Source: Podochytrium sp. JEL0797 | Lineage: Eukaryota; Chytridiomycota; Chytridiomycetes; Chytridiales; Chytriomycetaceae | Direction of reading: 5' to 3' | Length of the DNA stretch: 64,000 bases | NCBI GenBank assembly: GCA_027596195.1 | Contig: JADGJG010000014.1 | Coordinates: 1-64,000 of the forward strand | In this document: positions 1-64,000 of the stretch, piece by piece | How positions within the stretch are numbered: position 1 is the first letter of the stretch | Layout of the letters: every line of letters starts with the position of its first letter | The notes under the pieces: model-generated | Database searches by the model: none | What the model saw: the letters and a program-made list of their open reading frames with translations, nothing else | Told to the model about the DNA's origin: nothing | Position numbers and translations under genes: made by a program

Positions 1-394
1 AGCTGGCAGCGGATTTCGTACCTTCAAATTGTTTTTAATTCTTTTGGTGTGGTTGGCTGCTTCACTTTTCAAAATCCACCCAGATGCACGCTCCTGCTCT
101 GTCGGCCTCCATTCAAATTTTCGGACCAGAGTTTGTGATTCTCGTTTTGTAAGAGTATCGCATTTACATAAGACACATTCTGGTGTCTCTTCCGTTAACT
201 GGACAATCTATGCTATTGCGTGCAGGTGAAACAAATAGGATTTTTCGCTTCAAAGTGTCTTTGCTTCATCACGAGTCAGAAAACCCAACACGATCGTTCC
301 TGTTTTTACTCTGCCATACAGCTTGCCTGCGCACACACAACATGACGCCTTCCCTCAATAGCGGGGCTTGTTGCCAAACAATTACAAAAAAAAA
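1..394. other. 5' flank, no gene seen
   Basis: No convincing coding segment is visible on either strand. This is probably the promoter and 5' leader of the ATPase gene that starts at 395. An A-rich tract directly precedes that start codon. Confidence 0.4.
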
Positions 395-1891
395 ATGATT
401 CGAGTCATCCGCAGTTCGCTCCACAAGAACGCTTTTCAACGACCGCAACCCTCGGCATTCTCTCATGCGATACGCTCTCAGTCTCGAACAAACCCTCGTC
501 ATCTGTGCTACTCGCGGCCCTATTCGTCCTCGGCGCCGAGATCTGAATCCCAGCACATGTTTGACCGGGCACAGTCCCTCCTTTTCAAATGGACGGCTGG
601 AAAGTTCGTCGTCTTGGTTCTCGGCTCGGTGTCTCTCTCTGCCGCCTACGCTGTCGCTGCTCACGAAATGGATGAAAAGCGGGTGAGAGACACTCTCGTC
701 CAAGGCACTTGTCCTCAGTCGTCTGTCAAGTCTTCGTATTTCGTTGACCGTCCATCAGTGGAAAGTGACTTTGTGCGGATGGTCACTCCCCAAGAGGATC
801 CAGCAAGCTACTTTGTCGTGGTTGGGGAGCACGGGACGGGAAAGTCAACCATGATGAAGGCAGCCTGTTCGAAAGTCGGAGGAGGAGTCATCTACGTCGA
901 TGTCCCTGCGAATGTTCGCAACTTCGGCGATGCATTCGCACACGCTATCGGATTCAAATTTCACCCGTCCCACAGTTTCGCTGAGTACATCCACAGTCTT
1001 GTGTACGGAACAGGTCCTTCTCCGGAGCAGCATCAAGGTGCATACTATTATTCTCAAATTTTGCTGTATTATTGAACACCACACAGAGAGATGGGAGCTC
1101 CCTTACGAAAAGTTCAAGGAGTTGGCCAGATGGTATCGCGCAACGCACGGGAAAACCCCGGTGATTGTGTTTGACAGTGTGAACTTTCTGGCCAAGGATG
1201 CTGAGAAAGTTCTTGAGGTTCTTCAACGCGACGCAAAAGTAGGGATTGATGAGCATCTGTTTGTCGCCGTATTCACTTCTTCGGATGGATTGGCGCCGAC
1301 TCAAATGGAGAGTAAGTATTTTTCCATCATGTTTTCCCATCTGATAATGTTTCGTCAGGTCGCAGTGCTTTTAGTCGCGGAGAGTCATATCGAGTTGGGG
1401 ATTTGGATGACGAGCAAGTCAAGGAGTTCTTGACGAAACGAAAAGTTGATTCAGCAGTCCTCCAAGATCAAATTCGCCATCTCGTTGGAGGACGTGTTTT
1501 GCTGCTGTCGAAAGTTTGCGAAAAGCTGAATGCAGGGGTTCCGTTTGAAAGTATGGGTTACGTTTTATGTTTTATCGCGTTGGCGTTCAAACTTCTCACT
1601 ATTCAAATAGGAGTGCAAGCCGATCAAATGAAGGACGTCGAAAAGCGTATTGACAGAGTCGTTGAGCCTCACAATCAGCAAATGTTCGACGCAATTCGTG
1701 GAGCTGCGGTTTCCAAGCGTGTGTTCAAAGCTTCTGATTGCCAAGTGACCAAGGGAGCAGTGAGTGAGGAAGAGTTCTCTCGGCTGAAATTAATGTTGGA
1801 AGGTCTGGTTGTTGAAAATATCCTCTCGAGTGTTGATGGGGGATATACTTTCCACTCAAACGTGGAGCGGGCATATTTTTTGAGAGTTTGA
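395..1891 (+). CDS. Mitochondrial P-loop (AAA-like) ATPase
   Basis: Four exons (395-1037, 1087-1311, 1359-1550, 1611-1891) give about 446 residues. The ATG at 395 starts a basic, Ser/Arg-rich leader ending in a RPYSSS-type stretch, which is typical of a mitochondrial presequence. A hydrophobic segment (FVVLVLGSVSLSAAYAVAA) follows and is a probable membrane anchor. A Walker A motif (GEHGTGKST) sits near residue 150, and a hydrophobic strand with an acidic residue (TPVIVFDS) is a candidate Walker B. The third intron is a multiple of three and could be retained without breaking the frame. By family resemblance this is a STAND/AAA-like NTPase attached to a mitochondrial membrane. Its substrate or partner cannot be told from the sequence. 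The P-loop assignment is firm; the cellular role is unknown. Confidence 0.75.
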
Positions 1892-2545
1892 GGAAGTCGT
1901 GAGTGATGGATTATTTGCTTGTTGCTTTTCCGTATTGCGTTGAATATACTTTCTCCAAATCTCTATTTTTTCATGTTTTCATCTGCGGCGACTTGTGTGC
2001 CTGCTTCTTTTCCCCAACAGACAATAACCGACGGAAGAGTCAAACCTTGTTTTGCATTATTTTCACTCGAGCAAATGTCCACCGGAAATTTATACCAAAA
2101 GGCACCGGATCCCGAAGTTCAGCTGGTAATGGCATTGGTTGTGCCTGGACCTTTGCTCCACATTTCTATGTTCCTGAAGCAGGCGGGCACTTCGGTGTGC
2201 TTTCTTTTTGATTTCGTTTCTATTAGTTTGCTGGGGTATTCTTCCGACGCGTTTGGGTTGCGAAATGATTGAGCGGCTTGCGACTTGGCATTATCAACAG
2301 GTTAGGCAGATTTGCACGTGCGCGGCTGAGTTGTCAGGGAATTGTCGGTGGGTTGACAGACTTGGCGATGGAACACGTGCGATTAGGAATTGTCAGAAAT
2401 TGGTTGGGCCGTTTTATGACTGGGCAAACTTTGTCACCCACCATCCACAAATCTCTGCGCGCGCGTTGATTTTCATATTCAATCACACTTTAATTAAACT
2501 ATTGAAACAAAATCACGTGGAAAAAAGACAGAAACCCAGCCGTTT
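1892..2545. other. Intergenic stretch without recognisable gene
   Basis: Open frames here are short, overlap on both strands and show no motif or convincing splice pattern. The part nearest 1892 is presumably 3' UTR of the ATPase gene. Confidence 0.4.
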
Positions 2546-2931
2546 TTATGAAGGCAAAAATCGGCCGAGAAGCGGTGGAAATCGCCAACAACCACCCGCC
2601 ACGTATACTTCATCTTTGATAAACGGTGCATCGCGAGCCCACCGAATAAATGCAGTATCCGCCTCAGCCACAAACGAGTCGATTGCGAAATTCGACGGGA
2701 ATGTCACGTTGACGTGGGCCGAAGGCCTCTGAGCACAGAGAGTGGCGGGATACACCGAGTTGAGAATCAACACGTTTTGTGGTGTGAGATTTGCAGTGAA
2801 GGTTGAGGATTCGATGGCGGGTTGGGAGGAGGACTCGAAGTTCCGGTGGACATTTGCTCAGCCAGGTCAGCTCGCCCCACCCGCGCGTTTGGCCCTCCAT
2901 AGCGACTGATCACCACCCCCTCTTGCAGCGA
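2546..2931 (-). CDS. Small hypothetical protein, strand uncertain
   Basis: Read on the minus strand, an ATG at about 2931 and a plausible short intron (GTGGGGCG...CTTCGAG, about 2836-2882) join in frame to an open segment ending with TAA at 2546, giving about 115 residues. The second exon has a natural-looking mix of hydrophobic and polar residues (for example NVLILNSVYPATL and DSFVAEADTAFIRWA). I recognise no family. A plus-strand alternative of about 55 residues (start near 2814, intron from about 2871, end near 3044) uses the same DNA, so the strand is not settled. Confidence 0.3.
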
Positions 2932-3421
2932 TGTTGCCATCACCGCCTCCTCCTGGTTCGTTGCGCGATTCTGAATACTCTAATGACTCCCTGTATCGAA
3001 ACGATCGCAGCAAATTGAATGGATTGGGGATACGACTGAGATAATATAATCAAAAGTGAACGGCCGCTGCTGTGGGACGCGGGGTCAAAAATAAACCGAA
3101 CCTATTTTGTTTATTGGGTGTCGACGCGTCGCTATTCCTTCCAATTCATATGCATCAAGAGTCAGGTCCCGGCTCCCGGGAACGGCATTGTATTTGTATT
3201 TATTCCTCCAAACCAACACGAGACACATTCCATTCCGCCTCTCGACAACATTTCCCCACCATCTCACACTCTCCCTTTCCAACGCTTCCAAAGTCTCTGC
3301 AAGCCGCATCAACTCTTACCCGGAATCCAACCCAAGCATTTTCGGAAGGGACCCAAGTGGCCTGTGCGGAGGGGGGCTCCGTTTGTGAGGGTGGATTCGA
3401 GTCGTGCGATTTCGAATTGGT

Positions 3422-4457
3422 TCAGGGATGGGTTGTGGTGTGTGGTGGTGTTTTGAAGAGAGTTGAGTTGGTTCGAGAGATTACGCGTCCATCCGCGATG
3501 CATTCGTTGCCAGTGGTGTAACACGCGTTGCGGGACAGGATCTCGGATCGGAAAATGGAGGCCGCGGTTTCGAGGTTTGATTCGGATTTCAAGGAGAGAA
3601 GGGACGCGAGGGCCGTTAGGGACGTGAATATGGGTGTTGGGGAGGTTGAGTTTCGGAGCGTGAGAAGCGATTTCATGGAAGTGTAGGCTGTGTCGGCGGC
3701 GGTGGGGTGAGAGAGAGTGCAGGCGGTTGTGATGAGGGAAACGTAGGAGGCGAGGGTGAGGGTACAGTAGGGGGAAGAGAAGTCGAGTGCGGAAGAGAGG
3801 TAGTTTTGAACAGAGGTGAGGTAGGGGAGAGAAACAGAGGCGGGTGGGGACAGAGTTGTGAGAGCGTATGTGAGGAGAAGGTCGATGGTTTGGTCTGTGG
3901 GATGGATGCCGGGGTGATTTGAGGCCACACGGGTGAAGGTGTGAAGGAGGGTGGTGGGTTGGTGAAGGGCAGGTTTGTTGAGGGGGGTGCTGTCGGGAAT
4001 CAAATCGTTGTTCAGATGAGCGGAACGCGATTCAAAGAAAACAACCGACTCACATCTGAATCGACAATCCCGAAGATTCAAGTCCTTCAAACAGTCTCAC
4101 CACAGCACCAAAATTCCCACACGCTTCGTGCGCATCCATCAACGTTTCATACACCCCCACCGTGAACTCATACCCCTTCTGCTTTCCAAGCATCGACAAC
4201 CGCTTGTGTACATGCTCCACCATCCCCTTCTCCCCAAACACCCCAAATGCATACACAAACGCCACAGAGTGTCGCGCGAAACGAAAATCAAAGGCCGCAA
4301 AATCGCGGTATAAGTCCTCAACGACGCTCGCAATGTCCAATAATGCGGGCTTGGTGCCCGTGGAAGAGGTCCTGTACGCGAGAATCGGACCCGATTGTTG
4401 ACTATGGATTCCGGGCACTTGAAACTCCTTTCCTCCACCAAACATCAAAACGCCCAT
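3422..4457 (-). CDS. PPR-like (pentatricopeptide) protein
   Basis: Two exons (4457-4054 and 3989-3422) are joined by a clean GTGAGT...CAG intron. The frame runs on after splicing to give a helix-rich protein of about 320 residues. The stretch VGVYETLMDAHEACGNFGAV followed by VRLFEGLESSGL matches the paired-helix pattern of a PPR motif. A second unit, YVSLITTACTLSHPTAADTA, is similar. PPR proteins are usually organellar RNA-binding factors, so a mitochondrial RNA role is inferred. The 3' end is uncertain: the last roughly 20 residues are Thr/Pro-rich and may be read-through of an unrecognised intron, since further open frame exists down to 3085. The start (MGVLMFGGG) is the first ATG after an inverted repeat, so more 5' exons may be missing. 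Confidence 0.55.
4041..4092. repeat. Inverted repeat, left arm
   Basis: About 52 bp carrying the 3' end of PPR exon 1 and its GTGAGT splice donor (read on the minus strand). It is repeated in inverted orientation at 4461-4512 with about three mismatches. Confidence 0.85.
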
Positions 4458-4460
4458 CAG

Positions 4461-4512
4461 TGTTTGAAGGACTTGAATCTTCAAGATTGCCGATTCAGAT
4501 GTGAGTCGGTTG
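4461..4512. repeat. Inverted repeat, right arm
   Basis: Reverse-complement copy of 4041-4092. On the plus strand it encodes FEGLESSRLPIQ followed by the same splice donor, while the left arm encodes FEGLESSGLSIQ on the minus strand. Confidence 0.85.
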
Positions 4513-4659
4513 TAAGTGGCAGGCTTTGACTGAATTTTAGTCAAAACAAGTGAATAGTCAATTTGCTTTTAATTGAGCAAAACCTGCTTTATTATATTTG
4601 TTTAGTTAATATGTGCAGTTGATTGCTCAAAAATAACAGTGGTGGCTGGCTTGGACTCT

Positions 4660-5105
4660 AGTCAAGCGCCAGTGACTTCCAATTTCCATCAACTCAATGT
4701 TCCGGGTGGTTCAACTCACCCTCGTGCGGTTAAACTCGCGCGAATAGTCGTTCAAAATCTCTCGTTTCCGTTGCAGGACATGCATCGGGCTCGGGTGGCG
4801 TGTGAGGTTTATGAAGGAACCCGGACTTTTGGTTGGTCGTTTGCGTGAGCTGGTGCAACGTTGGGGCGTTCAGTTGGCGAGAGTTCCGTTTTGAATACTG
4901 CGATTTGAGTGGGTGTCCTGGGTGTCCTGGGTTGACTCGTGGTTTGATGGAATTGAAATTAGTGGATCGGATGAAATATGGCATGCGGATTAAATAATCG
5001 GAGTTATATTTATTTTTATTTGCTTGTTCGAGAAATAGATCCTCCAAAAATGAGAACCGCACCCATTTACAGACCATTACATCCATTCCTATGGGCTTCC
5101 GATGC
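4660..5105 (+). pseudogene. Mosaic relic of GOSR1, LRR and bestrophin genes
   Basis: Positions about 4667-4888 are a direct, diverged copy of 13010-13235, covering part of GOSR1 exon 1 and the start of its first intron. Positions about 4888-5105 resemble the reverse complement of about 15015-15235, which holds the 3' end of the F-box/LRR gene, the short intergenic gap and the end of the bestrophin-like gene. The words EYCDLSGC (plus strand, LRR), RQLN-PTLHQLTQTTNQ (minus, GOSR1) and MD-MVCK (minus, bestrophin) survive. Retained intron sequence shows the copy was made at DNA level and not from mRNA. A local 9-bp tandem repeat (about 4914-4931) was added afterwards. No functional protein is expected. 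Confidence 0.75.
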
Positions 5106-5675
5106 TGCCTCGCACCAAGCGAACATCAAAAGTTGAGACCACTGCTTGTCAATCCACTCCCCAATTCTTTCTACAGTCATCCATCACCCCTCTTTCCAAT
5201 CTTCTCTCTCATTTCTCATATTTCCGACGCGTTCTTTGCAGATATATATCGCCGTTTTTTGCTTTTATGACCGTGATTTTTGAATCAAAATTTTCTTCCT
5301 ATCGAACAGTGAAACCGGTCACTTCGCAAAGCGTGGGCCAAAGAAATCCTCATTAAATACGGTTGGCGGTGTGTTTTAATTGCGCCCTCGCGGAAAATGC
5401 GCGGTCTTGCGGTGAAGTGGGTGTGTTATTATTGATATGCAGCGCTGCCCTGTTCGACGTGTTCCTGCGATGGCCGGTGCTATCATTCCGCTACCAATCA
5501 CACATGTCTCATCTGGTTCTCTTCTTGAATGCACAACATAGTTTAATAGTATAATGTGATTGGTGAGGAATCCCCTGCTGAAAAATGAAAAAAAAATGCC
5601 AAAAGAAATCCCCCCCACTCGCCACGCCCATCCACCCGCCCCACCGCGTGTGCGTGTGCTGTCAAAAAAAGGATT
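5106..5675. other. Intergenic, nothing recognised
   Basis: There are only short chance open frames, with no coding or RNA signature. The segment next to 5676 should hold the 3' UTR of the LysM gene. Confidence 0.4.
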
Positions 5676-6856
5676 TCACAACCGCCTCAAAATCCTCCCT
5701 GAAACGTCCGACTCAATCACTTTCCGCACCCCCTCCCCCAACGTGGCTGCAATGGGTTCCTTCAACTGCACAATCACCCGCCATTGCGAACGCGGCGCAT
5801 ACACGTGGAGGTTTGGCGACGCGGACGAGGGCGGTGACGCGTCCAGGGCGATAGTGGGAACTGTATCAGTGCCAATCGAAAGGGGATCCAAGCACGGCAA
5901 TAACGGCGGTGGAAACAAGGTTGGACCAAGCCCAGGGCTTTTCGATTTCGTTGAAGCGAAATTGGCGGCACCGCCAGCCATTCCAGGGAGTGTCAAATAG
6001 ATGTCAACTTTGATTGTTTCGAGAGACCAGGATTGCAGTGGGGACGCGTTGTCGGGGCGTTTGTCGGGGGAGGGTTTGATGAGGGTTTGGCAGATGGTTT
6101 CGACGTCAGAGTCGAGGGTTCGGAGGGTTTTCATTAAGGTCGTGGGGGTGGTGTGGGGGGGTTGGGATTCTGTTTCGGGAGGAAGGTGGTTAGAAGTGGC
6201 GTGATGTGGCGGTTGACGGAGAAAGGGTCGACTCTTTGCATCTTCGTTTGTTGGCATCCATTTGATTGCTGCGCAAATCCCCGAGCCACAAGACGTGCAC
6301 GCCGATATCAAATTTTCCATTCATCAGTATTACATACCCAGCGAACCCTTCCCCGAACCCTTCCGCATCCCAACAGCAACATCCCCCCATGTCTTGACAC
6401 ACAGCTCCGGCCTCACTACACCCATATTGTGTGGATGTTCAGACACTTTGTGCTTGAGACTCGGCAGCCACGGCTCACAGAGCGTCTTTGGTATCCGGTC
6501 TGGGATCAACAGCGTTCTCCGCAGGTGGATGGGGTCGCTGGGCCATAGGAGACCGTTGAGGCGTTTGAGGTCGGCAATCTGTAACAAGTGTCAATCTTTG
6601 GGAAGGAGGTGGGCTAAGGGAAACGCACGCTGCAGCCATAGGCGATAGAGACGCCTTCAACAGTGTCGCCTGGTTTGACGGTGTGAGTGCGTGGTGTGGT
6701 GGTGGCGGTGGTGGCGGAGGAGTTGTGCGATGACAGTGATGACCGGCGGGATGTGGCGGGGCGGAACGGGAGGGCGATTTCCTCGTCGTCTTCGTCTTCG
6801 TCAAGGAATGAGGACTGGCGCGGCGGCGAGGAAGTCAAAAGGGGGTGCTGAATCAT
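5676..6856 (-). CDS. LysM-domain protein
   Basis: Three exons (6856-6629, 6578-6338, 6268-5676) splice in frame to about 353 residues. After an acidic, Ser-rich N-terminus (FLDEDEDDEE) comes a textbook LysM module that spans the first intron: HTVKPGDTVEGVSIAYGCS, then ADLKRLNGLLWPSDP, ending with a leucine/isoleucine-proline motif. There is no signal peptide, which points to the intracellular LYSMD type and away from a secreted chitin-binding type. The long C-terminal part is Pro/Thr-rich with a folded-looking end (WRVIVQLKEPIAATLGEGV). It lies tail to head with the downstream minus-strand STYX-like gene (7023-8324). The LysM call is solid; function beyond a possible membrane-trafficking or stress adaptor role is unknown. 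Confidence 0.75.
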
Positions 6857-7022
6857 TACTGGAAGAAGATTTCCAAATCCGGCTGATTTTGATTTTCAGT
6901 TCCGACTGACTCACTCCTCAACTGAACTTTCTCTCATATCAAGTCTTTATTAAGGAATATTAGCCCAATCCATACCGCATGTATATTCCTAACTCTCTAC
7001 AAAAAGGTCCGATTTCTCCCCT

Positions 7023-8324
7023 TCATTCCATATCCACATCCCCACTCGGACCCCCACTCGCTGCATAATGATCCGCATATTCGTCATCTTCTTCCAACTG
7101 TCGCCGCTTGGCTCCTTGTCGAGCCACGGGAGAGTTGGAGTTTGCAGACGGTTGCGGCACGATTGTGTACGGCTGTGACTGTGGGGTATAAACGGGTTGC
7201 GAGCGGGCTTGCCATATGGGTTGGTATTCCTGTGCGGGAAAATAAAGGATAATTTAGATTATGCGGGCTGAATGAGAGCAAAGAGAGACATGCGGGGCGG
7301 GTAATGCAACACGCGGTGAATGAGGAATCTCCAAGCGAGGTTATAGCATGCTCAAGTGACGCGAAGCAGCTGCTGCGAATTGGCGGAGCGCAGCATGCTT
7401 CAAGGCAGCCAATATTCGACGCCCCGTGACAAATGATGAAGGGCAAGCAAAAATCACTCACGCGAAGTTGGATTTTAAAATTCTCGTTGGGGCTGATGCA
7501 GTATCTTCTGTTTTGGACATATCTGAGAAATCAAGCAATATACGAGTTAGTATTTCGATTCGATGGGTCGAGGGTGTGGTGCGGTTGCGGTGGATTTTCG
7601 ATCACGTTTCGAGTCGCAGCCCCCATAAGCATCCCATCTCCCGAATTCGATAAACTGCAATACGTGATCGGAAAGAAATCGATTCACATCGCCGCGTCCC
7701 GCCCAAACCCCTTCGCCCTGAAAACCCCCGCCACCCACATGTACAACAACACGAATCCTCACCCAAACGCAGTCTCAAAATCCCATTTCATACTCTCCAT
7801 CAAATAAGCAATCACAAAACACGGCGAACGAGACATTCCGTTGTTGCAGTACACGAGCACACGGTTCCCTGGGTTCTTGAGCGCGTTTTCGAGAAAGTAC
7901 TTTGCGGCGGGGAAGTGTGGGATTAGATTTTCGGAGAGGGAGTCCACGACCGTGCTTTTGTTGAATAAGGGTGAGCGGTGTGACTGAGTGAGTGGGGGAG
8001 AAGACAGGTTGAGGGTTACCTGTGTTGGTAGACCATTCCGGGGTGAATTTTCATAAACTTGCGCTCCTGCATGTCTGTTACGGCGAGCATGTGAGTGATG
8101 CCGTACTTTTGCAAGAGGGAGAGGTCCCGTGCGCATTGGTAAGGACCCAGGAAGAGGTTCTGCGTGATTTGCTGGATTTCGCGGCGCATGTCGTATCTGG
8201 GAGGTGTGTGTGAGTAGACAGAGAGAGGGTGCAAGGGAGGGAGGGGAAGTGCTCACTTCCAGTCCACAACGCATTCGTCCTTGTTGGAAGGCGGTGCCAA
8301 GTTCATTTGGGTTGCGAATTGCAT
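7023..8324 (-). CDS. STYX-like dual-specificity phosphatase family protein
   Basis: Six exons (8324-8257, 8196-8020, 7954-7763, 7522-7462 and 7229-7023, with one split intron-rich 3' half) follow the STYX family closely. Landmarks are YDMRREIQQITQNLFLGPY, then a phosphatase signature, then YVQNRRYCISPNENF and an EYQPIW C-terminal helix, and last an acidic tail after RRQLEEDDEY. Human STYX is a pseudophosphatase in which the active-site Cys is Gly. Here the signature reads VYCNNGMSRS, so the catalytic Cys and Arg are present and only the preceding His is Tyr. Activity is therefore possible. The start at 8324 was chosen because its N-terminus aligns with the family. An extra upstream reading frame (8470-8373, MTKKAKH...) does not join in frame and may be a uORF. 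Confidence 0.85.
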
Positions 8325-8736
8325 CTCCGCTTTGATTTTCGAAAGTGTATTTTTTGGTGTTGTTTTGCTCACCGTTCGTCTCGGACCAGGGATTTCGGAA
8401 ACGATGAAACGAGAGTGCATTTCGCGGGTGCGAGTGGTGGGGATGGGGTGTGCTTGGCTTTCTTGGTCATTGGGAGGCTTTTTTTTTCACAGAGTGATCC
8501 AGAGTTTGGGGGGTGGCTTGGCTCTGTGAGTGATGCCTTATTCGCTGTGAGCTGGAGTGGGGCGTAAGAGTACTCCTGTCTTCGAATTCGATTGATTCCC
8601 CCAGTAAGTGAAGAAGGGGTAAGTCCAGAAACACAAAAGAAATTGACGCGTTCAAACACGTGCGTGAGTTTTGCAAATGAAATATTGATATTGCCATGCA
8701 ACAAAACCAAATAGACAATTCTTGAAAACACAACTC

Positions 8737-9592
8737 TCACTTCACACGACGCCCCACAAATCCATCATTCACAATCGGCGCCACGGTCGTGACTTGACTC
8801 CAAAAATCTTTGGCCACATTCTTTCCCACCGATTCCAACCCGCCTTCGTATTCCCACGCGCCTTCGTGTTCGTCCTCGATTTTGTATTTTCTCCCACATG
8901 CGTTCTTGCGCTGCTTGAAATGCGACGCGTAGTGTTGCAACATGTTGTCTTTGCGGTTGAAGCGACGGTTGCACGTGTCGAGTTTGCAGACGTAGGGAAG
9001 AACTCCGTAGTGCGAACGCATGTGGCGAGAGTGATGGGAGGCGGAGGCGAGAGTGGTTCCGCAGATTTCGCAGAGATAGCCGCCTTGGTCTGGGTTGCGA
9101 GCGGTGGAGGAAGTTGCTTTCTTGGGTTTGGTACAGTGGCGCGGGATGGAGGAAGAGCTCTTTTTGGGTGTGGTTGACTGGTGGGGTTTTTTGGTCTGGC
9201 GGGTTCGAATTTGGATGATGTTGGGGGAAACCGCGTTGGAATGAGGTTCGTTGTCTGAGTCGGTTTCGTTGGTGGGCTCGTTGATGGGTTCGTGGTTGTT
9301 TTCAATGGCAGCAAGGAAGGAGAGTGGCAGTTGGAAGGGCGCTGGAGCGAAGGCTTCGACGCCGGCGATAGCGGATTCGTCACCAAAAAGGAGACCAAAT
9401 ATGGCTGGGTGTGGTTGCCAGATTGGTTCAAGAATCTGCAGCTGTGGCTGATGCTCAAAAGTCTTTGGAGGTGCGACGGTGTCTGGGACGTGCTCATCGG
9501 CGACAATCAGTTCGAGGTGGTTTGTTGTGAAACGGTGCTTGGCGCGGAATGTAACGGAAGGGTTGATATCGGTATCTTCCATTTTTGGGCTT
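8737..9592 (-). CDS. C2H2 zinc-finger protein, copy 1
   Basis: Single-exon gene of about 285 residues. The ATG at 9592 (MEDTD) is preferred because the open frame upstream has only a TTG. Two C2H2 fingers lie in the C-terminal half: C-x2-C...H-x3-H within LCEICGTTLASASHHSRHMR, then a C-x4-C type finger (CKLDTCNRRFNRKDNMLQHYASH). They are linked by SHYGVLPYV. An acidic N-terminal region and Ser/Thr/Pro-rich middle suit a transcription factor. The conserved C-terminal tail (AWEYEGGLESVGK) is shared with the next gene, so the two are tandem duplicates. Target genes are unknown. Confidence 0.85.
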
Positions 9593-9767
9593 TTGTGGGG
9601 AAGGTGTGTGGGTGTTTTGGGTGCAGCGGTTTTAAGCAGTGCGAGACGCGTGAGAATTCCCACACTCGACAAATTTCATGGATCAAAACAAACAAACAAA
9701 GACGACGCGTTTTTTAAAAAATATATTGATAAAGACGACCAAACGCGGAGAAAACAACCTCAACATT

Positions 9768-10523
9768 TCACTTGGCGCTTTGACGACCAAAACACTGCCC
9801 ATTCACTATCGGCGCCTCGTTCGCGACTTTACTCCAAAACTCTACAGCCACTTTCTTTCCCGCCGATTCCAACCCCCCTTCATATTCCCACGCGCCACTA
9901 TCTTCCTTCTCAATCTTGTACTTTCTCCCACCCTTGCTCTTGCGCTCTCTGAAATGCGACGCATAGTGTTGCAACATGTTATCCTTGCGGCTGAACCGGC
10001 GGTTACACGTGTCGAGTTTGCAAGTGTAAGGCTTAACACCGTAGTGTGAACGCATGTGGCGAGAGTGGTGGGAGATGGTGGTGAGACTCGTGTGACAGAT
10101 TTGGCAGATGTAGGCGACTGGCGTGGCACGGACGGCACGTTTCTTGTTTTGGAAGACTTCGGGAAAGAGTGTGTGGGAATGCATTTCGAGGTCTGAGTCT
10201 GTATCGTACGCGGGGTCGTCAGTGGGGGTCAGGGGCTCGAGGGGGTTGAGGGTTTGGAAGCCATGGGATTCGCCAAAGAAGAGGTCGAGCATCGGTGGAT
10301 TCGTGTGCCAGGCTGGGTCGAAGCGCAGTGGTTCAGGGAATGGCGGAGGTGTGATGGTTTCGCGGAGACGGTCTTCATCGACAGTAAATTCGAAGATCTG
10401 TGGCTGGACTTGTCTTTCAGCGAGTTGTTTGAGATCCGGGACAGCTTCGTTTTCCGCGGTCAGTTGGAGGTATGACATGCGGTGAATGGCGCGGAATGCG
10501 ACGGCGGTATCCTTGGGGTCCAT
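9768..10523 (-). CDS. C2H2 zinc-finger protein, copy 2
   Basis: Tandem paralogue of the neighbouring gene, about 251 residues, starting at ATG 10523 (MDPKD). The finger pair (ICQICHTSLTTISHHSRHMR and CKLDTCNRRFSRKDNMLQHY) and the tail (GAWEYEGGLESAGKK) are almost the same as in copy 1. The N-terminal half has diverged heavily and keeps only scattered acidic and proline-rich patches and a DLFFGES/LLFGDES-like box. This pattern suggests that DNA binding is conserved and the regulatory half is free to change. Probable transcription factor. Confidence 0.85.
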   Translation of the reverse strand: MDPKDTAVAFRAIHRMSYLQLTAENEAVPDLKQLAERQVQPQIFEFTVDEDRLRETITPPPFPEPLRFDPAWHTNPPMLDLFFGESHGFQTLNPLEPLTPTDDPAYDTDSDLEMHSHTLFPEVFQNKKRAVRATPVAYICQICHTSLTTISHHSRHMRSHYGVKPYTCKLDTCNRRFSRKDNMLQHYASHFRERKSKGGRKYKIEKEDSGAWEYEGGLESAGKKVAVEFWSKVANEAPIVNGQCFGRQSAK

Positions 10524-10734
10524 TTTGGTGAGAGTTCTGCGAAGGGGTTTGTTTTCCAAAGACGCGCTTGAAGTTCCCCGCAATGGGAAATCAAAACAAG
10601 GAAAAGCATCAACGCCTGCATTTTTGTGATTTCTTGAGACTTTCAAGTTTCTGAGAATCTGAGGATTTTTCGGTCGAGTGCTTCTGGAACAATTGGAAAC
10701 ATTACCCACTCGTTGATATTTGACACCACCACGG

Positions 10735-11571
10735 ATGAAAGGTAATAGAATAAGTTTTGCACCCCACTCTGACGTCTGTTTATTGCACAGACTTCAACGG
10801 CCCAAGAGCAGACCGATTTCCCAAAATCCCAAACCTAAATGGTGGCCCAGCTTCTTACGACGCGGACCAGGTTCCTTCCAACAACTTCCCTTTTGTAAAA
10901 CATGCTCTGATTGTCTAATGGTCCTTCTGATTCAGGTCACCACTTTGTCGCAACTGATGGCACTCAAAACGTCATCAAAATTTGGTGTATGCATTGGCAT
11001 GTCTGAACGATTCCCAGAGTTGAAACAAAAGGTATTGCTACTCAGTAATACCATAATCTCTACTCTTTGGATTAATGAGCGCGTACACCAGACCCCGGCT
11101 CCGAGTGATTACGAACAAAAAACGTTTGTCCATTTGATGGACTCTGCACACATCAGTTCACAACGCGGGTTTCTCAACTCGATGGAAAAGAAGAGCGTGA
11201 TGGAAAAGAAAATCAAGAAGGTAATTCTCGAGTTGATTTGAGTTTGACGCGATTTTTGATTGACTCTTGTGGGGGGGTGTTGCAGGAGCTGAATCCAGGC
11301 CCCGGCACTTATGACGTGAATTTTGCGATTGGGAGACATGTTGGGAATGATTCCAAGTTTGCGTTGTTGAAGTCGGATCGGTTGAAGAACGTGAGTTTTA
11401 TTTGCGATCATTTTAGCGGTAATACGCAATGCTAAATGAAAACTGCAGAGAGATGCGGACAACAAGCGCCAATTGAGTGAACTGCGTGCCATGTTGGGCA
11501 ATCCAGATATTTTCACGGATCGCAAAGCGTGCAGACGGATGGCTCACCTTTCTCTTTATTTCCCGTCGTGA
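10735..11571 (+). CDS. SHIPPO (sperm-tail PG-rich repeat) protein
   Basis: Six small exons (10735-10741, 10791-10870, 10936-11031, 11092-11220, 11286-11390, 11449-11571) join in frame to about 179 residues. The motif NPGPGTYD is the hallmark of sperm-tail PG-rich repeats. Two weaker copies, NGGPASYD and TPAPSDYE, precede it with similar spacing. Members of this family bind or line flagellar microtubules (STPG/ODF3-type), so the gene argues for a flagellated stage. The first exon is only seven bases (ATGAAAG). That makes the start the least certain part, although the split codon continues perfectly into exon 2. The family call is firm; the exact paralogue is not. Confidence 0.75.
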
Positions 11572-11748
11572 AAGCTCGAAAACTATATACTCGTTAACTT
11601 GCTAGCTACTGGACGTGGCGCATGGAATGAAATAAAGTGCTGCCGCCACTCGCCGAGTGATTCCGAAACAAAAGACACAATTTTATTCAAACTTGGTTTC
11701 CCCACTTCCAACGCAAACAACTTGTCACAGTTTTGCAGCACAAATCAG

Positions 11749-12040
11749 TCAGTTCTTTGGCTTGAACAGCGCAGACACTTCTCCATCGGCTTCGATCGAT
11801 TCAATGCTCACGTCATCGGTGAACGACGGGAGGAGCGAGTCCGGCATCGTTGCGGCGAATCCAATGATTGAGGTGGAGTAACGGTGGCCAATCGCGCCGC
11901 CTTTGAAGGGGTGTGAGTGATGGGTGACTTTTAGGGGAAGTTTGGGTTACCGTTAGCAATGAGTCTCTGTGCCGCGGCCTCAACGACTTCAGGGGACGTT
12001 CCCGCCTTGAACATGACAATAACTTTGCTGGCTGTGAGAA
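11749..12040 (-). CDS. Proteinase inhibitor I9 (Pbi2-like)
   Basis: Two exons are clear: one ending at 11951 and one from 11900 to the stop at 11749. The product contains KVIVMFKAGTSPEVVEAAAQ, then NGGAIGHRYSTSIIGFAAT, then a D-x-V-x-x-IE-x-DGEV ending. This is the inhibitor I9 fold seen in yeast proteinase B inhibitor Pbi2 and in subtilisin propeptides. Yeast Pbi2 blocks vacuolar proteinase B, and the same role is likely here. The 5' end is unresolved. A TTCTCACAG acceptor lies just upstream of the first residues, so a further exon with the start codon must lie beyond about 12040. The frame also stays open back to about 12190. Confidence 0.75.
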
Positions 12041-12392
12041 TACATGGTGGCGTTAGCGATGTTGGCAATGAGGTGGCGTTTGGTTTGAAATGCTGTGCCG
12101 CGCCGTTCCGGGTCCCGTCAACGCCAGGTCCATCGATCCAGTTGCACAGAGGGTGATCATGCAGTTCGATCGCTGGGGGTGTGGTTGGTTCCTGGAGGGG
12201 AAGGGTGGATCAGGGGACACGCACACATTCTTGGTTTCTGACTCTTTTTTCGTGGAGGCAATTTCTTGCCACCCCACTCTCGGCATTTATCCGCCTTTCA
12301 TTCCCCTCGTCCTCTCCGTTCATTTCAAGCGCCCTTTATTCACGATTCCTCTCGCAAAAACCGCCACAAAAACGCCATCTCAGCCTCCTTCC

Positions 12393-13514
12393 TCAATGCC
12401 AAACAGCCCAAATCAACAAAAAGATACACACACCCAACACCCCCGCAACAATCATCTGATCCCGCTTCTTTTTCGTGCTGATTTTTTGAACCAGGTTGTT
12501 GATTGCAGGGAATCGGTTGAGGATCCCGCCCATTCGACCGTGCGAGCGGCGCAGCATTGCGTCTTGCTCGGCGAGTTGTTCGCGGGTGATGTTTGCTTGT
12601 CTGTGTGGTTTTGAAGGTGTTAGAATGCAGGGTGGGGGCGTAATCGCGCTCTGAGAAACCGCTGAAGGGTCGACGCGCGGGTTTCGAGAAATGACAGGCG
12701 ATACATGAGAAACGCAATCAAAACACGTACTCTAAAACTTGATCCGCAATACTATGCGCCCCGTCAATATGGTTCCGTTCATTCAACATCATATCTGCGA
12801 AAACGTTTAAGCATTTCTCGATTCAGGTCCCACAAACGAACGGACAGTTTAAAACACACCGTGCATTCCCATTCCGTCGCGATTGTCGTTACGGTTAGAG
12901 CTGCCACCAGACAAGAGTTCTTCGTGGGATCTCGCAGAAGACAGGTTTGCCTGCCGAAAACACCAATCAGCCCATTGTTTCGTAATTCTCGCATTCGACA
13001 CAGAGTGGCAGCACCAGTGACTTCCAATTCCCATCAACTGAATGTTCCGGGTGGCTCAACTCACCCTCGTGCGGTTAAACTCGCGCGAATAGTCGTACAA
13101 AATCTCTCGGTGCCGTTGCAGGACATGCATCTGGCTCGGGTTCGTTGGGGTGTGAGGTGTATCAAGGAACTCGGACATTTGGTTCGTCGTTTGCGTGAGC
13201 TGGTGCAACGTTGGGGTGTTCAGTTGGCGACGGTTCGTCAAAATGCACGGCTTACCCTCCGCAGGCAGTCCTGGATCTCTGATTCGAGGGATTCTGATTG
13301 GTTCCATGCGGGGAGGAGGTTTGCTTGTTCTGCGGGGAGGAGGGTCGTTAGGGGTGGATTGAAATTGGGGAAGTGACAGGGGTGCTATTTTACCGATGCT
13401 GATGATGGTTGAGTCGTTCTGGTTCGACTGCTTTGCGTACAGAGACAGTTTTGATTCGACCTCTTGCTCGAGCTGCTTGGCCTGGCGGCGGAGAGTTTCC
13501 CAGGAACCGGCCAT
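12393..13514 (-). CDS. GOS1: Golgi SNARE (GOSR1/GOS1 family)
   Basis: Four exons (13514-13065, 12950-12860, 12794-about 12727, 12600-12393) encode about 270 residues. The N-terminal Habc start (GSWETLRRQAKQLEQEVESK), the HVLQRHREILYDYSREF segment and the C-terminal SNARE-like helix plus anchor (GRMGGILNRFPAINNLVQ, then VAGVLGVCIFLLIWAVWH) align in order with GOSR1. The protein is a Qb-SNARE acting in intra-Golgi and ER-Golgi traffic, tail-anchored with its N-terminus in the cytosol. The MAGS start at 13514 is preferred; an in-frame ATG at 13550 would add 12 residues. The last donor is probably GT at 12725, two bases from the obvious site, because only that keeps the frame. A fragment of exon 1 is duplicated near 4.7 kb. 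Confidence 0.85.
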
Positions 13515-13799
13515 GGAAGATTTGGGACCAAGTTTTGCGCCCTCATGCATCTCCCCCCTTCATTCGCATTAAAAAATAACGAACAACCTATATTCCTTTG
13601 GTATTCTATTATCACGAATCGATACAGAAGAAGGATTCGAGTCGGAGTGACAGCCAGCAAAAAAAGCCCGATTCAAAATAATAGTTTCGCAATAGGATCC
13701 AAACGTTCTTCTATTCACTAATCGATACAGAAGAATATTTCGAGTTGGAGTGAAAGGTACAAAAATTCAGTCGCATCGTTTCATTTTCATTCCGCCAAA

Positions 13800-15083
13800 A
13801 TGATTTCGCTACCAGCCGACAAGGAGGAAGACGAGTTACATACTCGACCTTCCAGCACCGAATCCTTCAATCCAGAAGGCCGCGCAACCAACACCCCCTT
13901 GATCCGGCCTCTTGTCACAGGAACAACCACCCCGTCCGCTCAACCCCACACGTCCATCTCCCTCAAAAGTGGCAAGCCCAAAGTCGACCCACGCTTGAAA
14001 ATGAGCAAGTCGTGGGGTGATGTGGTTCGATGGAGGTATTCGATTCTGCCTTACGTGTGGAGGGAGATGTTTGCCGTGACCGTCTGGGCGTTGTTGGTTT
14101 GCGTGTTTTTCAAGGTCGGCAAGGTGAACTTCTTGCGCAACTTGCCCAACAGCATTGCGTTTACGGTTGTCTTGGGGACATCTGTATCCCTGTTGCTTTC
14201 ATTCAGGACAAACACGGCATAGTTGAGTCAGATCGTGTTGTGATCACATCATCAAAAATCTAAAATTGGAATACACCCCACGCTTCAATTACAGTGATCG
14301 ATTTTGGGAGGGCAGGAAACTATGGGCTGGCATGAAGTTCCAGATCTTGAACCTGGCAAGGCTGGTGAAGGTGACTGTCAAAGGTGAGCATAAAAGTGCG
14401 GCTTTTCGTGGATCAGGCAATTAAAAAACTCTCCAGCCCCAACACCCGCCGACCAAGTCGCCAAAGACCATCTTTTTGATCTTCTCATTGCCCTTCCCTA
14501 TGCCACAAAAACCCTTCTCCGTCGCGAAGACAATTCAACCCCACTCGATCACACCGACATTGCGCACCTGCTCTCACCGGCCCTTCTCAAAGTCACCAAC
14601 ACTCACATGTTGCCCATCCACATCCTTAAACACGTGCAAAACTATCTCGTTGAAACAGGCCAGCTCACGTTCCCAATGTGTCAGCCCGTCTTCTTTGTGA
14701 CAGACATTATCGTGAACCTCGATCGTATTCGAACTACACCCGTCCCTCGAGCGCACGCGTTTCATTTGGAACAATCTTTGGCCCTCTATCTGGCGAGTTT
14801 GCCGTTTCAACTTGTTCCTTTGCTGGGATGGTTGACGGTTCCAGCGACGTTGATTGCTGCGTATATCATGATTGGGTTGAGAGAGATAGCGCAAAAGATT
14901 GAGGATCCGTTTGGCGAGGATGAGCAGGATTTGCCGGTTGATTATTATTGTCAGGATATTTCGGATACGGTTGGGGAGGTGAAGGCGTGGGTTGAGAATA
15001 GCAGGCTGGATTGGTTGGCGCCTATAGGAATGGATGGGATGGTCTGTAAAAATAAGGAGGGTGAACGCGCGATTGAGGAGTAA
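13800..15083 (+). CDS. Bestrophin-like (RFP-TM/UPF0187) chloride channel
   Basis: Three exons (13800-14221, 14295-14383, 14437-15083) give about 385 residues. The core reads RYSILPYVWREMFAVTVWAL, then FRTNTAYDRFWEGRKLWAG, which is the diagnostic bestrophin-like block. Later come a Pro/Gly-rich membrane pair (LPFQLVPLLGWLTVPATLI) and the acidic EDPFGEDEQDLP loop that binds calcium in animal bestrophins. The family forms anion channels, and fungal members are poorly studied. A disordered Ser/Thr/Pro-rich cytosolic N-terminus of about 65 residues precedes the first membrane helix. The gene converges on the F-box/LRR gene, with stop codons about 30 bp apart. Confidence 0.88.
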
Positions 15084-15111
15084 TTTCAAGTTTCGATTTT
15101 TAAGTATATAT

Positions 15112-16290
15112 TCAATAAGAGTAGCCACCCCATTCGTGATCGGGTCCCCTTAATTCAACTCCATCGTGGAATTCGAAAGCAAGAGTCAACCCAGTACACC
15201 CACTCAAATCGCAGTATTCAAGACGCGCCAATGTTCCCAATGCCTCCGGAAACTCACCACACAAAAGCACATTACCCCCCAAATACAATCCCTCCAATCT
15301 CTTGAGTCCGCTGAGCTCAGTCGGAATCTCCCCAGATAAAGCGCATCCATGGATACACAGTTTTTGCTGTTGGCTCGAGCTCCCGAGGAATCGAGCCCCC
15401 CAATCCCGAATTCCTTCCCAGGTCGAGACTGTTCAAATTGGTCATCCCTCCCCAACCTGCTGGAATCGACCCAGAAACACCCGGTCCAGTGATGACGAGA
15501 GATTCAAGTTGTTTGAGCAGGCCAAGGGCAGTTAACAGGAAGCGGCAGTAGTCCAATGTCAGACGCCTCAGCTTAGACAACTCGGCGAGTTCGCCAGGAA
15601 TTCCCGACAAATAGCGCCATTCGAAATGCACCTGTTCGAAATTCCGATTCGCGATCATTTCAGCGGGAAATGGGCCAGTGATTTTGCAGCCTGACAAAAG
15701 CAGATAGACCAGAGCTTTTGAGGCAAGAAGTGCCTTAGATACCCAGGAAGAATCTCCCTGTCGTCGATAGTCCAACGGATTGTTTTCAAGTGGTGCAGGT
15801 GTCGCCGGATGTAGGCGACTTGGTGCCAGCCTGGGGCCTGGAGATATTCGATATCGGTAGTTGTCGGTTGAGATGATTCGAGGAGTGTGAGGTCTGGTTC
15901 AGGGACGAATCGGCGAATGGTGATCAAAGCGAACGACTTGGTGGTTTGCAGTCTCGGAAGGAGCGCGAGACACCGCGAAGCTTCCAGACCTCCTTTGGAC
16001 GAATCCAACTCAACACCAACGCAACCACCTCAGACGGAAGACTCGTGATTCGAGTGTAATGTTTTTTGGTTGAGTTTTGGAGCTGCAGGATTTGGAGGGA
16101 GAGTTGGCGGTGGCTGTGGGCGATGGAGCACTCGATAGATGAGAGGGAGGATTGGAGAGGGGTGGTGTATGACTGGAGAAAGGATTGGAGAGTGGATTGG
16201 GAAGCAGTGGTCTCGGCTTTGAGGGCGTCGACGCGTGCGTTGGTCGATTGAAGCCGTGGTGGCGGATTCCATTTTCTTCGATCGCTTCAG
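15112..16290 (-). pseudogene. F-box/LRR gene broken by several frameshifts
   Basis: Read on the minus strand, consecutive open segments in different frames add up to one F-box/LRR protein. In order they are a coiled-coil-like start (MESATTASI, then VDALKAETTASQSTLQSFLQ), an F-box (ITSLPSEVVALVLSWIRPKE, then VWKLRGVSRSFRDC), a linker, and leucine-rich repeats (ELAELSKLRRLTLDYC; GLLKQLESLVITGPGVSGSI; LSGEIPTELSGLKRLEGLYL). Frame changes occur near 16245, 15965, 15735 and 15390. No splice sites of normal size explain them. Each segment still looks protein-like, so the breaks are recent or are consensus errors. F-box/LRR proteins are substrate receptors of SCF ubiquitin ligases. The 3' end also has a degenerate copy near 4.9 kb. 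Confidence 0.65.
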
Positions 16291-16457
16291 CGCTGTGAAA
16301 ACCCAAACCATCACCAAACCCGCGTGTGCGCATCTTAAAAATTATATACACTTCATATAATTTTGAATTTAAAAGAGCTGCCAACTTTCGTTGAGTGTCC
16401 AACACTGGTGAATGTTGTTGCGAATCCAGCACAACCACGTCGTTCATTGTCAAAGCT

Positions 16458-16800
16458 TCAACCCAATGATTTTGCCACAATCCCATCGAGCGTAGAAGCG
16501 ACCTTGTCACGCGCGTATTCATTCATCTTGGTATCGATTGGGACATCCAAATGACAGGAAATGACGGGAAAATGATTGCTGTAGCACGAAAACAGTCGTT
16601 GGATTATTGCGACTCGTTTTGGGAGGGCCGTGATTTGAGCTAGTTGCTTGACATTTTCGGGCTTGCGACTTGGCTTTGGAATTGTCAACGGCGGCTTTGT
16701 TTTGATAAGAAGCTTTTCATCTGCGCGATACTTTTGTAATAGATTTCGAATGGCAACGGGCTTGGAAGGGGCTTGGAATTAATTTGGCAAAAAAATTTCC
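16458..16800 (-). CDS. Small hypothetical protein, 5' end unresolved
   Basis: A minus-strand open segment reads KPVAIRNLLQKYRADEKLLI, then QLAQITALPKRVAIIQRLFS, ending KVASTLDGIVAKSLG before a TGA at 16458. The composition and amphipathic pattern look genuine, but I recognise no family. An in-frame stop just upstream of about 16780 means that at least one further exon carries the start, perhaps beginning MGGNECATIFIP near 16840. It lies immediately upstream of the broken F-box/LRR gene. Confidence 0.35.
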
Positions 16801-16937
16801 TTCATTAACAGGGATGAAAATCGTTGCGCACTCATTTCCCCCCATAGCTTTTGAATGAAATGCTAACGAAAAAGAAGCGTATATATTCAGTTCGCCGTCC
16901 CAACCACATTCCATAAAATAGTCAATTCAAAACAAGC

Positions 16938-18656
16938 ATGCATCTCACAACCTTCGCATTCAATGCCGCAATCCTCTTCCAAGCCACAATGTCTCTCTAC
17001 ACCGGAGGCTCCCTCGTGATTGGAAACGGCTTCACAATCCCACAAGGCCAGCTCCAAACATTCTCCACCAAATTCGGCACCTCAGTCCAGAACGTGGGCA
17101 ACACCCTCTCGGACATTGCGAACCAGAACGGTAACCTCCAAACCATCGCAGCGCGGTACGGCGTCAGCGCGCAAGTGGTGCAAAGCATCGCGTCGGCCAC
17201 CGTTGAGTTCTTCCCCAAGGGGAACACTTTGATTCCCATTTTCACTCAGGTCATTTCGGGAGGTGGACAGGTCCAACGGAATGGGGAGACCACCGGCGCT
17301 CGTGTCGGTGGCGGGGAGGGTCAAGTAATGAACGGGGAAGGCGGGCGGGTCGTCACTGGTGAGGGTGGCCGAGTCATTACTGGTGGCGCGGAAGGCGGCC
17401 GTGTCAACACTGGTGCAGAAGGTGGTCGAATTATGGAGGGTGGGCAGGTCATCACTGGTGAAGGTGGAAGAGTCATTACTGGTGGGGAGGGTGGTCGAAT
17501 CATGGAGGGTGGGCGGGTCATTACCGGTGAAGGTGGGCGGGTCGTCACTGGTGAAGGTGGCCGAGTCATTACTGGTGGCGCGGAAGGCGGCCGTGTCAAC
17601 ACTGGTGCGGAGGGTGGTCGAATTATGGAGGGTGGCCGAATCATCACTGGTGGAACGAACACTGAGGGTGGTCGCATTGGGAATCAAGTCTGCCAAGGGC
17701 AAATTCTCAGCCCCATTGGGCAGGTTTATTCGGCAGGCCAGCTCCCACTTCAGAACAACGTAATTTTCCAGGAACCCGAAATTATCAACCTCGGACAGTC
17801 GTGGGGCATCCCGCAACGAACATGTGGCCAAATCATCCAAACCATCGGCGGACTCGGTGCGAATGCCAACTGGGGAAGCCTCGCGCAGTGTTTGGGCACT
17901 CAATTCGGTGTCCCACTTTCGACCATCATTGGCTTGGCTGGCTCAGCCACCAACATCATCCCAAGAACTTCCCCCGTCTACATTCCATTCTACAACATGG
18001 CGATCCTTAACATGAACAGAATCGGCGAAGGAATCCGTGGTGGGGGCGTCGTGAATGGAGGCAACGGTGTCATTTTGCAAAACTCGAGGCAAACCGCCCA
18101 AACTATCATTGTCATTGTCGTGCAAGTCGTCCCAAGGTAATTAGATCAATTCCTCATATTCTCATATATGTCTCATTTTAACCTCTCAATTTATTTTAGA
18201 ATTACCCGATTCTCCACCACCCTCGGAATCCCACGCACCCTCGGCACAAACTGCATCCAAAACATTCTTTCCGCAGTCCAAACCAAAGGGTTCGGACGCG
18301 CCGCGAACCCAAACTCAACAGACACGCAGAACCAAGTCATGAATATTATTGACGCCATGTCCAACGCCACGACTACTTCTTTTTCGGCAGCCCAAGACAT
18401 TGCGACCTCTAACGATGTGCCCATCGTCGCGGTGCAGCATGTGGCGTCCAACGTGGTGGACACAATGAAAAGCTCGAACGCGACGAACGGGTCGTTGTAC
18501 GGCACGTTTCAGGCATTCGCCAACTTGAAAATTGAGGCTGATACCGCCGTTGGATCAACAGCAACACCGTCAGCCATAGTTATTAAAAGCGAAGCGATTA
18601 TTGCAGCCGGTCTGCATTTGCTTGGGATGATGGTGATGGCCGTGCTTTCTTTTTGA
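16938..18656 (+). CDS. Secreted LysM-like repeat protein, array member 1
   Basis: Two exons (16938-18137 and 18201-18656) encode about 550 residues. After a signal peptide (MHLTTFAFNAAILFQATMS) comes a LysM-like module (NGNLQTIAARYGVSAQVVQS, closing with KGNTLIPIF). A glycine-rich core follows, built from units such as GEGGRVITGG and EGGRIMEGGR (about 17320-17670). A second LysM-like unit (GSLAQCLGTQFGVPLSTIIG) comes next. After the intron comes the family C-terminal domain (RFSTTLGIPRTLG, GFGRAANPNS, TQNQVMNIIDAM), then a hydrophobic tail suited to a GPI anchor (HLLGMMVMAVLSF). The intron splits a VVPR motif that is uninterrupted in the paralogues. Chitin or glycan binding at the cell surface is inferred from the LysM resemblance and is not proven. 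Confidence 0.75.
17310..17680 (+). repeat. Gly-rich coding repeat (GEGGR[VI]-type units)
   Basis: Imperfect tandem units of about 24-30 bp, grouped into a larger roughly 190-bp duplication (compare 17340-17430 with 17525-17620). They encode GEGGRVITGG, AEGGRVNTG and EGGRIMEGG words. Long opposite-strand open frames here (Arg/Pro/Ser-rich) are by-products of the repeat. Confidence 0.8.
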
Positions 18657-18815
18657 GACACCTACCATTCCATTTGTGCATTTGTATATAAAGAATGTAT
18701 TCTTAATTTTTGCCGGTATAACTTTCAAACTCTTGAAAAAAAGTGGGATTCGAACAAACGTGTCCGAAAATCTCGTTCATCGGATTTTCATCACAATCGC
18801 TTTCATCAAATCAAA

Positions 18816-19361
18816 ATGAGAGCTACCATATTATTAGTCTTAACCTACTCCCTCTCATCAGAAAAGAAATGGTGGGTTCTTTGGAGGAATATTACCTGTT
18901 GTTATTCATGCATTTCAAACAAAAAATTCTACATGAACACAAAGAATCCAAAAAAATATTCAACAAACAAACAACGCCAAAGCATGAAATTCGGCAGCAC
19001 CGTTCACGGCTTGCAGATCCAAACGCTGGCTCTGGGCACCAATCCACGCATGTCAGACGGCAGCAGCCCCGCCACAGCCACTTTCCGATCCACCAGCATG
19101 TCTTCCAGCGTGGACGTCTTTGCATACACGAGCGTGATGCAGCACAGTCCATTTTCTCCCACGGAACGATTTTTGAACAACGACACTGCGTTGGCTGCCA
19201 AGCTGTCGCCGCGTTGCGGCCAAGATCCAAATCCCATTGCCCTCGAGCCCAGTCCAACTCTTTCGAGACCCACATCGACCAAGAAGAGTGCCGGGAGATC
19301 CAACACGGCGGCAAAGCTTTCCAAAAGCCTTATGGTGTTTGTATTCCTCTTGTTATTTTAA
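18816..19361 (+). CDS. Small secreted or membrane hypothetical protein
   Basis: Open frame of up to 181 residues. The N-terminus (MRATILLVLTYSLSS) resembles a signal peptide, and the C-terminus ends in a hydrophobic run (LMVFVFLLLF) after a small-residue and basic region, as in GPI-anchored proteins. The middle is Ser/Thr/Pro-rich (GTNPRMSDGSSPATATF). A Lys/Asn-rich stretch around residues 30-55 looks non-coding, so an intron may run to about 19004, or the real start may be MKFGSTV at 18985. The position between two members of the secreted-protein array suggests a surface role. No family recognised. Confidence 0.45.
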   Translation: MRATILLVLTYSLSSEKKWWVLWRNITCCYSCISNKKFYMNTKNPKKYSTNKQRQSMKFGSTVHGLQIQTLALGTNPRMSDGSSPATATFRSTSMSSSVDVFAYTSVMQHSPFSPTERFLNNDTALAAKLSPRCGQDPNPIALEPSPTLSRPTSTKKSAGRSNTAAKLSKSLMVFVFLLLF

Positions 19362-19634
19362 TCGGACTCGTGAGATTGTAAATACTTAATAAATTAACCC
19401 ATTCGGGCTTGATCCATGATGAGCTCATAATGTAATGAGTTGCGAAAGGAATGACAATTGCTTGAATCCACCCGCCGAAAAATTCCATTCATGTTTTGAA
19501 ATAATGCAATTCGAAAGTCATTATTTTCAATGTATTCAGGAATTAAGCTCAAGTTAATTGAGCCGTCATTTTCTCGCGCGGAGAGGATAAAAACAGCAAC
19601 GCGATCTCATTCCCCACATTCAAAAATCGTCAAA

Positions 19635-21030
19635 ATGCATATGCACATGCTCTACTTTTTCGCAATTCTCTTCGCTGCATCAAGTCGGTCTCAAATTATC
19701 CAAGATCCTGGAGCTCTCGCCGGCATTGGCGGGCTTGACGCGGGTGGAAGTACTCTTTCCTCAGCCGAACTCGGTCTCGGTGCTGGTGCAGGAGCTGGTG
19801 GTCTCGGCACATCAGAATTTGGTCTCGGAGGCGGTTTGGGTGCGTCAGGACTCGGTCTTGGAGCAGGAGGGGTTGGGTCGGGACTCGGACTTGGCGCAGC
19901 AGGCCTCGGCTTGGGCACTCAAGTCTTGTTTATCCAAGAAATCGTCATTGGCAACGTAGTAATTATCGACACAACCACGCTGTCCACTCTCTCAAGAACT
20001 ATGGGAATGCAAATGGGGACTATGGGCGCGGTGATCATCCAGATTATCCAAATTCGAGCTACGACGGCTGCTCAAGTTCAGGTATGCGGCGATTTATCCT
20101 CCCGTCCATCAATTCTAACATCTTCATCTCGAATCAATACAGCAACAAATTATCATCATCGCCGCTCGTAACGGAATGACCACGACAATCATCATCCAGA
20201 TTGCCCAGCTGATTACTGGTCGGTTCCAGCAAATGCCAACAATTCTGATTATCCTTCAAACCATCACTGGCCTTGGAACTAATACTGGCGTGGGACTTGG
20301 AGGGATCGGCAGTGGGCTTGGTGCGGGAGCAACTGGTCTCGGGGTCGGCGGAATCAGTGGAGGCCTTTCCACAACCACGGGAGGCACCGTCATCATTATT
20401 GTGCCACAAGTCGCTACCCAAGTTCGAACCATCTCAACCACCCTTGGACTCCCCGCAACTGCCGGAATCACAATTATCCAGAACACGCTTGGCTCCATGA
20501 TTGGCACTGGAGTTGGTCTCATCACACGCGACACAGCCATCGACCCCAACGATCCAACACTCCAAATGAATTTAGTAGACGCGTTACAAGCAATTACCGC
20601 ACAAAGCTCGAACCTTTCCACCTCTTCCCTCCCGGAAGTAGCTATCTGGGCCAATGCGTATGGAAATAGTAACGGGCTGGACCCAATGCATCTTAAGGCA
20701 CTCGCTGAATACACGGTGCAAGAAATGCAAGCTGCAAATGTGACAAGCGGTCCAGTGTACGCAGCATTCAACAAAATCAACAGTTTGGTTCCAAGCGCAT
20801 CTGGCTCTTCGGCCCCTCCATCATCAACAACACAATTGCCTGCCGCTGTTCGTCCTGCGACTGCCCCTGCCCCTGCACCAATGCCACAAGCAGATGTAGC
20901 AGACGTTTCTTCTGTAGTCACATCCATCCTGCATCCCTCTCTAACAGGCGCAGTATTGAGAGCCAGCTTCAGCTCAAAAGTGAATGCTCTTGGTCTTGGA
21001 ACAGGAATCCTTTTCTCTTTCATTTTGTAG
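19635..21030 (+). CDS. Secreted Gly/Leu-repeat protein, array member 2
   Basis: Two exons (19635-20081, 20143-21030), about 444 residues. After a signal peptide (MHMHMLYFFAILFAASSRS) comes a GLG-rich core (GLGAGAGAGGLG, GLGLGAGGVGSGLGLG). Long isoleucine/valine runs follow (AVIIQIIQI, QQIIIIAARNGMTTTIIIQI) that echo, in degraded form, the IAARYGVS LysM-like word of member 1. The C-terminal domain (TISTTLGLPATAGITIIQNT) and a Pro/Ala linker precede a hydrophobic GPI-type tail (LGLGTGILFSFIL). This is the most diverged member and sits at a different intron position from member 1. Surface or cell-wall protein by inference. Confidence 0.7.
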
Positions 21031-21218
21031 TTTTTCTCGTTGTTTCAACAAAAATCATTCAAAAAATTCACGCTCCCTTTCAATTACTCTCGATAAACGA
21101 GAATTTTCAAAATTGAATTTCATTATCATTGCGTGATTTTCCCTGATGGTCTGGAACAAGATTTTTATACGGCAAAAGAATAAAATCGCTTCCACCCGCG
21201 AATGCAAGTCGTAAAACC

Positions 21219-22346
21219 ATGCATCTCCTCACGCTCTCTTCTGTCGTAGCATCCCTTATCCAATCTACTCTCGCTCTGTACGCCTCAGGGCCCCTCATGA
21301 TTGGAACTGGATTCACCATCCCTCAAGCCGAGCTCCAAGCCTTGTCAACAAGCTGCTCCACCACTTTTCAAAACACGGGAAACATCATCTCCGATATTTC
21401 TCGCGAGAATGGAAACATTGACGCAATTGCGAACCGATACGGGGTCTCCACTCAAGTCGTTCACTGCATTTCGGTGGCCACAATCAAGTTCTTTCCGGTC
21501 GGGACAAAGTTGATTCCGTCTTTCATGTTGATTACGGACAGTGGGTTGGCAGAAAGTGGATCTGCGGAATCCCCGAAGGCCGAGGGTGGTCTTGAAACGC
21601 CAAAGGCCGAGGGGGGAGCCAACGCACCCAAGGCTGAGGGAGGAGCCGAAGCACACAAGGCTGAGGGTGGGAAGCTCGAGGAAGCTCCAAAATCCGAGGG
21701 TGGGAAGGTTGAAGCGGCCCCTGCTGAGGGTGGAAATGTTGAGGGTGTGATGGCCGAAGGAGACGGGATCGAAAAACCCGAGAGTGTCGGTGAGGGCCAA
21801 GGTGGAGGCAGGAAAGTTGAGGGTGGAGATGAAGTAATGAGAGTTGAGGGAATGGGTGCTGGCCAGCAGGTTATTGTCGTCGTGCTCGAAGTCGTTCCCC
21901 GCGTTCAAGCTTTCTCTTCAAACATCGGCATCCCCTTCGAGGAAGGAATCAATTTCTTGCAACGTATTCTCTCTATGTGCCAAGATCTCGGATTCGGTCG
22001 TGCAGCGCTGCCCAACTCTGTCGAGACCCAGGCGCAAGTCCTGAGTATCGCCGAAGACCTCTCCAGCGCGACTATCCCACCCTCCGGTGCATTTGATGCA
22101 AACAAGTTTACGCAAGACCTGGCTGTTCAGCACGATGTCGCCCCCTCTGGTATCCAGATGATTGCTTCCAACTTGCTGGACACCATGAACGCCAACTCGG
22201 TCAATATTACTTCTTTTGACGCAGTTCAAGCCGTTGCAGCCACAAAGCCAAGTGCAGTTTCTGCAGTTTCAACTCTCCACAGCGGCGCACTTCGCTTGGG
22301 ACTCAACTTTATTTTTTGTTTCGCATTTTTGCTTATTAACCTTTAA
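21219..22346 (+). CDS. Secreted LysM-like repeat protein, array member 3
   Basis: Single-exon gene of 375 residues. It has a signal peptide (MHLLTLSSVVASLIQSTLA), then GFTIPQAELQALS and the LysM-like NGNIDAIANRYGVSTQVVH, both clearly related to member 1. The core is Glu/Ala/Gly-rich (KAEGG, PKAEGGA units) where member 1 has GEGGR. The C-terminal family domain is well kept: VVPRVQAFSSNIGIPFEEG, then GFGRAALPNSVETQAQV. A hydrophobic tail (LGLNFIFCFAFLLINL) suits GPI anchoring. The intron found in member 1 at the VVPR motif is absent. Confidence 0.78.
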   Translation: MHLLTLSSVVASLIQSTLALYASGPLMIGTGFTIPQAELQALSTSCSTTFQNTGNIISDISRENGNIDAIANRYGVSTQVVHCISVATIKFFPVGTKLIPSFMLITDSGLAESGSAESPKAEGGLETPKAEGGANAPKAEGGAEAHKAEGGKLEEAPKSEGGKVEAAPAEGGNVEGVMAEGDGIEKPESVGEGQGGGRKVEGGDEVMRVEGMGAGQQVIVVVLEVVPRVQAFSSNIGIPFEEGINFLQRILSMCQDLGFGRAALPNSVETQAQVLSIAEDLSSATIPPSGAFDANKFTQDLAVQHDVAPSGIQMIASNLLDTMNANSVNITSFDAVQAVAATKPSAVSAVSTLHSGALRLGLNFIFCFAFLLINL

Positions 22347-22922
22347 ATTAAAAAGAATATCATTGAGATTGAGAGTATACCTTTTTTAAAAGATCTGAAG
22401 TGAGCCGAGGAAGTGGCAAGGAATCGACCTAGACACACAAGCGCGTGGCGAGAGATACATATGCAGCGAGGCTATTTTCGAAGCAATGCAACGCGTTGCC
22501 GAGATCCTCAGCGCGTACTACCAAGCGTGTCTTATAGAACACCTGCTGTAACCTTCTTCCATTTCCATTAACAATATGAATGATGGGAGTTTATTCATCA
22601 AGTTAGAAATATCGTTTAAAAATGAGCTTGAAACGGGCTCCCATCAACGAATTTCAGCTCGAGGCAAGAAATTCAGTTCCACTCTCGTTTTGATTCTCGT
22701 TTTGCGTTGGGCTTGATTTGAAATTGATCTTGATAGAGAAAAATGCCATTCCCGTGTCGTTGTGTGACGCCGTTTGGGCTTTTTCCAACCTGGAATCACC
22801 GAAAGAGATGAGAATTCTGTCGCATCAATTAGAAAATTATATTTTGAACTTGAATAATGAGTTAAGAAAAAGGATAAAGGAGACGAGGCAAGCAAATACA
22901 AGCCCCACATCAAAACATCAAA
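22347..22922. other. Intergenic region between array members 3 and 4
   Basis: No gene seen. It presumably holds the 3' UTR of member 3 and the promoter of member 4. The start context AAAATGCAT is shared by most array genes. Confidence 0.4.
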
Positions 22923-24053
22923 ATGCATCTTATCAAGCTTTCCCTTATCGCTGCTTCTATCCAGCTGATTACTGCCAGTGTTCTGCTTGGTGTCAATCAA
23001 CCCTTGAGCCGACTGGCGGAAAACTCTGCCGCTGAACCTCCCAAGGTTGGTGTCGGTGCTGGGGGAGTCGGTGAAGCCAAGAAGGTTGAAGGTGAAGCCA
23101 ACAAGGTCGGAGGTGAAGCCAGGGTTGGTGAAGGCATGAAGGTCGAAGGTGGTGGCGAAGCCAAGAAGGTCGAAGGCGGTGGTGAAGCCAGGGTTGGTGA
23201 AGGCATGAGGGTCGAAGGTGGTGGCGAAGCCAAGAAGGTCGAAGGCGGTGGTGAAGCCAAGAAGATTGAAGGAGGTGAAGCCAAGAAGGTCGAAGGTGAA
23301 GTCAGGAAGATTGAAGGAGGTGAAGTCAAGAAGGTTGAAGGTGGCGAAGCCAAGAAGGTCGAAGGCGGTGAAGCCAAGAAGGTCGAAGGTGAAGTCAGGA
23401 AGATTGAAGGTGAGGTCAGGAAGATTGAAGGTGAAGTCACGAAGATTGAAGGAGGTGGAGTCAAGAAGGTTGAAGGTGGCGAAGCCAAGAAGGTCGAAGG
23501 CGGTGGTGAAGCCAAGAAGGTCGAAGGTGGTGGTGAAGGCATGCGAGTTGAGGGAGGAGGACGTGGCCAGCAGGTTTTCGTGATCGTTCTCGAAGTCGTT
23601 CCTCGAATGCAAGTCTTCTCCTCCAACGTCGGTATCCCATTCGAACAAGGAACAGGCTGCATCCAAATGATCCTCTCTCGTATCCAAGGTCTCGGATTCA
23701 GTCGTGCAGCTAATCCCAATTCTGGCGAGACCCAAGCGCACGTCATGAGCATTATGGAAAAACTCTCGAGCGCGTCTATTCCACCCTCCGGTACATTTGA
23801 TGCAAACCAATTTACTCAAGACTTGGCTGTGGAACACGATGTTACCCCCACTGGTGTCCAGGCGATCGCTTCCACGTTGCTGGACACGATGACACTGAAC
23901 TTGGTCAGAGGCCCTGCATTTGACGCGGTGCAGGCTGTTGCGAATACCAAATTGGCATCCACGACATCAGCAGCTTCGATTATCCAAAGCAGCGCAGCTC
24001 TTGCTGGGCTTAACTCTGTTTTGGCTTTCGCGACTTTCCTCCTTACCTTTTAA
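22923..24053 (+). CDS. Secreted KVEGG-repeat protein, array member 4
   Basis: Single exon, 376 residues. The signal peptide (MHLIKLSLIAASIQLITAS) is followed almost at once by a long charged repeat region (about residues 35-215) built from EAKKVEGG, EVRKIEGG and GEARVGEGM units. The LysM-like N-terminal module of members 1 and 3 is missing. The C-terminal family domain is intact (VVPRMQVFSSNVGIPFEQG, GFSRAANPNSGETQAHV, DANQFTQDLAVEHDV) and ends in a hydrophobic tail (LNSVLAFATFLLTF). The repeat would be a highly charged, extended stalk that lifts the C-terminal domain from, or links it to, the wall. Confidence 0.78.
   Translation: MHLIKLSLIAASIQLITASVLLGVNQPLSRLAENSAAEPPKVGVGAGGVGEAKKVEGEANKVGGEARVGEGMKVEGGGEAKKVEGGGEARVGEGMRVEGGGEAKKVEGGGEAKKIEGGEAKKVEGEVRKIEGGEVKKVEGGEAKKVEGGEAKKVEGEVRKIEGEVRKIEGEVTKIEGGGVKKVEGGEAKKVEGGGEAKKVEGGGEGMRVEGGGRGQQVFVIVLEVVPRMQVFSSNVGIPFEQGTGCIQMILSRIQGLGFSRAANPNSGETQAHVMSIMEKLSSASIPPSGTFDANQFTQDLAVEHDVTPTGVQAIASTLLDTMTLNLVRGPAFDAVQAVANTKLASTTSAASIIQSSAALAGLNSVLAFATFLLTF
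23070..23555 (+). repeat. KVEGG coding repeat
   Basis: Tandem units of 24-27 bp encoding GGEAKKVE, GEVRKIE and similar words, with larger blocks repeated (for example 23140-23200 against 23190-23260). The opposite strand is also open, as an artefact of the repeat. Confidence 0.85.
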
Positions 24054-24477
24054 ATTCTAGTTTTTATTTTTCTGCATTTAACTCATTTTATCAATTATTA
24101 AAAAATAAGTCTTCAATTATCTGATACTCTCATTTTGTGAGTAGTGCGCAAACGATTTTGAGTGCACTCAAAACTTTCGGGCCTGCAGCGATCAAGAGGA
24201 GGTGACGCATTGATTCAGCAGCACGTGCTGCGAGAGATCAGAAAAATTGCATTCCCATTCCTTAATCAATAGTGTGATTTCGCCAATATTGAAGCTCGTT
24301 TATCGATGCCGCAGAAAATGTCATCCACAAGTCATTTGTACGTGCAATCAATTTCATCAATGACATATTGACAACTTGATAGTCCGCCCCTTTGATCACC
24401 GATAAAGAATTCTGGAATACATAAAGCAGCCTGCGCCAGCCAAATAAGTCAACTATTTAATTCAACTCGCGACGAAA
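24054..24477. other. Intergenic region between array members 4 and 5
   Basis: AT-rich spacer without a recognisable gene; probable terminator and promoter sequence. Confidence 0.4.
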
Positions 24478-25055
24478 ATGCATCTCCTCAAACTCGCGGT
24501 CACCACGTCCTTCCTCCTGCAAGCAACTCTGGCAGTTACCATTGCCTCACGTTCCCAGCTCCAAGAACTAAGCACATCTACCCTGTGTGTCGCAACAGAC
24601 AGTCAAGCAAGTCAAAACTCTGTTCAAGATATCATCAAGCGCGAGGTTGAACCACCCAATATGGATAGTGGTGAGTTCCAGACAACTAAGGGTGTTGAGA
24701 TGCTCCCCTCAATGGAGGGTGGTGCGATGGTTGCGGGTTAAATGGAGGAGGGGGAGATGGTCGTGGGGGAAGCAAAGAAAATCGAAGGTGGGCTGTCCCC
24801 CCAGTGGAAGGTAGTAAGATGGCCGAGACTGGTAGAGCAGGGAGGGTGGCCAATGGAACTGCTACAATAGCCAAGGTGCCTTCGGCAGCTTCAGCAGTCC
24901 CGATTGTTAAAAGTGGTGTGAATTCCATGAGCCTTGACTTTGTTTTCGCTTGCGCGCCCGCTTTCGTTCTTCGTTTAAGGTGTTTCCTGTTTCTTACATT
25001 CGTTTCTTTTTTTCTCTCGATTAATAATAAAGTTTTCAAAATTAATTTTGAATGA
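24478..25055 (+). pseudogene. Decayed array member 5
   Basis: It starts like the other members (MHLLKLAVTTSFLLQATLA) but stops after 87 residues at 24741. Downstream, in other frames, are a short remnant of the repeat (EAKKIEGG, about 24765-24795) and a piece matching the extreme C-terminus of member 4 (SAASAVPIVKSGVNSMSLDF, then FACAPAFVL). The whole conserved C-terminal domain between them is gone. A secreted 87-residue peptide could still be made from the first frame. I regard the locus as a deletion derivative of the array. Confidence 0.65.
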
Positions 25056-25102
25056 GTTTCTCCTTCTCCCTCTCCATCTGACGTTAAAGTTCATAATTAA
25101 AA

Positions 25103-25396
25103 ATGAAACCAATCGCAGCCCTTCTTGCCATCTTGTCAGCGTCTGCTGTGGTCGCTGCCCAAACAGCCGTCCTCGGGCCCACCATGCTGAACATGTTTGA
25201 TGAAGGGAACGACGACGGTCAGATTCCATTCGCAGTGATCCAAGCGGCACCACAAGCTCCACCTCCCATGGCTCCGCCAGCTGCTTCCCCATCCGTCATG
25301 GCTCAGCAGACAATGCAATCATCTGTTTCTCCCGTTATGCAAGTGATGGTGACCTCGGCTCCTGCTGCTGTAGGAAACGCGGGACATCATTTTTAG
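25103..25396 (+). CDS. Small secreted Ala/Pro/Met-rich protein
   Basis: A 97-residue open frame with a clean signal peptide (MKPIAALLAILSASAVVAAQ). The mature part starts LGPTMLNMFDEGNDDGQIPF and then becomes Pro/Ala/Met/Val-rich (QAPPPMAPPAASPSVM). It ends in GHHF without a hydrophobic anchor, so release from the cell is likely. No family recognised. It follows the secreted-protein array and may be co-regulated with it. Confidence 0.6.
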   Translation: MKPIAALLAILSASAVVAAQTAVLGPTMLNMFDEGNDDGQIPFAVIQAAPQAPPPMAPPAASPSVMAQQTMQSSVSPVMQVMVTSAPAAVGNAGHHF

Positions 25397-25503
25397 TCGC
25401 TTATTCTTCCTGCATGGTCTGAATAAAGTTCAATTATCCTGGTCTTTTCTGTTTTCCCAAACTCAGGAACATTGATAAGAAAAGTTGCCCCAAAATTTGT
25501 TGG

Positions 25504-27363
25504 ATGACTTGTTCCAACCCGCAAGAACAGTGGTCCGTGCTGCGAATCGACGGCCAATCTCTCGGAACGAATGCCGGCATTGCGCAGATTGCGCAGCTCG
25601 TGAGGTGTGTGATTCCCCTTATCCAACCCATTGAAAGTGTTTCCCCGCTGATTCTCTCCTCGATATCCCCAGATGCGCCACTGGAAGCACCTCCAATCGA
25701 GTAGCCATAGTGGTTTCGGCGATCAGGACGCCTCGCTCAAAGTCGTCGGTTGACAGGTCCACAGGTTTCAGTTCTCTGCAGCCCAACCAAGCCTCTAACT
25801 TCAATCTCTCACAGACTCATTGAGGCATCCTCGCATTGCCTCCAAACAAAGCTCACCCGCAGAGGATCTGGATCCCTCCGGGCTTCCTGTCCTCACATCC
25901 ATCTCGTTTCCTCGCTCGAACGAGACCTTGTCCAACTGATTCGAAGGAGTGTGCGAGATCCCATTCTGGGAGAAGATGCTGAGGCATATGTGGGAGAATC
26001 GTTGCGCGGCGTGCGGGAGTTTTTGTCGGCGATTGAGGTGAGTTTGCGGTTTTTCGGCGAAACGCCGATGCTCACCAATCTCGATATTCCAGATTGTCGG
26101 CGAAATGTCCCCAACTTCGTATGACGCGCTGATATCCGCAGGAGACAATATGGCTGCGTTCGTGTTGACTTGTGCGCTGCAATCGCAAGGTCTCCCTGCG
26201 AAACTGATCCAGACAGACAACCTGATCGACCCCTCCTTCGCCGCCGAATCCTTGGACGATGCCGCATTTTCTCACATTGTCTCGAATCTGACACGCAAAA
26301 TTGAAGAATCAGTTCTCGACGACTGTAGAGAATCGATTATCCCTGTTTTCTCAGGTAACCCCCAGTTCTTTGCTCTTCTCCCTAGATTTCTTGCGTATTT
26401 ATCATGATATTGATCGTTTTAGGGGCCTTTGGAACCCTTCCGTCACCGCTCTCTCTCCACACCCACCTCCCCTCGAAACAACACACATCCGTCTTTGCCT
26501 CCCTCGTGACACTCGCTCTCTCCAAACTCTCAAATTCGGCACCAAACCTGTTTCTGCTCCACACACACATGCGGGGAATCCACTCCATCGACCCACGTGT
26601 CGTCGCAACGGCCACAGGCCCCATCCGCACGCTCAGTCTCAGCGCCGCAGTCGAAATCTGCGGAGTCGGTGAAAACGGGGGAATTTTGTCTTCAACGGGG
26701 CTAGAACTGGCCCTTGCGAGTGCCGGGAACGTATGCTTGAGCAAAATCAGCGACGTGTTGACATCTCTGCAGTCCACTTCCACGATGGACTTTGAAACCG
26801 CCGTCAAGCAAGTCGGAACGCGGATATCCAGTGACACCGAATCACCCAACTCAACATCCTCCGATACGATCGTGATTTACCGAAAGGGCGTTACAGTCGT
26901 ACGAATCGACCGTCTCCTCGACAGCAGCGACTCAGACGGCGCCGCAGAATCGGCGGTAGCCCTCCTCCGCGAGTCCCACAAGATTCTCGGCTTCGTTTTC
27001 CAAATCATGGACGAATTCAACATTCGCGTGTGTTCGAGCTCTTCAAGTTACAAAACGGTCACCGTCGCTGTCGCTGCCAACCCCACCTCCTCGACTCTCA
27101 CGAAAGCAATTGCAAGACTGCAAGGACTCAAGGCCTTGGTTTCTGTGTACCCAAACAAGGGCCTGATCTCTCTCATCTCGACGACATCGAAACGTGTGGG
27201 CGGCGGCGTTGACTTGATTCGGAAACTTCTGTGTGCTCTCTCGGGTCCGAAGATCCACATTGAGATGTGCTCGCAAGGTGTGGGCGCGATAGGCGTCTCC
27301 GTCGTTGTGAATGAGAATGAAGTAGAAAAGGGCGTGCGTGCTGTTCACGAGGCTGTGTGTTAA
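25504..27363 (+). CDS. Aspartokinase-like protein, catalytic motifs degenerate
   Basis: At least five exons (25504-25604, 25673-about 25752, from about 25820 to 26037, 26096-26354, about 26424-27363). The order matches yeast Hom3: a first strand WSVLRIDGQSLG where Hom3 has the KFGGTSVG nucleotide loop, then VAIVVSAIR, then GEMSPTSYDALISAGDNMAAF, IIPVFSGAFGTLP, SIDPRVV (ADPRKV in Hom3), and two C-terminal ACT-type regulatory domains ending IHIEMCSQGVGAIGVSVVVN. The G-R-G-[YS]-[TS]-D active-site loop expected after VFSGAFG is replaced by unrelated residues. Aspartokinase makes aspartyl phosphate for Met/Thr/Ile synthesis. Here the loss of both substrate loops suggests a pseudoenzyme or regulatory subunit. 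The family call is confident; loss of activity is inference. Confidence 0.7.
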
Positions 27364-27679
27364 GACGGTAAACTAAATCAAAAAAATAAAATAAATTAAG
27401 TGATGTCTCCCACTTGAACCAAAGTCACGGACCCCATCCACCACATTGCACTATAACGCCATGAAAAATAGCAGAGCCGCGTGCTGAAACAATTCGATTC
27501 AATATTAATCTTCCACATCATGCACGTGGACGCGAATCGCGCGAATCGAATCGCCGATACAAAAGCGGTTAATTCCGCATCAAGCCTTTTTTGTTGAACC
27601 CAAGAAACGAGGAAAAGGAGGCGGGTTGAAACGCGCGCGTGAACTTTGATTTCCAAAAAAAGAATTTGAAAAATAAATC
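27364..27679. other. Intergenic, nothing recognised
   Basis: AT-rich spacer between the aspartokinase-like gene and the small gene at 27680. It is probably terminator plus promoter. Confidence 0.35.
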
Positions 27680-28197
27680 ATGTCGCTGCAAGCCAATTTC
27701 AAGTACACTTCGTCCCGCCCGTCTCCACTTCTCCCACCCAAACTCGAAAATAATGTCCGCGCTGGATTCAAACCTATTGCGAAATCGCCAAAATCAAAGA
27801 TCCCCAGACACGATGCCCTCGCATCTTTGAAACTGTCAACCCGCACTTTCTGCTCCAATTGGGTTCTATTCAAAGAAGGAGAGGCCCAGGAGCAAGGACC
27901 CAAGCTGGCGGCTGTGTATCGAACTGGAGGGGATGGGATGGGGACCGTTTTGACGCGCGAGAGAACGATGGCGTTGGTGGGTTCTTTGATTCCTTCCTGT
28001 TTCACGGGTGTACTGACCGCGATCTTCTTTTCTGATAGTATGAACTTCACTCCGTCGCGAACGATATTGACGTGTAATTTCGTTTCCGCCGCTTTCGGAG
28101 TCTTTCGAAAAATAAACCACGTACGCCCAAACACACACGTTATTCTAATGAGGCAGAAATAGAAAACATTAAGAAGAGGTTCCAACGCACGGAGTAG
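27680..28197 (+). CDS. Small hypothetical protein with C-terminal helix
   Basis: The first exon (27680-about 27978) encodes a basic, Ser/Pro-rich start (MSLQANFKYTSSRPSPLLPP) and a folded-looking segment (TFCSNWVLFKEGEAQEQGPK). A GTGGGT...GATAG intron and a second GTGTAA...ATGAG intron give the ending ALYELHSVANDIDAEIENIK before TAG at 28195. This is a short predicted coiled coil. I recognise no family. Its coding end overlaps the end of the convergent sulfite oxidase gene by about 29 bp. The minus strand is also open here, but its translation is less convincing. Confidence 0.45.
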
Positions 28198-30162
28198 CAG
28201 GTTCTGAAGCCGCCGTATTTTCGATAACAGCCTCGTCGCGTCTCTGCGCCACCGCATCCGCCTTCACACGATGCCATGCGCTCGCCAACACTCCACGCAC
28301 ATTATACGTACTGTCAAACCTCTCCGGTTGCTCATTGTATGAGGTATCAACAGCCTTGCACACAATCTCGATGGGCATCTTGTCCCCTCCCGCCTTCACA
28401 GGTACCTCCGCTTCCCACTGTGTCCACGCCCACTCCCTCCCTGGCTTCTGGTTGGGCCTCTGAAGCTTGGCATCCGTCCATGTTTTCCCCCCATCTACAC
28501 TCACATCGACTCTAACAATTCCCCGTCCCCCACCGCTCCACGCGTATCCCTTGATCCCCGTCACCGACCCCTTCCCCTCCTCGTTCACCAACCGCACAAC
28601 CCCACCAGGCTGAGGAACAGTCACACAACTCTGCACAGGCAGGTCCTGAATCGCCTGACTGGCCCCATAATCACTCTCCTCCAAGCTCTTACTCGGCCCA
28701 AACCCTTTATAATCCCGCTGCTGCCAATGACTCTCGGACTCATCCTCTGACAACTCAATCTTGGTCACCCACTTGACACTCCGAGCCGCAACATAACCAG
28801 GAACCAGTGCGCGCAAAGGCCATCCATGATCCCGCGGAAGCGTCTCACCATTCATCTCAAACGTGAGGATACAATCCCCCCTCGGGTCCAACGCCTTGTG
28901 CGCAGGGATACTCGCCCCGTAGCCTTCAGCGCCATGGAAAACGCAGTGGTTGATGGAATCCGCGTGTGACTCCGGGATGCCGATAGTTTGTTCAATCACG
29001 GTGCGGAGCGACACTCCAGTCCAAACAGCGTTTGAGATGGCGCCTTGGGTCCATTGAAGTCCTTTGACTGGCTTCACGTCATGCATCTCCTTCCTCCGGT
29101 TTCCAGCACACTGCAACGTTGTCATAACATCAACCCGAGGAAACCGCGCTTTGATTTCCTCCATCGTCAACCGCACAGGCTCCTTCACCCACGGAGCATC
29201 GATTTCGAGAATGTATGGATCGTCTGCAGTATCCATTTCAGGAACGGGCAAGTGATTCCTCACGAAAAACAAATTCGTGGGCGTCACGAAGCTCTCGGTG
29301 AGTTTCTCGGGGGGTGTTTCGGCGTTGCAGGGGCGAGCGGAACGCGTTAGGAGTTGAGGGTCTCGGATGGGGTCGTTTTTGAACAGGCGTTCGAGAGCTG
29401 AGGTGATGGCCACGGTATCGTCTTTGGTCGAATTGAAAGTGGGATCTTGATCCGCGGGCGCGAGGTTGCTGTTGCGCATTCATTGATTCAGAATACGTCA
29501 ATCGGGAGTTATCAACGGAATCACCCACCCAATGCGATACGTTTCCAAAAGCTCCCTCGTTTCCTCTGATTGATGAATCGCGAAAATGGCCCAGAAGGGG
29601 TCTATCGAGTATCCTGCCGCCAATAGAATCCTCTCACCACTATCCCAATAAGAAAACACGATCAAAATCCAATTCCATCTCACAAGAAACGGGCAAAAAC
29701 GCACCCCGGATGAACGTCCACAAAATCGGTAATGTCGTACACCCCATCGCCAGACGTGACCCAAATCCCAGTCTCCTTCGAATTGTGCACCCTCACCTCC
29801 CCGCGCGAAAACACGCGATCGCTAAAGTCCCGCTTCGGAGGCTTTTCCGCTTCGTTTGGTTGTTTGAGTTCGAACCACAACAGCGACCCGCCAAACACGA
29901 CCAAAACAACAAGACCGGCGGTTCTTCGGGACTTGTTCTGGTTGGGTGGGAAAGGTGCTGCTGGCTTGATCAAGGGCGTGGGAGAGGGTGTGGATCCGTG
30001 CGAAATTGGGGAAGTGGCGAAGGGTCGTAAGTTGCTGTGAATCCGGGGAGATTTGACAGCTGCGGGAAATATCCAGTGGTTGGCCAAGCTGACAGCGGAT
30101 GGCGACAACGAGGAGCGAAGGCAACCACTACGCGCGGAAGCACGAGCGGCTAGGGCAATCAT
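28169..30162 (-). CDS. Sulfite oxidase, mitochondrial
   Basis: Three exons (30162-about 29709, about 29642-29537, about 29465-28169). A mitochondrial presequence (MIALAARASARSGCLRSSLS) and a hydrophobic segment (TAGLVVLVVFGGSLLWFEL) are followed by a cytochrome b5 domain. Its heme motif HPGG is rebuilt exactly across the first intron, then IDPFWAIFAIHQ. Next comes the molybdopterin domain with the catalytic cysteine in TLQCAGNRR, then NGETLPRDHGWPLRALVPG and the dimerisation domain (KGYAWSGGGRGIVRVDVS). Length and domain order match animal SUOX. It oxidises sulfite to sulfate in the intermembrane space and passes electrons to cytochrome c. An in-frame ATG at 30225 would extend the leader by 21 residues. 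Confidence 0.93.
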
Positions 30163-30450
30163 TTTCGAAAAGAGTTTGCTTATTTGGCAGCGGGTACGAA
30201 ATCTCCACGCGCAAAAAAAAATCATGTGACCGATTTGCTATCAACCCCAGCCCCCAGCAATCCGGCGCAGCCCTCTCTTCTACTTGGGTGGGGCCAATTA
30301 ATGAGTCGTTTGGGTATGGGTGGTGGGGTGTGGATCGCGCAAAGAACATTGGGCGACGACGCGTGCAATCGCCAAATTGCACGTGCAAATCAAGCCCACC
30401 AATTGTTTTTTTCTGATTGCTCATAAAATAATACGATATTTATCAGAAAG

Positions 30451-33400
30451 TCATAAATTCTCGGGAATATTGGCACCCACGCTCGTTCGGCGCGTATGTG
30501 AAGATTGCGACTGCAGTGCACTGGATGATGCCTCTGATGAGAGAGAAAACCTCCGACTTCCACTCTTGTGTGAATCAAAGGACGTTCTTCGTGTCTGTCC
30601 GGCACTTGCAGATCTGCCTTCGTCCGCTGACACCCGTCTCATCTGCAAACCACTTCCCAAGCCGGAGCGCATCTTAAATTGTTTCACATCCTTGTACTTG
30701 TTGATAATTTCACTCAGCCTAAAATCATTGGTTAGGTTAAATTTGTAATTTTTCAGCGCGCATAATTGACTCAACTGATCACGCGTGAACGGTTTCAATA
30801 AGCAATCATTCATACCGCATTGAAGAGCAGCAGTAATTTGCTCGGGTCTGGCATTCCCCGTAACGGCAATGATGGGAACGGGAGGTTCGCTTGAAATCTT
30901 TTCAAAATCGCGCATTCTCCATGTCGCGTCTTTTCCATCGAGAATCGGCATTTCGAGGTCCATTAAGATTATACTGATTTGTTCTTTAAACTTGTAATAG
31001 ATTTCGCATGCCTCTTGTCCATTTGTGGCGGTGATGGACTCATATTCCAGCTTGGTCAAGTGTTTTTGTAGGACCATTCGGTTTATGTCATTATCATCTA
31101 AAATCCGATCGGTTTTTAGCGTCCCAACAGTGCAACTGAATAAACATACCCACGACCAGAATTTTCGTTGCAGCCAAAAAGCTTCCCTTTTCCGATGTCT
31201 TCCTCAAAGGAGTGGGCGAAGGCGTTACCTCCAAAAAGTCCGAGCTTCTTCGAGATCGGGTGAGAAGCGAGTGGTGCGAAGGAAATGCATCTCCAGATGT
31301 GGAGGCTGCGTTTGCATATTGCAGTGGCAGCGATACTTTGAAAGTCGTCCCAACTCCTTTTGCACTCTCAACATCGACTTTGCCTTTCATCATGTCGACA
31401 AGCCTCTTTGAAATAAATAGGCCCAAGCCACTCCCTCCATACTCCGCGTATGTCCTGCTGGAAGCCTGCTGAAACTGTTTGAAAAGCAACGCGGTTTGAT
31501 CCGGCGTCATTCCAATCCCCGTATCCTTCACATCGATGATCAGGATTACAGAGCTTTTGCGCACATCAGGACGAAGCAAATCCCCACTCATTGAAGAGGA
31601 TGTCGATTCAGTCGTCGAATTCAAAGATTCCATTGAGGAATCCGTGTCCGCAACCACTGTTTGGGCCGCCAACGACACTTCAATCGCTTTGCGTTCTGAA
31701 TTCTTGCAGAATTTTCCCGCGTTAGCCACAAGGTTAATGAGTATCTGTGTAATGCGCGAGGGATCTCCGAAAAATTCAACGTTTCGGTACGCAAAGAAGG
31801 ATTCATCAATACGCATCGAAAGCTTCGAAAAATCATTAGGACCATGAAAAGTCAAATATGACCTCTCTCCCTCACCTTGATTTTTTTGACTTTCATTTCG
31901 GCCTTGAATGTGGAAAGCACCTTTTTGAGCATTTCGCGGGGATAAAACGGGCTGGACTTTGAGATCTTGATCAGATTCATATCGAGTTTCGAGATGTTTA
32001 AAACATCATCAGCTATACTCTGCTGATGTTTGGAACAGACTTCGATGGCGTCGCTGCATTCGCGAGTTTGCCTGTGACGAGCGAATGCAAATGTTATGAG
32101 TAATTATTTTTGCACGTTCTGAGCTTGCCTCAGAATCTCAGTCACAGATTCAACACTTAAGTTATCGGGGGTTTCTGTCAAGAGCGCAAGATCATCCAGT
32201 AAATCTGCCATGCACACATTGCTATTTTGTATTCCGTTGAGTGGATTTCGCAACTCGTGGCAGACCTAATTTCTGAAGTATCAGACGACCGCAATTGAAC
32301 CAAACTCGAATTGCGCAAACCATATCAATGAATCTCTCCGACTCCAATTTCGCCTGGATAGCTTCGTTCGCTCTTTGCTTTTGAGCCTCTTGATCAATCT
32401 TGAGGGCCTCGATTCTCTCTACTTCCATTGCTTTGCGGAGAGTGATATCTTCTATGGAACCAATCTGAATCTGCTTTCCGTCCGGATCCGAATGAACGAC
32501 AGCTAGAAGGCGTGGTTAATTGTGTGTATGGCATACAACCTCAAGCTCACTTTTTAATTGAACCCAAACAAGTTGTTGGGTAGACGGAGGCCTGATTTGG
32601 AATTCGCAGCTTTCAAAGGGCAAGTTGTTAACATGGCAATGAGCCCATTTTTCTCTGATGGCGTCTCTATTTTCTGGTACGATGCTGGCTCGCAAATATT
32701 GGCGTGCTGGAAGCCCTTCCGAAGTGAATGGAACTATATCTGATGCTTTTTCATACCCAAGAATCTTCGCAAACATGTCATTTGCAAAAATGATTTCTCC
32801 TGTGGAATCCGAGATAAGCAACCCAACGGGAGAAATTCGGGACATCGTTTCATATCTACATATCATTCAGAATGTGAGAAGATAAACATACACTCACCTT
32901 CTCATCACTAATGCCGATGCTTCGCGTTCGCGTTGGATATCATTTTCGAGTGTTGCCCGAATGGTACGTTGCTCCAAAAGGATTTTGCTCTTTAAAACCA
33001 GCTCTTTCCCATCAATTGGCTTTTCCTAAAGCAAATTTTAGCGAGAAACCCAAGGCTGGCGCCGGATCAAAACTGTACCAAAAATTCATCGGCTCCGCTC
33101 TCTAAACCTCCGATTTTGCTCGACATTCCACTGATCAGAATTACTGGAGTGCGTGAATATATTGCATTCGTTTTGATTTCCTTTACGAGCTGGATCCCGT
33201 CCATCACTGGCATTGACACGTCGGAGATAACGAGCTGAGGCAAAAGTCGTTGCATCGCATTGAGAGCGAGCAGCCCATTCTCAAATACCTCCACATTCCA
33301 ATGACGTGAAAGTATCTGTGACAAATACTTTCGCATATCAGCATTGTCGTCAACGATAAATATTGTTGATTCGTCAACAGCTGAATTTGACGAGCCCGTC

Positions 33401-35910
33401 GTGTTGGACTTTTTGATGGTAGGTGGCTGTAGCAAAGCGGAAGCTTCTCGGCGTACGACGTTTGGTGGTTTTCTCGTCAGTGTTTGTGAAGAGTTATCGG
33501 TAGCTTCGTCCAAAAACGCGGAGATGCTCCGTCCGTACGACACCGCATCATCGCCCCCCACTTTCACATCTACAATCTCATTTTCCGGAATATGCGACTT
33601 TCCAATCGGAATGCGAACCTTGAACGCAGACCCACTTCCAAATTCACTGGTCAACAGGATTTCTCCCTGATGCAACTTCACCAAATCATGCACCAAGGAG
33701 AGGCCGATTCCGGAGCCTTCGAAGCTTCGTCCACCATTGTATTCCACGCGATGAAATTGGTCAAACACTTTGTGCAATTGGTCAGCAGGGATTCCGACTC
33801 CAGTGTCTTCAACAATCAGCTCGAAATGCGCCTTATCAGTTGAAGTTTGTATCGCACACTTGATATGGCCCTTGAGAGTAAATTTGATCGCGTTTCCTGA
33901 AAGAATAGTTAGCCAATCGTTCTTACAAACAGGAAAAAGCTTACCGAGAAGGTTGAAAACGATCTTCTGCCACATTTCACCATCGACAAAGCAATCCCCT
34001 TCAATTGGCTTACACTCAACAATAAATTCAAGACCAGAACTTGCAATAACGCTCTCAAACATAGACAAATACTCTCTCGTTCTCTCTGCCACATTAGTTA
34101 ATTTGAACTTGGCCTTCAGGCATCCCGCATTCAATCGTCCGATATCCAAAAGTGTGTTCACAAGTCGCAAAAGGCGAGTCGAGTTTTTGCGAACTAGCTC
34201 CAGTGAGGTTCTCTGCTGATCGGATAACTCCGAAGATTGCAAACAATCGTCCACTGGACCAATTATCAATGTCAAAGGAGTCCGCAACTCGTGGCTGGAA
34301 TTCAACAAAAGCATTACTTTCTCAAACAGCAGAACTTTTGGCAGAAACAGCATACCTCATCGAAGTAAAAAATGAAGTTTTCACTTTATCAAGCTCCATC
34401 AGCGACTTGGCTTCCAGCTTCGCGTTTTCTAAGGACTTGATATTCACGTATGCCATCGAAATCTCGTGCCTCAGAAATAGTCAGCAAATTTTTTGCTCGA
34501 GAATGCAAACATGATACCTGATCATGTCGATAAATTCAAGATATGAATCGTCGAAAACCATGGTGGGATTCGCGCCAACAATCAGAAGTGCCGGGGTTTC
34601 GTTCGTACTCGTAATGATCGGGATAAACGCGACTGTGCCATTTTTATGGGGCGATACGGCAGTGTCTGGAATTGATTCGACTCGAGTTCGCCGATTCCAG
34701 GCGTCGCAAATTTTTGACGTAATAGCATCCTCGGTTGGGCAGGTTGGGTCAATCAAGGTACAGAATCCATCGATATTTTCCGCATCTTCGGAATATCTGC
34801 GAAGAATCCCGTTTTCCGCCGGTTGATAAACAAGTGAAAAAGCTAGCTCCTCCTTCCTTGTTTTCAGAAAGTCGTTCAATGTTTTCCAAAACTCGCAGAG
34901 ATTGCTTGAGCCAATGAGTTTTACTCCCAACTCACGAAGGAAAGTCGTCCGATGATTTCCGATAACTTGTTTGGTAGTTTCAAAGCTCCAGGTCATTACC
35001 CCTTCAAAAGCACTGCTCTCTCCCAGAACTGGCACGGTTGTGACCTTTCATGACAAATTTAAGCAGAAACTTTTCTCCATGCCCATCACATACCGTGAAG
35101 TAGCACAATTCCAAGAATCCTTTTCTCTTCAATTTGTACGCCCTGTCTTCGATATATGAGGTTTTCCCGTCGTTTTTCGCGTTTAAAATTGTTCCTTTGA
35201 TCACAGGCCAAACTTCCTTGAATACTTCGGGATATTGCCGCCCTAGAAGTTTAGGGTGCTGCAAAACACTTTAAAATTCAAGCAAAATTGAGTCCTTTTT
35301 GTTTACCTTGTCCCCGAAAGCTGAGATTGCAGCATCATTGTACGCCATGACTCGAAAATCAGCGCCCCACAACAGAAGCCCTTGAATTTTTGAGCTCAGT
35401 ACGAAAGAGGCCGCTGTTTTCAAACTGGTTGGCCATGAACGCGTTGGCCCAAGTTCGGGGGCCAAATTTTGCCATTCTGCGTCGCGAACCAATTCCCCCA
35501 TCACCCCACCCACCTGAAATGGGAGTTCGACTTTTTTCTATCATGAAGGATCAATATTGATGAAGAAAATAATTAGGGAAACTCACTTCAGAAAACCTGA
35601 TTTGGATCGCGTAAATATTTTGTCCCGCACGACTCCCCGACATCTCGAGGTCCACAAATCCTCCATCGACGCACTGTAACTCCAATCGAAATATTCGCGT
35701 ATTCGAATCTGATAATGAATCAAGCCAAGTATGGGCTCTTCCCTCTGCACTGACAACAAGCTCTTCGAGAGTCGGGCTGCTTTTGTATCGCAAGAGGCCC
35801 GCGGTCAGCGCATCGTTGCCCCACACCCTCAAAGCACTGCGATCATCTCGTGATATTATGCAATATGGTGCTGGCAATACTGAGAATACGGACTTGAGCT
35901 GGTCGATCAT
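30451..35910 (-). CDS. Dual hybrid histidine kinase (two HK+REC modules)
   Basis: About ten exons splice into one protein of roughly 1,600 residues. In order: PAS-like sensor (MIDQLKSVFSVLPAPYCIIS), PAS (35510-35050), GAF-like region (35040-34500), HisKA 1 with MSHELRTPL rebuilt across an intron near 34310, HATPase 1 (EDTGVGIP, GSGIGLSLV), receiver 1 (FIVDDNADMRKYL, phospho-Asp in VISDVSMPVMDG), PAS (32866-32500), HisKA 2 (VCHELRNPL near 32265), HATPase 2 (NLVANAGKF, DTGIGM, GGSGLGLFI), receiver 2 (ILVVDDNDINRMVL, ILMDLEMPILDG) and a Ser/Arg-rich tail. All phospho-acceptor His and Asp residues are present. The linker EKPIDGKELVLKSKILLEQ joins module 1 to module 2 in frame. The first in-frame ATG is at 35910. 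A cytosolic sensor feeding a phosphorelay is expected; the signal is unknown. Confidence 0.85.
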
Positions 35911-36254
35911 TGTTCCCTCCGCGAGTAAGTAAAAAAATCTTTGCTTTAACTTAACACCTTCACAATGAAGAAGAGGCAGATTTAATTCACGAGGTCCACA
36001 AATCCTTCGCGTAATAAGCACGGCAGCTCCAGTCGACACAAAGCCCTGGGCTACCTTTTTTGGTTTGCAAAAAAGGCCGAAAGGTGCACATTCAGAGAAT
36101 AGTAATGGTGACAGCTCTGTTTCCTCTCGGTTGAGGGGTCTTGCGATCGCGAGTAAAAAAATCTTTCTGGTTCAACGTCATAATGCAACGCAAAAAGACG
36201 TCATTTGACCAATGAAGTTGTATAAATCATTATATCTATTTATTCTCTTTCCTC
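35911..36254. other. Spacer between kinase gene and ATPase copy A
   Basis: This holds the upstream region of the kinase gene and the 3' flank of ATPase copy A. An open frame continues upstream of 35910 but only from a GTG, so I do not extend the kinase. Confidence 0.35.
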
Positions 36255-39200
36255 TTACATACCAATAACCACATCCGATTTTCCACCCCCGACTCTTTTC
36301 TTGCTCTGCTCCACCGCTTTTCTCCACGCAACCACAGCCATAGCCATAAAGTAAATCTTGCGCGCCTTGTCCACATTCGCATCCACTCGCGCCTTCAAAG
36401 TCTTCTTGGCAACACGCGTCTGCAGCTCCTCTTTTCTTGAACGAGTCGGGTAAAGCTTGACAGTCAACTCGAAGGACCAGTTGCGGATAATCTGGACCTT
36501 GACGATATCCAAGAGCATGAACATGATCGTCGAGACAGCAATCACAGACACACCCCACGCCCATCCAATAGCAGTTGCGTCAAGGTCCCGAATTCCAAAG
36601 ATGGCCATGAACATGGCAAAGACTTGGGTTCCAGCAACGGCGAGAATGAAGCTCCAAGAGGGCGCGTTTTCGTAAAAGTATCCGGGGAGACGGGTCGAGA
36701 AAATGACAAAGTGAGGGCACGAAGAGATCTGGAGGTACATGATGGTCTGCAAGACTCCAGAGTTGGGAAGGTCGGGAGCGTCGTCGTAAGAGTCAATGGG
36801 GTATCCAAACGCGTAGTGAGCGACAAAGAAGTGGGCCCAAGAGATCAACATGAGGAGGAACCCGAGCACGAAGGACCCGAGCACGAAGGAAAGGACATTG
36901 TGATGAGTTGGCCGAGACGCCATTGTTGGCCGAGACGCCACTTGTCGGGGCGCTGGGAGATCTGGGCGTTGTCGACTGAAATGACGAGCGTGGCGACATC
37001 GTTGAGGACGGCAATCATGAGGATAAGTCTTGGTGGGAGAGAGAACCCATACGTGCAGATGGAGAGGAAGAAGAACAACAAGAAGTGGATGGTGGAAAGT
37101 GGATGGTCGAGGCGATACGGTAAAGAGCGTAGGATCTCATTCTCTGGAAAATGGCACGGGAAGTCTTGACACCGTCAACAATGGTGGAGAGACCGGCAGC
37201 GAGCAAGACAATATCGGCGGCAGAACGAGCAGCATCGGTACAACCCTCGACAGCGATACCAACGTTGGCCTTCTTGAGGGCAGGAGCGTCGTTCACACCG
37301 TCTCCAGTCATACCAACAAGGAATCCGCGCTTCTGGAGCAACTCAACAACACGGTACTTGTGCTCGGGAGTAACCTGGGCGACACAACACGGAACTTGTG
37401 CTCAGGAGTAACCTGCGCAAATCCGTCACACTTGACACACCGATCAATGAGAGCCGCTTCATCCAAAGTAGGGTCGTTGAGCTTGTTGGCATCCAAGATG
37501 GTGCGGTTCATTCCGAGACGATGGGCCACCTCTTTGCCAATAATCTGCTGGTCACCCGTAATCATCTTGACATCGAGTCCGAGCTTGTGGCACTCTTGGA
37601 TGGTGTGGGCAGAGTCTGGACGCGGTGGGTCGACGAGAGAGATCATTCCAATCATTTCAAAGACTTGCATCTCCTCGTCGATGGTGCGAGAAGAGTCGCT
37701 TCGTCGTGTCCTCCAACCATGCGAACAATGACCTGGGGAGCACCCTTGATGCAACGGAACTGCTTTCCAGTAGAGAGGTCGGTGACAGTGGCTTCGGTGT
37801 ACTTGGAGTTGGGGTTGAAGGGGATGAAGTTGGTAGAGAGGTCGGTGACAGTGGCTTCGGTGTACTTGGAGTTGGGGTTGAAGGGGATGAAGTTGCTTCG
37901 GTGTACTTGGAGTTGGGGTTGAAACCTTGTAGCCGGGGATGTGGTGGTCTTGGGTCTCGCGGTTCTTGAGGAGCTCGACGCGTTCTTGGGAGGCGGCACG
38001 GACGGCGGATTCGATGGGGTCTTGTGCACCAGGCTCGGAAGCAAAGAAAGAGGCCAAGAGGAGATCCTGGTCAGTGTACTGGACTCCGGTTCCCTCAAAG
38101 TCGTGGCTTGTCGAAGGAGAGCTGGTTAAGAGTGAGAGTTCCGGTCTTGTCGGAGCAGAGAATGGAGACGGACGCAAGCTCCTCAATGGCTGTGGCAGTG
38201 AGACGCTTGACAATGACTTCCTTCTTGGCGAGCTGGGAAAGCACACATGGTAACGGACATGATGGTGGGGAGACCGACGGGGATAGCGGCGATGGTCAAG
38301 ATGATCCATGAGAGATTCCTTACGCTCTCCGAGCGGGTCGTTGGGCTTAGCGGGAACAGCCCAGGTACGAACGAAGAAGAGGACAATGGCCATAACCTGG
38401 AAAAAAAGTCGATTGATTAGATAAGGACATATCGAACAACTAGGCAATCAGCTTACACAAGTAACAACGACCAAAAAGTTTCCGATGGCGTTGATAATCT
38501 TCTGGAAGTGACCCTCCTCGGTAGTGATGGAGATCAAGTTGGCAGCGCGACCAATGTAGGTGTTGATTCCAGTCTTGGTGACAACGGCAAGCATCTGACC
38601 TTGCTTGACGATGGCTGATGAGTAAGCAGTGACACCCTTGCCCTTGGCAACAGGGAGCGACTCGCCGGTAAGAGCAGACTGGTCAATCTGGAGAGTTCCC
38701 TCCGACATTTCACCCGTGACACCCACACCCAAAAGACGACAGTCGGCAGGGATAATGTCTCCAAGACGAAGCGCAACAATGTCACCAGGAACGAGGGTGT
38801 TGGAGTCCACCTCGACGAGCTTGCCGTTTCTCCAAACGCGGGACTTTTGAGCGAGCGTGTTCTTGAGCGCGTCCAAGGCAGACTCGGCACGAGCCTCCTC
38901 AAAGAATCCGATACAGGCATTGATGATGAGCACACCCAACAAGATACCAAAATCAATCCAGTCCTCAAAGATTCCAGAAAGAATACAAGCGATTTCGAGA
39001 AGGTACGAGATGGGTCCGAGGAAGTACGAGAGGAACTTGAGGAACGGGTTGGTCTTCGTCTCGGGGATTTCGTTGAGACCGAACTGGGCCGTGCGTTCAG
39101 TGACTTGGGCGTCGGTGAGACCTTCGAGTGGCTCGGTGTGGAGAAGGGCCTCCAACTCGGGCGAAATGTCGTCCTCGACTTCGACATGGACAGCCTCCTC

Positions 39201-39322
39201 CATCTTCACCGGCTTCTTGCCATTGGCGTTCAACTCGTGTTTCTCTGTTCACATTGCGGCGGGCAGTTAGTACAGTGATTCATGGAATGTAAGCGACGAG
39301 GGCAGCAGTCACCTTCGTGCAT
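36255..39322 (-). CDS. PMA1: PMA-type plasma-membrane H+-ATPase, copy A (frame-broken)
   Basis: Exons 39322-39313 (only ATGCACGAAG), 39244-38457 and 38396-36255. Exon 2 is intact, from [20 protein letters not shown] through the TGES motif ([13 protein letters not shown]) to the next membrane helix. The C-terminal part has [19 protein letters not shown] and six predicted helices. Between them the frame breaks repeatedly: about 5 bp lost after KESLM; about 7 bp lost plus one T gained after VTM; single bases missing around FDKP; a deletion followed by two exact copies of a roughly 63-bp block at 37780-37925; a duplicated roughly 35-bp block near 37350-37420; and an 11-bp duplication near 37090. 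P3A-type ATPases pump protons out and energise nutrient uptake. As written this copy cannot make a full protein; consensus error is possible. Confidence 0.8.
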
Positions 39323-40474
39323 GGATGCGTTCGAACGATCGGAGAAAGACGGCTGGTTTTTTGAGTCTTTTGTGATCCAGAACTGATCCAGTCCGGGTAT
39401 TTATCCACCTTTTTGCCGTCACACCCGCGGGAAATTTTTGACAGGAAAGCGTGTCGCGTTTTTGAACCCTCTGATACCTCTTGTCAATTGAGCCTCTTTC
39501 CAAAACCGATCGGCGCTCTCTACCATGAATGAAACTCCAGTTTCCGATTGAATATATGATTATATCAGACAAATGCGTAGTCAATGTTATCCATCTCGGA
39601 AAATTGATTCCAATTAATCAAAACCCAAATTGGATTTTTTTTCGCCATTCTCATCACTTTTCAAATCCACTGGATTATTTAGTCACTCGCATTGAGAGAG
39701 TTTCAATACTGGAGTATTCCTTTCTCTATGGGAAAGTGTTTCCCTTCTTTGGCTCTCTACAAGCCCCCGATTTCAATTCCTGCAATCACCACGGAGATGG
39801 ATCGCCTGTGCCGGGGCATGCGCCTTTCAGCCCCCTCAAGACCGAAAATATTCCGACAAAGCGCGTGCCTGCGCGCGTGCACACGCGGGCAAAGGGTGAT
39901 TTCTTACAAGAGTGCCCCTAAGAGTGCCCCCCCTCCTCCTCAAAAAAAATCTTATCACGTCCTTCTTAATCTTTACGACTAAAATTGGAATCGCCAGAGA
40001 AATCACGGTTTGAATCACACACGAAAGCGAACCTCCTTTCCTGGTCCCGAGTTGGGGGATATATAGAAGCAGCGCGCGCTTTTTTTGAGTTGGCGAGACA
40101 GGTGTGGCGTCCTGTTCGTCGTCTCAGGTTGTTTCGCTTCCGTTTTTGCGTGAGGGATCCTATTTCCTAAACAATTTCTGCAAACGCTGCAGTGAAAATG
40201 GAGGGATGGGTGCTCGATGGGTTAGAATCCAATGGATGCAATTCAAAGTGTGATACTGGAAAAAGAGTTCCGTCCAAAAGTGTAATTGTAGCCGCCGAGA
40301 AAAAAAGTCATTTCCAATACGAAATACGTCTCCGAAACAGCATTTTAATTTCGCAAACAAACAAAGAGGCAAACAAAAAAGAAACAACATGAGAGAGAAA
40401 GAGAGAAAAATACCAAAGAGACACATTAATATTCCCCCAACAACAACAAAAATCTAAAAAGTCAAAACACCCCC
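39323..40474. other. Long intergenic region upstream of ATPase copy A
   Basis: About 1.15 kb without a credible gene. It should contain the promoter of copy A (minus strand) and the 3' flank of copy B. An AGAGTGCCCC word is directly repeated at about 39908-39930, and a TATATA-like element lies near 40060. Nothing else was recognised. Confidence 0.4.
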
Positions 40475-43400
40475 TCAGTTCATATCAACCGCACTCTCCA
40501 CAGCCCCACCACCACCCCTCTTCTTCTTCCCCTCCACAGCCTTCCTCCACGCAACAACTCCAAGCGTCATGTAATAAATCTTGCGCGCCTTCAAAATATT
40601 CGCATCCACTCGCGCCTTCAAGACCTTCTTGACCTGACGCACCGCAAGCTCCTCCTTCCTCGCACGAGTCGGGTAAAGCTTGACAGTCAACTCAAACGAC
40701 CAGTTGCGGATAATCTGAACCTTGACGATATCCAACAACATGAACATGACCGTCGAAATGGCAAGCACGGAAATTCCCCATCCCCATCCAATCGCAGTGG
40801 CATCCAATCCACGGATTCCAAACACGGACATGAACATGGCAAACACTTGCGTACCAGCAACAGCGAGGATAAACACCCACGACGGCGAGTTTTCGTAAAA
40901 GTATCCGGGGAGACGGGTCGAGAAAATGACAAAGTGAGGGCACGACGAAATCTGGAGGTACATGATGGTCTGCAAGACTCCAGAGTTGGGAAGGTCGGGA
41001 GCGTCGTCGTAAGAGTCAATGGGGTATCCAAACGCGTAGTGAGCGACAAAGAAGTGGGCCCAAGAGATCAACATGAGGAGGAACCCGAGCACGAAGGAAA
41101 GGACATTGTGATGAGTTGGCCGAGACGCCATTGTTGGCCGAGACGCCACTTGTCGGGGCGCTGGGAGATCTGGGCGTTGTCGACTGAAATGACGAGCGTG
41201 GCGACATCGTTGAGGACGGCAATCATGAGGATAAGTCTTGGTGGGAGAGAGAACCCATACGTGCAGATGGAGAGGAAGAAGAACAACAAGAAGTGGATGG
41301 TGGAAGCGATACGGTAGAGCGCGTAGGATCTCATTCTCTGGAAAATGGCACGCGAGCACTTGAGATACCGTCAACGATGGTGGAGAGACCGGCAGCAAGC
41401 AAGACGATATCAGCAGCAGAACGAGCAGCGTCGGTACAACCCTCGACGGCGATACCGACGTTGGCCTTCTTGAGAGCGGGAGCGTCATTCACACCATCAC
41501 CAGTCATACCAACGAGGTAACCACGTTTCCACAACACGGAACTTGTGCTCAGGAGTAACCTGCGCAAATCCGTCACACTTGACACACCGATCAATGAGAG
41601 CCGCTTCATCCAAAGTAGGGTCGTTGAGCTTGTTGGCATCCAAGATGGTGCGGTTCATTCCGAGACGATGGGCCACCTCTTTGCCAATAATCTGCTGGTC
41701 ACCCGTAATCATCTTGACATCGAGTCCGAGCTTGTGGCACTCTTGGATGGTGTGGGCAGAGTCTGGACGCGGTGGGTCGACGAGAGAGATCATTCCAATC
41801 ATTTCAAAGACTTGCATCTCCTCGTCGATGGTGCGAGAAGAGTCGCTTCGTCGTGTCCTCCAACCATGCGAACAATGACCTGGGGAGCACCCTTGATGCA
41901 ACGGAACTGCTTTCCAGTAGAGAGGTCGGTGACAGTGGCTTCGGTGTACTTGGAGTTGGGGTTGAAGGGGATGAAGTTGCTTCGGTGTACTTGGAGTTGG
42001 GGTTGAAACCTTGTAGCCGGGGATGTGGTGGTCTTGGGTCTCGCGGTTCTTGAGGAGCTCGACGCGTTCTTGGGAAGCGGCACGGACGGCGGATTCGATG
42101 GGGTCTTGTGCACCAGGCTCGGACGCAAAGAAAGAGGCCAAGAGGAGATCCTGGTCAGTGTACTGGACTCCGGTTCCCTCAAAGTCGTGGCTTGTCGAAG
42201 GAGAGCTGGTTAAGAGTGAGAGTTCCGGTCTTGTCGGAGCAGAGAATGGAGACGGACGCAAGCTCCTCAATGGCTGTGGCAGTGAGACGCTTGACAATGA
42301 GGAGACGGACGCAAGCTCCTCAATGGCTGTGGCAGTGAGACGCTTGACAATGACTTCCTTCTTGGCGAGCTGGGAAAGCACCGACGGCCATGGTAACGGA
42401 CATGATGGTGGGGAGACCGACGGGGATAGCGGCGATGGTCAAGATGATCCATGAGAGATTCCTTACGCTCTCCGAGCGGGTCGTTGGGCTTAGCGGGAAC
42501 AGCCCAGGTACGAACGAAGAAGAGGACAATGGCCATAACCTGGAAAAAAAGTCGATTGATTAGATAAGGACATATCGAACAACTAGGCAATCAGCTTACA
42601 CAAGTAACAACGACCAAAAAGTTTCCGATGGCGTTGATAATCTTCTGGAAGTGACCCTCCTCGGTAGTGATGGAGATCAAGTTGGCTCCAATGAAAGTGT
42701 TGATACCGGTCTTGGTGACTTGGTGACGACGGAACGGCGAGCATCTGGCCTTGCTTGCTTCACGATGGCAGAGGAGTACGCAGTAACACCCTTGCCCTTG
42801 GCGACGGGAAGCGACTCGCCGGTAAGAGCAGACTGGTCAATCTGGAGAGTTCCCTCCGATTCTTCACCTGTGACACCGATGCCAAGAAGACGGCAATCGG
42901 CGGGGATAATGTCTCCGAGACGAAGGGCAACAATGTCTCCGGGGACAAGGGTGTTGGACTCGACTTCGACGAGCTTTCCGTTTCTCCAGACACGCGAGCG
43001 GAGGGCAAGAGTGTTCTTGAGGGCGTCCAAGGCAGACTCGGCACGAGCCTCCTCAAAGAATCCAATGCACGCGTTGGCAATGAGGACAAACAGAAGAATC
43101 CCAAAGTCAATCCACTCCTCAAACACGCCCGAGAGAATACACGCGATTTCGAGGAGGTACGAGATGGGTCCGAGGAAGTACGAGAGGAACTTGAGGAGCG
43201 GGTTGGTCTTGGTCTCGGGGATTTCGTTCAGACCAAACTTGGCCGTGCGCTCAGTGACCTGGGCATCCGTGAGACCTTCGAGGGGAGGGGTGTGGAGAAG
43301 GGCTTCGAGCTCGGGGGAGATATCGTCGGCAACCTCGACGTGGACAGCCTCCTCCATCTTCAACGGCTTCTTGCCATCGGCGTTGAGTTCTTCTTTCTCT

Positions 43401-43918
43401 GAGTGGCGGAAATGGATATGTGATTAATAAATTTGTAACAAAAGGTGTGATTGGGAGTGGAGATTGAGCGCCAAGATTTTTCATTCAGCCGCCAGGCCCA
43501 AATGAATTCCCAAAAAAGAACAGACGAGTGCTGCCTGGCGGGGCGCTGAGGGGGTATAGTGCGGGGTGTGGGATGTACGAGGAGAGAGCGAGGGAGCGAG
43601 GTGATGTGATGTGGGGGCTGAGCCTGGGAATGGATCCAATTGGCTGGCGGCGATAACGCTTCGTGTCAAGTTCTTCGCACGCCCCGCGAAACGCATCCCA
43701 GCACTCACTGCGGGAACCAGAGGCCAATGGTCATGACACGGAACCAGAAGGGACTCTGAAACACGGCCCCGTGACCGCGCGATAAGATCGCTTGTCCGCG
43801 CGCACATGGATGAATTCCCGCAGCCGTGCATTGCAGTGGGAGCACAGAAGAGAGGAAGGTGAAGGAGGGCCGGTGCTGCAGCGGAGGGGATGTGGGGCAA
43901 TGGCTCACCTTCGTGCAT
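40475..43918 (-). CDS. PMA1: PMA-type plasma-membrane H+-ATPase, copy B (frame-broken)
   Basis: Exons 43918-43909, 43398-42600 and 42539-40475. Intron 1 is 510 bp, against about 54-68 bp in copies A and C. Exon 2 starts well ([33 protein letters not shown]) and then shows small tandem duplications of about 4, 5 and 8 bp near 42705-42760. Exon 3 has a 53-bp perfect tandem duplication (42248-42300 and 42301-42353) next to the DKTG phosphorylation motif. It also has the same breaks around FDKP and GYKV as copy A, an 11-bp loss near 41527 and a 2-bp gain near 41370. The C-terminal membrane domain is intact. Copy B lies in tandem with copy A and shares much of its sequence; it cannot encode a full pump as written. 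Confidence 0.8.
42248..42353. repeat. 53-bp perfect tandem duplication in ATPase copy B
   Basis: Two identical adjacent 53-bp copies (42248-42300 and 42301-42353) covering the codons for KRLTA...EELAS, just before the DKTG motif. Absent from copies A and C. Confidence 0.9.
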
Positions 43919-44471
43919 TTTGGTTTGAAGCAAGAAGTTGGGGGAAGAAAAAGAAGTGGCGATTTTTTGATGGATCCTTTTGTGGTCGGCGAGGACGGAA
44001 AATTTAATTTGTCACCAAGTCGTGCCTCATTTCCAATCCATTCGGAATCAAATGTCAACGGAACCAGCGTGGGAACGCGAGGAATGCGATGCCAGGTGTG
44101 GTGTAAGGTGTATCTTATCACACGCTGGATGAATGAATGAAAACAGTCTCCAGGTGTTGGTGATTCCACGTGGGTGGCGATAGATAAGCTGTGCCTTCGT
44201 CATTTCCAACGTTACAAATGCGCATTTGAAACATTCACACACACTGGTGGTGTGGGGACCATGCTCAGACTCTCGCGCAATCAATGAGCCCCCACAGCCC
44301 CCGCAGCCCCTTCAAGAATTATCTGTGATATCCATGCAATCACAAGTCAGGTTCAAAATTCGCACAAGCATCAGTGTTCGCCACTTGGCAAGCTGATTGA
44401 ATCGATCCAAGGAAAGGGCTTCTCCATGAGACAATATTCACTTCTATATCTTTTAATAAATATTAAATAAC
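43919..44471. other. Intergenic region upstream of ATPase copy B
   Basis: No gene recognised. It presumably contains the copy B promoter and the 3' flank of the villin-like gene. Confidence 0.4.
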
Positions 44472-47400
44472 TCAACTATCCAAACCACTCCTCCACCCAT
44501 GAAACAACCCCTGAAACTCCGCCCCCTCCCCCCCCTCCCACACAACCACCACCCCATCCACAACCCCTTCCCCAGAAGCCATCTCCCCTTCCCACTTTCT
44601 CCTCCCATCCTCCAAAGTCTCCAACCACACTTCCACCGCTTTCCGCGCAAGCTTCTCAACCACAAACGACGCACTCGCCCCAATCCAGAGGTACACGGGC
44701 GAATGCGGACCCGGGTCCAAAATCGCGCAGGTATCGCGGTCTAAACTCGATTGATCGAAAAACGGCACTTCCTCCACGCAGAAGTATCCTTTCGCACACG
44801 AACACACGAGTAACCGCGGTAAATTCGTGGGAATCACGCTGGTTGCGGTGGGTGGATCGAGCGGGGACGGTTTGACCAAGATGGGTGGCATGGGTCCCGT
44901 TGCGTAGGGTTGTTTGCCGTTGGGGAAGAGGCTGAAGAAGGCGCGGGGTTCGAGGGGTTCGGTGATGATGCGGTATCGTGGCGGGGGTGCAGTTGATTTG
45001 GAATCCAATGCAACCTCTTTGAGCGCGGTGGAATCGTCGGAAACAGCCGCACCATGCGTAGGAGAATGAAGCGACGTATCACTCGTAGCACTCGCCGCAA
45101 CCGGTCCATCAGATCCCATCTGCGTCAAATGAAAACTCGATATCCGATCCGCAATCGCCACAGCCCTCCTCGCATCTTCACTCGTTGAATTCTTGCCCGT
45201 CCACAGAAACCCAACTCCAGGATCACTCCGAACCTTGTGCACAAAGAAGCAATCGCGACTAATCAGCCTCTCGCACGCACAAGGGACTTGAATCGCTCTG
45301 GTAGTTTTGAACTTCCAATCCGTCCGAATGTGATACAACACACTCTCGCCTTCGCCTCCGGCAGACAGACGCGCCAAAAGGTCCTTTCGAGACCCCCGAT
45401 GAATCACACTCCGATTCCCCCAATGCGCCAACAACTCCAACGGTTCTCTCTCCTGCACAACCTGCACAATTTGCACAGAAGAGCCATAAATCTCTTGCAC
45501 CGCATCCTGAAGCTCCTGCCTTGCATGAAACCGAAACGTCTTCTCCGCAACCCCAGAACACTGCTTCCCCACCCAAAAGTAAATCACACACGCCGTCTCC
45601 ACCACATCCTTACCCCCCCTCCTCCCTTTCGACCCCCTCGCAGCACCATCATCCCGCGACAAACTCCCACAACTCTTTACCACCGGATACGCATTCCCAC
45701 CGACCCGAAACGCCTCATCCGCCCCCGCCGCACTCATCACCTTCAACGCCCGATTCATTGCCTCCGTCACATCCCCCTCCCCCCCTCTCCCCACCTCCCC
45801 CGCACCAGTCGAATAAACCGCTAAAAACGCATACCTCCCCTCCCCACACAAATGCACACCCCCTCTCTCAACCCCTTCCAACCCCACAAACCGGCCCTTC
45901 TCAAAAGCAAACGCTCGAAACTCAACAACCCGTGAATTCACCTCCTCCATCATCTTCAACCCCTGCAGAAACCGATTCATCCCCACCACCACGCGGGTCG
46001 GACTCTCCAACAGCGGATGCGGCGCATACAGAGCTCCAACGTCTACTTTCACGGGAGTCAGCCGCACGTTTCTCCTCGCCGCGATCCGCAGCGTTTCCGT
46101 GCGCGGTTCGATCCAATCCGCGAAATAGAGCTTAAACGGTTCAGGTTCATTGAACTGCGTGATGCGTTCGAGGTTGAGAAATGAGGGACGCTGCGGGTGC
46201 GCGAGGATCACACGGGCAAGGGTTTCGGAGGCGGAGAGTTTTTCGGTGGGAAGGGATTTGGCGCCGATCCAGAGATAAATGGAGGTGTGGGTGTCGAGAA
46301 TGTAGCAGTGGTGCGGGGAGAGGAGGGTGCGGTGGAATCCAGTGTTGTTTTCTGGTGTTTTTTTTGAGTTTGTTGTTTTGATGACTGATTGGAGGCGGGA
46401 ATGAAACAACAAATGAACACACCTTCGGTTGCAACCACCAAGTTGGCTACGTCTATAGGGGTATCTTGAACCTTGGTATCTTCCGTCGAAGGGACTTTGT
46501 AAAGCGTCGCAGGGGGTTGACTCGCTTCCCTCGCGTCTGCATCAGTTGCATCCGCCTCATCGATTTCGGGCAACAGCTCATCCAACTTTTCACAAACCTC
46601 TCCCTCATCTAAAAAACAACCTCAAAATCAGAAAAAAAACGCTCCCAACTCACTCCCAAAAAAATGACCTACCAATCTCTACCACCTCCGCCTTCCCCGC
46701 CCTCTCCACCCCCTTCATCACATCCACAAGAATCCGGCACTTTGCCCTCACTGTAAGACAAGACCCCGCCCCATTCCACTGCACCATCGCATACCCGGCA
46801 TCCACCAAAAACACATTCCCCGTCTCCAAACTCCTCTTCACAGGCCTCACGACCTCCATCCTCACCCTCCCCCCCTTCCCGACTCCCGCCACCCGATACA
46901 CCTTGACAGCCCCCCACCTCCTCCGTTCCGCAACAAACAATCCACTTTCAGCTGCAAAGCTCGGGTCATCATATCCCACCTCACCCTCAAACAACTCCAC
47001 AAAAGCCTCCGTCTCCTCCCCCTGCGTATGCCGCACAACACTTTCTCCAACCCCAAGCAGGTTTTTGACCCCTACCGCAAACATGGCGCAACAGAACCGT
47101 TTGTCCATTTCGGAGAGCGGGCCGATCCAGGTGTGGATGGTGTGGATGAGGTGCGTTGTAGAGAGAGGTTCGGTGGGGTCTTCTGCGATATCGAGATTGT
47201 TGTAGTGTTGGAGGTGGGGGGAATCGGTGGTGGTTGAAATGATGACATAACAGTCTGCGATGCAAAAATGGCCGTGCTTTGAATCGTGTAAAAAGAAACC
47301 AATCAGCACAACAACGATTCGATTGTACCAAAACAATCACTCACTTCTTCAGGCTCCACAATCTCAGGCCGCATATTCTCAATCCGAAACACAACCACCC

Positions 47401-48426
47401 CTTCCTGCTTGTTATGTGCCAGAAAATCAGACGGAAACAAGTCACTGAGATCGACATTCGAGATTTGCGGGGCGGAGGATGGGGTTGCTTTGGAGGTTGG
47501 TTTGAGGTGGGTGGGTGGCGTTGTGGACGGGATGGGGAGGGCAATGTTGATGGATGTGAGGGAGGATCGAGACGTTCGTTTCTGGAATAGTTTTGAAGTG
47601 GGAAAGGGGTGTGTTTGATACGTCAGTTTGAGATTCGGATGGTGTTGTGGTGCCTTTGCGGGGGGCGATTCGCGACTTTGATCCAAATTTCGAAGGCCTC
47701 CGCGATTCTAACGCCAAATCCATTCGACAGCATCCGATCCAATTCGCATTATTCAACCACAGCAATCTGAACATCATTTCGAATTGGTTGCCCCTCTCAG
47801 ATGAAATACTCACATTCGCCTTCGAATCCCTCCCCTCCTCCCCCTCTCCCCCCTCCTCCCTCGCAGCCCCAAACACAGCCAACGAGTTCAACGCCTCAAT
47901 AAACACCAACCCATGCTTGGTCGTTTCCAAATCGAGTGTTCCATTCTTGTTGGAAGCCGAGAGACGGTTCGAAGTCGGAGGATTCAGGGTTTGGATGTTG
48001 GGGTTGTGCGGGGAGGTGGTGAGGTTGGGTGCGGGTTTGGGGTTTGCGTTGGAGAAGTCTGCGTTGTAGAAGTCGTTGGGGTGGATCACGGAGGGGCGGT
48101 GAGATGGCGTGTTGAGGTGTGATGAGGTGGTCGAGGATGGCAGCAAGTGGGCAGCGTGGGACAGCGAGGGGGTCTAGGAGGGTGGTGTCGTTAGGGACCA
48201 AGAGGAGAGAGAGAGAGAGGAGTAAACGCACCGTGATCTTCTGCGAAAGACGCCTCGTCACCCGTTGCGCGGAATCAGCCCTTAAGCGAGTGAATTGGGC
48301 GGGGTCCTCCTGCGCAGGAGAAGACAAGTCATCGCCACTGCCAAGCGATGAAAAGAAGGCTGCAACGCGTTTGCTGAGGTTGCCAACCGCAGTGTTTCGG
48401 CGCTGCCGCGGCGACGGCGTTTCCAT
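44472..48426 (-). CDS. Villin/gelsolin-like actin-binding protein
   Basis: Six exons (48426-48232, 48173-47622, 47581-47345, 47276-46673, 46608-46423, 46351-44472) splice in frame to about 1,200 residues. Gelsolin-repeat hallmarks are ILDTHTSIYLWIGAKS, then VIYFWVGKQCS, FFVHKVRSDPGVGFLWTGKN and ILDPGPHSPVYLWIGASAS, spaced as separate repeats. The N-terminal 250 residues are basic and Ser/Pro-rich with a folded segment (NGTLDLETTKHGLVFIEALN), possibly PH-like. No villin headpiece is present at the C-terminus. Gelsolin-family proteins sever, cap or bundle actin filaments. The number of intact repeats (at least four) and calcium sites need alignment. Confidence in the family is good and in subtype is low. 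Confidence 0.8.
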
Positions 48427-48589
48427 TGTTCGGTTTTTTTTGGAATCTGAGAAATGAACAAAAAATGGTAAGTTTATTAGTTATGGCCGGCAGTCGGTCG
48501 AATTTAATAGGATTTGGCAGTGTATTAGGTATTGCTAGCTTAATAGATGGCGTGGCCAAGCTGAAAATGAAGGAGGTGTTGCCAATTCT

Positions 48590-48790
48590 TGCGGCTGAAA
48601 AGTACCCGCTCCTAACCCGCGGCAATAAAAGCTGCTACCGCTGGTGGGAAGGACTCAAAGAAAGCCGAAAAGAAAAAGGGCGACGCTGCTGAAAAGTACT
48701 GTAACAAAATGCCCCGAAGAATGCAGCCGCTGCAAAGAAAGCAGCAGCGGCGGGACAAAGAAAAAAGATGAGATCGAAATTCGATTTCCA
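48590..48790 (+). pseudogene. Relic of an Ala/Lys-rich protein gene
   Basis: Stretches reading KAATAGGKDSKKAEKKKGDA and NAPKNAAAAKKAAAAG appear in broken frame. They strongly resemble the Ala/Lys repeats of the intact gene at 49052-49612, so this is probably a decayed copy of it. Confidence 0.5.
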
Positions 48791-49051
48791 TCATATGCCT
48801 CCACCAGGTTTGTGAGATGCGGTTCTAATCAGAGTTCAAATGAGAGATTTGCACTCAATTTTCCTTTCCAGCGGATTCGACTTCAACTGTCACATTCCAT
48901 CAGTCCAGCATCAATCGCGGCAGAAAATTATATGTAGTACTCATTTTCTCATGAGCCAGCAACGAGATTTCAACTCTTAATCAGTTCTAGGAGTATAAGA
49001 AGTTGTCCCCTCCCCATCCAAGCCACAACTCAACACCCAACAACCAAACAA

Positions 49052-49612
49052 ATGCACTTCTCCAAGCACTTCTCCGACAAATTCTTTGCCTGCTCCTTGC
49101 TCATCGCGGCTTCTTGTCTCGCAGCTCCAGTTCCAGCTGCTCAAAATGCAGTTGACATGTCCGCTCAAACCCGAGGCGCGACTGCTGCTGTTGCCAATGT
49201 TCAAACTATGATGGCTGCAGTCGCAAAGTCTACTGCTACTGTCCAACAAGCGGCCAACACAAGCTCTGCGGTTGCTGCCAAGCCAACAGCCGCAAAGGCG
49301 GTGGCTGCCACTCCAACGGCGACGAATGCTGCCGATGCCAAGAAGGCCAAGAAAGCCGCGAAAAAAGCGGCAGCGGCAATGAAAGCTGCTGTCAAGAAGG
49401 CTTCTGTTGCCGCGAAAGCGGCGACTGCGACTTCTCCTGCCGCCACAAAGGCAGCTGGTGCCGGAAATGCTACCACTACTGCTACAAAGAAGGCGGCGGT
49501 TGCAAATGCTACAACTGTTGCAAAGAAGGCTTCTGCCACAAATTCTGCCACTTCTACAAAGAAAGCTTCCGTGGTCACAAATGCCGGAGGAATAACTATC
49601 ATCAACGTTTGA
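49052..49612 (+). CDS. Secreted Ala/Lys/Thr-rich protein
   Basis: A 186-residue single-exon protein with a signal peptide (DKFFACSLLIAASCLAAPVP). The mature part is almost wholly Ala, Lys, Thr and Val (KKAKKAAKKAAAAMKAAVKK, TKKAAVANATTVAKKASATN), which resembles a lysine-rich, histone-H1-like helical repeat. It ends GGITIINV without an anchor. Likely secreted and strongly cationic. A role in wall or polyanion binding, or an antimicrobial role, is only a guess. A decayed copy lies just upstream. Confidence 0.65.
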   Translation: MHFSKHFSDKFFACSLLIAASCLAAPVPAAQNAVDMSAQTRGATAAVANVQTMMAAVAKSTATVQQAANTSSAVAAKPTAAKAVAATPTATNAADAKKAKKAAKKAAAAMKAAVKKASVAAKAATATSPAATKAAGAGNATTTATKKAAVANATTVAKKASATNSATSTKKASVVTNAGGITIINV

Positions 49613-49724
49613 ACCTTTTTAGTTCTTGCTTTAATTTTTATATCTTTTGCATCTGTACTTTCTGCATTCAAAATATAAACGCGTTGGAAAAAATAGTTTG
49701 ATTTGTCACTTTGGTTTGTCAATT

Positions 49725-51903
49725 ATGAAACCTCCACACAAGCAGTTCCCTTCCGTCCCATCACCAAAGACAGTACGCTTCCGCCGCAGGATATGCATTC
49801 TCTTTGCAATATGGATACTGATAGCGTGGATCTGGTTCTGGTGGTCGCCTCCTGATTTAAAGTATCAATTGCGGCCAATAGAAGTTTCGACGGGCCGTAT
49901 GCATCAGAGACCAAATAGCAAACCGTTAGTCCAAACTGTGACGGTCACAGTAACCGAAACCATCATCCAAACACCCTCTCCGACACGCATCAGCCAGTTT
50001 GACACTCCACCACATGTCAAACAAATCACCGATCCCCATTACCTCGCGTTCTCCTCCGCCATCCTCAAATCCAACACTCCAGCCCACTCTTACATTCCCA
50101 AAATCCCACATTTTATCCTCCGAACCTGGAAAACCTCATCCCGCAGCGAAATCCTGACCCCAACCACCAACACATCTTCCGTCCCCGCGTGGTTCACATC
50201 GTGGGACACCCTGAACCCGACACATGTGCAAATCGTTTTTTCAGACGCAGATTCGGATCGATTCGTTCAAGGATTTTTCTCTCCCTGGGTTGTCGAAGCT
50301 TACTTTCGGCTTCCGCGGGTGGTGATGCGAAGCGATTTGGCGCGATATCTGATGCTTTATGAGATTGGCGGGACTTATACAGATATGGATACCGAGTGCT
50401 TGAAGCCGATTTATCAATGGACAAAGGGCGAGAAGAACGTTGGCATGTTTGTCGGTGTCGAGGTACCATCCGTCGGAACGGAATTCGATCATTGATAACT
50501 CATTCTCCCAGAATGCCCGAGGAAACAAAGACAATATTAACCAATGGACTATTGGATCTGCGCGTCATCACCCGCTCATGGCACTCGTGATCCATCGCGT
50601 AGTGACAAAGATTCATTCGTGCACAGACGACGAATTGAAGGACACACAGCAGTTGCTGTACATCACAGGTCCAGGAATTTGGAAGCCAGCAGTGCATGAT
50701 TATTTAGCGGAGCGCGGTGCAAGAGTGGAGGAGGTTTCGTTTTTATGGGACGAGTATCGAATGTTTGGTAATACTCATGCAGTGTCTTGAATCATCTGAA
50801 TTCATTAGTTGTTCAGATGACGTGATGCTGGTTGGTAAAACCCTACTCAGTCCGTTGAACGCGTACAACCCGAAAGCGCTGTCCATCCACTATGGCACCG
50901 GCAAGATGAGTGGAGGTTGGAAAACAATCAATGATACTTCGTCTCTCTATATTCCCAATCACTTGGATTCACTTGCAGTCGCCCGCGAATTTCACGAAGA
51001 GGAAACCACGTTTGTCGAACCTCGACTCACCGAGGAGATTTCGAAATCCATTCCCCATAGTTCTCCAATCACTCAGATCCCAAAGCAAATTGCTCAAGTG
51101 TATTATACGTCAGACACATCCGTCCTTTCCGAACCATATCGCAGAATCCACCAAACCTGGCAAACCCTCAACCCCAAACACACTTACACCTTATTCGACG
51201 ACATCAAAATGGACGCGTACGTTCGCTCCGAATGCACCGAACTAGAAAAGAGAGTCTATTTCAAAACAGGGCTGTTGCATCAGAAGGTTGCTGTCTTCAA
51301 AATTTTGTGGTTGCTGAAAACAGGCGGCGTGTTTGTCGATTTGGACACGGAATGCATACATCCGATCGACCAATGGAAACTTGGAAGAGATGGTGTTAAT
51401 CTCATGATTGGAATGCAGGTATTCATCTTAATTATGCTCGTCTCAGCCCGAATATTTAATGCAAAAAATCACAATCCCAGTCCCAGACCACCAACCAATC
51501 CCTTCCCATTCTCGCCACCCACACTCTCCTCTCCATCCCAAACCACCCCCTCTTAAAATCCTACTTCAAAACCCTCCAAACCTTCATCCTCTCAAAATCC
51601 AAAAAGCAACTCCGCGCAACACTCCCCTACACCCTCCTCCACCACACCTGGTTCGAATCACACATCTACACCTACCTCCAGACCCGCGGAAAAATCGAAT
51701 TAGAAACTGAAATCCCGCGTTTGTCGTGGGAATCCGTGATCCAAGTGGAGGATGTGGTGGTGCTGGGGCAAGCACATTTTCGGCCGGATGATTTGGATCG
51801 AGAGTTGTCGCTTGTCAAGAATCATGATTGGTTGTGGCATCGCGAGAGGACGTGGAGTGTTGGGTGGCCTGAATTGGAACCTCCGGAACCTTCATTTCTT
51901 TAA
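49725..51903 (+). CDS. Tandem double GT32 glycosyltransferase (OCH1-like)
   Basis: Four exons (49725-50462, 50522-50767, 50817-51418, 51481-51903), about 670 residues. A short basic cytosolic tail and one membrane helix (ICILFAIWILIAWIWFWWS) give type II Golgi topology. Catalytic domain 1 has IPHFILRTWKTS, then RSDLARYLMLYEIGGTYTDM with the DXD motif in DMDTECLKPI, and ends HYGTGKMSGGWK. Domain 2 repeats the order: IAQVYYTSDT, YRRIHQTWQTLNPKHTY, LLKTGGVFVDLDTECIHPI with a second DXD, and a C-terminal part (SLPILATHTLLSIPNHPLL). GT32 enzymes such as Och1 transfer mannose from GDP-mannose to glycans. Two full domains in one chain is unusual. Confidence 0.8.
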
Positions 51904-52606
51904 GATCTTGGTCATGTAGTTATTTACGCGACTCCCCGGCTACGGCTTAACATAAAGCTTTGATATTCTGGTTGCCATCTTTGGAATCAGTGCTATCGGC
52001 GAAAGAAAAGGGCTGGAGATATGGAATTAATTTCGTAGATTGATATCAACCACTTTGATCAAATGCTTTGGAAATAAACAACTAGAAATTATATTTCGCC
52101 GTAAATCAATTCTTCTTCTCTCTTTGTTCTCACGTCGCCGCTTTTTGCAAGTTCAGCGGAACTCGAATGTGCGCCACAGGGTCCAACTTCTGATTGTTTT
52201 CGTTTGAGTCGATAGTAAGTTGGAGGCTGATCTCGTTTACAACCGAAACGGCGATTATGACGCATGCAGTGGGGTTCAAATCTGCACAAATCGAAACAAA
52301 TCATGACTTCAACGGACTGGAAGCGCACGTAAGACTTGTGCTCTTGGTCTCAATGATCGCGTTTAGATCGCCTGGTTTCGTGCCTGACCTCAGATCACGC
52401 AGCCGCAATATTAACGAGTCATATGGAGTTGGCAAGCATGAAATCAAGCCAGAAAATTGAACTCTACGCTTGGAGGGTGGCACCGCTGGACTTTAATGTT
52501 CAATCCCGGGCGGAATTGCATATATAAAACGGCGACAGTGGCTGTCATCCCCAAAACATCACAACTTCAATCATATCATCAATACCCGCCATCACTCTCC
52601 GCCAAA
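51904..52606. other. Intergenic region upstream of ATPase copy C
   Basis: No gene recognised across about 700 bp. The downstream half should be the promoter of ATPase copy C. Confidence 0.4.
52519..52530 (+). promoter_or_regulatory. TATA box candidate for ATPase copy C
   Basis: CATATATAAAAC lies about 80 bp upstream of the copy C start codon, a normal distance for a strongly expressed fungal gene. Confidence 0.5.
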
Positions 52607-55551
52607 ATGCATGAAGGTAACCTCGACACCAAACTTACTGACAACCGCGAATTCTAAATCCTTGCCATAGAGAAACATGAGTCCCACGCCGACAAAAAGC
52701 CATTGAAGATGGAGGAAGCTGTTCACGTCGAAGTCGAGGACGACATTTCGCCCGAGCTGGAAGCCCTTCTCCACACAGAGCCACTCGAGGGTCTTACCGA
52801 CGCTGAGGTCGCCGCGCGCACCCTCCAGTTCGGTCTCAACGAAATCCCCGAGTCCAAGAGCAACCCTCTCCTCAAGTTCCTTTCCTACTTCCTCGGACCC
52901 ATCTCATACCTCCTCGAAATTGCCTGTATTCTCTCTGGAGTCTTCCACGAGTGGATCGACTTCGGTATCCTCCTCTTCGTCTTGATTGCCAACGCCTGTA
53001 TCGGATTCTTTGAGGAGGCTCGTGCCGAGTCTGCCTTGGACGCGCTCAAGAACACTCTCGCTCAAAAGTCCCGCGTTTGGAGAAACGGCAAGCTCGTCGA
53101 GGTGGACTCCAACACCCTCGTTCCTGGTGACATTGTTGCGCTTCGTCTTGGAGACATTATCCCTGCCGACTGTCGTCTTTTGGGTGTGGGTGTCACGGGT
53201 GAAATGTCGGAGGGAACTCTCCAGATTGACCAGTCTGCTCTTACCGGCGAGTCGCTCCCTGTTGCCAAGGGCAAGGGTGTCACTGCTTACTCATCAGCCA
53301 TCGTCAAGCAAGGTCAGATGCTTGCCGTTGTCACCAAGACTGGAATCAACACCTACATTGGTCGCGCTGCCAACTTGATCTCCATCACTACCGAGGAGGG
53401 TCACTTCCAGAAGATTATCAACGCCATCGGAAACTTTTTGGTCGTTGTTACTTGTGTAAGCTGATTGCCTAGTTGTTCGATATGTCCTTATCTAATCAAT
53501 CGACTTTTTTTCCAGGTTATGGCCATTGTCCTCTTCTTCGTTCGTACCTGGGCTGTTCCCGCTAAGCCCAACGACCCGCTCGGAGAGCGTAAGGAATCTC
53601 TCATGGAAGTCCTCGTCTTGACTATTGCCGCCATCCCAGTCGGTCTCCCTACCATCATGTCCCATGGCCGTCGGTGCTTCCCAGCTCGCCAAGAAGGAAG
53701 TCATCGTCAAGCGTCTCACAGCCATTGAAAGAACTCGCGTCCGTCTCCATTCTCTGCTCTGACAAGACTGGCACGTTGACTCTCACTCTTAACCAGCTCT
53801 CCTTCGACAAGCCACGACTTTGAGGGAACCGGAGTCCAGTACACTGACCAGGATCTCCTCTTGGCCTCTTTCTTTGCGTCCGAGCCCGGTGCACAAGACC
53901 CCATTGAATCTGCCGTCCGTGCCGCCTCCCAAGAACGCGTCGAGTTGCTCAAGAACCGTGAGAACCAGGACCACCACATTCCCGGATACAAGGTTTCAAC
54001 CCCAACTCCAAGTACACCGAAGCCACTGTTACCGACTTGTTGACTGGGAAGCAGTTCCGTTGCCCACCGTCACCGACCTCACCACTGGAAAGCAGTTCCG
54101 CTGCATCAAGGGAGCTCCCCAGGTCATTGTCAACATGGTTGGAGGACACGATGAAGCCACCGCTGCTGTCAACGACCTCGCTCGTCGCGGTCTCCGTGCT
54201 CTTGGAGTCGCTCGCACCATTGACGCTGAGATGCAAGTCTTTGAAATGATTGGAATGATCTCCCTCGTCGACCCTCCCCGTCCCGACTCCGCCCACACGA
54301 TCCAGGAGTGCCACAAACTCGGACTCGATGTCAAGATGATTACTGGTGACCAACAGATTATCGGAAAGGAAGTTGCCCACCGTCTCGGAATGAACCGTAC
54401 TATTTTGGATGCCAACAAGCTCAACGACCCCACTTTGGACGAGGAGGCCCTTATTGACCGTTGTGTCAAGTGTGACGGTTTTGCTCAAGTTACCCCTGAG
54501 CACAAGTTCCGTGTTGTGGAGCTTCTCCAGAAGCGCGGTTACCTTGTTGGTATGACTGGTGATGGTGTGAACGATGCTCCTCAAGAAGGCCAACGTTGGT
54601 ATCGCTGTCGAAGGCTGCACTGACGCTGCTCGTTCCGCTGCCGATATTGTCTTGCTCGCTGCCGGTCTCTCCACCATTGTTGACGGTATCAAGTGCTCCC
54701 GTGCTATTTTCCAGAGAATGAGATCCTACGCTCTCTACCGTATCGCCTCGACCATCCACTTCTTGCTCTTCTTCTTCTTGTCCATCTGTACCTACGGTTT
54801 CTCCCTCCCACCCAGACTTATTCTCATGATTGCCGTGTTGAACGACGTCGCTACTCTCGTTATTTCGGTCGACAACGCCCAGATCTCCCAGCGCCCCGAC
54901 AAGTGGCGTCTTGGACAGCTCATCACCATGTCTTTCGTTCTCGGGTTCCTCCTCATGTTGATCTCCTGGGCTCACTTCTTTGTCGGTCACTACGCGTTTG
55001 GACTCACGACTGTGGATTACAAGGACGATCCTACTGTTCCCAACGCGGGAGTCTTGCAGACCATCATGTACCTCCAAATCTCGTCTTGCCCACACTTTGT
55101 CATCTTCTCAACGCGTCTCCCTGGATACTTTTACGAAAACGCTCCCTCGTGGACCTTCATTATTGCTGTTGCGGGGACCCAAGTCATTGCCATGTTCATG
55201 GCCATGTTTGGAGTCCGCGAGCTCGACGCCACCGCCATCGGCTGGAAATGGGCCTGTGCCGTCATTGCCATCTCTACCCTCATGTTCATGCTTCTCGACA
55301 TTGTCAAGGTCTGGATGTTCCGCATCTGGTCGTTCGAACTCACTGTCAAGTTGTACCCGACCGCTTCCCGCAAGGAGGAGTTGGAGACCCGTGTTGCCAA
55401 GAGGATTGTCAAGGCGCGTGTGTACGCCAACATTGAGAAGTTGAGAAAGGTGTACTACATGTCGATGGCTGTGGTTGCTTTTGAGAAGGCTGTGGCTGCG
55501 CGCAAGAAGACTGCGAGAGCGGGTGCTTCGACCACCACTTTGGACATGTAG
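52607..55551 (+). CDS. PMA1: PMA-type plasma-membrane H+-ATPase, copy C (frame-broken)
   Basis: Exons 52607-52616 (ATGCATGAAG), 52671-53455 and 53516-55551. The N-terminal cytosolic and membrane parts with [13 protein letters not shown], and the C-terminal part from [20 protein letters not shown] to the last helix, are intact. The breaks in between are: 5 bp missing after GLPTIMS (near 53660); 1 bp gained near 53728; an in-frame 6-bp gain just after DKTGTLTL; single bases missing around FDKP (near 53815); a diverged roughly 41-bp tandem block near 54020-54105 encoding two versions of TVTDL-TGKQFRC; and 5 bp missing inside the GDGVNDAP motif (near 54581). Without these, the protein would be a standard P3A proton pump. 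Whether the breaks are real is unclear. Confidence 0.8.
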
Positions 55552-55811
55552 AAATCTGGTCTTTTGAACTTACATAGTAATAATAAACTATAATTGCATT
55601 GATAATTCTTTTTTTCTCTGCTTTCCGCTTTATTATTCATTTTTTCAAAAAAATAATGGCAGGAAAAGATCTTTCAGAGGAATTTTGCGGATTTGGTGAC
55701 CTGTATATCGGTAATCCTACCCCTGATAGTCTCTTGGGGGCTTTACCTGTTCTTTCGGGCGTGGTGTGGCTGCAAATGAATTTGAAAATTTGATCGCAAT
55801 CTCCAATCTCC

Positions 55812-57007
55812 ATGGACCCAAAGGAGCTTGCTGATGCCGCCGACATTGACATTCGCCAGATAGCCTCGTCCCGGTTGTTGGATACGATCAAACAGGGTAC
55901 ATTTGTGCTGTTCTTCGGATGTAAGTACCCCCAATGCTCGAATCACTTTACCCTGATTCCCCGTCTCCTCACAGCCACAACATGCCCGTTCACGCAAGCC
56001 TTTACACCCAAGGTATCCTAGTTATTCGCCGGTTTCCTGGACACTAACACCCGCTGGCAGTGGCTCGCCTTCCAGAAAGTGTTTGACAGCCGTGGATTTC
56101 ACTCGATCCCCTCGTTCTCGATCGCGAAAGTACAATGCGGAGGAGATGGCGAAGAACTATGCAAGAAGATGCATGCGAATGGATATCCAACTATCGGAAT
56201 CTTTATCGATGGCGAATGGCGGGGCGAGTTGCCAAGTGGAGCTTTTGAAGACGGCATCACAGCAATGGCGGAGGCGCGGTTCGAAAAGTGGAAGGGAATG
56301 TGAGTATGTCTTCCCACGTGGGAATGCATATTTATTCGGCATTTGGTTCCAGCCCAGCACCGACCCCGTTCGTGATTGAAGTCCGCCCTCAAAACCACCA
56401 CCACGAAGTCGAGGAGTGGGACCCATCAATTCACCACGGCATGACACGCACCGAGTTTAGAGCCTATTCCGACACGCTTGACAAGTCGATTCGCCAACTC
56501 CCAGTTGACACTCTGTTCGAAACAATTCAAAACGGAACGCACATCTTCTTTTTCGGCGCCGTCTATTGCCCATACACGCAAGCATACAATGAACATTGGC
56601 TCGCAATGCAGCAACAATACGATCTCGATCCCGTTGTCTGGAACCAAGTCCAAATCGCAAAAATTCAATGCGCCACGAACCAACCACTCTGTTTCCGCTG
56701 GATGAACGGCGAGGAGGGATTCCCAACGATTGTTCTGTATCACGAGGGGTCATTTGTTGAAGAACTCAATGACCGGGACCATGTGTGGGAATTCATCCAG
56801 GATCGAGCAAAGGAACTGCGAGAAAGAGGAAGATTGCTACTTCCTGGGGAGCATTCGAAGGAATTGCTGACTCACGCTGAGGATGGTGGGACTGGTGGAA
56901 TGACGCCAACGGTCGTAGCGCTCGAGTTTCTTCTTTGCACCGTGATTGTCGTTTTGTTTGTGATGAGGAGGAAGGGCTTCCAAAAGAGCTACAAGCCGAT
57001 TAAATAA
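55812..57007 (+). CDS. Membrane protein with two thioredoxin-like domains (CPFT, CPYT)
   Basis: Four exons (55812-55920, 55975-56012, 56061-56299, 56353-57007), about 346 residues. Domain 1 is TFVLFFGSTTCPFTQAF, then FSIAKVQCGGDGEELCKKMH and GYPTIGIFIDGEW. Domain 2 is THIFFFGAVYCPYTQAYNEH, then VQIAKIQCATNQPLCFRWMN and GFPTIVLYHEGSF. Both keep the thioredoxin cis-Pro (YPT/FPT) but replace CxxC with CP[FY]T. A C-terminal helix (LEFLLCTVIVVLFVM) with a basic tail indicates a single-pass membrane protein. No signal peptide is seen, so a 5' exon may be missing. The fold resembles PDI/TMX proteins. With one active-site Cys it cannot form the usual disulfide, so a chaperone or glutathione-linked role is possible. 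Confidence 0.7.
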
Positions 57008-57131
57008 GAAAATATTATAGTTGCGAGAATGTTGGGGAGGACTTGCACTGACAAGCACAGAATTTCGCGCAACCCGCGTTTCAGCTGCATTTCAGCTTAT
57101 TCATTATTTTTTCACTGCACTTAGTTTATTT

Positions 57132-58193
57132 CTATTCAAATTGAAGGGCGTGGATACGCACAGTTTCTCGAATGGGCCGATACCGCTCGGGTCGTTTTCG
57201 GAACGAAAAAAGAATGCACAGAAGGAAGACCACAGCCGACGTGATGAGCAGAGTGAGAGGCAAGATTGAGGAAATCTCCGATTGCACGGAAGGTGGGGTG
57301 TGATGAACGAGGTGGATGCTCGTATTTCGAATGTTCGCATTTGAATCGGTGAAAATCCTCGCCGCGTCTTGGATGGCAGGAATTCGCGTCGATTGTAGAA
57401 GAGTGACAGAAGTGGATGAAATAAGAGTACTCGGCGTCGGCGATGATGTGGAGAGCGGGAGCTTTGAGGTTGCCGCCAGCGCACTCGAGATGTACACGCT
57501 CGAAGGAGACCCACCACCAACATCACTGGCACTGACCGATTTCAACCGCAATGCCTCCTTCTGAATCACACCCAGAACCTTGTCATTCTCGTCCATAACC
57601 TCTTCGACAAAAGCTCCGTCGATAAACTTGTTGATCGTCGGATATCCATCAACATTTCCGAACCGCTTCTGGCTGCAAAAGAACTCAAAGTCGCCGCATT
57701 GAATCTTGGCAATCCCAAAGTTGGTAATTTCGTCCCATCTTTCGCGGTGGAATGTTTTCTGGATTTCGAGCCCTGTTTTCTCGGTGCGACATGAGAGCAG
57801 CGAACAATGATCGAAAGGTAACGCGTGTAGCTCACATATCGGGTTGAACTCGGCGGTAAAGGGGCAGTAATACGCTCCAAAGAAGAGAAAGTGAGTGCCG
57901 TTTCGCAGAAAGGCAGCAACGGCTTCTTGGGGAAGGTATCTGCCACACGCGAGAGAGTTGGAAGAGCCAGTCAATAAATAAAGCCATGATCCATCTTCGG
58001 GGGAGGTGTCTGGGGGAGCTTGGGTTGGGCTTCCAGTTCCTTTTGATAGCACAGCTAATCCGCACGCCGAACCCGCAAGAGGCTTCTCCGAGAGAGGATG
58101 AATCAACGGCGAGGGAACTCACTCGATCTCCTTGTCTGCCGCCTTGGATTTAGCGAAGAGCTCGTCGACAGCACTTTGGTCCGCCGATGCCAT
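57132..58193 (-). CDS. Single-domain thioredoxin-like membrane protein (CPFT)
   Basis: Three exons (58193-58123, 57939-57836, 57772-57132) give about 272 residues. The start is MASADQSAVDELFAKSKAAD. The domain reads THFLFFGAYYCPFTAEFNPI, then FGIAKIQCGDFEFFCSQKRF and GYPTINKFIDGAFVEEVMDE. A Ser/Thr-rich linker (about 95 residues) precedes a membrane helix (ILPLTLLITSAVVFLLCILF) and basic tail. It converges on the two-domain paralogue at 55812-57007; the stop codons are about 125 bp apart. It shares with that gene the CP[FY]T motif, the conserved second cysteine in KIQC, and the C-terminal anchor. Confidence 0.75.
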
Positions 58194-58504
58194 TTTTGGA
58201 ATCGAAAATCAAAGATGATTAATAGCGAGAAAAAGAGGGGGTTCTCATCGCAGCAGAAGAGAATCGCTGCAACATCTCGGAATAAAGGTGTGGAGCGAAT
58301 GCCATTCAACTGATTCGTCTTTATTATTTACGATGATCATTGGAGGGAAAACAGCCGGAAAGTTCAAAGTAAAAAAAAGGGTAAAATGGGTAGCAGCGAC
58401 CAGCGCCAGTCATTCTTGTTATAAGCGTATAAAAGAAATTAAAAAATGGTCGTTAATGCTACACAATAAATTTGAAACTTTGAATGCAGAGAACGCGTTG
58501 AATT

Positions 58505-60598
58505 TCAAACCAACAGCGAAACCATGACCACAAACAAGAGCGCAATATTCTCGGACTTGATTCCTCCCGACTTTTTCGAAGTCGCTTTCGGAGAGGACGA
58601 GGTTGTTTTGGCACCGTACTTGGTTGGCGACAGTTTGTAGCCTGAAGGGACCGGAATTGAGTTTGTGACTGTCATCGAGGGTTGAACTGGTCCCGATGAA
58701 TTATCAGGCTGAGATGGATTCGCAGGCATCTCCATCGAACCAGTCATGGGTGGATGCGGGTTTCCTGGCACAAAAGTCTGCGACGGAATCGAAGGGGGCT
58801 GATTTGATGCAGGCATGGTTGGAAGGGGGCCGCTGGGTGGAAACAAATCAGTCGGGGATGGAATTTCAGGAGGGCCATTAGAACTGGCCGTTGGCACACG
58901 AGCGATTGGCTTTGACGGCGTTGGAGAATGATGTGGCGAATTGGAATTTGGGGATTTCGGAAGAGGTGGCGGATTGGTGTTGGATGGAAGAGGAATTCGT
59001 GAATTTGATGAAGCTGGGGGAACAATTGGTGGGGATGCAGATGTGTGCATTGGGGCGATTGGGGGTGATGAACGAGGAGTTGGTATAGTCTCTGAGGATT
59101 GAGAAATTGGTGCTGGAGTGATCGGACAATTCGGACTGTTGCCATTTGTGCAAATCGGAATCGGGATTACTGGTGACGGGAGGGGAACGATCGAAGCTGA
59201 TGAAACTATTGTTGGAGCTGTTGTAAATGGCACCGGAGGTACAGTCGCGGAGGACATGGATATATGGGTGTGGGTTACGACAGGAGGTCCCGTGGATGCT
59301 GCCGTTGACGCGTTCGGTACCTTCGGGATGGACGGGGGTTCAGGGGAAGGAGCGGGAATATTCGGGTTGTTTGTAATATGAGCTACATGTGTATGCATGC
59401 TAACATGTGGGGAAATGGCAGGAGGTCCACCGGATGGAGCCGTTGGCGCGTTCGGTGCAGTTGCTAGTTTTTTCGTACGCACAAGTGGAATCGGAAATTT
59501 TGTTTTGGGAGATGGAGGGATTATTGTAGATCCAGGTGGTGCGGGTGGAACATCAGGTGAAGTTATAATTGAAGGCCGTGTTGGTGAACCCGCTTCGGTT
59601 GTTACGGGTGAGATTGGCTGCGTAACTGTTGATGACGGTGTACTTGAAGGATTTGTACCAGGTGTCGACAAAATTATTGGTTGGGTTGATGAGGCGAAGG
59701 AGGGGACAATTGGAGGTTCAATAATCCGAGAGCCGAGTGGCGTTGTTGCGACTGGAATCGGACACACTTTTGGCGGCGTCGTCAGTGGTTCCGGTGAAGA
59801 AGCCGGAAAACCGGCAGGAACCGTAGAGGATGTGATTGGAAGCGGCAATGGTGTTGGCGAAGGAGGGGCCAGTGTGGTCGGAGATAACCCAGGAGCCATC
59901 GGGACAATTGGAAGCAGAGGTGACACTCGGTCGGGTGCAGTAGGAATGGGTAGCTCTGGGGAATCCGGAGAAAGCGACTCCTTGCATGTCGTAGTAGGAG
60001 AAGGAGCAGCTGGGCTTGAAGGACATGCGGGCCCATCGCAGGAAGGGCAAGAGTATCCCGACACACACGCGGGACAACACAGCTGCTGAAGGGGACAAAG
60101 TATCAGAATCACGTTATTTAATTAGTTTCTGTTTAAAATCCAAGAAATCAATACCTTGGATGCTCCACACCTTGAATCGTTTTCGTAACACAGCCCACCA
60201 GTCGCCTGATTTCCGAGATACGTGATTTCCAGAATTTCGATATTTGGACCTCCATAGGCGCCCGGGCTGATGGTAACAGTTCCAATGGTGTTTCCAGTCA
60301 CCGGGCACGGGCAGCTGATAATAAACTCGCCGAATTCCGCAACCGAATCCGGTGTGAACGCCAGCGTTTCACCATTATGCGCACAACTCACAGTTAAATA
60401 TGTGACTGCAAACTCGGGTTGGTAGCCAAACGCCCCATATTCTGAAACGGTCACTTGAATCTGCATTTCGGCGGAGTCAAGAGCCCAGAACATGCCAGGC
60501 GAGATGAGCCGGAATGCACCACCTTCGAACGGTTGGGTCGTAGCATCACAACGTATCTGGCAATAAGTCTGGGTTGGGCTGCATCCATGAGTCGCCAT
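58505..60598 (-). CDS. Cys-rich, Pro/Ser-rich mucin-like surface protein 1
   Basis: Two exons (60598-about 60158 and about 60091-58505), about 676 residues. The N-terminal domain (GMFWALDSAEMQIQVTVSEY, GPNIEILEITYLGNQATGGL) is a predicted beta-sandwich shared with the next gene. A cysteine block follows (QLCCPACVSGYSCPSCDGPA), then about 480 residues of Pro/Ser/Thr-rich sequence that should be heavily O-glycosylated. The end is a basic segment plus a hydrophobic tail (NIALLFVVMVSLLV), suited to a GPI anchor or tail anchor. There is no N-terminal signal peptide at the only good ATG, which is odd for such a protein; an unseen upstream exon is possible. Probable cell-wall or surface protein. Confidence 0.65.
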
Positions 60599-61233
60599 TT
60601 TGAAAACGAATATATAACGTGTAATTCATGCGTTTCCACCCATTTGGATTATCATGATAGAACGAATGCAGTCCAAAATGTGTTGATTCATTTAACTGCT
60701 TGGCGGGTGATTGCCGGACAGTAATGGGAATTTTTCTTTTATGAATTATTCGCGCCGTTTCATCGAATATGAACAAATTCCCCCCTCCCCGGGAGCCTCT
60801 GCTATGCCGAGCGTACAAGTCCCTGTTTTGTTTCTGTTGTAGTTTTTTGAATCATCGTCTGCGAATTCGATTTGTTCGACTTTTGTCTGACTTTTGTCCG
60901 AGATTATTCATCGATAAACAGATTGAGTCCAGGGATGCCCAAAGAGCACCGCAAAAGAAAGTACCGCATTTATTGTGTGATGAATTGCCCTAGCGCTTCC
61001 TTTATGGGAAGCGCCATTTCATCACACCTTGACAAGGTCCCGCGACCGAGTTGCCGGGTGTGAGTGTGCGGGCAGACGTTCTTCGGTCGCACCTGAGAAA
61101 TTGCAATCCCTTACAGTCGGAGCAAAGTCCTATTATAGCATATATTTCAATCTTCAAAATCAACAGAAGAGCGAATAAAAAAAATAATGCATTCAAAAAA
61201 TAATCGTTAAAATGGATGAGAAGAATTAAAAGA
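60599..61233. other. Intergenic region with a hairpin
   Basis: No gene seen. It contains the imperfect palindrome at 60975-61026 described separately. Confidence 0.4.
60975..61026. repeat. Imperfect inverted repeat (hairpin)
   Basis: The arms TGTGATGAA and GCGCTTCC on the left pair with GGAAGCGC and TTCATCACA on the right, with small unpaired bulges and a TTTAT-type loop. The whole is about 52 bp. Confidence 0.75.
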
Positions 61234-62922
61234 TCACAACACCAACAGCGCACTTAACCCCACCAAAATGACGGAAACCGCAGCTTGCAAAATCGAACCT
61301 CTCGCACTACTGCCATAAACAGATTCCTGGGGATGCACTGGAGGAGGCGGCACTTTCGGATTGGCTGTGATGGAAGGAGTCATGGAAGCCGCGCAATAAG
61401 GAGGAGTCGCATCGGTGCTGCTTTTTGGCTTGGGTAATGAATATTGTGGTGTAGAGTAAACAGGAGTGCCAGGAGCCGCATAACTAGGGGTTTTCGCTGG
61501 TGTATAAAGCGGAGCCTTGGTCGGGGAATAGACTGGACTGCGATGATGCGTGGAATATGGATGTGGTGGTGAATATGGCTTGGGAGACGCGTAGGTTGGA
61601 TGCACGGAATGAAGAGGCGTATAAACGGCCGTTGGATACACAGGGGTGGTGGCGGGTGTAGAGTAAACCGACGGTTGGGGAGTTGAAGAAGTGTATATTG
61701 CTGTTGGATACACCCGGCTGGTGGCGGGTGTGGAGTAAATCGACGGTTCCGGAGATGGGGAAGAGTAAATTGGCGGATACACAGGGGTGGTGGCGGGTGT
61801 AGAGTAAACCGACGGTTGGGGAGTTGAAGAAGTGTAAATTGCTGTTGGATACACCGGGCTGGTGGCGGGTGTGGAGTAAATCGACGGTTCCGGAGATGGG
61901 GAAGAGTAAATTGGCGGATACACAGGGGTGGTGGCGGGTGTGGAGTAAACCGACGGTTCGGGAGTTGAAGAAGTGTAAATCGCTGTTGGATACACAGGGG
62001 CGGACGCGGGCGTGGTAGTCATGTAAATCGGCGATTGAAGTGTGGACGTGGTATAGACCGGTGGGGGTGCATATGTCATTTGGGACGGAGCATAGGGGGC
62101 AGGTGATGGAGGAGGAATCGGAAGAGAATTTGAATCGTAAGGATATGTGTTTGCAGGAGGATATGGGATATACGCAGTCGTGTCCAGTGGAGGTGGAGAA
62201 TAAGTGACAGGTGGGATTGGACAGAGCGAACCGGAGCAATTCGGATCACAGGGAGCACCACCATCACACGCTTTGCAACACGGAACAGGAATAACAGGAA
62301 TAACAGGAGCGTACGATGGGACTGGAGGCGGAGGATAAGTGAATACTGGAGGTGGTTGTGGCGTTCTTGGCGGTGGGACGGAGCAAGCTGGACCGTCACA
62401 CGGAGGGCAAGAGTATCCGGCAGAACAGGCAAGGCAGCACGGTTGTTGCTTGTTGTAGATGATTGAAGGTGTTTGCGGGCCAGCCGTACATTTTTGAAAG
62501 CACAACCCTCCAACTGCCTGACTCCCGGCATATGAAAGCGATTCAATTTCGATGCCAGGAACCGAGCCACTTCCTGCAGAAAGCGTCATCCATCCAATGA
62601 CAGCAGAGTTGTCCGCCTGAGATGGTTCTGGGAGGAGGCATTCAAACGTCACGCGCGAGCCGTATGCAGACAGAGAAGCGAGAGTGAATATTTCTCTCTG
62701 TCCCGATGCGCAACGGAATGATACCTCGCTGATTGAGAGGGTATGCTCCTGCAGGAGGGGGTCAAACTGCGATACGACGGCCACTGTAACCTGAAGTTCA
62801 ACCGAATCGATAGCGTAAAATGTTCCTGGACTAGTCAACTGGTAGTTGTAGTTGTCGTATGGCTGGACGATGCCACTGCAGAGGACAGAGCAAGAAGAAG
62901 CGGCCCGTGGACAATACGCCAT
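61234..62922 (-). CDS. Cys-rich, Pro/Tyr-rich mucin-like surface protein 2
   Basis: Single exon of about 562 residues from ATG 62922 (MAYCPRAAS). The N-terminal domain (SPGTFYAIDSVELQVTVAVV, GIEIESLSYAGSQAVGGLCF) and cysteine block (QPCCLACSAGYSCPPCDGPA) are paralogous to those in the previous gene. A second cysteine cluster (CCKACDGGAPCDPNCSGSLC) is added. The rest is Pro/Tyr/Ser/Thr repeats such as PVYPTAIYTSSTP, PSVYSTPATT and PIYSSPSPEPSIYS, ending in a hydrophobic tail (AAVSVILVGLSALLVL) for membrane or GPI anchoring. As in protein 1 there is no signal peptide at the start. A GTG-initiated extension to 62952 is possible. Extensin-like wall protein by composition. Confidence 0.68.
   Translation of the reverse strand: MAYCPRAASSCSVLCSGIVQPYDNYNYQLTSPGTFYAIDSVELQVTVAVVSQFDPLLQEHTLSISEVSFRCASGQREIFTLASLSAYGSRVTFECLLPEPSQADNSAVIGWMTLSAGSGSVPGIEIESLSYAGSQAVGGLCFQKCTAGPQTPSIIYNKQQPCCLACSAGYSCPPCDGPACSVPPPRTPQPPPVFTYPPPPVPSYAPVIPVIPVPCCKACDGGAPCDPNCSGSLCPIPPVTYSPPPLDTTAYIPYPPANTYPYDSNSLPIPPPSPAPYAPSQMTYAPPPVYTTSTLQSPIYMTTTPASAPVYPTAIYTSSTPEPSVYSTPATTPVYPPIYSSPSPEPSIYSTPATSPVYPTAIYTSSTPQPSVYSTPATTPVYPPIYSSPSPEPSIYSTPATSRVYPTAIYTSSTPQPSVYSTPATTPVYPTAVYTPLHSVHPTYASPKPYSPPHPYSTHHRSPVYSPTKAPLYTPAKTPSYAAPGTPVYSTPQYSLPKPKSSTDATPPYCAASMTPSITANPKVPPPPVHPQESVYGSSARGSILQAAVSVILVGLSALLVL
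61640..62030 (-). repeat. Pro/Tyr coding repeat of about 60-120 bp
   Basis: Tandem blocks encoding YTSSTPQPSVYSTPATTPVY and YSSPSPEPSIYSTPATS alternate three times with near-identical DNA. Confidence 0.85.
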
Positions 62923-62989
62923 GTGAGTTTTTAGGAAAGAAAGTGAAATCACGAATTCTTGAATAATCTCGAATATTGGGTCAAATGAT

Positions 62990-63002
62990 TGGGGGGGGGG
63001 GG
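62990..63002. repeat. G homopolymer run
   Basis: An uninterrupted run of about 11-12 G (62991-63002) in the leader upstream of surface protein 2; the length is prone to sequencing error. Confidence 0.8.
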
Positions 63003-63254
63003 TTAATGAAAGAAAATTTGGTGTTGTTCATTGCACACTTTTTTAAAAAATGAATGAGATTTTTCCGAAACACGCACAGATGGAATGAAATTTTAAAGGG
63101 TCAGATTGCGTTGCTCTTGCGACTCATTCATTTGCCACGAAGTGATGGTGAAAGCGGTCTTTAGTTATGAAGAGGGACTTGGAAAGTGACGAGAGGCCAA
63201 CGCGTGAACCACGAGCGGCGCACCTTCCCTTCCGTCGATTTTTCCACTCCAAAA

Positions 63255-64000
63255 ATGGAAGCCGATCACCCAACTGAAGACAGCCCTGCCCACCACCACA
63301 ACGGAGACGAGGAAGAGTGGGATGCCGAGAAGCATGGCGGAATGAGCCGCGAGGCCTTGCGGGAGTATGCGGACAAGTTGGACCTGGAGATTCGGTACGG
63401 TTGGCTGCCATCTCCTTGCAAGTGTGGACTGATCACGGCCGCTGATTCACAGCCAGATGCCTCTCGATAACGTGTACGATTCAATCCAAAGCGGAACCCA
63501 TGTTCTCTTCTACGGAGCCGTGTTCTGCCCGTTCACGCAGGTTTGGGCTGGTCTGATCGGCAAATCCTGCATATTAACTAACCCTTTGATTCAAAAGCAA
63601 TTCACTGCCATCTGGCTCAATATGCAATACGCTCTCGATTTCTACCATTTGAACGAAACTGAAACATTCACGGTGGCAAAAGTCCAGTGCGCCGACAACC
63701 AACCACTTTGTTTTCACATGATGCGCGACGATGGATTCCCGACGATTGTATTGTACCATCAAGGCCGTTACATTTCCGAATTCAAAGATCGGGACAACGT
63801 GTTGGATTTCGTGCAACAACAAGTTGCCATTGTGAAAGACGGAAAACAGTTGGAATCATGGGGGCATGTGATGGGATCAGAAGAAAGTCTCGTCACGTTA
63901 CCTGAGCAGCATTCGATGGATGCCATCAGCCACAACCAGTTGGAAGCAGAATCGATTGGCGGGGCCGTCGGAATTACTGAAACCGTCGTTCCTGTTGAAC
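63255..64000 (+). CDS. Thioredoxin-like membrane protein (CPFT), truncated by window end
   Basis: Three exons are visible (63255-63394, 63453-63540, 63598 onward) and the frame is still open at 64000. It starts MEADHPTEDSPAHHHNGDEE, then THVLFYGAVFCPFTQQFTAI, FTVAKVQCADNQPLCFHMMR and GFPTIVLYHQGRYISEFKDR. It is closest to the second domain of the gene at 55812-57007: same WDxxxHGGM-type entry, CP[FY]T motif and NQPLCF word. A transmembrane tail is expected beyond the window. This third family member shows local expansion of the group. Confidence 0.75.

Follow-up and report, generated by a model that had tools for sequence, protein, structure and literature searches.

Frame breaks in the tandem plasma-membrane H+-ATPase genes of Podochytrium sp. 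JEL0797 are probably an assembly artefact

The broken centres of four plasma-membrane H+-ATPase genes of the chytrid Podochytrium sp. JEL0797 are very likely an artefact of assembly within a real, partly homogenised tandem pump family, as judged from a comparison of the sequences. Three of the copies (A, B, and C) lie in the window, i.e., the whole stretch of 64,000 nucleotides that was analysed, while the fourth (D) is found just past its edge, at 65.2-68.1 kb of contig C46, with damage of the same type. Most likely, the damage in A-D represents an error to be corrected and no biological discovery.

Copy A (36255..39233, minus strand; public model HDU98_002101, P0017, 824 aa), copy B (about 40475..43427, minus strand; HDU98_002102, P0025, 844 aa), and copy C (about 52658..55551, plus strand; HDU98_002105, P0001, 881 aa) each have open ends and a broken centre, and the original prediction of intact ends around a middle full of small losses and duplications is thus confirmed for all three. 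The motifs TGES, DKTG, FDKP, GYKV, and GDGVND are all legible in A, B, and C, but they are spread over different frames; TGES, DKTG, and GDGVND, which mark the plasma-membrane H+-ATPases (a class we take to be P-type IIIA), are accordingly present piecewise in the three copies scanned. The first exon of A has its best matches in the solved structures 1mhs (E 1.3e-59), presumably the Neurospora enzyme, and 7vh5 (1.3e-55). In the protein search, the next genera are Rhizoclosmatium, Entophlyctis, and Chytriomyces, with 79-81% identity across the full read-through query. The copies A-D would best be explained as plasma-membrane H+-ATPase genes that form a real tandem family, partly homogenised. 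Compared to the fungal enzyme (Pma1; 1mhs and 7vh5), the frame of A-D is broken as published, and none of the four has a single continuous coding frame of ~920-950 codons, whereas P0002 (947 aa) is intact and copy E, on contig C227, is open over 947 codons in two exons.

Alignment to E, with intron-length rows excluded, gives 29 frame-breaking exon indel rows (A 8, B 11, C 5, and D 5), a count that depends on the alignment and in which one complex break may yield two rows. All of them fall within residues ~200-745. When the in-frame events are included and introns excluded, this region holds 40 indel places (12 + 14 + 7 + 7 in A-D); beyond it, the alignment columns examined show only one exon indel, an in-frame -3 that C and D have close to the N-terminus. 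The range of 1-16 bp that had been predicted for the losses proved too narrow, as 29 bp are lost at FDKP in all copies and 46 bp in A and B. For the duplications, the predicted upper limit of 63 bp stands, while the lower limit of 4 bp does not, units of 2 bp being seen.

The damage is limited to the part that the copies share near-identically. Between A and B, the difference is 0.7% in residues 266-425 and 3.1% in residues 455-740, vs 13.2% in residues 20-264 and 15.2% in residues 760-930. The longest exact tracts among A-D reach 551 bp (A-C) and 450 bp (A-B); in the remaining pairs of the ten loci the exact tracts are at most 66 bp, except for the A-E and B-E pairs, with 142 bp. Copies having no long shared tracts, namely E, G (as far as its contig end), and HDU98_000123, are open. 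True gene conversion would also be expected to give linked copies with long identical tracts in common.

In the C-terminal part, A-D differ from one another by 10-27%. This is large for alleles, and it is therefore unlikely that the interleaved sequences are haplotypes of a heterozygous genome and not paralogues, an explanation that would likewise make the damage an assembly artefact. Consistent with it are the near-identical adjacent blocks found elsewhere (6 kb at 99.0% on C224 and 3 kb at 97.6% on C840) and the difference of only 0.7% between C and D in the N-terminal exon; haplotype-derived false duplication is also well documented (PMC9516828).

Several junctions are common to different copies. 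The 29-bp loss after FDKP in A (38104..38105, minus strand) has the same junction in B (42188), C (53814), and D (C46:66335), and the GYKV break of A (37922..37923, minus strand), after which the sequence re-starts, has the same left junction in B (42006), C (53996), and D (C46:66517). Both breaks had been predicted to be identical in A, B, and C; this holds at FDKP and, at GYKV, for the left side, D behaving likewise in both cases. The 46-bp loss of A (37690..37691, minus strand) is the same in B at 41837, and the identity to E at this loss is 100% on the left and 82% on the right. In B, 11 bp are lost before GDGVNDAP (41529..41530, minus strand), where a tract shared by A and D gives way to B's own sequence, and the GDGVNDAP region of C (54558..54580, plus strand) has a 5-bp loss.

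The duplications include two perfect ones, of 63 bp in A (37770..37895, minus strand) and of 53 bp in B, directly ahead of the DKTG segment (42248..42353, minus strand). In several others, a homologous overlap is retained twice, in two versions. Thus, the first unit of the 38-bp duplication in A (37345..37418, minus strand; first unit 37383-37418, second unit 37345-37380) is the B/D version, while the second is, on C46, unique to A, and in the 14-bp duplication of A (37083..37111, minus strand) the first unit is the C version and the second the B/D version. After GYKV, C has a duplicated overlap of two divergent ~40-bp units that represent different versions (54024..54104, plus strand), as does D (C46:66545-66625). 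At the +19 duplication of D, whose units also differ in version, C is 100% identical on the left and A/B on the right.

The breaks are, moreover, enriched at changes between the paralogues' versions. At 20 of the 40 indel places, vs 15% of the background positions, one side matches a neighbour copy without any difference for 45 bases, while identity to that copy on the other side is lower by 5% or more. The other 20 fail this test, and the places are not independent, because some junctions are common to several copies.

These observations can be accommodated as follows. The true genome very probably contains several working tandem pump genes, whose intactness we infer. From their near-identical middles, the assembler would build few shared fragments and reuse them in several copies. 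Fragment ends set head to tail, with the overlap left unmerged, would give the duplications, with units possibly originating from two paralogues, while fragments joined minus a piece would give the losses, and the gene caller would then span the breaks with short false introns. We infer likewise the exact assembler step and the existence of reads that contradict the present joins. Collapsed or mis-joined near-identical paralogues were the cause favoured in the original prediction, and the tract mosaic, the two-version overlaps, the unrelaxed selection, and the intact copies elsewhere argue strongly for paralogue mis-joining.

It is quite improbable that genuine and recent ectopic recombination, or template switching, between the tandem pumps produced mosaic broken copies, with E, G, and HDU98_000123 sustaining the cell. 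The linked copies A-D do share identical sequence over greater lengths (up to 551 bp) than the dispersed ones, the source switches at half of the indel places, and the loss of pumps would be tolerable because of the intact copies elsewhere. However, homologous exchange ought to be seamless, two breaks are identical across all four copies, and all four would have had to break so recently that neither a single nonsense codon nor relaxed divergence could arise. As very recent, partly identical breaks in four copies would be required, the hotspot and the three dead pumps that had been put forward as alternatives are weaker explanations. If true, such a template-switching burst would represent error-prone gene conversion over a tandem array, caught in nature: four genes would be left as mosaics, with microhomology-type scars in one domain, while unlinked copies maintain the proton gradient.

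The divergence between the copies is of the coding type. Read in the frame of E, the 914, 907, 925, and 926 aligned codons of A-D contain no internal stops, inserted bases being skipped in this count and three apparent stops being the first or last codon. Third codon positions account for 19 of 23 and 76 of 92 of the central differences between A and C. Frame breaks do exist, but with neither nonsense codons nor relaxed selection visible in the aligned codons, the third-position bias retained, and the damage consisting purely of indels, purely in the homogenised centre, the chance that A-D are ordinary pseudogenes decaying after duplication is very slight.

Introns were also considered as the cause of the breaks. 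Only the 60-nt GT...AG intron of A (38397..38456, minus strand), identical in B (42540-42599), C (53456-53515), and D (C46:65973-66032), has a counterpart in E and G at that place, with different intron sequences in the latter two. Introns were rejected as the cause, since no loss can be an intron. The remaining stretches skipped in the public models coincide with breaks: the models of A-D bridge them with gaps of 14-160 nt, the shortest skipped stretches including 14, 19, and 28 nt, which we judge too short for introns. The catalytic DKTG is missing from all four models (HDU98_002101, 002102, 002105, and 002109), and GDGVND, too, is missing from the two for C and D. Mending of real breaks in the RNA, whether by unusual introns or by editing or frameshifting, another of the alternatives in the original prediction, would fit the linking of pieces in these models but has scarcely any chance, since the codons in the 29- and 46-base losses (relative to E and G) are absent there from the DNA of the copies, and absent bases cannot be restored by splicing, and since some of the skips are, as judged above, below intron size and the models miss the motifs. 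Faulty pump sequence is already in the public protein databases; as the models skip gene pieces as introns and have no DKTG, comparisons of pump number, intron gain, or pump loss among chytrids would be misled where they draw on these models.

A known type of error, published as contig ends misassembled in tandem, resembles the case proposed here. According to that report (PMC2330054), version 1 of the Vibrio fischeri ES114 genome contained artefactual expansions from contig ends set in tandem and not overlapped, likewise with added sequence that closely resembles the adjoining one and with frame breaks in conserved genes; those expansions were 318-1264 bp long and in unique DNA, whereas the pumps show 2-63 bp, together with losses, in near-identical paralogues. 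The false duplications described in PMC9516828 are likewise assembler errors that lead to false gene structure, but they are mainly haplotype-derived and affect 4-16% of the older assemblies. Among the papers listed for Podochytrium or JEL0797, none concerns this genome, as judged by the listing. Divergent-unit duplications at paralogue switches, combined with absence of nonsense and with third-position bias, could be used as a read-free error screen.

Counting units of 12-150 bp and leaving low-complexity ones aside, perfect tandem duplications are more frequent in the pumps than expected by chance. C46 (103,091 bp) has 7, of which 3, including the two longest, lie within the 11.7 kb of pump sequence and 4, one with a 39-bp unit, outside; the other 65 kb of contigs add a single one (16 bp, on C227, outside pumps), the 168 kb in total being a non-random background of stretches picked for pumps or other duplicates. 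A control pair of neighbouring genes on the same contig, 84% identical, has an open 251-codon frame in each member, while in a second pair (~77.4 and ~79.1 kb, 80% identical) matching open frames were not recognised. HSP70 was considered as a second damaged family, but the pair on C224 has an unbroken frame despite an identical core of ~3.4 kb; near-identity alone is therefore not always damaging in this assembly, which is a slight point against a blanket effect.

The typical de Bruijn signature, contig ends with one fixed exact shared length, was not found. Among the sequences compared, the contig ends within pump genes have no long exact repeats (30 bp at the right end of C875 and 47 bp at the left end of C986), and both ends of C966 have no exact repeat of at least 15 bp; apparent 399-bp matches were contig ends matched to themselves. 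These four ends compare to ~1.6 expected for 19.4 kb of pump sequence and 995 contigs in 24.4 Mb, an excess that is not convincing. Finally, for the F-box/LRR-type gene at ~14.5-16.5 kb, the family search gave zero matches on C46, and its best long genomic matches are 64-74% identical; having no near-identical relative, this gene falls outside an explanation by paralogue mis-joining.

The three proton-pump copies of the window belong to a larger family, of which the genome search found at least 10 loci (A–J) in the 24.4 Mb assembly. The contig C46 (103,091 bases, the first 64,000 being the window) carries A (36255–39233, minus strand), B (about 40475–43427, minus strand), C (52658–55551, plus strand) and, just past the window, D (65186–68090), a fourth broken copy whose ends are C-like and whose centre is partly A/B-like. 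Four public Podochytrium pump models map to A, B and C in the window and to D (C46:65.2–68.1 kb). Copy E, on contig C227, is open for 947 codons across two exons and serves here as the reference, while F (C227:18831–20600) consists of a first exon and the intron start followed by unrelated sequence, and is either truncated or wrongly joined. G (C875) is open as far as the contig end, H and I lie one at each end of C966, and J is at the start of C986; the annotation places an eleventh pump, HDU98_000123 (P0002, 947 aa), on a contig of 9,878 bases, a length shared by none of the hit-bearing contigs retrieved from the assembly. Podochytrium sp. JEL0797 (taxid 2724200, Chytridiomycota) is the source of the three top-scoring proteins for a read-through query of C, and the best solved-structure matches for the first-exon sequence of A are the plasma-membrane ATPases 1mhs and 7vh5.

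Alignment with E bears out the original prediction of clean ends and broken centres in A, B and C, and finds the same in D. The exons hold 29 indel rows that break the frame (A 8, B 11, C 5, D 5), all of them within residues ~200–745. Breaks identical between copies, also predicted, are seen too: A–D all share a loss of 29 bases following FDKP and the left edge of the break at GYKV. With units of 12–150 bases, the whole of C46 holds seven perfect tandem duplications, three inside pump genes, including the longest two, of 53 and 63 bases, and four elsewhere. The public models of A–D jump 14–160 nucleotides at the breaks; DKTG is absent from all four, and GDGVND is missing from the C and D models as well. 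The P0002 model carries both motifs.

The breaks fall in the stretch where the pump copies are almost the same: the A–B difference is 13.2% over the N-terminal exon, 0.7% and 3.1% over the two central parts, and 15.2% near the C-terminus. Exact tracts shared between pairs among A–D reach 551 bases, against at most 66 in other locus pairs, save 142 bases of A/E and B/E, and a 60-nt intron is identical in A–D, the introns of E and G being different. At many breaks the source changes: in A and B, the sequence to the left of the 46-base loss is 100% E-like and that to its right 82%, and the 19-base duplication of D is flanked by 100% C-like sequence on the left and 100% A/B-like sequence on the right. 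Such a change occurs at 20 of 40 indel places, compared with 15% of background positions, and is absent from the other 20, the places being non-independent since junctions are shared between copies.

Because the damage is confined to near-identical sequence, many of the breaks lie at source changes and the units of several duplications diverge as paralogues do, the broken centres very probably reflect, on this sequence comparison, assembly error in a real, partly homogenised tandem family. Against this reading, true gene conversion can also leave homogenised tracts between linked genes; we think that part of the near-identity exists in the genome and led the assembler astray. Homologous exchange would produce no duplication, and slippage would give identical units. 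In several duplications (D +19; A +38; A +14; C/D after GYKV) one unit differs from the other in the way paralogues differ: the first unit of A +38 is matched exactly in B and D, and the second, on C46, occurs in A only, while the first unit of A +14 is present in C and the second in B and D. Overlapping contig ends placed head to tail would yield units of this kind.

Two further observations speak against assembly error. A fixed exact overlap at contig ends inside pump genes was looked for and not found, and two HSP70 copies 10.5 kb apart (C224:58001–64000 and 68501–74500) are identical over ~3.4 kb (3,360 bp, 58713–62072, introns included) with divergent flanks and no frame breaks, which reflects either gene conversion or the double use of one repeated fragment. 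Assembly error of this kind has precedents: in Vibrio fischeri ES114 version 1 (PMC2330054), extra neighbour-like sequence and broken frames of conserved genes were put down to contig ends placed in tandem without overlap, and PMC9516828 describes false duplications as widespread in the older vertebrate assemblies it examined.

Decay of A–D was rejected, because no internal stop occurs among their 914, 907, 925 and 926 aligned codons in the frame of E (three apparent stops sit at the first or last codon), and the central A–C differences are mostly third-position (19 of 23 and 76 of 92). Coding constraint acted on the four copies, yet 5–11 frame-breaking rows are present in each. A control pair of 84%-identical neighbours on C46 (~84.9 and ~86.3 kb) has an open frame of 251 codons in each member; in a second neighbour pair (~77.4 and ~79.1 kb) no two open frames that match were recognised.

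Recent tandem blocks are also seen at C840:5633–8667 and 8658–11694 (97.6% over 3 kb), and two F-box matches of equal score near 35.1 and 43.4 kb of C723 are listed as another. An F-box/LRR-type gene of the window (14500–16500, minus strand), which the original prediction also named as damaged, was placed by LRR-like motifs and belongs to a large family; a near-identical relative was sought in the genome and not found, so any real breaks in this gene must be explained otherwise. Tandem repeats of coding size lie within long open frames at 61631–62015 (141/72-bp units) and 23070–23532 (24/27-bp units). Two adjoining Gly_transf_sug frames (49647–51556, plus strand) are a tandem pair or the two exons of one gene.
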